Below, piece after piece: positions 1 through 64,000 of a stretch of 64,000 bases of DNA (positions are counted from its first letter, which is position 1; each line of letters starts with the position of its first letter). Under the pieces are notes generated by a model. The model worked only from the letters and a program-made list of their open reading frames with translations, had not been told where the DNA came from and ran no database searches. This DNA is from Whitmania pigra (lineage: Eukaryota; Annelida; Clitellata; Hirudinida; Haemopidae). The stretch lies in the NCBI GenBank assembly GCA_021613335.1, contig JAJTWR010000281.1, positions 1,076,001-1,140,000 of the forward strand, given 5' to 3'. The position numbers and the translations under genes are program-made.

Positions 1-919
1 AAATCCATAGACATTTTTATGAGATAGGGTTAAATTGATGAATGTCTCCAATTAAATTCGAATTGAGTGATAACAGCAATTCCAATTATCATGATTTTCA
101 CCTGGCATCGGAAAACACTGACCTTTGTTAGTCATTCCATTGTAAAATCCAGATCAGTGTTCAGGTGTGCAGAATAACAATTCAGGTCATTAGAGAAAGA
201 ACTAGAATTTTATTAGAGCAGTGATTGATCATAATCACCATCATAATCATCATTACCATCGTCATACTCACCAGCACCATCATCATAATCATAATTACTG
301 TCACCACAAATGTCATTGTCATCGTCGCCTGTATCACAATCAGTATATGCACCATTATCATTTAATCGTTATCATCACCAGCAGTGTCATTATCTCTTAA
401 TCTAGTAATTTTCTCTTAACAAACGGGAATGCTGACAAAAATCTTAAGTACCTGTACTCTTGAAATTGTTGGCTTATCTTGGATCTTTCAGAATATCCTT
501 GGAATAGGGTTGCCTCTGACAATTTAATGGGAAATAATTTATTATTTAGCATTTAATTTTTTTTTATTGATCCAGAGTTATTATTGGTAGCAGTGGTTGA
601 AATGCTTTCTACTTCTAAAAATAGGCTTTGAATTATGTTGAGGTCTAATTTAATTCTAAATTTTATGGTTTTATATTTATAGATTCAAATTAACTACTGG
701 TGTAGACAGATTGATGATCTAGAATGTATGGATGGCCTAATGATGGATGTATTAATTAATTAAGAATCACTTCGTGTAATACAATCCATTATTATTGTTT
801 ATCATTAATTAAGCCCAATCTTCTCTTTTTTTTTTATTCTATTGCAAATTTATTAATTTTATTAACAATTGATTAATTAACTAAGAATTATTTTCAATCA
901 CCTGATGACAATCAGTCAG
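1..919. other. Intronic sequence upstream of the first PKC exon in the window
   Basis: No exon is recognisable here. The stretch is AT-rich, with an imperfect CATCAT/ATCATA simple repeat at about 228-375. It ends in a splice acceptor at 918-919 for the first PKC exon seen. The missing C1 domains and the first part of the C2 domain must lie upstream of the window. Confidence 0.6.
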
Positions 920-5389
<4,470 letters not shown>

Positions 5390-6274
5390 ACTTTAACCCC
5401 CGTGCACGGATCGCTTTATAATCCACGTCCGACCTGGTCCGTCTTGGCCAATGGCTGCCACAATTGAATCCACATTCGAGGACTTCGTAGTAGTGAATTT
5501 TAGCCAAAGTATATATCGCAGCATTTCTCTACATTGATGTGTTCAGATGCCACGTGTTCAGATCTCCCAAGCATCCATCCATCCATCCGAGAGTCCGACA
5601 TATTCCGCGCGTTTCTTCCTTTCTTTTCGCATAAAAGCATCATCAACTAGTCGCAATTTGTGCCGCTGCACCAGTCATTGTGAGATTTCATCGAATCAGG
5701 CACATCTCAATCAGCAGTATTTAAGAAAAGCAAGCAGACGATTTGATGCCCCGATCATGTTTTTAAGCTTCTCTTGTCGGTCACTAGAGTCGGCCAATCG
5801 TAAAATGCTCGTCGGCTTCGGCAATGTGTTTGATATTCATTTTTGGTTGATAATAAACTAAGATTCTCGATGTCACTCAGAGTTCAGTCTCGAATGTGCT
5901 GGCTAGCTTATGGCACCCTTTTTCCTTAGTTTAAGGATGCAACACAGGTTCAAAATCTGCGCTACATAAATTGAATGCTGTTCACCCTTGCTTAACGTAG
6001 GATTTGTAATGAATGAAGCAACACAAGACAATCTCTGTCGAGTCGACACGGAGACGGTGGAATATTGAATCCGCTCTGACTCGATTGACTCTTTAAATTA
6101 TTTGCTGTGAAAATTTCTTCAAAAGCATTAGAAAGATTGTGTACCTTGTATACATATTGTACAACTACATTCTGCAATATTGTCATCAAAAAGTTAATCC
6201 TAAGCCAGGTAATCACAAATTAGTCAGTATTTCCTCTTCCAGATGGAGGGTACTAAACTTCTTTTCCAGAAAAA
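5390..6274. other. Convergent intergenic region (PKC 3' UTR / mitofusin 3' UTR)
   Basis: This lies between the PKC stop and the mitofusin stop on the other strand. It should hold both 3' UTRs. ORFs here are short and unlike known proteins. No RNA gene or clear repeat is visible. Confidence 0.5.
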
Positions 6275-9200
6275 CTATGAATTCTCTCTGAGGTATTCTG
6301 TCTGAAATACTTCCAGTCGTCTGGATATGTTGTAGAACCTAGATCTGCAAATTAATTTTTACAATAAAACAACAGTAACCTACAACAATGGTAGTAATAG
6401 AAAGATAGCTCAGTTGTGTGCTTCGTCAAGAAAGAATAGAAATGTAATAACAGTCAAAATAAATATCCTCAGCAGCCTTTGAAAATCTTAATCTTTGGCG
6501 TGCATGTCAGCTCAGATGATAGCCCGCGAACGACTGTAAAAGCGACAGTCGTCATGTATCTTGTTCGCAACCCGGCTTACACAGCCGCAAAGCATGCAAA
6601 TGGGTGAGCGCCCCCGATGCTTATGCTTATGGAGCTACACAAATAAACATATTCCTATTCCTAAAATCTTGATCGAAAGAATGCAAATAAAAATGTCAAG
6701 GAATTTGCATCTTTTGACCTCATAATTATCGTCGTCAATGATATTCTGGCTTCGTAATTCTGCCAAATCTCGATCCCTACCTGAGGGAGGCAGCAGTGGC
6801 ACTAATGTTCTCCAACTTCTTTACCAGTCTTTCTGATTCCTGGATCTTCTTGACGAGCAGGTCTCGATGTTTGACAATCATTGTGTGGAGATCTTTCATC
6901 ACACAGTTCAACTCCCTGTCGGAAAGGAATAAAGGACTGGTATTAACTTTAACCATTTAACACGATATTGTTAATATTATTATTACTTCTATTGCTCGTG
7001 ATGACCCCTTATTATTCAATGATTATCAATGTAACTGAGTTAAAATAAAAATCATGAGCATAAAGAGATAATCATTAAGACGAACCTCATCATCACAAAA
7101 CTCTAAGATTCCAAACTCACCTCTCAATCTGCTGACTGCAATTGGAGCTTAGAATGTCCATGACGGTTCTGAGTTGGCGTGTGACGAAGGAAATGTATTG
7201 TCGCTTGAAGGCCTGCTCCTTCATCTTGTTCGTCCAAGCTAACCTCTCGTAAACGTAAAGCAGAGCATAGGCGGACAAGCAAATGACCATCACTCGAGAT
7301 CCGACCGTCCGGAACACCTGCACGACGAGACTCGTAAAGAGGTTGCTCTTTAACATATTTAACAAAAGTCATATAATAACAATAATAATAATAATATTAA
7401 TAATTGAAATATTCAGCATACGATAAAGTAACTAGCAGCAAAGTACTGTATGATGAAGCTAATTTTCATGATCTCACAAAGGAAATCACAAAGAAACCAA
7501 CGGCAGAAAGGAGGACTAGCATCCCGATCGTTGAACCCGATGTAAATGGCAGCAAACTGGTACTTGAACATGTACCAGATGCTATTAGCTGAGCCACCTG
7601 GGAAGCATTGAATCAAAGTTTTAGATAATCCTACTATACTTTTATCAACTCTACTGTCATTATTATTGGTATTATTGTTGTTGTTGTCATTATAATTATT
7701 ATTTATTAATACGGCATGTCGTCAACCCCAATTTCCATTTCAAATAATGTACTCCAGCGATCACCAAGTGGCAAAAAAAATGTCCAGCAAACTGCTCGTA
7801 AGGTAACCAAATAAAAACCTCGTAATCGTCAGTTGTGTTCTTCCCCATGTACTTGGTGAGGAGAGCTGTCAGGCCAAGAGAAAACCTGAACTCAATGTCC
7901 TCCATGAACTCTGAACACAGACCGGTGCAGTCCAGGTTGTAAATCACCTCGAAATTCCTGCTCGGAACCAGAATCCTCACGACTTCTTCCTCCGAAATCG
8001 AAAGCATGGTGCAAGCTGAGGCTGTGCACAAAAGTATTCTCTATGAGCAATGTATATTATAACACTAAAAACAACATAAATAAAGAAAATTTAAAATACA
8101 TTGATAATAAGAATTATATTTAATATCTAAACGATTGATAAATCTTAAAGATTTCAAAAAAGGGAGACATACAACAAATAAAAAAACTTCAAAGGCACCT
8201 ATCATCTGATCACAGGTTTCTAAGTATGTAGCCCTGGCAACAGGGGTGTGTGAAACATGGAGATTTTTAATGAGGTTCTCCTCAACATATAAGTTCAAAT
8301 CCTGAAAAGTTGATTTAATTTAATAAATACTGTACCACGATGATCACGATGGAAAATCCATCTTAAGAACAAGAACTACGACTGTAGCAGAAACTAGAGC
8401 CACGCAAAAACAATATCTTTAAAGTCAATCAGGTGCAGATGAGAAATGTGCATGCATCGAACAGAATTCCAAATTGTCTTAGTTACGCAGACAAGGGACT
8501 TTAATCAAATAAATAAATAAATAAGAAACCAGTCGAAACACCAACCTTTCTGTACAGCCTCATGGTTTCCTCGTCATCGGGGTTGAAAGTCTGTCCATAC
8601 TCGTCAAGGACGTTGTACAAGTACTTCAACTCTTTTGTCAGGGACTGTGACATCTGAAATGGAAATTAATAAACTTACACCTCATTTTCAAGCAAGATCG
8701 GAACCATCAGCATCCGGCCATTGTACAATGCAATAACATTGTTGCTAATGCAATAATAATTAATGCAGTAATACTATTACTAATGCATTGTTAATTAATG
8801 CAATGATGTTGGCTTGTTTCCCCGAAAATAAGCCCTCATTTGTGATTTTTGAAGATACTCGTAATATAAGCCCTAGTTAAGATCGTAATCCGGCATTTGC
8901 GGGCTTACCATGGGTACCATAGCAACACAACAATATGTTATATTATATGCTATTAATTTAATATCACTAAAATTTTAGTGACATATTAACTTAATAAAGT
9001 ACCGATAATGTAAATTATAATTAATGTAAGTATTTGTATGTAAAATACAAGCAGATAAGCAAATACGATAAACAGACAACCAATTAGAACACAATTGCCT
9101 TTATGAATCCTCTTAAATCAATGCATATTTATTACAACCATTAATGGTTATTTCGACATTGTATTATTTCGACAAGATGAGTGCAAAAAGAAAAAGATAT

Positions 9201-12193
9201 TCTATCGAACACAAGAAAGGAATCTGTAAATCCTGTACATGAAAATTTACAGAACATGAGAACATTTAAAGAACATGAAAAAATGTTCTGGTGGGTTGTT
9301 GATTATTAAAAATATAAGAAAACCCCCGAAAATAAGCTCTATTGAGTCTTTTGGAGCAAAAATTAATATAAGACGCTCTTATTTTCGGGGAAATATGGTA
9401 TTAGTAATATAAATTATGCAGTAATACAATTTCTAATTTAATGTTAATTAATACAGTAACCCATCAGGCTGAAACAATTGATAAACAACATTTCACACAC
9501 CAACCTTGTATTTGAGATGTTGGGAAGCCTCTACCACTAAACCTTTTGCAAGTTCTTCCCAGCACACAAAATCCTCGTCTATTGAATCTAGCAGACATTT
9601 CGACGTCTCAAAGTCTTCTACACACAAACTCCTGCAGATAATTACAAGTGAATCGTTGTCAATAATTTGTGGCAATAAACAAATGACAATAATAATAAGT
9701 ACTAATAATAATGAAAATATTAGACATAAGGCTTAAGAATAAAAAGGTTTTTAAAATTCAATGACCAAAACAACTTCGAAATGTTTGACTATGTTTTGTT
9801 TAAAATCATTTCCTTATTATTTCATAAATCCTCAAAAACTGGTCAAATACTAAATGTGTTCAAGAAGAGAATGCAAATAACAAACTTTGCCTGGTCGACC
9901 TTGATGATGATTTCATCCCACGTGGACACCAAAGAACTGGCCACACTTACGATGTTCCTGGCATGTTGAGCGAATTTAGTCTCGACGGCTGTTTTTGAGA
10001 TGCATTCCTAAGTAAGACAAGCAATCACAAAGTTAATAAAGCGGGCTAATGCATTCACATTAAATAAGTCGTGCAACAATACTGTGCAAGTTTGCTTTAA
10101 GTTCTGTTCTAAAATCGGCCTTGAAAAAATGAGATGACTTGAAAATTTATTCACTTAACTTTATTGATACGATTTGGCAAGGAAACCAATCATTAAGAAG
10201 CCCCAATTTATAAGCTGACAAACCTCAAAACATTCTTCAAACTTTGCAAATTCATCGATCCTTTCTTCCACTCCTTCGGAGGGTTGCAGTAATTGATGAG
10301 GCACGGCCAGCGAATTGCCGACTTGGAGCGTTTCCAGGGCGGACACGAAGAACACCCTCTTGCCCACGTCTTCCGAATCCATGACTTGAAGTTCGTTCAC
10401 GAGGAAAGACGTGCACCTTTCGACGTGCTGCTGTCTCACCTGTCGGTATCGTAATATTTATTATACATCTTAATCTGGGAATTAATCCCTTAATTTCCGA
10501 ACACTTTTACCTCCTTCTTCGTGTCGATCTCATAGGCAGAGGCATCCCACCTGTTGTTCAGTATGAAGATGTTTGGCTTCGACAACCTCGAACTCACTCG
10601 ATGGAAAAAGTTCTTTTCCTGGAAAAAATTAATTTTTACCACACAACCAAATGTCATTAAAGAATTCAAGAAAGAGTTAGGAAACAACGCAGCAATGCGG
10701 GTCTCGGAACGCGAGTATGAAATTTTGAATCGAAGATGTCGGCTCGACAACTCACAGTTTGCATGATTGTGGATTCTGCATTGGCGACGAGAACGAACAC
10801 GTCCGCATCCAAGCAAAACTTGTCGATCCACTCATCCACGTCTGCTGAGAGATCGATGCCAGGACTGAAAGATGTTTTCAATAAGTTATCAGTTAATTAA
10901 AGCATAATATATGGTCTTCTAACAAATATTCTCCATTATTAGCACACCATCATCACTTATAATCACGATTATACTACAACGCAGTCAATGCTAAATCACT
11001 CAATTCCAACCCATAACGTTGACTTATAACAAGAAATCACGGGAGAATTGCTTAGGAACCTGTCAACAAGAACAACATCTTCTTGCAGAAGATGACACTT
11101 GTGTTTGGGCCAGTGAATCTTTATCAGGCTCTCTGGCGTCAACTTCACCTTACTAAGAGCACTCGCCAAATGGCTGAGCGACTGTTATAAAACAAAGAAA
11201 TCAAATCATATCGAATATCTACCCAAAGGCAACAAACAAAAATTCATTCGAACTATGTTTCTTACTATAACAGCTCACAGCATGAAAAAAGACAGACTTG
11301 ATTTTCACTTTAATGAATGCCTTAAAATTTTTCCAACAAATAATTAAGAATATTTTAAAATGACTTACCTAAAGGTGTCAGATAAGACTTGTGAAATTAT
11401 TATTTTGTCCATGAACATCAGTAAATACAATGTCTTATTAGTTCGTTGAACACTACAGTTCACAAATTACCTTCAGCTCACCTGCACACTCTGCTTCCCT
11501 CCTCCTTCTGTGGCAATGTATGCCTCTGAACCATCCTGCCCTTCTACCTTTAGAAGAATAAAAATACAATTTCTGCTGCAAATTTCTCCAGCTGTTTAGG
11601 CAATTTCTAAATCTTATTAAATGTTATTGACTTGTCAAATGCCATTAATATGATTCAATGGGTTGAAGTTTGTACTTGCACGAAGCAGTTCGTCGTGTGA
11701 CCGATGCCGCTCGGCAGGATCTTATCCTTCAACATGGCATTTATGACCGTACTCTTTCCATTGGAAGTTCTGCAACACACGTCAGATTGACTCTTACAAC
11801 ACACAAGCTCAAGACATAGAACTTGTTTAAATATATACTGGAATCAATGAAAATGCATTCACTTATAATCACCTTCCAAAGAAAACGACTTTCATGGAAT
11901 TTCGTTGAAGAATATCCGAGATACCTTTGACTTTTTCTGCTAATTTACCCGTTAAGGATAGATCGTCTTCAGTCAATATGGACTGGTCAACTGAATGTAT
12001 CTCTAAATAGAGTGAAAATCGTAATTTTAAATGTCTTTGAAAAGTTGCTAGACTGTTATTTCCCACAATTAATAAAACCAGACCGACCGGAGGCACATTC
12101 CCTGCTTTCGCTGAGCAATTCCAACAAATCGGAAACAATTCCAGAAACGGAATTTTTTGCTTTGGCGAAGAATTTTAACGAGGACCCGCTCAT
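6275..12193 (-). CDS. MFN2-like: Mitofusin (outer mitochondrial membrane fusion GTPase)
   Basis: Large dynamin-family GTPase of the outer mitochondrial membrane that tethers and fuses mitochondria. Exons on the minus strand: 12193-12088, 11990-11873, 11769-11676, 11547-11482, 11181-11060, 10864-10756, 10618-10511, 10439-10224, 10007-9886, 9631-9505, 8653-8546, 8301-8199, 8021-7819, 7597-7502, 7317-7121, 6915-6781, 6344-6275. They sum to 699 residues with every phase consistent. The start [20 protein letters not shown] matches the FVRAKKKINDIF-type N-terminus. G1 is [15 protein letters not shown]3 DSPGIDLS, G4 [10 protein letters not shown]. Two hydrophobic stretches precede [13 protein letters not shown], and the C-terminal helix ends in [11 protein letters not shown]. 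The junction 7502/7317 at the membrane segment is the least certain. The intron 8545-8302 region is ordinary; the intron 9504-8654 holds a transposon. The family has MFN1/MFN2/Marf; which one cannot be said. Confidence 0.95.
6495..6665. repeat. GC-rich retroposon-like segment in the mitofusin last intron
   Basis: This island is clearly more GC-rich than its surroundings. It contains a perfect hairpin stem (CGACTGT/ACAGTCG near 6530-6553) and ends in an AATAAACATATTCCTATTCCT-like tail. It looks like the 3' end of a SINE or LINE, but I see no second copy in this window and no target duplication. Confidence 0.35.
8817..9393. mobile_element. DNA transposon relic with perfect 16-bp terminal inverted repeats
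   Basis: The ends are TTTCCCCGAAAATAAG (8817-8832) and its exact reverse complement (9378-9393), enclosing 577 bp inside a mitofusin intron. At 9178 a short reading frame starts [16 protein letters not shown], resembling the N-terminal helix-turn-helix of pogo/Tigger transposases, and stops soon after. This is probably an internally deleted, non-autonomous copy. No clean target duplication was found. Confidence 0.7.
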
Positions 12194-12551
12194 GTTAGCA
12201 ATTGTGGCATGCTCTTTAGGCTTAAGTTCTTAATATTATACAATTTAATCTGATACTAAGTAGTTGAAAACAAGTTCATGCTCAAAAAACCGAAAGTCGA
12301 GTAGCCGCTGAATAGTATAAACAAGCAGAGGACAAACATTAACCACAAGATGCCCGAAATAGTGCAGACGTCTTTCGCGGGTTCTACACTGGCGACTTTC
12401 TTCTAAAAGTTGTCGTTTGTATATCACAAAATTCACTTCATTTATTCATTCACAAAAAAATTTAATTTAAACGTCAGCTAAAAAAATGGCGCCTTCGAGG
12501 CAGCCGCCAATATCAGTAATACTGTCAACGCCACTATCGGCACCCCAGACG
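12194..12551. other. Short gap between ABCC stop and mitofusin start
   Basis: Only 358 bp separate the stop of the ABCC gene (12552) from the start codon of the mitofusin gene (12193), both on the minus strand. It must hold the ABCC 3' UTR and the mitofusin 5' UTR and promoter. No conserved element was recognised. Confidence 0.6.
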
Positions 12552-15500
12552 CTAGATAAAATTATTGTAAAGTTTATAAAATCTCGAGCTTTCATTGGCA
12601 AGGAGAGTTCTGGGTTCACCCGCCTCTTCCAGTTTTCCGTTTTCCAGCACCAATACCCTGTCGACATATAATCAGTTCGTGACAACGATAGCAGTAACAT
12701 ATTACATATAATGTTTTATAATGTCTATAATAACCTGTCACAGTTTAAAACCGTGCCCAGTCGGTGAGCTATTATAACGAGAGTGCACGACTCCATCGTT
12801 GCACTTCCAGCCTGACCAAGGAAGTCTGTGCTCTGACTTGTGCCCGACAAGTCCACACACTCTTCAAGTCCTTTTCTTCCTTGAGATAATTTACTCTTGA
12901 ATCTCCTTTCCAAAAACCTCTTGATGGAACTTTCAGTCTCAATGTCAATTGATGCTGTAGCTTCATCCAACATGAGAATTTTACTTTTTCTAAGAAGGGC
13001 TCTATTCAAGCAAAGCAACTGTTGCTGTCCCAAACTAAAATTAAATAAAAAAAATTATTTCATGCCACTTTAGGCAGTCATTAGCCAAGAATGTTCGTGG
13101 CCACTTATTTACAAATACATCAATATTTAATGTAACCTCAATGTGCTTCCATTACATTCATGGTCCAGATGACCAGATAATTCATAAACATGTTTTCTTA
13201 AACTAGTTTCCCCCAAACTATTCCATAGTTCTTCATCTGAACAAACTCCAGTCGGATCAAGATTGAACCTGATTGAACCAGAAAATATCACAGGATCCTG
13301 AACAAAGGTTTTCAGAAATGTAAGGATTCGGTGCAATCAAAAAACGCATCGCAACCATTTCCATACCTGAGGCACCAAAGTCATCTTAGATCTGAGAATC
13401 TCCAGAGGAACACTTGCAATATCCACCTCATCAATGAATATGCTGCCTTCCAAAGCATCGAGAACTCTGAACAATGACATAAATATCGATGATTTTCCTG
13501 CACCTGTTCTCCCAACAATACCAATCTGCAATTTACAATAATACTATATATTATTCAAAATAGGAATATAGATAATATTATGCATACATAATTTACAGCT
13601 TCTGATTATTAGACGAAATTATATAGGTGAATATTTCTTATACTCTTGTTCTCCAAGACCATGTTTTAGACATGCATAACCAAAACATACTTCACCATCA
13701 TGACAAAATTGCAAGTTTTGGTTCAAAATTTGGCTTTACAATAATTTAACCTTTTCTCCTGGTTTTATGAGGAGAGACAAATTTTTAAGAACATAGTTTG
13801 TACTGGGTCGATATCGTGAAGAATATTTTTGAAATTCAATTTGTCCCTCGTTTGGCCAAGATAGAGGGAAGGCAGAAGGGTTTACTCCCATGGTTTCCTT
13901 GCAATAAAGTAACTCAAATAAAACTTATAAACTGAGAAATGGGGTTGAAAAATGAAAAACTGCACTCACTTCAAGATCAAGATCTGAATATTCTTTAATT
14001 CTTTCGACAGCAACCAGATTTGTCTCAAGCTCACAAAACATTGTTACCAGAGAATTCAGATTTTGGATTATCTGAGATTTGCATTTTTTATTAGAAGAGT
14101 AATTCGTTTTTATTAAAAATTAATTTCCAAGTAATATAATCTAAAAGTTTCAAATTATATTCTAACATCAAAGGCATAAGTGAGAGACAAAGCAACCATC
14201 CCAGCGCTCAGCTCGTTCTTCCCAAGGACTGCAAACAAGGCAACAGTTGAAACCAACACAATGCCAATGAATTCCAGCCAGACACCCAGCCATCTATAAA
14301 AAAAATATTCAAAAATTTATATTTATATATTACAATTTTCAAAATGCCTAATTTTATTTTAAAAAATGTAACAACTTAAATAACTTAAACAACAACTTAA
14401 ATAACTTAATACAATTTATAAATACATAAAATTGCGAAATTAAGATGAAAAGCACAACCTCTGAGAGACATAAGATAGATAGCAGACTGCCTGCATGTTG
14501 TCCACTTTCTGGTGCATGTCTCTGGTGAAGCACCTCGAAACCCCGAATGCCCGAACGGTCGACAGTCCCTGAAGAGTTTCACTGAGGTGTGAAAAGACGT
14601 GGGACCTCATATTGGACGACATCCTCCTCAGTTGTCGAGATGTCGACACAAAATATCTCTACAAGTCAAAAATTACTTAGGGTGTTTTATAATAACTTCA
14701 ATTAATGATTTTGTTCTTAAAACATTTACATTTTAAATATAGTAAAACACTTAAGACTTAATGAATTATGACTTAACAGTCAATAATAAAAATACTAAAT
14801 CCACCAATTGAGAAATTTGTGTAACATCTTAACAAAATCTTGCCTGAAGCAAGATGTAGAGCACGAGCAGGACAATAAAAGGGGCAATGAAGAGTGGAAT
14901 ATTGACAGAAATTATCCCCAGAATGATGAGGCAGACGATGATTATGTTGCAGAATCCCGAAACAGTAAATGGCATGATGTAATCTAAGGTTGCGACGTCG
15001 CAGGAGGCCCTGTTTATAATCCTGCCCTTTGGGGTTCTGTCGAAAAATGAGAGAGGAACCGACAGAAGGCAATCGATCATGTTGGAGTACATGACCTTGG
15101 ATGCCTTGGAGCATGCCAGGGCAGATAAGAATGACCTCACCAGGAGGGTTACAACTGGGATTCAAAAATTGTCTATTTAGCAAAATAAATGAAATAAATA
15201 AAACAAAGAAATTTTGCAGGAGAAAAAATTAAATTGGTCTATCTATTATTCATTAATACAGAACCACGAATGATTCATAACTAACAAAATGCAATCTGAT
15301 TACAAACCTACATCCAGAAATCTACTTACCATAGGAAAAACCAAGACCTGCATAAACTCCAAGTCCAAAGAAAGACTGCATATTAAGAGTGGTATTTGGT
15401 GTGGAATTGAATGAAGTATCAGAGAGAGATGACGAATTGGGAGCTCTGGCACTGTCAGTCCAAATACTGAGCCAAATATTCGTCGACGCCGAGAGGCAGT

Positions 15501-18487
15501 TGTTGAAGATGAAGGACGCCAAGGCTAGGATTCCCAGTGGGAAACCAATAGATCTCAAATATGCCAGAAAAACTTTTGAACTGACCTGGCAATATGAGTC
15601 TAACCATTTAACTATTTTTATGACTAGTTTTATATAATTAAAAATAATCACAATCACTTTTGCATAATCATTAAGAAGTAATTCAGTTCATTGACAACCT
15701 TTTCTTTCTTAATTTCTTCATCTTTGACAAGTTTTCCATCATTCATTTTATCACTTGAGTCATAAACAGAATCTGCTTTTAAATTCATAGTTTTGGCAGA
15801 TTCCATGAGGAGTTCCTCGAGGAATGTTTCAGATTTTGCGAGGTTTGGAATTTGACGAAGCTAATAAAATTGAAAAAATGTAATTAGATGCCTAATTATA
15901 CAAATTAAACAAAATGCAATAAATTAGCAATATCTCGTTCATTTGTTCGGTCATCAGATCACTCGGAAATAGGAAGACATCACCAATGAGTGGTCAAAAT
16001 CTTTCTCCATGCTGTTGTTGATTTCAAAGCAGGATTTGTACTGGCACAAGTTGTTCGAGTTCAACAGGAAATTTTGGGCTGGAATTTTCAATTCGTCGAG
16101 GATCAATTCCTCACAAGTTAAACTCTGAACTCTCGTTCGCCTCTTGGCTTTTTGAATGCCGTTTGAACCTGAAGAAAATGAAATTTTTAAGAATATTTTA
16201 TGTGGCAGTTGATAAAAAACTTGTCATTAAAATCAGCTTATCAATTTTACAAAATATTAATAGCTCCGTTAAAAATTCAATAATTATTCATTAAGCCTTT
16301 AAACATAATACAGTCAAATCTCGGTATTATGCCACTCTCGCTATTATACCACTTTTGCTCGGTCCGGACAAAATTCAATACAAAATAAATTTATTATGCC
16401 AACCCTACTCTCGCCACTATGCCACTATTGTGTGATTGTTAAAAGGCACAAGTCTTGAAAAAGTCTGTATTTCTGCACAGTGTTCGATTATTTATAATAA
16501 TCTAATGACTGTACATATAAATTTACCCATCACTAAACTAAATTAATTTTATTTTAAAATTTATTTTAAAATCTAGATGATTGTTATTCTTTGGTTGGTT
16601 CTAGAACCTTTCCCTTTTCGATCAGTCGTTCTTTTGTTATTTTTCTTCAAATTCAGCCCATAATGTCAGCTCAGAAGAGCTGATGGATAACTTTAAAAAA
16701 TAAATCCGTTTTTTAAGAATAAAGGCGTTTTTATTTGAGAAAATAAGACCGCTTTTACAAACCCTCTTTACTATGCCACTTTTGCTCGGTCCCGACAGAT
16801 GGCATAGTAATGAGATTTGACTGTATAAGAAAGGCAAAAATAAGCAAATCAAACAAAAAAAAGTAAATCTTTACAGTGCTTCAGAAGCTAAATATATACT
16901 GTGCTAAAATATAATTCCATAGTCATGGTGATGACGGTAATATTAAACATACCAAAGCGATAAATATGTTTGTTGCTGCTGCCAGAAATAAAATTCTGAG
17001 CAAAAAGATTGAATTCCTTGTTGCTAAGCAACAGTTTGTTGTAGCTTCCAATCTCAGACACTTCACCGTCATTGAGAATGACGATGAGATCCACAAAGGG
17101 AAGAAAGGATATGGAATTTGTGGCAATTATTCTCGTCTGGTGTTGAAAAGATGGTGTTTAAAGGTCAAATTACAAACTCACTAAATGTTAAATGACATGC
17201 AATAGTTATTTAAATTTATTCCAATAACAGAAGTAAGTTTAAAAATTAAAAATTCAAAACTTCAATCATTGTTGAATTCGTCACCTTGTCTTTCAGCAGT
17301 CCTGAGTTTGAAAAGACTCGATCGAACAGGTGCTTGGCAACGTGGACATCGACGGATGCAAACGGATCATCGAAGATGCAAACATCTGCTCCGGAGTATG
17401 CGACTCGTGCCAAGCAAACCCTTTGTTTCTGCCCTCCACTCAATGTGAGTCCCTATAAAATAATATAACTAATTAAAATGACAACAGAAACAATAAAAAT
17501 CAATAATAAAAAAATAATGAAAAATAAGAAAATTATATAATAATATGAATAAAATATGAGCCATATAAAAATTACACTTATACGATTTTAAGCTACCCGT
17601 TATAATTAAATAAATGAAAAAATAAAATATGTAACTCCCCCTCTCCCCAACTTCAGTTTCGTCTCCAGCAGGAAAAGTCTCGAGATCCGGGAAAAGAGCA
17701 GACGCCTCCAACACCTCGTCGTACCTCTCCTTGTCCATCTCGAGACCAAAGAGAATGTTTTCTCTCAAAGTTTTGTTCTGCAGCCAAGCTTGTTGACCAG
17801 AATAAGCAATTGAGCCCTTTCAGAGGAGAATAATACTTAATAAGTGTTGGTTTTGGTCTACAATTATATTACAATAATTGATATTTAATAGTTAGTGACT
17901 AGCAACTTGTAATTTAACTAAAAAGCAAGAAGAAACCTTTTCAAGTGTCATGGTTACGATATTAATAATAATAATAATCAACAGACAGACGTCAACAAAA
18001 CAAGTGATATTACATTAGCCACAAGTTAACATGTAATGATGGCTTTAGCTGAGATTCCAACCCTGACATGACATTCGCCCTCAGAAAGCTGTGCCTCTCC
18101 AATAATTGCTGACAATAAGGTGGACTTCCCACTGCCAACACTACCCACTATGGCAACCAAGCAACCTCTGGGAATTTCCAAGTTGATGCTAAAAATAAAC
18201 GTGATCCTTAAGAGATACTGACTCATACATTATATTAATTAAGGTGACTCGTCAAAATGGCCCAGCGTCAAAACATCCCCGACAATGTATCTTTATAAAA
18301 AAAAATATTTACATGAGTTGAAGACATTAACCGATAACTGATTTAAAATTTGATTAAATGAAATGAGTTTTATGTTTTGATGGTGATGTTTTGATGGGGC
18401 TATTTTGTCGCTGGGCTATTATGACGGGGTGCCATTAATTAAGAGTCAGGGGCATTAATATAACTACATACCTACCTATGTCGTGTC

Positions 18488-18528
<41 letters not shown>

Positions 18529-19023
18529 ATTAACGTTAATAATAATATTCATAGTAATGCTAATCATTTTCAACCAAATGGCTTTTCAAACTTCTAACAG
18601 ATTGGTACCTGTTATGAACAAAGTAATCATATCTCCAAAACAGTACATTCAATAATAGCTGCAACAACAGCAAAAAATGTTATTAATGAAAGTAGAAACA
18701 AAGAAATTCCTACTTGCTCAAAATTATATTTTCTTCTTCCATTCTTCCCCTGCCAATGAAGGCACTTTTGAAACTAACAGCTAATGATAAAATGAGCAAA
18801 TATTCACAGAAAATAATAATGACAATAATAATGATAAGAACAAGAAGCAATGATGATGACAAGAATAATTTTATTATAAAGTTATTTTTATTAATTTAAT
18901 TTTGCAAATATAGTTATGTTAGTTAATAATTAAATGTCAAATCAATAAACCTTATTGACAGGTTGTAATTTTAATAAATCATTAACATCATTATTCACTT
19001 ATTTTTAGGGAAATAGTAAAATA

Positions 19024-19101
<78 letters not shown>

Positions 19102-19883
19102 TAATAATATTGTACAACAATAATACTAATCATCTAAGAAACAGTAATAATAGCAGCTGACAATTGGCATTGATTTGAAATCAGTAAAAGTATAACCTGA
19201 GTTGATCGGGAACATCTCCTGAGGAAGGAATTTGCAAGGGTCGGAGGTTCTCGATGGCATCTCAGGGAGAGTTAAAAACCTCTCGAGTCGTTTTATCGAC
19301 ACCTTTGTCTGTTTGTGATTGATCAAGATAATGTCATTATTAAATGAATTAATAAATGTGAATCTCACTACACCTTAGAATACATTGCAACATGAAGTAC
19401 TGCTTGTATTTTTTATTAATACCAATTATAAAAAGCGAATGTTTTGGCAACGACTAATAAACCGATGATAATAAGTTGCAAGAGACGACAACACGAGACG
19501 CAAAACTTTACCACGACGACGTTGGTGATGAACATGGGCAGCATGGATAGTGGCATCCTCAGAATGTTGAAGAGGGTCAAGGACACGAAGGCCTTTTCAG
19601 CCGTCAGAATGTTTTCAGGAGATGCCAACAAGTAGAGACCAAATGTGGACAATGAAATCTTCAGTAAAGTATGAGAAAAAAGCTAAACTAGCTTCTAAAT
19701 AATTGGCATATTCCTAATAGGCAGACATTATTCTTAGTAATTTAATTTTGCAAATATAATTATGTTAATTAATAATTAAATGTCAAGTCAACGAACCTTA
19801 TCCACACGTTGTCATTTTAATGAATCATTAACATCATTATTCACTCGTTTTTAAGGAAATAATAAAACAAATAATTAATAAAT

Positions 19884-19917
<34 letters not shown>

Positions 19918-19919
19918 TC

Positions 19920-20005
<86 letters not shown>

Positions 20006-23000
20006 CATAGAGTGGAACTCATAAAAATACCAACCAAAAATGGGGTGGAGCTCCAAGCAAATGTGGCAACAGCAGTCAGATAAGCAGCCCTTCTCAGCAC
20101 CTTTAACTCATCATTTCTGACCTTTGACACTCTGCCCTTGAAAATGACCTCCCATGCATACAATTTGATTACCTAAAATTAGTAAGTCAATGTTCACAAA
20201 TCTTTAAGACTATACTAGAGCTTCTCACAAACATTGGCATGATAATCATTAATAAGTAACAAAATATTGCCATCACTGCATATAATATAGTAATTTACAG
20301 TAAAATAAATAAGCTTATTTGTGACTAATAATTATTATTATAATAAGCAATAAGGGGACAAACTTTGATCCCATTAAGTATTTCATCTAGCATTTTTATC
20401 CTCGCATCCTTGAATGTCATCTGGTTTATCTGAGATACAAGAAATTTAATAATCACATTTAATAATTTTAAAATTATCCAAAATCATCACCAAAAAACCT
20501 CCAACCTGAAACTTCTTGCATTTCTTGGCCACCCAGGCATTGACGGGCAACATGATCACAGCCACGAACATCCCTGCCAAGACCGCAGGCCCGAGCAGCT
20601 GCCAGAGGAAGTAGGTACCCAGGATCAGCTGGATGGGACCAGACCATAAGTAATTCACCATGGATACCATGTCCACCACTTTCTGCACATCCACGGTCAT
20701 CAGGTTGACAATCTCTCCCATTCCGAACTGTTCAGAGGGACAAATCAGGAGAGACTGAAAATGTCAATCGATGCTTGGTTTGACCAAATCCATCATGTTT
20801 AGCTAGAAACTGCCAAAGTAAGTGTATCACTTTCTTGTAGATTGCAGACATTAATGCAGACTGAACTCTGAGCCCTACGATGTTGTACTTCATGGTGTAC
20901 TGATGCCTGAGCAGAACTTGTACTAGGGAACAGCTAAACAACAGCCCCACAAAGAACAAGCCCTCAGACAAAGGTGCATCATCATCCATTATAAATGTAA
21001 TCAGGTTCCTGCAAGTGAAAAATATTACAAATCGATTACAAAATTTAGAGAATTTGCATAAAGAATATTGTTAAATAAAGTAACTTGGTTTTATTTTTAT
21101 AAAAACGAACCACAGTTACAATTAAGAAATCGATATTAATAAAATACAAGAATCAACTCACTTGAAAATGTACGGAGAGGCAAACATCATGAAATCATGC
21201 ACAATGTTGAGACAAACTCCTACCACAAACAAACTTCCAAATGTCTTGTACAGAACTTTTAGAAGTCTCAACTTGGATGGAGAATGACCTCCGACCTCAA
21301 TCTCCGGTTCGTCGAGCAACTTTTCTTCCACAGCTAAATTTTCATCACTAACCAAATCTTCATGCCTGTTTTCTAATTCATGATTATCAAAGTTTTCGTC
21401 GTAAGTTTCAACAACTTTGACACTTTTCCTCTGTGAATCATTGCATCTAACAGGGAAATGTAATGGATGACCATAAGAAAAGATATTTCAACAGTATTAA
21501 GATCCTAAAAGCAATTCAACAACAGTTTGAATCCAATATGTAACCACTTGTTATGAAATCTTTTTGAAACCTTGAGACATCTGCAGTCCTCTGGCAAGCT
21601 CCAAACATTACAATAATCGAGGCCTCGCTTGCCAGCATTGTAAACAAATCTGTGATTTGAATGTTGATATCAGCTTTAAAATAAATCATAAGAGTCGGTG
21701 TGAGTGCAATGACAATAATAATAGTTACAACTTTTGGCAGTTAAAATTATGTTATCAATGTTGTTATTAATTGATTACATTATGATCATAATATATATCA
21801 ATAATTCAATAAATCTTAATTCGTTAATAAATAAATATCATACATTAGATTCAAATCAAAAATTTAAAAAAAATATAAATTAAACCTCCAATAAAAGTGC
21901 AAAATTCACCTGGAAAACCAGAAAAAAGTCAACAAGGACAACAGAGGAGCTGATGATTCTGGAGAAGTCCTCTACAAGCAATTAATTTGTTATGTAAAAT
22001 TATTTATTATATAAACAATTAATTATTTATTACATAAACAGGTTCCTTTATTTAACAGTATTCTTTATGCAAATTTTCTAAATTTTGTAGTCAATTCATA
22101 ATATTTTTCATTTGCAGGAACCTGATTTATATAATAAATAATTAAAATAATTAATATAATATAAATATTTAATAAATATAATATATACAATATAAATAAT
22201 TAAATATTAATTAAATATTTATTATATTTAAATAATTAATTATTAATTAAATATTTATTATATTTACATAATTAATTATTTATTATATTTATTATATAAA
22301 CAATTAATTTTAAATTCAATTCTTAACAATTAAACAATTAATGAACATAAAATCAATAAAAAGGAGATAAAATCCCAAATTAAGCAAAAATCAATCAAGA
22401 ATTGATTAAAAAAACAACCAGACCTTGCCAGCAGTTATCGATGCGTCGTCGTCGGCAACAAAACCACAAAGAATCAAAAGTGTTGTGTTGAGCAGAAGAG
22501 CAATTGCAATGGCAACCAAACAACCTAATTTGCAGTAGTGTTGGAAGCCATGGAGTGTCTGTTGTTATTGTTTAATAATTATTTTTTATAAGTCCTAATA
22601 ATAATTAAAGTATTGGTAACAATTACTAATGTTGTTAATATATTAATAATATTAGTACCAATATGGGTAATGATAATAATAATGTTAATAATAACATGGA
22701 CAGTATTCCTATTCCGTTGATAAGTAAGGTTTGCAAACCACCTCATTGAAATCTTCTGGACGTCCGAGGCATCTGACAGAGGGAAGCATGACGAAACACA
22801 TCGAGATTTCCATCAGGATGCGATAAATAAACATCAAAAAGTTAATTCTTCTTCCACGCCATCTATCAAACAGTACCACCAATGTAGCCAGAAGCTGAAA
22901 TGGAAGTTGTCGTAAAGTTATTCTGTTAAAATAGTTGGTTAATTATTAATAAATTAATAATTTACTAAATAATTAATAATTTACAACTTTTAATAAATTG

Positions 23001-23525
23001 TCACTGTTGATTTCCAATTTTCCAGTTTCCTGAGTAATTCTTACAAAATATGTTAATGTGATATTTGCATAATTCAGTCCAACTTTAATTTAATAACAGA
23101 AAGATTCTAATCATATTAACATTAATTAACTAGAACTTACCTCAGAAACAAGCAGTGCACAAGGTTGCAATAAATGTAGTGGATGTTCATGTTCAAGACT
23201 GAAGTATTCATGCAGGCGATAAATTAAATCAAGCAGGTATATCACAGTAAGACAAGTTCCTAAAATCTAGACCATCACAAACAAAAATTACATCTGGTAA
23301 CAAAAGCAAATTAAAGGCTATTTTAAGAAATCATGATTTTAAAAAAATGTACTAAACTGATTTAGACAAAAAAATAGCTGAATTAAAATTTTTCTTTGAT
23401 TTTGAAGCAAACACAAAGTAAAATGGAGAAGTAACAAAGAGAAAGACACATGGCATCCAGGTCATCATAAAATCTTGAAAGAAAACTGCTTTAAACCAGT
23501 CACTGTTAGTACCATTTCCAACGAA
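12552..23525 (-). CDS. ABCC1: ABCC1/MRP1-type multidrug resistance-associated ABC transporter
   Basis: Full ABCC exporter of organic anions and conjugates (about 1620 residues without the first exon). Exons: 23525-23358, 23266-23141, 22894-22742, 22558-22424, 21971-21910 (TMD0/L0); 21649-21548, 21446-21162, 21008-20831, 20754-20506, 20429-20364, 20172-20035, 19658-19512, 19308-19197, 18780-18714 (TMD1); 18188-18062, 17816-17636, 17452-17285, 17136-16953 (NBD1); 16168-15984, 15860-15699, 15585-15330, 15154-14844, 14658-14459, 14293-14167, 14071-13970 (linker, TMD2); 13897-13751, 13525-13367, 13297-13137, 13034-12735, 12657-12552 (NBD2). NBD1: Walker [11 protein letters not shown], signature LSGGQKQR, Walker B VCIFDDP (Asp in place of the catalytic Glu, as usual in ABCC). 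NBD2: [24 protein letters not shown]. Odd points: GC donor after 14844, no in-frame canonical donor at 17636, and about 35 extra residues in NBD2. The first coding exon is not settled (a possible ATG lies at 23634). Confidence 0.93.
16311..16823. mobile_element. pogo/Tigger-like MITE with TA target duplication
   Basis: The element starts CAGTCAAATCTC and ends in the matching GAGATTTGACTG, flanked on both sides by TA, as expected for pogo/Tigger of the Tc1/mariner group. Just inside each end lies an ACTATGCCACTTTTGCTCGG-like block. It is 513 bp long, with no intact transposase, in the ABCC intron between the exons at 16953 and 16168. Confidence 0.75.
18243..18434. mobile_element. TTAA-flanked MITE with about 31-bp inverted ends
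   Basis: A 192-bp element bounded by TTAA at 18239-18242 and 18435-18438. Its left end (from GGTGACTCGTCAAAATGGCC) and the reverse complement of its right end (GGCACCCCGTCATAATAGCC) agree at about 24 of 31 positions. TTAA duplication is typical of piggyBac-like elements. The motif TTAATTAA on both sides leaves the exact boundary slightly open. Confidence 0.6.
18492..18527. repeat. (TTA)n microsatellite
   Basis: Uninterrupted trinucleotide run in an ABCC intron. Confidence 0.9.
18714..18780 (-). other. ABCC1: 67-nt linking exon of the ABCC gene
   Basis: This small exon is easy to miss. It supplies the stretch before NBD1 (AVSFKSAFI...NIILS) and joins in phase 1 to the exon ending at 19197 and in phase 2 to the exon starting at 18188, giving [12 protein letters not shown] at the junction, where MRP1 has a TLNGITFSIPEG-like segment. 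Confidence 0.8.
18893..19112. repeat. Repeat copy A with (AAT)n tail
   Basis: About 140 bp starting near TTAATTTTGCAAATATAG, followed directly by a long (AAT)n run (about 19029-19112). A second copy lies about 845 bp further on at 19739-20002, separated from it by two ABCC exons. Confidence 0.75.
19739..20002. repeat. Repeat copy B with (CAA)n(CAT)n(TAA)n tail
   Basis: Same unit as at 18893 (starts AATTTAATTTTGCAAATATA, same internal AATCATTAACATCATTATTC block), again ending in a compound trinucleotide tract at 19886-20002. Apparent poly-Leu and poly-Tyr reading frames here are only this microsatellite. Confidence 0.75.
21001..21083. repeat. Inverted repeat arm 1 (covers an ABCC splice acceptor)
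   Basis: This arm spans the intron end and the first 8 nt of the ABCC exon starting at 21008. Its reverse complement recurs at 22043-22124 with roughly 88% identity by eye. Confidence 0.8.
22043..22124. repeat. Inverted repeat arm 2 (antisense copy of the exon boundary)
   Basis: This is a reverse-oriented copy of 21001-21083, including the TTTGCAGGAACCTGA acceptor and exon start, lying in the intron between ABCC exons 22424 and 21971. In this orientation it cannot serve as an exon of the gene. Confidence 0.8.
22125..22320. repeat. AT-only tandem repeat
   Basis: Almost pure A/T with repeated AAATATTTATTATATTTA and AATAATTAATTATTAATTA blocks in tandem. It is directly next to inverted repeat arm 2. 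Confidence 0.7.
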
Positions 23526-25898
23526 CTGCAATTACAAATTCGTTATTAGACTTCTAATAAAATTTTTGTTCTATTACAATTTTAATTATAGATTCATCTA
23601 GTCTAGGCGCAGTGCACAAAAAAGTTGAAATCATCAAAACCACTAATTCTGTAATGTAAATTATATATCGCAATATTGCTACTGGCAACTAAATTTAAAA
23701 TAATATGATTATTCGTTGAAACAAATATATAAATATATATTTTAGAGAATGCCTGTTCTGTTCTGTATGTATCTGTGACTTCTCAAAGTTGTGTAGATTT
23801 TTAACAACCAGCCACATACAATAACAGTAAGTGCTAATTAATTTTAAAACTCAATCTCTGATAACTAACTGCCAACATATCATGCATCTGCAAACCAAGC
23901 TTTAAATATCCTGGACAAAACAGCTTTAACAGTACGCGCACCAGCAATTTTTTTGTTTAAAAATAACAAGGTGTTTCTGCGTTCGCCAGGTTCAAAATGT
24001 TGCACAATTTATATTTGTTTGATAAAAGTAATATTTTTTTACTTAAATCACCCCACAAATGTTACGTGAGTTAAAGCAATAGTTATGAAAGATGTTAACT
24101 ATAAAAAATTTCTGTATAAATATTAATTTATTATAACATCTTTGCTAATGCAGTTGATGTTTGGTTTAATAAAATTTGTTGCATAATAAAGCACATAAGC
24201 ACTTTTGTTTATGTCGCCTAGTGTTCGCAATGGCAAGTTGTTTCTCTATAGTTTCAGCAAAGTGCTTTGGATCTTGAAAATCTCCATCCCAGGTAATATT
24301 TTGAAATTTTATTTTACATTTACATAATAACATGTCAAGTGACGCATTATTTTGCTTTTTCGGTGAAAATTACCCGATGGTGGTTTTACCAAATGCGGTT
24401 ATTATTTGACTCCAGTTACTGACAGTATTCACGTTAGGGGTAATTATTTAATTATAAATTGATTTGACCATTTTGTTATGGTGGAATTTCATTTAATTGG
24501 ACAGGACTTCAATAATCATTTTGAGAAACTTTATTCTTAATTTGTTTATTCTAAAAGTCATTTTTTTTAATGCACATTTTTATTTTGTATTTAATAACCT
24601 TAATGCGATGAAATTTATTTTTCGTTAGCATTAAGTACAAATATATAGCTTAGTATCATTAGGAATGTGTTCTAAAATCTCTGGTATGTCAGTGAGATCA
24701 AAAAATGAAATAATTTTATAAAATGACCGGAACTTTTTATAGATCTGTATGTTGTAGATGTCTGTAGGAATTTGTTCAAGTTTACACATTGTTATTTAAA
24801 TACTAGTCCATATATTATAGTATTATTATGTTCATTATTATATTATGTTGCAATATATGTTCATGTTTTATTACTGGCTTTTAGTTAATATAGCATGTAT
24901 AATAATGTTAATATTGAGTTTTTGTGTAAACAAATTATTATTATTTTAAAATTAATAAACCTCAAACCCAATTTCAATTGATTGTATCATTATTTCCAAA
25001 CTAAAATTATGTGACACAACATTTGGTGCACAACAACAAGAGCTGTGGAGGTATAATCATAATTTGATCTGTAATTTGAGAAATTGATGTATTGGTTAAA
25101 TAAATAAACTTTTTAATGCACTGCAGCTGAGACTTCAGTGCCTGATAAACAGACAATATTTAAGTTGAGTTATCGTCGAGGTGCAAGTGCATATCATTAC
25201 TCGTTGATAACCGATAACAGTTCCTTAACTACTCCTATAATTGTAGCTGATAAATTCATTTCATAGAGAATGAGATCAGTCAGTCAGTGTCAAACATGCA
25301 GTCGTTGACTAATCCACTAGGCTAAATACATTCGTCTTCTAAAATCTTGGCTCGGGACGACAATTCTGCGGGTGCTATGCGATTATTCTGCCAGAGGTCT
25401 TGTTTTTAGAATAACTTGTCGGTGCTTTTTGTTTTGAACTTCACTGTTTTCATCCCTTTTCTAGTGCTCTTTAAAAGAAGTTACTTTTGAGATTGAAGTT
25501 TATTTTGACTTTGCTCAGAATTGTAAAAGTTAGTTTTGCCTGTTTGTTTTTAATCATCGAGAGACAATTTAGGCTGTTTCAATTCTGGGAAATCATCCGA
25601 TCCGGCAATTGTTCGCGACGCATGCTTAATTATGTTAATTGGCCGGCAGCGATGATTGTGATCCAGAGCATTTGAAGTTTTAAACATTGCAAGTGTTTTC
25701 GATAAAAACAGAATTCGTTTAAATGAAAATGTTTACAAATTTATTTCACTAGAAAATGTAGATTAGTAAATGAAAAATAATTGCAATTATAACGATAATT
25801 AATGCTGAGGGAGAAACATTTAATGATGTAAATAGTAGAGAAATGGTTGCAGCAACAAAGTGGGATCTACAAGAAGCACCTGAATACAATCCACAGTG
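23526..25898. other. Divergent intergenic region between ABCC and MARCH genes
   Basis: AT-rich, with no confident exon. It should contain the promoters and 5' UTRs of both genes and the unresolved first ABCC coding exon. One candidate is an ATG at 23634 (minus) leading to a GTAATA donor. The reading frame 25487-25675 resembles no protein I know. Confidence 0.5.
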
Positions 25899-27014
25899 AT
25901 GATCGGATACGTGGACGATGTCGACGACTCCTTGTCTGAAGTTAGAGTTGAAAATGGCCATGAAACACCACTGGTCAGTCATGTGTTAAATATTTTTATT
26001 TTGTAAAATTTCATAACAAGTCTTTTATTAAAATAGGATTGTCTAATTTATTAATTTTACAAGCTTTGCTTTATTTTATAAATGGTTTGTATATTGTATA
26101 ATGGTTTGTATTTAACAGAAGGGCTGCATTTAAATATAGGATATTAGAGACTGTTGGAGTGTGATGTCAATATATTGATTGACTTTTAAGATCACTCACT
26201 TGTTTGCACCTAATGTTTAACCAATATCAAATGGTAGCCTAGAACCATCTTATATGGTGTGATATAATAACAACAATTATGATTACAAAACTTAATCTCC
26301 TCACAGATCCACTTCTCCAGAGATGGCTCTAAAAAGGACATACTAGATCAGACAGCTTCCTTCGCTTCTCTGACTTCGTCCTCCACCGACGTCTGCCGCA
26401 TCTGCCATTGCGAGGCCGATCCGCAGCACCCGCTCATATCCCCCTGCTCGTGCTCTGGCACCCTCAAATATGTCCACCAGCACTGCCTTCAGCAGTGGAT
26501 AAAGAGTGCCAACACGAAGTCGTGCGAACTCTGCAAGTTGGAGTTTAGGATGACGGCCACGGTCAAGCCGTTTCGCAAGGTTGGCGGTCCTCCTTTAGAC
26601 TTCAAAGGGTTGCATGGTTTTACGTATCTTGTCTAATTTCAGTGGCAGAAATTGGAGATGACGAAAGTGGAGCGCAGAAAAATCATCTGCTCCGTGACGT
26701 TTCATATTATCGCCATCACCTGCGTCGTCTGGTCGCTCTACGTGCTCATAGAACGTACCATGGAGGAGATCAAGCTGGGAAATCTGGAGTGGCCCTTCTG
26801 GACAAAGCTCGTAGTCGTCGGGATAGGTTTCACAGGAGGCCTCGTCTTCATGTACATCCAGTGCAAAATGTACTACCAACTCTGCAGGAGATGGCGAGCC
26901 TACAACCGGGTCATCTATGTACAGAACTGCCCGGAAAATATCGAATCCAGTGCAAAAAGTAGCAGACCTTCTCTTCAGCTATCGGCTTCTGCCTCCCGAA
27001 AGAACTATCAATAA
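25899..27014 (+). CDS. MARCHF8-like: MARCH1/8-like membrane RING-CH E3 ubiquitin ligase
   Basis: Endosomal/plasma-membrane E3 ligase that ubiquitinates membrane proteins for turnover. Three exons: 25899-25973, 26307-26579, 26643-27014 (239 residues, all phase 0). The RING-CH finger is complete: [28 protein letters not shown] and CELCKLEF give the C4HC3 ligands. Two membrane helices follow ([22 protein letters not shown] and [20 protein letters not shown]) and then the conserved [12 protein letters not shown] after the second helix, the strongest link to MARCH1/8. The N-terminal 25 residues are acidic; the start at 25899 is chosen because it is the first ATG in frame after a possible acceptor at 25895-25896. 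Upstream coding exons are possible, as vertebrate relatives are about 290 residues. Confidence 0.93.
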
Positions 27015-30000
27015 CTTGAACTCTAATGGGGGGCTGTCGAATTCTTAAATAATTCTTTTTGAATCTTTTGAAAAGGTTTGGAGCGCATCCTGACTAGTGC
27101 TTGGTTTCTTTGCTCAGCAGAAATGGACATTTTCGCAGCTCATCATTCGGAACGGATTGTTGCGGGCGATTGTGATGCTTACTTTACACGAATTATCGGC
27201 TTACATTTATTTATTCGAAGTGTTTTTGTTGAATACTTGTAATTGTGGTCTATTAGTTACCTTTTTTTGTTCATTTTCAAACCTTTTCAGTGGGATTATG
27301 AGGCGCGCTCATATTTTGCTCGTTACGACGGCACTGAAGTGCTCTGCCTTGTGAATTGACTTGCTGCCGAATCGTTTGCAGTTTTACGTCAATCCTTGGG
27401 TTCCCCTCGTACACAAGAGTGAGACTGCAGTACCTTGACTAGATGGCCTGTTCTGGCATGCCTTTGGGCTTGCACTAGCTCCTTCCTGAGCAATTTTGCT
27501 TGAATCACCAACTAGCATTGACCAAGTCCATAAATGTAAATAATTTGTTTTGCAAGCATTAGCCTAGTAAATGGAACCTTTGTGTGAACCCGTAATCATA
27601 TTCATCGTCTCCACGAGAGTTGTTGGTTTAAGTAGCCCACCATGTAATTGTGGATTCTTCCTCTACATCCTTGCGTTTGTCAACTTGATTTCCTTTATTC
27701 GTTTGTGAGGTTTTTATTCTCGAAAATGATTAATGATTAATACGGAGTTACTCCTGAACTAAGGATTGACAGTTGAATAAAACACACATCTTGTCAGATT
27801 TTCGCACAAACTTAATTAATTTCTCGCGAACTTCCATCGTCTAAAAAAAACAGTTTTTTTTAAAAAAACTAGATGGGAAGGTAACAAAAACTTAAATCTC
27901 GACCCGTCGATTATGTGACGATGTGATGATGTCGGTTCGTATTTTCCGCCACATGCTTCGGGATGCCGGTGGAAGCTGTTGGATGGAGTTGATAAACACC
28001 CGCCGAGTGGAAGAGTTGCATTGTTGCCCCTTAAGAACGGACTTATCTGTCGTTTCGAGCATGTTGCCGCTCTTCGATGCTGTTGCCATTCGCCGTTACG
28101 CATTCGTCTGCTAAAAGAATTTTTTCGAAAGATAATCCAAAAGCGAATTTCGATTTGTTTCGTATTCTCCGTCGTTCGGCATTCTTTAGATAATTTATTT
28201 AGTAAAACTTCCCATCAGAAATGGAGACCCAGGTTATTAAGCAATTTATATATTTTATTTCATTTTATTTAATTTTAATTTATCAACTATTTCATTATTT
28301 CTTTTAAACATTTATGATATTTAAAACAAAAAAAGACATAAAGCAGACGTTGACTCGAGTGTTTTGACGAGCTTTGTTCGTCGCAACTTGAGTGATGTTT
28401 CAAGGCGCTGATCAGACTTTTTGGAATCTCAAGTTACAAATAACTTGTCAAGACGGCTTGATTTGACGACCATGTCATGAAGGCTATGTTATTGAATACA
28501 GTTCAACCTTAATTTCATGAAATAGAATCGGGAATTAATCTCGGTTTCGAATCAGGCGATGGTGACAATATGCTCGAATTGATGGCCATGTAATGTTAAC
28601 AACTCAATCCGTTACAACCTTTGTCTACTCGACATAAAAACAGAGCACAATGGAGATGATGCATTTCCTTTATGGTGGGAGTTTTAACCGCTCCATGTTT
28701 AGAGATGTGGCTGCATCTCAGAAGTTAAGCGAAGAAACAATTGTACGAGAGCCTGTTTATTTTTTTTAAATTGGATAAATTGAATGAACTGTGAGCTCTG
28801 TGAGTCCTGAAAACCATCCTGCAATAGGAAGCAATGGGTGAAAAACTTGTTAAAAAATACTTTAAAATGTAGGTTATGGTAGTCTATGAAGCATGTTTGA
28901 GTGTACGCATGGACTACTTCACAAGTTAGGATTCACCTCGGTTTGCAACACAAAATCTTGCTCATCTTTATATTTGTGGCTTTCTTCCAACTTAACCTCG
29001 ATTGTTTTAGTTCAAGGACGGTCATTCATTCATCATGTTTCTTTTGACCCACAAAAGATTTCTACTTTCACAACAGAGTACCTCCATGTTCAAGACATGG
29101 TAGCATGATGCTGGCAGCGTATTTTAAAATATTTGGCAGGAATTTGAATTAAAACGCAAGAGCTTGTGTGCCACGAAACATTTGAACGCTTGCTCGGTCC
29201 AGGAGCAGTAATATCTGATTTCTGTATTGAAATTGATAATTTTTGAGACGAGTTCATGCAGGGAAATATTTTGTTTATAGAATTTATTGGCAGTCGTTTT
29301 ATTGTTCGATGCTGCAGGGATCGTAATGCCTGTAAGTGTATTTTATTACAAATTATAATAACTATTCTTCCTGCGAACGCGACCTTATTTATAACTGTAA
29401 CAAATTTACAATAAGCTGATAACAAGCAGCTATTTGAGTTTTTTTCCGGAAATTACTTTGCGAAACGATCGCCTTTTAGCGCTTGGGGTTTTGTTTGCCG
29501 TTTACAATTTCAATAATATTTTCATATTATCGTTGTTATTGTTATTATCATAGTTATTAATGTCATTATCTTCGTCATTATTATTGTTGTTATTGTTGTT
29601 GTTGTTACAAATTGTTATTATTACGCTGAAATGACAAGCATTCACGTGGTCGCTAATTTTTCTTTAATTTCCGCATACCTCCGAAGATTGCTCAAAAAAG
29701 AGGAACTGTGAAAGTTGAAAATATTTCACTTGAATGCCTTCTCCCTTCTTTTGAGGGGGGTGGGGTGGAGTATGGACTAAGTGGGGCTATGGGGTAGTAT
29801 CCTGAAAATACCTGCTGCATGTCCATTTCTAACAGGGCATTCCGCCGTGTAGCATGAACATGAACGGTTTCATAAATTCTGTTTATAATTTGCTCATCAA
29901 TAATCATTTAGAATTTTCTGTCCTTCTTCCATTCCATCCATCCATCCATCCACTCATATAGACAGTCTTTTTACGAGTGGAAAATATTTGCGACAGACGA

Positions 30001-30389
30001 TAATCGCTTTGTTTACAAGAGCATCATTTATTCTCGATTACTTTAAAAAGTAGTTGGTAGTGCCTTCTTCCCTCGTCGCAAGCATCATCATCATCATCCT
30101 CTTCCTCCTCTTCTTCCTCATCATCATCATCACCACCTTCATCATCAATAGTATCGGCATCGGATGGTTATAATAACCGTCAGAGATCCAATCATCACTC
30201 GGCCGATAATGTTTGGTTTTGAACCGCCTCGGAGAAGTTGTATCCGGGACGAATGATAATCTGAACTTAAGTTCACTTTTCGTAATATCGAAAAAGAAAT
30301 GCGCCGCGCTAAATGAGATAATAATAGCAACAAATAAATAACATTACAATTGCAAGGAGACTTTCAAATAAAAAATTTCAACTTCTGTC
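27015..30389. other. Intergenic region before the ankyrin gene
   Basis: It begins with the MARCH 3' UTR (polyadenylation signal at 27776). The rest is AT-rich with trinucleotide runs near 29520-29610 and 30080-30140. A more GC-rich patch at 27895-28110 carries reading frames on both strands but nothing recognisable. A leading ankyrin exon could hide here. Confidence 0.5.
27776..27781 (+). terminator. AATAAA polyadenylation signal, MARCH gene
   Basis: First canonical AATAAA seen downstream of the MARCH stop, about 760 nt away. Confidence 0.4.
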
Positions 30390-30395
30390 ATGCAG

Positions 30396-33300
30396 AACGG
30401 AGGGTCGGATGTTCCACCTTCCAACTCCGGGAAACTCCTTTCCGCGGTCATGGATCTCATCAAGAACGAAGCAGACGTCAATCAGGGATGCGATGAGGTG
30501 AGTGTTTGGTTTATCTTTGGCATGTGCTTGTTTAAAACTTCGATGCATTGGTCTCCGTGCGAGTGCATCGGAAGATGATGATGATGATGATGATCGTCGT
30601 GATAACGAATGGCTGATAAAGAAATCAAACTTCAAATGATGGCGATGATAATTTGCGGAGATGACGAGATGATAAAAGAAATCAAAATTCAAATCTTGAT
30701 GCATTCTGAGATTTGAATCATTCAGGTCTTTTGATGTGCGCTAGATTCCACTTTCCTCGGAAATCATAGCATCACCATAATGGATACATTGTAATAAACA
30801 TGGTCGTCATCATCACCATGAACACCAACATCATCCTTATCATTCCTTGAATGATACAAAATCGTCATTTTCATCATCATCTTCATCACCATCATCATTT
30901 TCATCAACCTCCTTACCTTCCTCATCATCACCTCATCATCTTTATCATCACCATTCTCTGTCATCATCATCATCATCACAATTACCTCTGTCATCATCAT
31001 CATCATCATCACCATTACCTCTGTCATCATCATCATCATCACCATTACCTCTGTCATCATCATCATCATCATCACCATTACCTCTGTCATCATCATCATC
31101 ATCATCACCATTACCTCTGTCATCATCATCATCATCATCACAATTACCTCTGTCATCATCATCATCATCACATTACCTCTGTCATCATCATCATCATCAT
31201 CACCATTACCTCTGTCATCATCATCATCACCATCATGTGTAGATGGGCACCACGGCTCTCCACGTATGTTGCGAATCCGGCCATCTGGACATGGTTCAAC
31301 TGCTGATCAAACGCGGTGCCAAAGTAAACTGCAGGCGTAGAGTGAGTAATTACGCAACTAATTAAGTAATTAATTATGTAATTAATTAAGTAATTAATCA
31401 TGTAATTATCATAACAAAATTATTAATATATTTAATTGGCGCCCAACAATAAATCAACGTCCAATCCGTTCGCTCATTTATTCACCCTTCTTGCCTTTCA
31501 TCCATCTGTTCTTTCATCAACATGTCCATCCATCATGATGATTTAGGATGGAATGACTCCCCTGCATGGAGCAGTTAGGGGGAACCACGTGACCATTGCC
31601 AGGTGCCTACTGGATAACGGGGCAGACCACACCATTGCAGACAGGGTATGGATTAATTATGGACATCATAAACAATACTTTAAGATGGCTTCTAGAATCC
31701 ACCGAACTGACAATTCAGAAAAAGATCTAATTGAATAAGGATTAATTATTTATTTTATTCTAATTGAATATCAATTTATTATCTATTTAATGAATTATAT
31801 TTTTTCTCTCATAATAATCATATCGTAGAGTGAGTTTACGTTATTATTATTATTATTATTATTATATTGTTAAATAAAAATTAATCAATTGATAAAATTT
31901 GAATTGAAACTTCAGACAGGTCACACTCCATTAACCTTGGCCCTGAACTTGGGGAACAAAATCATAAGTTCCGTCCTCATCAACCATGCAGATGGCTTGA
32001 AGAAGAACTTTTGGAACGTCCACAGGGAGAGGAAAGTGTCGCCATTGCACGCCGCTGTCAGGCGAGATGACGTTGACGCTGTTTCGCGCCTTCTCAGCAA
32101 GTTCAAAGCAGACGACAGCGGAATGGCACCTGATGCTTTCTACTCAAGACTCCATGAACCGAGCAGGGTATTGTGTATTAATTTATTTATTTGTTTAAAA
32201 CATTAATCAGTTGGTTGATACATTAAGAAATTGAAATATTTGTTTATTTATTTATGTCTATTGTCAATATTTAAGACATCACTAATTTAGTTTTGTCGCG
32301 TCGAACAATGAACTGTATGCATATAAATTATGCTAATCATTATAAAATAAATAAATAAATAATTATATTAATTAATTGATCGACTATTTCTTCGTTAGAA
32401 CGGCTTCACGCCTCTACACTCGGCTGCTCAGTACAACAGCAAAGAAGCTGCTAAACTCCTCATTGGCCACGGGGCCAACGTCAACTTCCCTGCTAAAGTA
32501 AGCATAAGCATCTTTCGTTATTCTTAATTTTTCACTATTAGTCTTTCAAAGAAACTACATATAATTCTGCTGATATAATTTAATTTAATACGCTTTTATA
32601 TATACAATTTTTAATAAAATTTATTATAATAAAATAATAATGATCAACAATATCATAATCATAACCATAATCATCATCATCATCATCATCAGCTTATTAT
32701 TATTATTATTATTATTAAAAATTATTATCTGTTGTAGCATTCCGTCACTCCTCTCCATGTAGCCAGTAGATGGGGCAATGCAGATATGGTCAACTTGTTT
32801 TTGGATGAATACGCTGTCATCGAATGTTCTTCAAAGGCAAGCCATATATTTATAAAATCATTTTTTGTTTTTAACTCAAATTCTAAGATTATTTCAACAG
32901 ATATAATAAAATTATAATAAATAACGATTATAACAAAATTATTATCATGTGAAAGCATGAAAAATACTTAATGACAGTTAAATTAATAAGTTATTAAACG
33001 CATTCTAAACATTATACACTTTTATAATCCAAGTTCATCCAGCAATAATTAATTTAAATGCTGATTAATTCCTCAAACAATAATAACTTGAACCAAACAT
33101 ACACACCCAGGACAAACTCACCCCACTGCATTGTGCCTGTCGAAACGGACACACCGAGGTTGCCAACATATTGCTGTGCAGGGGGGCCACGGTTTTGGCC
33201 AAAACCAAGAGCCTCCTCAGTCCTCTGCACCTGGCTGTACAGGGTGATCACGTGCCTACCTGTGAACTCTTGCTGCACTACTTTGCTAACATAGACGATG

Positions 33301-36300
33301 TCACCTGTGTGAGTTGATTGGGTAGTTGCTTATTGGGTAAATATTAATGAACTTAATTTATGTAGCGCCATGGTGTCAGATAAGCTTCTTGTTAACAATT
33401 TATATAGCGCTTCTTCCCAAGGGCGCCTATCGAATAGTAATATTAATGAACACAAAATAAATTGATTAATTATGGATTACTTAAGTTCTGCTGAGGTTTC
33501 TCATTAGTGATTGTTTTACTAACTATTAATAACTGGAATTAAATAAAATAACAAGTTTAATAAATTTCTTCTCCCATAATACAAAATAATAAATTTAATA
33601 ATAAATAATATAATAATTCCATCTGTTCAGGATTTCCTAACTCCGTTGCACGTGGGAGCCCATTGTGGAAGCTACAATTCGGCAAAATTCCTCCTCAACT
33701 CTGGGTGCTTCGTGGAAGCCAAAGCCAAGGTATTCATTAAAACGCCATTAAAGAAGACATTAAGTCCCTTTTTGTTTCTTATTTTAATTATTTTTAATTG
33801 ACCTTCAAATGTGTCTGGTTCCACGAATGGTTTGAAGTTGTGTTAAACTGAAGATAGCTTCTGCACTGTAGACACGTTAAATTGTTCTGTAATAAATAAC
33901 AATAATTATAATATTATAATTAAAAATGATAATATTGTATTGTTATCATCAATATTTTTAATATTATAATGTCATAATCAATTATTACATCACAATATTG
34001 TTGTGAATGTCTTATAATAATCTTCAATTCCACCTGACATTCACCAACTACATCCAATCTTTATGCCTCTCATTATTACCTTGTTAATTATTATTTTTTT
34101 AAATAATTCTTAATAAAGCTACTTTAAATAATTTTTCTTTTATCGCTCCAGAACGGTTTCACCGCGTTGCACGTGGCATGCAGGAAGAACAGGAAAAGGA
34201 TCGTTGAATTGTTGCTCAGGTTCAACGCCCATATAGAAGCTTCTTCTGAGGTTTAGTACATCAAAAATGTTTTCAATGAATTTATTTGATTTTTTTTTAT
34301 ATCTTCTTCAATTTAATTATTTCTTAATGCCATTAATTCTGTTAATAGAGAAAATGCAAAAGTCTGTCCAAATAAATTTTAAAGATAGCAGATGCTGATT
34401 GTTTGTTAGTTTTGGATTATGAATGTAGACCTAGCTAATGCTTAGTGAATTAAAGTTCCAAACTCCTGAGTGATTTGTTTAAAGCTAACTTAAAGCATCC
34501 AAACAGGTTAACCCTTGAACTAACATATTTTTAATTAGTATTGCAATACCAGCAGAGTTATCACGGCATAATTATTAATCTATTATATCTATTATAGTAT
34601 GAATCTATTACAGTTAAACTAACAATCGAACTTTTCCATCACAACCCAAAGGCGGGACTGACTTCTCTGCACGTTTCCAGCTTCCTCGGACACCTGGACA
34701 TCGTGAGAATCCTCCTGGATGCTGGAGCTCACATCGACTGCAGGAACTCGAGATTGGAAAGTCCAATCCATCTTGCCACCAGAGGAGGAAACGTGAAAGT
34801 GGTTGAACTTTTGCTGGACAGAGGAGCGAATGTCAATTCACAAGCCAAGGTGGTGAAGATATTGGTTTTTTTTCTTTGTTGATGTTGACCAGGTATTAAT
34901 ATCTGGTTGAACAATTTTCAAATGATCATTGTGGTCTGACGATGGTGAAAATGAATGTCATAGAACATAAATAATGATATATATGTAATACATCCTTTTT
35001 ACGATATTATAATTCTGCTATACACATTTATCGATTTATATGACAAAAATGACAAAAACGATCATAAAATTAAATAACAAACGATAATTGCTATTTATAA
35101 ATATTATTACAATATATTACAAGCATTCAAAATCCATTCACTTATTGTCAGAATATCAGATAAATGGGAGGCAAATTTTGTCATGTGGTTTTCAAAAAGA
35201 GAGGTACAGAGGGATAATGTTGTATCACAAAGAAAGCCTTTTGATCAGTGAAATTATTTTGGAGAGTGAATTTCTGGAGAAATTATGTGTCAGAGTAGTA
35301 ACTTCACATGGATTTCTCAATGTACTGATGATTTACAGAAGTCCAAATAGTTCATCAGACAACAACGACAAATTAATGCAGTTGTTGGGGGAATTTTTTT
35401 GTTTGGAAGGAGATCATTTGCTCATAGGAGATTTTAATTTCCCAGATATTGATTGGTTAACGACAAGTTGTTCAGGTTCTACAACAAAGATTGAAAATAG
35501 ATTTTTGAATTTTTTGGATGACAGATTTCTGACTCAACACGTCATGGAACCAACGAGATTTAGATTCGGACAAATTGCACATATCCTTGATTTGGTGATA
35601 CCAAATGATATAGTAGAGAATGTTGTTTGCCTCGCACCATTGGGAGGTAGCGACCACTCTATTGTTTCGTTCAATGTTATATGTGATGTTGAAGATAGCG
35701 CCAGAGCTAGAAGAAAGCCCTGCTATGATTTAGGAGATTACACCAGTTTAAATAATGAACTTGATAACAAGCTGGTGGATGTTTTGGAACCCTCTTTGAC
35801 TCTTGAATCAAAGTGGACAGCCTTTAAAAATACTTTAAAAGAGCTGACAAAAAAACACATACCCCACAGACTGTGCAAAAAGTTTAGATTCAAAATGACA
35901 CCAGAGCTTCATGAATTAATAACGAGGAAACACTATTGCTGGAGACAGATCTTCAGGTATGGTGACACGAACAGAATCAACGAATTCAAAGACCTTAGAA
36001 AAAGAGTAAAAAAATTGTCTGTGAAGCTAAATATAGAAAGCCAGAATCAATTAGCAATCAAATTCAAATCAAATCCAAAATTATTCTGGAATCATGTACA
36101 AAAGAAAACAAGAAGTAAAGATGCAATCAGTACAATCTCAGTGGACGGCACTGATTTGATCGAAGGCAAGGAGAAGGCACAGGCTTTTGCGGACTTTTTT
36201 GCTTCAGTGTATATCACGGATTCAGGTTCGGAAGGGACACCTGTTTTCAATCCCACAGTTCCGGGAGTCGAGATGGAGGAGGTTCGGATCGACATAGATG

Positions 36301-39300
36301 TACTGTGTAGGAAGTTGAAAGATCTAAACAGCAGTAAATCAGCGGGACCAGATGGAATTCATCCAAGAGTTTTAAAAGAGACACGGGAATCGATAAAGTG
36401 TTATTTGAAACACATCTTCGATTGCTCCATTCAGTCAGGGGTGGTGGTGGAAGACTGGAGATCTAGCTATGTGGTTCCTCTGTTCAAAAAAGGAATAAAA
36501 AGTGTAGTTTCAAACTATAGACCTGTGTCGTTGACATCGGTTTGTAGCAAAATATTAGAATCAATCATTAAAGACCATCTGATAGCTCACTTTTCAAGAA
36601 ACGATCTTTTCGCTCAAAATCAGTTTGGATTTTTACCATCTCGTTCTACGACTCTCCAAATGCTCAGATTTATGGATACACTTACCAGTGCGGTGGAGGA
36701 CGGAGATGAAGTCGATGTAATTTACACGGACTTGGAAAAAGCCTTCGATAAGATCTCGCATGAAAAGCTACTCTTCAAGCTAGAGAGATATGGGGTGCAC
36801 CACATGGTGGTTGTGTGGATTGGTAATTATTTGTCGGGCCGGAGTTTCCAGGTGAGGGTCGGTGGGGAGCTGTCAGACTCGTTGCCTGTGACTAGCGGGG
36901 TCCCTCAAGGCAGCGTACTTGGTCCATTGCTGTTTCTCATATATATTAACGACATATACACAGTTTGTGAAAACTTATTCTTGTTTGCGGACGACACAAA
37001 AATATATAGAGTAATTAGCGAAGAGGAGGACTGCAGCAAGTTACAGGTGGACGTGGATAACGTAATTGATTGGTTCAACCAGTGGCGCAACTAGGGGGGG
37101 GCAGGGGGGGGCGCAAGCCCCCCCCAGGCCTAATAGGAGAGACCCTGCAATTTTTCCAAATCCGATCAGTTTTTTTTTGGTGGGGGGGGGGGGGGTAAGG
37201 GGATTTAACTGGTTTGAAACTTTGAGACAGAAGATAGTCAAACTCATTAATAAATTATTAAAGATACAAAATAAGACTGTAGACAGAAGATAGTCAAACT
37301 CATAATAATAATAATAATAATAATCTGTTCTATTTTTAATTCTTTATTAATTATAATTGGTAGTTTTGATTTAAACAGTTTCAAAAATTTTTCGACTGCG
37401 TCGGGCTTTCGTCCCTTGTCTAAACTTGAGCTCCCCCCTCAGCATTTTTCGCTGGTTATCTGATGATCAGATAATGTCGTTTTGACAACCCTGCCTTGGC
37501 TGCTCTTGATGCTTTGCAGAATGGCACAATGACTCCCGAGCTTTCGGAATTCTGTAACCTTCATGGAAAAGACGCTGAAACTGTGCAAAGACAGCTCCAA
37601 TTCACATCGACAAGTTTACGTGCTGATCAGTCTGACCCCAATGCGTGTATCGAACTACAAGATCTTTTCTGTGCCACAAGCATTCAGCCCGAGTTGCATA
37701 TGCTCGATGTTGCTCTTACTCAGACATTTACGTCATCAGATGCAGAAAGGGCATTTTCTAAACTTCGCCTTATTAAAAGTCATCTCGGGACGACTATGTC
37801 TGCCTGTCGTTTGCAAAGTTTATTGAGAATATCTGTGAACAAAACAACTACTGCACTTCTTCCAGTAAATAAAATGGTGAACAGATTTTCACAGATTGAT
37901 CGAAAAATTATTTTGTAACTGTAAACACATCAAAATGTAATTTAGACTACAACATTTCAAAATTGTTTTAAACTGTTTAGGATCTTAATTTTATACATAA
38001 TTTAGATTAGGTGAAATGTTTAGGATATCAATCATATCATATTACAATTTTAAACATATCATAAACTTTTTTTTACAGTTGCTTTAACTGGCTTGAAACT
38101 TTGAAACAGAAGATAGTCAAGCTCATTAATAAATTATTAAAGATACAAAAAAAGACTGCAGACTTATAAATAAAAACTTATAATAATAATCAGTTCTATC
38201 TTTAATTCTTTATTAATTAAAATTAGTAGTATTGATTTGAACAGTTTCAAAAATTTTTCGACTGCGTCGGGCTTTTCTAAACTTGAGCCCCCCCCAGCAT
38301 TTTTCGCTGGTTGCGCCCCTGGGTTCAACAGATGGCAAATGAAAGTTAATATGAACAAATGTTGTGCACTGCATGTAGGGGGGAAACACCACTTGAATAG
38401 CTACCAGCTATCAGACCTAGATGGAACAAAATATGAAATTCCAGTTTACAACTCGTTCACGGACCTTGGAATTATAGTAGATTCAGATTTAAAATTCAAA
38501 GAACACATTCTCTCACGGGTTAAGAAAGCAAATATGATGTTGGGTATCATAGCAAGAAATTTTAGATATCTGTCGGATTTTGCTTTCGTGGGTTTGTATA
38601 AGTCTTTGGTGAGGTCTCAGTTGGAGTATGGAGTACAGGTGTGGAGCCCTTATAGACAGGGATTGATTGATGCGATAGAAGGGGTACAAAGAAGAGCTAC
38701 AAGATTAAGACAATCCTGTAGGAACCTTCCTTACCAATCGAGACTAGAGAAACTGAAATTGCCAAGTTTGTGTTACAGAAGAAAAAGAGCTGATTTGATT
38801 TTGTTGTTTAAGTTGTTGACAAGTGGAACGAGAGATTTAGTATGTCCTTCCCTTTCTGTCTGCACATATTCCAAGACCAGAGGACATGAAAGAAAACTGA
38901 TGACAAGACTGGCCCACAAAGATTGCAGAAAGTTTTATTTTTGCAACAGAGTGGTCCAGGAATGGAACAGTTTGCCACAGGAGGTTGTGATGTCAAGGAA
39001 TGTGGAGGAGTTTAAGAGAAACTTGGACGGTTTTTTTGTTAATAGAATTTACAATTTAGATTGAGGGGTTGGCGCACTGGTTTTCGTTTTGTTTTCGGTT
39101 TCGGCGAGGGGCCGTTGGCCTGAGCTGATTTTTTTCAAATAAAACAAATAAAATAAAATTACTTATTAATAGTAACTTTTATGTGTAAGCACGATTAATA
39201 TTATCCCATCAGGAGTTACAGACGCCGCTGCACGTTGCCAGCCATTCGAGCCACCTCGTCCTCATGGATCTTCTGATTGCAAGGGGTGCATCCATTGACC

Positions 39301-42300
39301 CCCTAACCACGGACGGGTACACACCCCTTCACATGGCCGCAGCTCAGGACAACGAGGAGGCCATTTTGTGTCTGCTGAGACACGCTGCTGATGCCAATCG
39401 GCTGACCAAGGTTTTTGTAACTTCTTTATGTTTTTTTTGTGGTATTTTTAACTTTTATTCATGATGTCATAATTGTTGTGATGATGATGATAATGATAGT
39501 TGTGAATGGGGACTAAAAATAACAAGAACTATAAGAATCTTAATTACATTTTAATGTAAATTAAATGTAAACTAATTTCATTCATTCAGCGGCATTTCAT
39601 TTAGTATTAGTTGTTATTAAATACGCTATTTAAAGGAAGTTAAGCAATTTAAAACAGTAATTTATTCAAGCAATTGATTTTGTTTGCGTCACATTTCTTT
39701 TCCCAACCAATCCATCCATCAGAGAGGATTCTCACCCCTCCACGTGTCTTGCAAGTACAATAAGAAAAGGTCAACGAGAATGTTGCTGGCAGGGGGCTGC
39801 GACCCCAACGTGCGGGGCTTGAATGAACTTACGCCCCTCCTCCTTGCATCTCATTATGGTTACCATGACGTCACCAAACTGCTGCTCAAGTACGGAGCCG
39901 ACGTTGGCCTGACTGCCCTGGTTGGCAACATTTGTTTGTTTCGATTTGTTTACAAACAAATCTAGGAAAACGTACGCGTTGAAGTTTTTTTTTTAAATAA
40001 AAATTTTGTTTGTTTTAATAATATCATCGTCGTCATGCTGTTCCTGATATTCGTGTTGATGTTAATGATGTGATTAAAATAGCTCACTGCTAATTCATCG
40101 CGTGTATCGATTTGAAGGGATTAATTATATCATCAAAGCAGCCAGAGCCGGAACATAGTTAATTACCCATTTTCAGTCAGCATTATAATTAATCAGTCAA
40201 TTGCACGATTAATATTTATAATCAGTATTTATAATTAATAATATTAATTAACTGCTAAAAGTTACCATTAATTACCGTAATTAATCAACCACGACATTAT
40301 AATTAATTGATCACCAAGCATAATCAATGGGTCATAATTGCTCAATATCGTGAATCATTATTTTATTAACTATATTCTATTAAAAATATTTGAAATGAAT
40401 ATCAAAATTAAGATAAATATGTTAACAGACCAATTAATTACACCTGTAAATTGTGACAATAATTGTGAATTGATTGTGATAAGAAATAAGAAAAAGAATA
40501 ATAAATTTACTAGGACAGTATTATTATCATAATTTATTATTTACCTTTTAATCAATATATTAGTATAGTACATTATAATTGATTATCTATTCATTATCAT
40601 AATTAATTAACACAAGTTCCATTGGCTACAGAACGGCTACACTGGCCTGCATATAGCAGCTAAGAGGAAGAAGCTGAGGATTGCGGAGGAGTTGTTGAGA
40701 TGGGGGGCTGATGTAAACAGCAAATCCAAGGCACGTTGGGAATTCCACGATTTATGTTTATATCGGTTTCTGTTTATAACTGTTTATCCGTGCCTACATA
40801 TCGAGTGCCTCATTATAATAATATGTATTGTGGAATATAATTTATAATCAAGTTGAACCCACCGATTGCATTTTTACCTATTATTTTTTTTTTAAATATT
40901 GTTCATAAGTTATACATTTATTATTGTCATTATTTCGTCTTAATAACTTTGGAGTTAATTAAAAATATTAGAAATATTATTAATAAATATTTGTAAAACA
41001 TTTTTATAATTATTAGAAATATTAGAAATATTTTTAATAAATAAATAATATTATTAAATATATAAACTGATATACATCAGAACGGTTTTACACCGCTGCA
41101 CATAGCAAGCAGAGAAGGTCATGAACTTATGGTTCAGTTGTTGCTGGTTCAAAGGGCAGAGGTCAACTGCTCCTCAAAGATTGGTCTGACCCCCTTACAC
41201 CTGGCTGCCAGGGAGAACCACGTGGGAGTGGCCAAACTGCTTGTTCTCTACAAAGCCATCATTGATCTTCAGACATTAGTAAATTATTTTTTATAATTAA
41301 TCTAATTAAATTTAACAGATTATATTTCAAATAAATTATCAAATCTTGTTATTAATGACCAATTAATAAGTAATTAATTGATGGCAATGCTACTGATTAA
41401 TTGATAAACAATAGTAATAAATATTAGCTAAAAAAGGTTTATCCATGCATTGTTTGGCTCAACTACAACTATTTTTAACACGGCTAACTTGGTAATGCTT
41501 TGTTGATGCGTGTGATGCAATGTAATCGTGATTCAGTTGTGCTAATCACATTTACAAGTTAACTATTTACAAGTAACAATGTCCGCGATGAACAGAATGA
41601 ATTGAACTTTGGTTAACAACACAGTCAGGTCACACTCCACTGCACACGGCTTGCCACTTCGGACAACTGGAAATGATCAACTTCTTGCTCAGTCATGATG
41701 CTGATCCAAACATTCAGAACAAGGTTTGTTTATAATTATTATTAATAATATAATATTAGAATTTTACAGTCTTATTAATATTAATGAATTATTGCATAAT
41801 AATTTGCGCTGTGCGATTATGTCATAATTTATATTTATATATTATTGTAATTGATATTGACTAAAATTAATTGAATGTAATTATGCAGCACGGCTTCTCC
41901 CCTCTCCACCAAGCGGCCCAAGAAGGTCACGTGACGGTCATTAACATACTACTCAAGTTCAAGGCCAACCCGAACTTGTTAACCTGCGTGAGTGCTCAAC
42001 TGGAAAACCAAACATTCCAAGACATAATTAATGAAATGTTAATTAATAATAATATCATCATTATATATTAATAATATAATAAAAATCACAAAATAAAAAT
42101 ATTATTATTATTTGGAGTATTATTTATTGTTATTATTATTATTATTTCTGGATGTAATATGGATATTTCAGAGCGGCAGATCAGCATTTTCAGTTGCCCA
42201 CCATCTCAATTACATGGCAGCTTCTGAAGCACTCCTCAAGGTCACCGACAAATACTTAACAGGACTGCAAGGCGATGATGATGATGATAATGATGGGGTT

Positions 42301-45300
42301 GGTGATGATTATGATCCGAGCGTGCCTGAGACTATGCAAGAATGCGACATCACCTACCTTTACGACACATACGACGGTAAAAATAAACTTGATTCCGTTT
42401 ACTTTGTTTTTATTTCTAAATAATTTAATATTATAATATAATAAAATATTAATTAATAAATGAGTATTTATAAACGTGAAAATGTTGGATTTCAATTTAA
42501 TAAGGCTTAAATCTGTTTCTTACAACTTACTTATCCAGGGAAGGATTTGTACAGTCAAATAGACAACATCACCTACGGTAATTCCATTTTCAAAACAGCA
42601 CACACTAATGTCGGTTATTAAATAATTAATTAATATTTATTTAATATTATTCAAGACATTGCACCCAGCTTAAAAAAGAACAATAACCAGGTTTGAATTT
42701 TTTTTTTTTTTTTCAAATCACCGAAACAAATATCAAGGTTGTTGTTAAGTTATTTTTAAAGAATCAACATTTTTATCCATGAAGTTGACGCCTGAGGATG
42801 GAAAAGTGGAAAAGTACGACCACCATTCGTTGGATTTCATGGTGGACGAACGTGTCATAGCGGACGAATTGAGGTACACAAGCGAACCCTTGCACGCCCC
42901 ATTCAACTCTACTCCTCTGCCTGATCCCAGTAAGGACTGCCCTTTTATTGGGGCGCAGTTTTCTGAATGCCTGGAGTTTAAGGTGAGTCCTAACGAAGTT
43001 TTGGAATTGAAATTAACATTTTAAATTCTCATTATTTTAGTTCAATATTATGAATATTTTAATTTAAATATTTTTTCAAGATTTTTTACTTAAATATCTT
43101 CTTAAGTTGTTATTTGTTGCTCGTGATTTCAGGCGGATGAATATTCAACAAGTTTAACTTTTCCCAATAAAGCCACCAAAAACAAGAAATCTGGATTATT
43201 AAGAAGGTTCAAAAAGAATAAAAATATTTAAATAAATTATTATTTAATGAATGAACGAAAGCAAATAATAAACATGTTTCTAAGACAATATGAATTAGAC
43301 TGCATTTGAATACATATCGATATCTTCGAATTAATTAAATTGTATTTAAGAGTTTAAAACCTTTCGTAGAATCAACACAACAAACAGAAAATAAACTCAA
43401 CCCATGCAGTTAAAAACACATAATTGCTGATAGTTTATTTCTTGCAATAATTGATGATAATTGTTTTATAATAATTGTTGAGCATTTTGTTATTACAATA
43501 ATTATTTAGACTTGTTTGATTACAATAATTATTGACAATTGTTTTACAATTGTTTAAAGACTAAGAGGAAAATCGGAACCCAGGGTCTCATTGGCCAAGG
43601 ATTTGACCTGTGAACTCATGCACCCATCTGAACTTCCAAGCCTACCTCTACTGGCAGAAGATCAGGAACTTGCTTCGTGGGTGCTGAGATGCCGTCCAGC
43701 TGGAAAAACATTTTCCAGGTTTAATTAAAAATAAATTTAAGTAAATTAAACTGATGCACCTGAATTACGTACGCACGAGTCATGCATCTTAAGAAATGTA
43801 TCGCAGTATGTAATGTCGTTAAGCAGGAACTGAATTTAACTTTGTCTGATTGTAGAAATTGGTGGTTAAGTGCTATGAAATTAATTAAATTATATTTGTT
43901 TAAATATTATCATTTAATTAAATTCATTCTATTATTACAATTGCTTGTTTTTTCTAATATATTTGTATTTCTATATAATTTAATTATTATATTATTTTAT
44001 AATAAATCCATCATCATTATTATATAATAATGGCTGAATTTACCCAGAGCCGTTTCAATAATCGTCCCCCACCTTGCCTCATTAATGGATGGAGAGAGAG
44101 AAATTGCTGTCTACAAAAGCAACAACGGTTTGGATTGGATGGAACACTCACAACAACAACAACAACAACAACACGAGAAGGATTGTTTGGCTGTGTTGAA
44201 GCCCACATTCAGAGGTCGGGGAGTTATTATAATTTAATTATTACAATTATTTTATTTAAATTATTTAAATTATTTAAATATAGGCTTATAATTAAGAAAT
44301 TGTCAATAAGTTTTTAATTAAGTTATTATTAAGAAGTTTATAATTAAGTTATTATTAAGATGTTTATAATTAAATTATTATTAATATCAGGTGTGAACCT
44401 AAAGAATGACCTTTACAGCAAGCATCTCGTCGGCATCACTATCATCACCGTGCCCAGTTACTTGATCCTCGTTTCTAGGGTCTCAGAATCCCACCTCCCC
44501 ATGCACCTACCTGGGCTCATTTTGAGGCCCCCATCCGTCAAACACCCCGTATTCTTGACCATCGGTCAACATGACTGTAACGATGATGATGATGATGATG
44601 ATGACATGCCAAGCATAACTATGTCTGTGCGTTGTTTTGTTTATGTTGGCCTATTTATGTTTGTGAATTCCTTCATTGTTTTCTTTTTTACATATAATTT
44701 TAAATTTTTTAATTTAAATAAAGTTTCAGTTAATTACAGTTATTAATCATTATATTAATTATACACGAATTAATATTGTTTATCAAGAGAAATTATTCAT
44801 TGCACATACATTACTAGTTATTAACATAAATTATTCATTCGTGCATGAATTATTCCAGGCACAGCAGGTTCCTCATGAATTTATAATGAGGATGAAGAAC
44901 TCAGCCACCTGTTCACCTTGCGTGACAATCAAACCTGTTAACGACCTTTTCAAGTGCCCCGTCACGCTGACCCTATCCTGTTTCAACTTGTTGACCTCTG
45001 CAGACGACCAATTAAAACTCTACGTCAGCAAGTCTGGTTAGTTTTAAGAGTTTAGTATAGATTATTAGAGAAGCTAATTAAGTAAATGATCAACTTATGT
45101 AATAGGAATTAAATTTTATTAAACCTAGATAACTAAATTCATCATTTACTAATTAAATTATATAATTAGATTTGTTTGGGCTTAATTATGTTAGCAAATT
45201 GAATCAAATATCATCGAACAATATCTTCCCATGACATAGATAATTCGTTTTGGGTTTTATTACTTCATAAAATAATTCCAAATTTCATTTGAAACTTTGC

Positions 45301-48300
45301 GCATCATAAATGAAAGGAACATACCTTTGTCTTTATTCCTACCTTTGTCTTTGTTTTGCAGAATCCGACTGGTATGACTTGACGAATGTGACTCAATTTT
45401 CCATGAACGAATCAAACACAGTCGTCACATTTGACATTCTTGAAGGGGGAAGGTGTTGAGTTATTCTGGAATGCTCATGAAATGATAACAATAACTATTT
45501 ACTGATAACAGTAAAAAATAACGCATGAATAATAACTCTAACAATAATAACGATGTCATGAAAACAAATTATTGGTTATTATTATTAAAAATAATTATTG
45601 ATTACCAACTAATTAACACAATCATACCTCACAACTTCACAGGTACATCGTCACAAACGGACCAATCGACGAAACGTCATTAAGAAGCGTAACATCGCAG
45701 TTGAACTTGGTTCCATTTTACGCCAAATTCATTCTCTTGTGTCGTCTGTCCACTTCCAATCTCGGTTGTCTCGAATTCGACGTTTTCTGTGGCACGTGTG
45801 ACGTCATCGATGGATTTATAGAAGAGGGGATTAATTTGAAAAAAATCGAATTGTTCCGGAGTGATGAGATAGAGGTCGCTGGTTGAAATCATCCGTATGG
45901 AATGTTTAAACAAATGAAAATATTGAATAATAAAGTTGAAATGCCTAGAATTTCCAAGATATTAATTACGATTTATTGAAATTAACTAAATTAAAATCTA
46001 AAATAAATTGAGTTAATTAACTAAACAACCGCAATATAAATACAGGTGTACCACAACACCTTTCAAGTGTTCACTTTGGAAGGGAGCCATTTCGAGGTGT
46101 GCGATGACAGTCCCGATTGCGTCCTGTTCCAGGCTTTCCAAAGAAATTGCGTCACCGTCATGGCAAAGATAACGGATCGCCACTTGCTGGAGAAAGAAGA
46201 TTCTTTGTTCTTGGAATTGTTCAGAGGAGTTGTAAGCATTTCGTCTCTCATTCCAACTGAGGATCAAGTTTTCTACACGTCACCTCTGTGCCAGTCTGCG
46301 TTCTCATTCACCAAGCATGATGATGTCGATCGAGGTAAGATATAATTCAATGAATAAATCTATATTTAAATACAATTTGTAACCTCAACTTTAATGTAAT
46401 CAATATTTACGAATAAAATAGCAACCTATATAAATAGCCTTCATATTTACAGTCTTATGGTACCCTTTCATCGGTCCATCGCCTGTCCCCCATCGGGAGC
46501 AGCTGCCCCCCATTGCAAATTACTGCCCATCCAATCAGCACATGCCGATAAAAATAAACTTCGACGAATATGCCAATACCATGAAACTGCCGAAGAAATG
46601 CGAGGTTATTAAGTACGACTACCAGGAGAAAATCATCACTGAACCTTCCACGAAGCACTCCGAAACAATGAACGATGATGGATCCACCAGCAGAATCGAA
46701 ACTTCAATTACCTCGACTTTCCGTCTGCTTTACAAATCCCAAGAGGGCAGTGATTCCAGAGAACTGGTGGAGAAGAAGTTGTGCGGGATGGAAATTGTAG
46801 AAACCGTATCCAAGTTTCCTCCCGGGTTAAAAGCAGACGAAATAGAATCGAAAAGCTTGAAGTTCGTCAGTTCGGAAAGAAATGCCGTCGAAAGCGACGA
46901 AAATGGAATTCCTGTTCAGAAGAAGATCATTACAAGAATTTTCCAGGCTCCGAAACCCAAAGTAACGAAAACGGTAACGGAGGGAGAAACGTACGCCGAA
47001 ACAAAGTGCGATGAAGATTTCAAAATACTTCAAAACGGTTCAGCAATTAAAAGTAAAAAGTCAATTACAAGGTACGCTAAGCGAGTTACAGAGAATACTT
47101 TCGTTAATGGAGTCCTGAAGAATTGCACAAAAGAAGATAAAACTGTTAAGAATGAAATTGAAAACTATTCGTTAAAATTGCCAAACCATGCTTTGATTCC
47201 AAAACTGGGAATGTGCACCATCGAGGTAACATTCAACAAGTCTACTGAGAGGAAACACGAGATTGATGAAATTACAGGAGATTTAATGGTCGAAGTTGTT
47301 CCTCAGGTTACCGTTAATGAGGTCGATGGCGATTCAAAATTTGAAAAAGAACCCGCCAAAGTCGATATGATCATTAAAGGTCCTGTTGAGTGCAAAGTTG
47401 AAAAATTTTCTGAAAACACCATCTCCGATTCAGGCGCTTTTGTGAAGATGGACAGAGCAGTCTTGACTTACGTCATGCCCTGCTACGAGGTGAAGATGGT
47501 CGTTTTGGCCGAGAAGAAAAGAGTTGTCAGTGAAGAGATTCTGAGGGTCGAGGTCATTGAAAACATCATTGAACTGCCACCCGGCTATAGCAATCTTGAC
47601 TTTGACGAATATTCTTTTGAAACTAAGGCCAGCTTCAGCGAAGAAGCACCGAAGTCGAGTGTGGCTTACAGGAAGAAAAGCTTTGTGACAAAGTTGATAT
47701 CAAAATCAAATCAAAATGCCGCAAATTTCAGTGGCAATGAACTCGTTTGCCCGAACGAATCTCTGACTAGAATCACCGGTATGGACAGATACTGCGACGA
47801 CGATGACGTTTTCGAATTCCAGAGAACAATTGAGACTAGTTTAGTCCAGCCGATTGCTAACTTCACTTACAACAGAGACGCCGTACCCGTCATCGTCCTT
47901 AAACACAAATACTTAGAAACAGATGTCAGAGATGTCTTCATGAAACTCGAATGTGGCAACATAGAAAGACACGCAGCCAATTGCGATGTCTCCGTAATTG
48001 TTGCTCCAAATGTCTCACTTGACTTGACGTCTTCAAAGAGGATCGTCTTCGACGTCAAGCTGAAGCCGAGGGTAGTAACGAAGCGCACTGAAGGCGAGAT
48101 TCAGGTAAAGAACAGAATGGAAGACTACGTGAAAATCTCTCAGGACGGCAGCTTTAAAAGCCACCACAAAGTCATCATTTCTGAGCACTTCAAACCCATC
48201 ACGATCGTCACACAAATCGACGGGAAAGTCGATCAGATTCAAAAACTGGAGCAGCTCACCTTGACAAAGGTGAAGGAAAACATTTTTGAGATGCCAATTC

Positions 48301-51300
48301 TCGGATTGGACATCGCTGGCTCCGATATCAGCATCAGCACAAATGAAGAGGCCCCGAGCATTGCAGATTCTGATTCGTGCATCAATAAAACAATCACCAA
48401 AATATCCTTAGTGCCTCCCAGAGTCACTAAGGACTCTCTGTACAACAAATGCAGGGAGCCCGAGATTGTTAAGGAAGAGTTTGACTTCGAAGACATCGCT
48501 CTTGACGGAACCATAAACAAACACTTGGTCACCATAGAAACCATGGTGGCCAAACATCAGGATGACGACAAATTCGAAGTAATCGAACAAAAAATCACTG
48601 AAAAGGTTTTGGAAATTCCTCCGGAAGTTGCCGACATCGATGACTCGAAATTGTGCACGAGAACTACTGACAGTTGGGTCCGTGACACGACGTCAACCGG
48701 TGCTCCAAGGATTAAACACGTCATCAGGACCAGACTCTGCAATAAATCAAACAATTTCGACTACGATCCAGTCGCTCGGAACAAGAAATTCCACGAAGAA
48801 TTGGAAGGAGAAATTCAGATGAAAGTGGACGTTCAAGAATTCGAGAAATTCACGAACGACGCGAAAACGAAGCACAAAATCATTACGAGGAAATTTTTGA
48901 AACCAATTACGATAGTCAAGTACGCTGCGAATAAGAAGATTCCCGAAATAACAGTGAGAGAAGACTTGATCAAGGTGGAAATTGAGGAATACGCAATGGA
49001 GCTGGATGACAATCTTTGCTCTCCAGATGACTGCACAAGCACGATAGATAACTACACGTACGTCAACTACCTGCCTAACGGAATTCCGGTGAATACGGAA
49101 GTGACAAAAGTTACCGCCAAACTCAAAAAAGATAAAAACAAGTTGGAACTTTTACCAGAGTCGAATGCGAACGAAAAACACATCAAGCAGAAAGTGAGTC
49201 TCGTTGAAAACCAGGAGCAATTGGCAGACGGGAGCATCGTGAAAACGAAAGTCATGACAAAAGATTGCTTTGAAGTTCTCAAAAAAACCAACGCAAGAGG
49301 TGAAAGCACAGTTTCTGAAACTCTCCTCAAGACGGACATTAAGGAATTCATCATGATCCTCCCTAAAGCTAAAATCGATATTTACGGCTCCAATTGCAAC
49401 TGTGAAATCACTTCGGAATTCAACAGAATCTCCAAAAAGGGAGAACCCACGATCACCAAGCTTACTGTCAGAGCGACAGTCTCGTTGAAATCCGATTGTA
49501 AACAGCAACAGTCTCTGAGTTACAATGAAATTTCTAAATATCTCTTTGGGGTCAAGTATGGTGACGTCATTAGGAAGGAAATCGTCGAGTACGACGAACA
49601 GTCGAACGAGTCGTTCACCGAACGTATCAGGAAATTCAGTGTAGTCAAATCCCGGCCATTTTACGCTCTGACACCTGATGGCGATAACATCGAGAAAAGG
49701 ACTTTGGCAGGGAGTAGGATTGAAGAGATTGAAACCATAGACTGCAGACTGGAATGTCTTTCTGAAGAAGCCAACCTAGGATACGAATTTGTAGAGATTA
49801 AGAGTTGCGCATCAGAGGAAAATAATTATTACGAATGTGGAATCTTTAACAAAGTACTGAAAATCGTGTGCACCATGGGAAAAGCTGATTCTGAGTTTGT
49901 AAAAAGTTCGTGGGTTCTAGAAGACAAAATTGATAAACGTGTCGAAGTCTTGAAGGAAGAGGATGAATTATGCCCCAACGGTTCTTTGAAGCGAAGCATC
50001 ACCTTTGCCCATAAATATTTCAAAGTCGTCAGTTCGGTCAAGCTATCGCCAAAGTTTTACTTGGAGTTGGAAACATCTGAAAAACTGCTCGAATGTAATC
50101 TTGTAGTTGTTGATGTGACAATATCTCCGTGCACGTTGAAGGATGAAGATGATTACAACGTCGAAATGAAGACATCCAATGACTGGGAGGAAGTTGCTGA
50201 CAAAACGAGAAGCCAGCATATTGAGATGTCGTTACTAGGGTCACCGGAATGTACCTTTCAGGATGCTAAGCTTTTGAGATCATCGTCAGAAAATGAAAAA
50301 GAAACTTTCCTCTCTGATGGAACATTGGTAAAATGGAAAACCCTAATCTCGCAAACTTTTCTGACCTGCACCAAGTGTTTGGAACAAGAAAATGAAACTA
50401 AAATGAATCTGCACAAAATTCTCTTGAAGACAAATATTTTTATTGCTCTTGTAGAAATTGGACCAGACGTGGTAATCGATGAAACGAAGAATGAATTTGA
50501 GTCACTTCTTTCAAAAGACTCTGCCTATTTGCTCATGCCAGATGGGAGTTTGTGCTGCAAGAATGCTGCCAAATTTGTCCTCAAGAAATCAAAGGGAAAT
50601 TCCAAGTTGACTGTTCAACAATCACGAAACAAGAAATTATCTCACAAAAACACCAAAGAAACTCTAGAAGACGGGTCTGTGGCGTACAAATGTGTTTCAG
50701 TCGCTTCAACTATCCGACCTTACTACAGAATTGCTGAAGATCAACAACTGATGCTCAACGAAGATGTTTTGGACAAGGAAATTCAAGAGGTTGTCCTGTG
50801 CTTGAAGCCTGAAATTTCATTTGGCAACCCGCTGACATATACCGTACATGATGGGGTGGAAATAAACAATAAGCAGAAAATTAAAAGAAGAGTTATCAAA
50901 TTGGGAAATGGTGGTGAACGTTCAAAAATCGAGGATAACGGAATCCTGACTATTTGCGGAAATTTGGAGTTGGAAGATGACGAAACCGAACAAGAATTCG
51001 ATTCCCCTGGACACATTTCAAAAACTAACACTTGGAATAAGACGTTATTTAAATGCATTACAGACATCCAATCTGACAAGAATAAAGCATCATTAATTAT
51101 TACAAGTAGGAAATTGGAGTTGTACAGGGAATCGTATCTAGCCCACGTCCGCTTACCACTGGGCTCACTCAACCCAAAGAAATGCAATGTGTTCATAACA
51201 TTCGGGAATGTGGAACACCACGATGAAAAGACGTACATAAACGAAGTAAGAGCAAATGTTGAGGTAAGCATATTAACAGACTCACAGTTGACCGTGTCTG

Positions 51301-52964
51301 GCAAAGCCCTAGTTCTTCCGAAAACGAAAGTCACAACCGACTCAAACGAAAGCGAAACGCTGTGCCGCAAGAGCGAAGTGATCACCACCGAGGTCCTCCC
51401 AGACGGCTCTCTCGGCAGAAAGAAAATAATCACGACGACTTTCTACAAGAAGCGATGGGAAACTGTTTGTGTCGATGGAATCGAAACATCTTGCAGAGAA
51501 GAAGAAATTCCAGTTGGCAGAACAGAAGAGATTCATCTGCTTCATCTGCCTTTTGGGTCAAATGATGTCGATTCAAATGATTGGGACACTGAAGTGACCG
51601 AGGTAAGAGATGAAGGTGAAAAGCAACTTGACGGACTGAACATGAAGTACAGGACGACTCATCTGAAGCTCATCCCAAGGTCTGGTCACACGACTAACGC
51701 AGATGAAACGACTCAAGAAGTTTTCCAAGGAGAAATTCAGACTAAAGCGGACATTTCAGAATCTCAGGAAGCTTTAGAAGATGGTAGCATTCTCAAGAAG
51801 AAGGTCATCACCACCTGCTTCTATAAGCCAGTTACAAAAACGATTTCCAAGAACGGTAAGGTCATAAGTTCATCAATCTCCGAGCACACAGTAAGCATGG
51901 AAGTGGAGGAAATATATCTCCAGCTTCCACCTGGCCACATTGAACCGTTTGGAAATAACCTTGTAACAGAAACGACGATTCTGCACAATGATGAAATGCT
52001 TATTGATAGCATACCTTCGAGGAAAAAGATCATAAAGATGAGGGTGACCCTGCAAGACTCAGAGACACAATCTCTGACAGCCAGTGCTCAAACTGACACT
52101 CCGTATGAACTTGACTCCAACAAGAGGATAGAAGGAGAGCTCATATCCTCGACCAACTTCTCAGAAAGAAGTTCGACAAACGAAGATGGCGAAATGGTTA
52201 TATGCAAAACCACCAGGACTCGATTTTTCAGGCCCGTCGCAGAAATAACGATATCGAACGGACGGATTTCGAACGCTCTCATCAATGAAGAAACCACTCA
52301 CTATGACATCTGTGACACCATTACAATATTGTCGCCCGGTGTTGACAGTTTGAGCGATTCAAGCGTCATTACTGTCAGTACCGAAGACGTGTTAAATGAA
52401 AAGAATCAGGCAGGTATCCCAATACTGAGGACTGTGAAAACCAACAAATTGTTTAAAGTCATGGGGGCTTCAAAAACGATTGTTCCACAGGACGATGAGA
52501 ACCTTCATTGTCTAAAATCTTTATTTCCACAGATATTTCTCGAGCAGAAAGAAATCGGAGATTCAATTAAAATCTTCTCCCAGACAGTAGAAAATGAACC
52601 AATGAAAAACACAAAGATTCAGGAATTTGTTGACATTCTACCAGACGGCACAAAAGTGAAAAGGAGAGTGACTGAGACTGTTGAAAAAAGATCGATCATC
52701 AGAAGGCTGGCAATGGAGGGGGAAGACGGCGTTAGTATCACGAAGGGCATGTTCCTCTGCGGCATTCACCCCGTATCGGAATGCGAAGAAAACCATCCAG
52801 CAGAGCAAGAAGTACCCGAGTCTGAAGATGCGGATTTTCCTTTCCTCGGATCAAGCGCCATCAAAAAGCGCTCCGGAACCAGCACACACAAGAAATTCGT
52901 TTCCGAGACTAGCTTCACTCTCGCCAAAGATTTGAACGAAGCCAACGAGTTTTTCGAATCCTAG
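30396..52964 (+). CDS. ANK: Ankyrin with giant repeat-tail exon (about 3547 aa)
   Basis: Adaptor linking membrane proteins to spectrin. Exons: 30396-30497, 31243-31341, 31547-31645, 31916-32167, 32399-32497, 32738-32836, 33111-33308, 33631-33729, 34152-34250, 34652-34849, 39213-39410, 39723-39920, 40632-40730, 41081-41278, 41625-41723, 41889-41987, 42172-42376 (ANK repeats; mostly 99 or 198 nt, phase 0); 42539-42577, 42656-42690, 42785-42982, 43133-43206 (linker); 43566-43718, 44048-44214, 44391-44626, 44859-45036, 45362-45452 (ZU5-ZU5); 45643-45874, 46046-46334 (UPA); 46453-52964 (UPA end plus giant tail). Lengths sum to 3548 codons. The repeats align one-to-one with those of vertebrate ankyrins (e.g. 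NGFTPLHSAAQ, DKLTPLHCACRNGH); ZU5 shows SIIVPHLASLMDGEREIAVY. ZU5 and UPA are divergent. Two introns start with GC (32837, 40731). The N-terminus may continue upstream: 30390 is an ATG but 30376-30395 also reads as an acceptor. No death domain exists before the next gene. Confidence 0.93.
30951..31238. repeat. Minisatellite of about 33-36 bp units built on (TCA)n
   Basis: Eight to nine head-to-tail copies of CATTACCTCTG followed by (TCA)5-7, ending within a few bases of the acceptor of ankyrin exon 31243. The long Ser-rich, His-rich and Met-rich reading frames on both strands are products of this repeat. Confidence 0.9.
35088..37079 (+). mobile_element. CR1-like LINE, 5' part (endonuclease end and reverse transcriptase)
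   Basis: An open reading frame of 660 codons in an ankyrin intron. It contains the end of an apurinic-type endonuclease (LLIGDFNFPDIDW, GGSDHSIVSF), then reverse transcriptase blocks ([72 protein letters not shown]). The start of the endonuclease and any ORF1 are missing, so the copy is 5'-truncated, as is usual for LINEs. The frame is broken at 37079 by the hAT insertion and resumes at 38330. The true 5' boundary is not visible. Confidence 0.9.
37080..38321. mobile_element. hAT transposon inserted in the LINE, 8-bp target duplication
   Basis: Ends CAGTGGCGCAACTAGG and, inverted, CAGGGGCGCAACCAGC. Both sides carry GGTTCAAC (37072-37079 and 38322-38329), an exact 8-bp duplication as made by hAT transposases. 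Inside, 37496-37918 encodes the C-terminal hAT dimerisation region (SSDAERAFSKLRLIKSHLGT); the catalytic N-terminal part is absent. A block of about 230-255 bp occurs twice (37204-37458 and 38083-38312), the second being the element's right end. Confidence 0.9.
38322..39160 (+). mobile_element. CR1-like LINE, 3' part
   Basis: It continues the LINE frame from 38330 to a stop at 39062-39064. It shows the thumb and C-terminal segment typical of CR1/L2 proteins (SLVRSQLEYGVQVWSP, VQRRATRL, EKLKLPSLCYRRKRADLI, VVQEWNSLP). The short 3' UTR ends in an A-rich AAATAAAACAAATAAAATAAA tail at about 39138-39160, as expected for this clade. Confidence 0.88.
43207..43231 (+). other. Read-through extension with in-frame stop in an ankyrin exon
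   Basis: If the donor at 43207 is not used, the frame of exon 43133 continues for eight lysine-rich codons to a TAA at 43229-43231. This would end the protein after the ANK repeats and before ZU5. Confidence 0.4.
46453..52964 (+). other. ANK: Giant ankyrin exon: about 15 divergent tail repeats
   Basis: One uninterrupted 6512-nt exon. After the end of UPA (to about 46560) the protein is a series of roughly 120-145 residue units. Each unit has a core D-G-S/T-x3-K-x-K-V-I-T-x2-F (e.g. DGSIVKTKVMTKDCF near 49228, DGSLGRKKIITTTFYKK near 51402, DGSILKKKVITTCFYKP near 51779), often preceded by an EGEIQxK motif (48084, 48803, 51727), then a conserved E-I-x-L-P/PP-G segment and a second K-rich strand. 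Cores near the middle are weaker. It is acidic and lysine-rich, without membrane segments, and has no death domain. Codon and base use look like the neighbouring coding exons, so this is selected coding sequence. Confidence 0.85.
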
Positions 52965-53166
52965 AACCAGCCACTTGACTTCCAAAGTGCAGGCTCATCA
53001 AGTAATTATCCACTGACAAGAGGTCCACTATCACTTACAATTATTTCATTTGTGTTACTTTTGCTATTGTGCCTAGACATACACTCCAATAAGAATGAAA
53101 TTAGCCGCAAGTTTCTTCAAGCGTTATTTGTGTTGCACTTTAAATCGGATTTTGTCGTTTGATGCT

Positions 53167-53172
53167 AATAAA
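53167..53172 (+). terminator. AATAAA polyadenylation signal, ankyrin gene
   Basis: First AATAAA about 200 nt after the stop of the giant exon. Confidence 0.45.
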
Positions 53173-53844
53173 TGCTTTAGAAAATCACTGCATTGCCCCT
53201 CATCAACCCAGTGGATGTCTTGCTTTACCACAACACCAGCAGCCCGACCAAAGCAGAAATTGAGTTACCAAAAACGCTACACAATTCAAACATCTCACAC
53301 CAAATTTCTACTCACAAAGTATATTTTGAAGAGGAACAGGGAAACACCATTAGAGGCTAGATCGACCACCAACCGCTAGAATCACAAGCACTGACAACGT
53401 TCGCAAGACGTTTATTGAGCATCATAAAAAAATTGCTCATGCCATAGTGTTCCATGTGTTTGTTTCACTCACAAATAGCAGTTTATCCATATCTTCAATA
53501 AGAGTCTTCATTTTCATTTCTTCAAACCTAACAAATACGCACTGATTAGCAAAACCCAAACATCAAGAATTATTCACACCGATTTCACAACTCCCTAAAC
53601 ACAACCATTTACTTGATCATAACCTATCTTCACATCGTCTTCAAATTCAAAGCCCATCGGGTCTTCGGGCAAACCCCTAAACCGTCTTCATAGCTCATAC
53701 TTCATTACGTCTTCAATTTCAACTAATTTCCAATTGACTGAAGTTTTCTAATTAAGTCTTCAAAAACTTCATAATACAATCTTCAAGCTTTTCAAAGATT
53801 GAAACATTAAAAAGTTAAAATTTATATTAAGATTTGAAAGTGTC

Positions 53845-53850
53845 TTTATT
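53845..53850 (-). terminator. AATAAA polyadenylation signal, Tra2 gene
   Basis: AATAAA on the minus strand about 150 nt past the Tra2 stop. Confidence 0.55.
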
Positions 53851-54000
53851 TAAAAAACCAAAATTAAATCCAAACTGCCATGTACCATTCTTGTTGGTTC
53901 ATGAAACTGGTCAACAACGGTGCTCATCAATAACGATCTGTATCATGATTTGATTGTTTTAAAACATTGATCAAATACATATCAATCGATCAGAGCTCAA

Positions 54001-55965
54001 TTACTCACAGTGAGAACGTGATCTCGACCTGGAACGAGACCTCGAATAACGTCTTGAACTGTAATAAGGACTTCTCCCTCTGTCCGATCGATATCCCGAT
54101 CTTCTGCAAGGCCAAGTAACCAATAATTAGAATAAATAAAACTAAATTTTTAATCTTAAGTTCATTTCCAGAAAACACTTACGAAGTGGGCTTTCCAAGA
54201 TATACTCCAGGAGTTGGGGTGTGTGCTCTCTCTGTGATTGAATAATCAACTCTGATGGGTCTGCCATCAATTTCTGTACCTGGTGCCATCTCCTTAGCCT
54301 GAAGAGTTAACAATCGAATTAGTAATCACTATTTTATGCATTCCATTGATCCTTATTATGACTCTTCAGAAATCCAAAGTTATGCATGACAGTTTCCTTG
54401 CCAATGCAATACCTGGCAAATTGTGAGAACATGAACTAACCTCCTTGGCATCTTGGAGACTGTGCATGTATATAAATGCAAAACCTCTGGACTTTCCTGT
54501 CTGGTGATCATAGACAATCTGGAGGTCGTCGACAGGTCCATACTTCTCAAACGCCTGTCTCAAATCTTGCTCCTGGGTATAAAGACTCAATCCAAAAACT
54601 CCAAGACACTTGCTGACTTTTGGTCTTTCCTGTTTTTTTTCAAAAGGATTTTCAGTTTTCAAATTTAATGATAGTCCAATTTTTCATTTTTCAGTCTTCT
54701 AAGCATTTTCAGCCTTCCAAGCAAAACAACATTTTGTACAGTACAGTTATCTGGATCAGCTGAAAAAACTGCTCTGTAAAGCAGAAAAACAAAATCGCTA
54801 ACTCACCCTATCTCCATCATGTCTCTTCCTTCTTGACATGGGACTTCTACTGAATCTCCTCCTATCATCGTATCTGGAATATCATAAGAACATTTTAGAC
54901 ATGGTACAAACTACCACAACTATAAAAAGCAATCCAACCTGTCGGATCTGTATCTGTCATGACTTCTAGACCTCGACCTGCTCCTATATCTCCTGTGATA
55001 ACTCCTTGATCTGTACAAATAAATTTAGTTTGTCAGTCATTTCTCCAAAAAATGACAGAATGTGCTCATCCATTAAGGATTAAATAAAGTTCAAACGTGG
55101 AATAAATTACAACCTTGATCTGGAATATCTCCTATTCCTGCTTCTCGATCTATTAGAATTACAAATAATAATTTTTTAAAGCATGTTTTAATTTGATAAA
55201 ATGAATTCAGGTCATAATTCTTGAATCATAAAATCCAATATTGATGGTACTAAAGCCCTAAATTACATGAATGAAATCTAACCTTGATCCCCTCTCCTCA
55301 CTCAGAGAACTGGAATAAAAATCATTAATTAATGCTCATAAAATAATAAACAATAAGCATTTCAACAAATTTATAAAAAAAATATGGCTAATAATTATTC
55401 AGACTACACTGCACCATTCTGAACATATAAAAGTTAAATGTAATGTTACACAGCATATTTCCATAACTAACATTCAATGGTTCTTACAATTCTATTAAAT
55501 CAACTTGAAGAAATTAGAGCTAAGTCATGTTAAACTTTAAGTATGTTAGCTTCTACTTAGTTAATGACAATATTCCGTTAAATGCATATCCCGATGGTGA
55601 CTAAGCATGAATGAATGAATGTCCCATTTGTAGCATGTAATTAAACATGTCAATTCTTGGGACAATTCATGTGTGAAACAAATTCTAGATGTACATGCAC
55701 CATTTGCAAATAAATGCTCCGTAACATAAACAGTATTGACTAAGCCAGAAAGAAAACTTACGGTGATCTGGAAGGAGAGCGTGAAGGAGACCTCCTTCGT
55801 TTGCCTCCATGTTTACCCATTGAGTCGCCATGTTCATGGACCGAATTTGATCTCGATCGAGAATAAGATCCCTGAAATGACATAATCCAAAATTGAGTCG
55901 AATGAAATAAATTAAAACTGCGTTTTGCATCAGTTTAGAACTATCTTTACCCTGGGTCTTCCCAT
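54001..55965 (-). CDS. TRA2: Transformer-2 splicing factor
   Basis: SR-like nuclear protein that binds GAA-type exonic enhancers and promotes exon inclusion. Nine exons: 55965-55951, 55871-55762, 55309-55283, 55149-55114, 55010-54939, 54873-54807, 54629-54441, 54298-54183, 54103-54001; 735 nt, 244 residues, with all phases consistent. Order: RS1 domain (residues about 1-108), RRM (about 115-190), RS2 tail. The RRM shows RNP2 [13 protein letters not shown]1 RGFAFIYM and the linker [15 protein letters not shown], which is diagnostic for Tra2. The tail ends [14 protein letters not shown]. The first coding exon holds only MGRPR. The RS1 domain is built of very small exons (27, 36, 72, 67 nt) that could be alternatively used. 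Confidence 0.95.
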
Positions 55966-57839
55966 TTCTACAGTCGAACAAATTAATCGAATATGGTTTC
56001 CAAAGCGTTGACACCAGAGTAAGCAAGTTAGGACCGATTGACTTCGAAATCAAAGATATTATAATCATTTTATAAATATTTTATTTTAAAATGTAATAAA
56101 AATTAAAATAAAATAATATAAGTACTAATAAAATTTTAAAATAATTAATTGTTCAAAAATTATATTACCACAGCCAATGAATAACGTTAAGCTAAATGTG
56201 GAACGCAATCATGATTATGATTATTGGATTTTAAAGCTCAAATTCATAAACTTAGGCGATACATTCAATTATGTGAAGCTAATTAGACCTGCCTCCAAAG
56301 TATAAATCTGGTAAATGAGCCTTAAGGAGGTCTTTATCGCTCCTTTTAAATAAATAACCATCCAAAGTTATAAAGTTTTTAGTTCTACACCCCAAAGCAT
56401 TTGTCTACGTTGAAAAGCATCTGCCAATCTTCTACCCATTTGAATAACTTGTTATCTTGTCTTCCTTAAGTGTAGCCAGTGTTTCAGTGCATATAAATTT
56501 ATCCAAAATGATAAACGGAACCGAATCACCACAAACAGGGCTGGAAAACTGGTTTTTATTCCCCAAAACTTAAAGCTGTAAGCTTCTTCAGAAGTACTTC
56601 AGAAGGTAATTACAACTCTGAAGCAGAAGACTAAGAATCTGAGAAGTATGAAGACAGTGAATTTGGTGAAATGGACTCAGAACTTGATTTAAATTATCAC
56701 TGTTGCTCTAGTTTTGTATTATTTTTTACTTATTTTGCAATAAATGTGTTTAACTAATCATGAACCATCACTTTTCAACAAATTTAAAAAAAAAACAAAA
56801 AACATAAAAAAACTTCATAAAAAACACATAAAAAACTCGGACCAAAAAAAAACATGTTTTTTTTTACATCTCTATGCACAACATAACCTGCTTTGATTGT
56901 ACAATTTGTGATTTTTAAAGAAAAGCACCACCTTTGAACTAAGACAATACAAATTTGTTGTTATTTCCTATTCTTAATGTGCATTGCTTATAAAATAACG
57001 CACAAAATTGTTTAGTAATTTGATAAGCAAGCATTTCATGGTGTTGTAGCCAGTCAAACTGTAAACAATAAACAATTGAATGTATTGAACAAGTAAGAAA
57101 AACCAAATTTAAGTATTTATTTCGTGATGCAGAAATAGCTAGTAATGCATCAACGTTAAAAGAATGCTTACAGCTTGTTCGTTAATTGGCTAAATTGTCT
57201 CAAAAGTTTCAATCAGTAAGGCGATAAATTCAATTACAAAAATTAGATGCACCAACTAAGGTTTAAGATTTATTTATTTAATGGATGTTCATATTAATAT
57301 TCATAAATATTTAGAATACTTTCTAGTTTTCACATCAACTGATACATGACTAATTAAGGTTATTTATATCACAGTGCCTTTTAAGATCTTGAAACCAAAT
57401 GTCTAGTTATTTAATTGTTAATAAAATTAATCAAAAATCTGCATTTGCATTATTTTATAAAAGGGAAGCAGGTTAAAATAACATAATATGGTATAATACC
57501 CTTTCGTGTTGTATTAATTTATAAAGTTTAAAGCCGTGAAAAGATTAAAACATTTAAATAACCAGTATGAGTATGAGCAATTAATTTTTTAGAATTTTAA
57601 TGACAACACGATGCATGTTGAACCCGCTCAAGTGTGATCGACCTCAAAAGTTCACCTTGGTTAACCTGATAAATTCTGCTTTGCTCCCCATCGTTGTGGT
57701 GTTCGTCTGCTGAGCTTGACATTATGGTGGCGCCTTTTTATCGTTTTATTTTTTTACGATATGGAATGCTTTATTCTTTAAGCATTGATTCGTTTTGGTT
57801 TCGCCGTTTATCTAACTAATGTTGTGATTGTTTTCTAAG
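55966..57839. other. Divergent intergenic region Tra2 / MDH1
   Basis: About 1.8 kb, AT-rich, between divergent genes, so it likely contains both promoters. A possible MDH1 first exon ends at the ATG 57724-57726. No repeat or RNA gene was recognised. Confidence 0.5.
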
Positions 57840-60800
57840 GGTGATTTACAAAAACCTCTCAAAGTGGTAATCACTGGAGCTGCTGGACAGATAGCTTATT
57901 CATTGTTTTATCCAGTTGCGAGAGGAGATGTTTTCGGTTCGAATCAGGTAGAATCTTGCAATTGTTTTGAGCATATTGAACATTTTATTTTTTTATTGAA
58001 CATACATTTTGAAATATTCTTAAAACTGACTAATATTGACTTCGATTCAGCCGATAAGCCTTGTGTTGCTCGATATCGAAGCCATGTTGGGTGCCCTCAA
58101 GGGTGTGGTAATGGAGTTGGTTGACTGTGCATTTCCTCTGCTCAAAGGTATTTTATATGATATTAAAAACAAGTTTTGGTGATTTTTGATGTTGTTGTGG
58201 CCTATATTCTTCAGAAATAATCCCAACTGCTGATGCCAATGAGGCTTTCAAAGATGCAGATGTTGCCATATTGGTTGGAGCAATGCCTAGGAAGGAGGGT
58301 ATGGAAAGGAAAGATCTGCTTAAGGCCAATGTGAGGATTTTCAAAACTCAGGGAGAAGCCATTGACAAGCACGCCAAAAAGAATGTCAAGGTGGGTTGTT
58401 CATTATTCGAGATTATTTGTATACCCTCTGATGATTTGAATTTGAAGTAATAGATGCAATTTTTTTGTTTTATTAGGTGGTAGTGGTTGGAAATCCTGCA
58501 AATACCAATGCGTTTATTTGTAAGAAATATGCACCAAGCATTGCTCCAGAAAACTTTACTTGTCTCACCAGATTGGACCAAAATCGAGCTCAATCACAAG
58601 TAAGCTTGAAAATGTGTCCAAAGTCCCTTCACACGTTCATAGTCTGAAGTATCACAGGACTTAAGTGGCTTTCATTAGCCCAGACTAAATTAGTTTATTT
58701 TTCGTTTTGGATTTGTTGCACTGATGACTTAATATTTAAATTCTTCACATTTATGTTTGAAAATGGATAGAAAACAGCTGTAATGCATAAATAAATAAGT
58801 TTTTCTTTGTAAGCTTAATATATAAGGGACTTTTCCAAATGGAAAATCCAGAAAATATCACATCCAATGCTCTTGTATATGAGCGAAACAAAAGCTATTG
58901 ACTAATTGAAGTACTACATATTTTCAATCTACTTTTTAAATTCCTGTTTTTTCAGAATTTTTATTTGTGAACTGTGCTTTAATTGGTTAGGTCACATTCC
59001 ATTGCCTCTAAAAGCAATGTTATTTGAGTGCAACTTTTATTTGCCATTATTTTTATTCTGAGAGGTACATGCACAGTGCATTGCACAAATTTGATTCAGG
59101 TTCAAGATTCATGCAATTTACACAGTTATCTATTAAATTACTGCTGATATAAGAATATTTGATCCAAACATCCTTTATATCATTCACAAAATCTAATATT
59201 TAATTAATTACAGTAGAATTTAGCAGTAAAATTTGAATATTAGTGGGATTTCATCGATAAATGCCTTTTGCGATTTTTTTAGAGGTTTTTGCCACTGAGC
59301 CTAGGAATAATTTTTATTACAAGGCTCACAAAAGCTGATTGTTATAATAAGGCTTTATATAAATGATTCAATTTCCAAAGCTTATGTATGTAATAAAAGT
59401 ACTGTTAGTTTACGTTATTATAGATGGGTTATGAAAAGGCTTGAATGTTTAATGTCAGAAAATTTTAGAAAGGTCAATTGATCTAGAAAGGTTATAAGAC
59501 ACTGTTTGAGTAATACCGATCACAAATTAGTGCAAGAAAACCTCAAATCCTTTCTAAACTTGAGAAAGGAGTTGTCCTCCGCAAAGCTTCCAAGGGTTTA
59601 GCGTAACAAGAGACTTAAAAAATAAGTTAATTTGGAGGTTAGTTGATGGATCACGTTCAGATGCCTTCAGAGATGTAGCTTTCTGAAGTTTGTTAAGCTT
59701 CAACATAAGCCACTTCTAACGGAGCCTCAAGAAGATCAGGCTAAACTTGTCAAAAGAGATGATGAGTTCCAAGATGCACTGAGACTGTTATATTTTCAGA
59801 TGAAAAGACGTTAAATTTGGATGGTCCAGATGGCTATAAATATTATTGTTAATATGAAAATGTCAGAATATCCAAAATAAACGTTTTTAAAAAGTAATTT
59901 TGGAGGTGGCTCAGTGATGGCTCTGAGCTGCCATTTCCTCTCCTGTTTTATCTGAACTCATCTTCTTGGATGGGAAGCAGAACTCACAAAAAGATGTTGA
60001 AACACCGGATCTTTGCACTGTGTGACAAATTTGGAGATGATTCGGTTCTTTTTCAGCATGACTTTGCCTCCCTATATACATCAAGAACAACAAAAACTTT
60101 TTTCCAGGAGAGGAATCTGAAGGTTCTGAAGTGGCCAGATCACCCTCCCTAGACTTGAACTCTTTTGAAAACGTGCGGGGACTGCTTGCTAGAAAGCTAT
60201 GCTCCAATGGGATATTTCAGTATTCAGGAAATGAAATATGCTTTTGAATAAGGCCTGGAAGGAATTAGATGAAAAGAAACCTTTTTTGGATTCATTAAAA
60301 ATAAAGCTTGAGAGTTAATTAATAACAAAGGAAATAAGTACATTACTGACTTTCATACAAATAATAATTTTAAAGTTTGATTTTAGTAAATATTAAAATT
60401 GATGCTCCCTAGTGCTTCTCGTTCCTAAATGCTAATAATTCTAGTTTTTCTCCAAAATTGTACGAAATATTTGTCTTAGTTTAATAATTTTGATAAGTAT
60501 TTAAATCTAATGCATTTCAGTACATTGTGTGGAAGCATGGCTTGTGAAAATTATGTAAATAAAAATTTATTGTAAATAAAAAATAACTGGGACATATTTT
60601 CACATCACTCAATATTTATCCAAAATGCAAATATTACACTTGGTAGTTATTATATTACCACTTAGAGTCTCAAATTGTGAACTTTCTTGATCAAACAGAC
60701 CGAATTACAAATGTTCTTCCTTTAATCCTACAGATTGCTTGCCGACTTGGAATCTCAGCTCAGGATGTCAAGAACGTCATTATTTGGGGAAACCACTCAT

Positions 60801-61811
60801 CCACTCAGTTCCCTGATGTGGCACATGGATTTGCTCACCTCCATGGTAAGAAGGTGCCTCTCGAAGAAGCTGTGAAAGATGAAGCATGGCTGAATGGTGC
60901 ATTCATTTCAGTAAGTCTGCTCTGCTCAATTTGAAGTTTATGATTATTTATTTTTAAATTTAATTTTCATTTCTTCAACATCATTGGGTTTGTTAAACAA
61001 ATTAAGCACAATTTCTCTTATGACAGTTGGAGTGAATTGTGTTTTGAATCGTTTGCAGATAGTCCAGAAGCGTGGGGCTGAGGTGATTGCTGCCAGGAAA
61101 CTTTCGAGCGCCTTGTCGGCCGCAAAGGCCATCTGCGACCACCTCAAGGATTGGTGGTTTGGGACGTTGGAGGTTTGTCTTAATTTTGTTTCAATGTGCA
61201 TTTAACTAACTTGGATTTGTCAATTTTTTTATTGTTTTTGTCTGCTTATGAGGGGAAAAAAAGATTTCTTGGTTTCTGGTTCTTTAAAGTTGTTTTGGTG
61301 GTTTGCTTTTGCAATTTTGAATTTGTTTTCACTTAGTGAATTTATTATAAGAAATTAATCTGCTGTTTTAATGTGAAAGATGTGAAATGAATGGTTTTGA
61401 GAAACATACAAATGCACACACCAACTCACAAAAATTGTTGAAATTACAGAAATGCAGCTGCATGCTTACAAGTTCATAATTTAAATATGGAATTTTTTCT
61501 AAACTTGTTGACCAAGCTAAGAATTTAAATAATTTTAGTTGTTTCATCATGTAAAAACTCATTTGAATTGATTATACTGAGGAATTCTGCAATTTCAGGG
61601 ACAGTGGGTGTCCATGGGTGTCCCATCCGATGGTTCGTACGGTGTGGAGAAGGGGCTCATCTTTAGTTTCCCCGTGAGCATCAAGCCAGGCGGCTCCTAC
61701 ACTGTCGTCCAGGGCCTGAGCGTCAACAGCTTTGCCAAGGGGAAGCTGGAAGCAACTCAGAATGAGCTTATCGAAGAAAGAGATCAGGCTCTTGAAGCTT
61801 GCGCCAACTGA
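57840..61811 (+). CDS. MDH1: Cytosolic malate dehydrogenase
   Basis: NAD-dependent malate/oxaloacetate interconversion in the cytosol, part of the malate-aspartate shuttle. Exons: 57840-57947, 58051-58147, 58215-58390, 58477-58599, 60734-60910, 61059-61172, 61599-61811; 335 residues plus the initiator. It shows the NAD-binding loop [22 protein letters not shown], substrate arginines in [31 protein letters not shown] and the catalytic histidine in [13 protein letters not shown]. Length matches the family (about 334). The first exon is tiny: the sequence GDLQKPL follows an acceptor at 57838-57839 and would join an ATG at 57724-57726 followed by GTGGCG; this start is only likely. The long intron 58600-60733 holds a Tc1 relic. 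Confidence 0.94.
59440..60345 (+). pseudogene. Decayed Tc1-family transposase in MDH1 intron
   Basis: Frameshifts and stops break up clear Tc1 transposase pieces: [19 protein letters not shown] near 59797-59850, and [20 protein letters not shown] followed by [13 protein letters not shown] at 60050-60152, then [15 protein letters not shown] in another frame. The first acidic catalytic residue (SDE) and a degenerate QxDxAxxHT block are visible. Ends and target duplication were not found. Confidence 0.8.
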
Positions 61812-62183
61812 TTCCTTTCAATTGACGTAACAAAGTTGAGACTTTTGAAGTAACTTGTGGTGGTTTAGTTTATTTTATTGCTACTGTGCTAGTTTCTTAG
61901 TGGGTTGCCTTGAATCATTAACAAAATTATGTTTGAATGAGTTTGGTCAACACAGATTTCTGTTAAAACCCAAAACCATTGAATCAATTCATTGAAGAAT
62001 GTTTTAGGCTTAACTTTTGCATTCATCAAATAGAACACCACAAAAAATTTCTGTCGACAAATTTCTGTTGTAACGAGATTATCAATAATAATAACAAAAT
62101 AAAGTTTCAAATTCTCAAAGAATCATTGCTAATCTTTTGATTGTTTGGAATGAAATTGTCAAGAGGGATGCTTCTAAGTAGAG
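61812..62183. other. Convergent gap MDH1 / SH2 adaptor
   Basis: 372 bp between two stops on opposite strands. The MDH1 signal AATAAA is at 62098-62103, while the nearest minus-strand AATAAA for the SH2 gene is at 61869-61879, so the two 3' UTRs would overlap. Confidence 0.55.
62098..62103 (+). terminator. AATAAA polyadenylation signal, MDH1
   Basis: AATAAA about 290 nt past the MDH1 stop. Confidence 0.55.
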
Positions 62184-64000
62184 TCATTTGTTCAAGCTGT
62201 GTGCATTCACCAGCGTTACTCCTCTGATCCCAGCCTTAGTTAAAATGTCAATCTTTTTCTGGAAATGGTGGGCAACAAGTTTGCTGATTGATTCAAATGC
62301 CTGAAATGATCAAGATAGCTTGATGAATGCCCGCAAACAGGTTGCAAAATAATACCAGTGATTTCTAGGTTAGCCCTTTTAATTTAAATCATCACAAGTT
62401 GAAATCAATAATTTTTTTAATTTAATTTTTAGTTCATGTAACGTATTTTCATCAAAAGACAAACGTTAGAGTTGGAATATGTGGCAGAGGTTTTCTTTGA
62501 GAGGTCAAACGTGTGGGTGGTATCATGGTATGATATCGTTGGTTATTTGGGGAGGTTAAAGCAATGCGTGAGGCAAACATCAGACATACAAGAATTTCTG
62601 GTTATTGGGACATCAAAACATTCTTTGAAATCAAATTTGTCATTTTGAACTCACTTCTTCATTAGTTTTTTCATTGCCCAATGCAAACTTTTTGTCTGAT
62701 CTTTTCCTGATGGGGATATTTTTTACTTCTCCATCCAAATAAACTACCAGCACATAGGGCTTCAGTGGGTCTCTGCTGCTCGGTCTGACCACGAAAGCAC
62801 CATTCTGAATTTTTAAATTGTTTCCGATAAAAGAGTCTTGAATGATTGTCTTCCTAACACTATTAAATTAAGATTGGAGACTGTTTTTGTATAACTTTAT
62901 TAAGCCTACCGACCTTATGCATGGCTTCCAAAATTCTAGCAGCCTCGGGGCGTCCGATTTCGTGGTACCATTTCGCGTCTTCCAAGGAGATCTGTTCAAA
63001 AATTGAAGTTATCAAATTTGGAGTTCATTGACTGTTGTTCAGCTCCCTCAAAAATAATATGCCTATTTAGCTTAGATGAAGATGGGCCAGATGTTCTGGA
63101 TTTTAAAGATTTTATTAAAATAGCGTTACGAAGTGTGGTTATGAAATGTGTTTTTTTTTAATATACGATAGAAAGTTTATCGGATGACGAACCTTTGAGA
63201 CTATTTCAAATAGTATAAATAGTATAATATAAATAAAAAACATACACTAATTGGATTTGTTTGACGATTCGGAATATTCTTTGACGGGATAACAGCTTTT
63301 TTTTTGCAGCTTGGTTTCTCAGGTAGTGGTCGTGAGACAGGTGGTGTTCTCTCAACATGTCCATTGGCCACAGATTCTTCTGTGGCAAACTTCGGCACTT
63401 TTGTTGGCTTAAGAATATTGGGCGCAGGTGACTTTAAACAAATTGCCTTTTCTGATATTGCAACCTCTTCTTTATTCCTTGGTTTCAACTGACTTTTTTT
63501 TTGAGTTATGTCATCGATCTCGATTTTTAGCATTCCTGGCACACACGGATGTCGGACTTTTGGCGGTGTGATTAATTCTGGAAAATGGTCTGATGGCAAA
63601 CTTGGGGCAGTACCCTGATGAAATCTGGCATTTGCTTGCCATTCTGTACGAAACAACATGCATTTGCACATATTTCCGGACTCCATTTACATGCATATCT
63701 TTGGCTTAATAATTCTATTCATTACAACATGATTAAACGTCCATAAAATAACCTGGATCTACAGTTTTAAAGCCTGGATCTATAGCTTTAGGTCTTGGAG
63801 GAGGAGGACGAGAAGGTGGCTAATTAAATACTTAGCAAATTAAATTTTAATTTATTTGAATCAATTCTTAATAACATTCCATTTATGTAAAATAAATTAA
63901 TTGCATGTTAATTGCATATTCTAATTAAAATTAGAATTGTCATAATAATTACCTTACAGCTATCACTTCCTATTTCATACACCAATCCATCTGATTCATC
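62184..64000 (-). CDS. SLP-76/BLNK-like SH2 adaptor (3' part)
   Basis: Adaptor without catalytic activity that would couple tyrosine kinases to downstream signalling. Exons: 64000-63953 (cut by window end), 63819-63753, 63643-63246, 62991-62914, 62804-62655, 62300-62184 (285 residues seen). Order: an acidic tyrosine motif (DESDGLVYEIG), a proline-rich segment PPSRPPPPRPK likely to bind SH3 domains, a basic proline-rich linker (SRPLPEKPS), and a C-terminal SH2 domain. The SH2 starts WYHEIGRPEAARIL, has the phosphotyrosine-binding arginine in GAFVVRPSS, then PYVLVVYLDGEVKNIPIR and KKFALGNEK, a pattern I associate with SLP-76/BLNK/CLNK. The N-terminal part, possibly a SAM or basic domain, is outside. 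Other SH2 adaptors cannot be fully excluded. Confidence 0.85.

Follow-up and report, generated by a model that had tools for sequence, protein, structure and literature searches.

A reading frame of 2176 codons without a stop (46434-52964, + strand) lies in the window analysed here, a stretch of 64,000 nucleotides from the leech Whitmania pigra, and raises the question of whether it is the giant exon of an ankyrin gene and, if so, what kind of tail it encodes. Giant ankyrins are reported to organise the proximal axon, and their long exons are treated as fast-evolving and without lasting homology (Jegla et al., 2016, PMC5135030; cited here and below from part of its text). We first give the features of the gene, for which ankyrin similarity was located by tblastn with the proteins P0031, P0034 and P0035.

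31246..41984, + strand: ankyrin-repeat exons split by introns (at least 12 separate stretches with each of the three queries)
43582..44524, + strand: first ZU5, divergent, in pieces (43582-43713, 44049-44150, 44405-44524; E 2.5e-7 to 0.09, 4.5 kb target)
44853..44975, + strand: second ZU5, divergent piece (E 8.8e-5; Pfam ZU5 18.5 bits against a cut-off of 21)
45710..46334, + strand: UPA on two exons (45710-45876, part, and 46046-46334; E 0.007-0.039)
46335..46452, + strand: intron of 118 bp, GTAAG...TTTACAG, phase compatible on both sides
46453..52964, + strand: predicted giant terminal exon, 6.5 kb, stop TAG at 52962-52964
53167..53172, + strand: AATAAA, possible poly(A) signal, 203 bases past the stop, read from the sequence

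Upstream of the giant exon, similarity to ankyrin repeats (ANK), ZU5, ZU5 and UPA runs colinearly, in the standard ankyrin order. The ankyrin-repeat stretches are strongest at 33096-41984 (E down to 2.8e-18) and weak at 31246-32836; the two UPA exons, when joined, scored 20.3 bits against Pfam UPA_2 (E 5.1e-4, cut-off 22.7). The second of these exons ends in ...GATCGAG at 46334, with a GT donor at 46335, and the giant exon begins at 46453, just after the acceptor TTTACAG. The splice phase matches across the intron because the upstream exon leaves one base and the giant exon supplies two. As in giant ankyrins, a very long exon is in frame with an ankyrin head. The proposal of the first-pass annotation that a giant ankyrin exon continues the UPA domain is supported by the colinear head, by the splice phase and by 12 open reading frames (P0016-P0019 and P0021-P0028) that carry UPA and units in frame.

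Domain order identifies the head as that of an ankyrin, and a fast-evolving one. Genome-wide ZU5 and UPA searches (E up to 1e-3) did not list the window gene. The D-A-R-G motif in the first ZU5, which bears on spectrin binding, is present in P0031, P0034 and P0035 and was not found at 42700-44300 when three frames were read; in the window gene it may be lost, or it may lie on an exon with changed letters. Because ZU5 and UPA fall below the curated cut-offs and are unlisted genome-wide, and because no D-A-R-G was found, the usual partners of the head may be lost.

The surroundings of these domains hold other elements. An intron of the ankyrin gene at about 34850-39135 contains a retroelement (35088-39061, + strand), in which a frame of 668 residues that matches endonuclease (PF14529) and reverse transcriptase (PF00078) is followed by further frames to 39061. 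A nested insertion in the retroelement is suggested by a hAT dimerisation match at 37475-37915, which is weak and below cut-off. The next coding sign past the ankyrin gene is an RNA recognition motif (PF00076, 53.5 bits) at 54369-54683 on the - strand, and an exon for an ABC transporter transmembrane region (PF00664, 44.4 bits) lies at 20449-20763, also on the - strand.

The giant exon had been annotated as an array of about 15 divergent repeats. We analysed it with a unit HMM of 107 positions, which was started from a single P0005 unit and extended over 28 proteins (P0004-P0031); neither the window exon nor its close copies P0002 (99%) and P0003 (85%) were in this training set. The exon gave 15 stretches totalling 441.1 bits, whereas the best of 200 shuffles reached 5.4 bits (whole protein; 7.1 bits for a single stretch) and the reversed exon -25.9 bits, so the array stands as described. 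The coordinates below come from the unit HMM and a blind internal test.

46638..46934, + strand: unit 1, 26.1 bits
46980..47249, + strand: unit 2, 32.7 bits
47409..47678, + strand: unit 3, 29.9 bits
47799..47996, + strand: unit 4, 11.9 bits, weak
48090..48404, + strand: unit 5, 33.9 bits
48516..48734, + strand: unit 6, 21.0 bits
48804..49118, + strand: unit 7, 44.9 bits
49179..49460, + strand: unit 8, 39.1 bits
49935..50183, + strand: unit 9, 6.7 bits, within shuffle range
50283..50573, + strand: unit 10, 23.1 bits
50643..50819, + strand: unit 11, 14.1 bits
51381..51668, + strand: unit 12, 42.8 bits
51729..52049, + strand: unit 13, 87.4 bits, nearest to the consensus
52131..52445, + strand: unit 14, 49.6 bits
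52593..52736, + strand: unit 15, first half only, 24.3 bits; a half-unit also terminates other ankyrin tails

Since a shuffled single stretch reaches 7.1 bits, unit 9 is at noise level and unit 4 is weak. Unit starts are spaced 96-154 residues apart, save two steps of 252 and 246, and the mean pairwise identity of the 15 stretches is 24%. Internal self-similarity, which had been set beforehand as a test of the array, was present: without any outside sequence, 54 of 103 windows along the exon gave 121 non-self matches at E < 1e-3, compared with one match in total from 20 shuffles. Raw autocorrelation of the exon showed a weak period (strongest at lag 108, where it barely exceeds the shuffled maximum), and the period is clear in P0004 and P0005. 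A phmmer search with a single P0005 unit recovered only part of the units of the window exon. The two segments that the annotation had given as typical of each unit, D-G-S...K-x-K-V-I-T and E-I-x-L-P, are indeed present, but not in every unit.

The consensus of the unit HMM reads EGevqsrtdveefeetldDGttvkrkvtttehvkpvtevtvvdgvekeetreelvgteIeeevlelppGvtepegenvetetsveeseetlpDGtwvkkkvttttvt. By hhalign, its positions 4-31 are homologous to its positions 78-105 (probability 97.4, E 1.1e-11, 28 columns), and both halves are largely acidic before D-G and largely basic after it. Acidic residues occupy position 12 in 72% and position 88 in 70% of cases; basic residues reach 68% at positions 24 and 26 and 82% at position 99. 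The middle segment that separates the halves carries the conserved motif I-x-E-x-V-x-x-L-P-P-G and is hydrophobic in 97% of cases at positions 59 and 66. Hydrophobic positions alternate, and G and D-G are near-invariant, across 478 aligned stretches. This pattern suggests that the two halves are paired, charge-complementary beta-hairpins, and it suits beta-rich units. In composition, S, E, T, D, K and P together make up 46.5% of the window exon and I, V and L 23%.

Pfam gave no family above cut-off on the window exon, P0004 or P0005, and the PDB gave no sequence match to the unit. Matches to DUF3906, PAP_central, NTNH_C, Minor_capsid_1, bMG1, ASD1 and others on giant tails were rejected, all being below the Pfam cut-off. 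In the open-access literature we found no description of a two-hairpin tail unit. Beyond what the first-pass annotation had noted, the unit family is common to other giant ankyrin tails, the unit is internally duplicated and no death domain was found in the window gene.

How widely is the unit shared? Unit stretches occur in all 28 of the proteins P0004-P0031, which is not a survey, because these proteins were collected by similarity. Across the 31 proteins P0001-P0031 there are 390 near-full-length units, and P0033, from outside the training set, has 25 stretches (1554.7 bits). In P0031, units lie behind a full ANK-ZU5-UPA-Death head, all in one protein. The 12 open reading frames named above have UPA and then units, like the leech gene, but no intron between UPA and the array; they hold 11-14 units (counted at slightly different thresholds), in an order that is not clearly that of the leech exon, and Pfam lists no Death in them, a result that was the same when two of the 12 (P0016 and P0023) were rescanned. 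After P0002 and P0003, the best relative of the window exon is P0010 (4112 aa, 1168 bits), which differs from it in having 29 units and a head outside its open reading frame. By phmmer, in which long proteins score higher, the exon is then closest to P0010, P0033, P0004 and the 12 UPA-unit frames, so a separate lineage of UPA-then-array ankyrins is likely.

The nemertean Tubulanus polymorphus provides a more distant case. Its ankyrin LOC141904097 isoform X21 (P0035) has an ankyrin head and tail half-units (38.0 and 39.3 bits), like the leech gene, but unlike that gene it has a death domain, behind which the half-units are placed; isoform X21 contains no full unit. Sequence similarity thus shows sharing between the two phyla for tail half-units only. 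The tail search, by a method that needs shared exact words, returned no vertebrate or insect ankyrin by name. Within the leech genome, the unit or its halves were found at ankyrin loci on contigs C283, C20, C21 and C99 and weakly on C333 (at least four other loci). This reading took in about 10 kb surrounding the tail matches on C21, C20 and C283 and 10 kb behind the UPA of C99, C359, C333 and C161; C324, C136 and a second C21 locus were covered by short search loci only. No unit was seen in the 10 kb behind UPA on C359 and C161. From these comparisons, the window exon is very probably the terminal giant exon of a fast-evolving leech ankyrin paralogue, whose tail module is common to other giant-ankyrin tails; the module appears to be used in the giant ankyrins of at least spiralian worms.

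The leech ankyrin family is large, with about ten UPA loci by sequence search: 10 were found, and the window gene, missed by that search, comes in addition. A Death match lies close behind UPA at four of the 10 (C283, C333, C99 and C359), and death-domain-like exons recognised by eye on C21 at 2.61 Mb bring the number with a death domain to five. Death was not matched at C161, C324, C21 (57 kb), C136 and C20, and on the window's own contig, C227, there was no Death match at E up to 1e-3. The miss on C227 is by itself weak evidence, because the same search gives no Death at five other UPA loci. It is mainly the 118 bp intron, which separates the UPA exon from the giant exon and leaves no room for a death domain behind UPA, that makes the window gene seem to lack this usual ankyrin domain, although splicing from within the giant exon to an unseen exon downstream may occur. 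In the same genome, a Hirudin match (28.8 bits, cut-off 25) covers only 19 of 64 positions, and further hirudin-like reading frames beside it were recognised by eye. The animal is accordingly a hirudin-bearing leech, and with this match a flatworm or nematode origin was discarded.

The units of the window exon bear signs of age. Against P0003, all 15 have their best matches in order, identity is higher within units (87.1%) than outside them (81.7%), and only 6 and 2 residues are unaligned; this order, the higher identity in units and the near absence of gaps argue that the units are old, have been kept one by one and lie in a constrained frame. When unit order was compared between the window exon and 11 proteins, it was kept in P0010 (rho 0.85) and weakly supported in P0033 and P0019, with rho about 0.55 and an uncorrected p of about 0.03; it was unsupported in the other seven of the 11. 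The arrays of P0005-P0009 look recently expanded, since their units are near-identical (highest identity 0.97-1.00). At a further leech locus, L006 (C20:160700-170600), the ankyrin tail at 3-3697 is made of nearly identical tandem repeats, about 251 residues long, in each of which the second half of the unit is matched once; from its repeats, this is a recently expanded array, unlike the old one in the window.

Like vertebrate AnkG and AnkB, fly Ank2 and worm UNC-44, the leech gene places one unusually long exon after its ankyrin head, and repeat arrays like that of the leech exon occur in some bilaterian giant ankyrins (Jegla et al., 2016, PMC5135030). In other respects the leech exon departs from what the part of that paper cited here reports. 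The protostome long exon sits behind the death domain, whereas the leech array is directly behind UPA, with no death domain found. Reported repeats are 36-228 bp in size, with homology only between very close species; compared by description, the leech unit is longer, at about 320 bp (107 residues), and can be recognised in many diverged tails, its half-unit even between leech and nemertean, so that the unit family would depart from the reported limit on recognisability. Long exons are described as S/E-rich, with Ser, Glu, Thr, Asp, Lys and Pro together above 55%, a share that the leech exon does not reach at 46.5%. The nearest parallel in the same source is fly Ank2-XL, which also has a long repeat array in its long exon and has been proposed to be a molecular spacer; again by description, it has 93 highly conserved repeats of 76 residues, as opposed to about 15 diverged units of 107 residues in the leech.

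We propose that in each module the middle segment is flanked by two hairpin-like halves, each made of an acidic strand, an Asp-Gly turn and a basic strand, and that the modules would fold into short beta-rich beads. The tail would then be a long connector with many similar sites, which may allow a head tied to membrane proteins to extend to the cortical or axonal cytoskeleton and keep hold of it, by analogy with the giant ankyrins of fly and worm, which are reported to act in axons, with microtubules (PMC5135030). That the exon is a giant ankyrin exon and also encodes a long cytoskeleton-connecting tail is, as a joint claim, moderately probable in our judgement, the connector mechanism being rated lower than the identity. 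The weak head matches, and predicted starts of P0002 and P0003 at an internal ATG of the exon, would agree with the frame being a gene of its own, without introns, that follows an ankyrin-like gene in decay; phase-matched splice sites only 118 bp apart, 12 frames that join UPA to units and P0031, which combines head and units in one protein, render that origin highly improbable.

The nature of the tail is a closer question. The tail might be mostly disordered, as has been supposed of other giant ankyrin tails, its repeats being short linear motifs in a flexible spacer rather than folded modules. The exon is rich in E, K, T and S, identity between units is as low as 24%, and the share of S, E, T, D, K and P still leaves room for disorder. 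Yet about 107 residues is long for a linear motif, and the alternating hydrophobics and near-invariant G and D-G persist over the aligned stretches. S/E-rich long exons are on record, but their six-residue content exceeds 55%, above that of the leech exon with its 23% of I, V and L (PMC5135030). On this evidence we consider a mostly disordered tail unlikely, if still a serious alternative. Folded units could also have as their main role the clustering of one partner (a channel, an adhesion protein or an enzyme) on a multivalent dock, instead of a link to the cytoskeleton, as the many similar sites, the charge-patterned strands and the divergent ZU5-UPA of the head would allow. No such partner is known, and giant-ankyrin roles on record in the cited text involve microtubules (PMC5135030); we regard the dock as improbable. 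We favour the reading of a giant ankyrin exon with a tail of folded modules.

The unit may be an old folded domain that the spiralian, perhaps the protostome, ancestor already had in its giant ankyrin, and it would trace a giant-exon homology thought lost; in one annelid lineage, a pure array behind UPA would have taken the place of the death domain. We hold this tentatively, at slightly under an even chance. A recognisable module would make giant-exon homology directly testable by profile search. The unit, a domain family without a model in the Pfam copy searched, is also a defined piece to express and solve, and the natural variants in unit number, together with those missing the death domain, would let the roles of tail length and of the death domain be probed.
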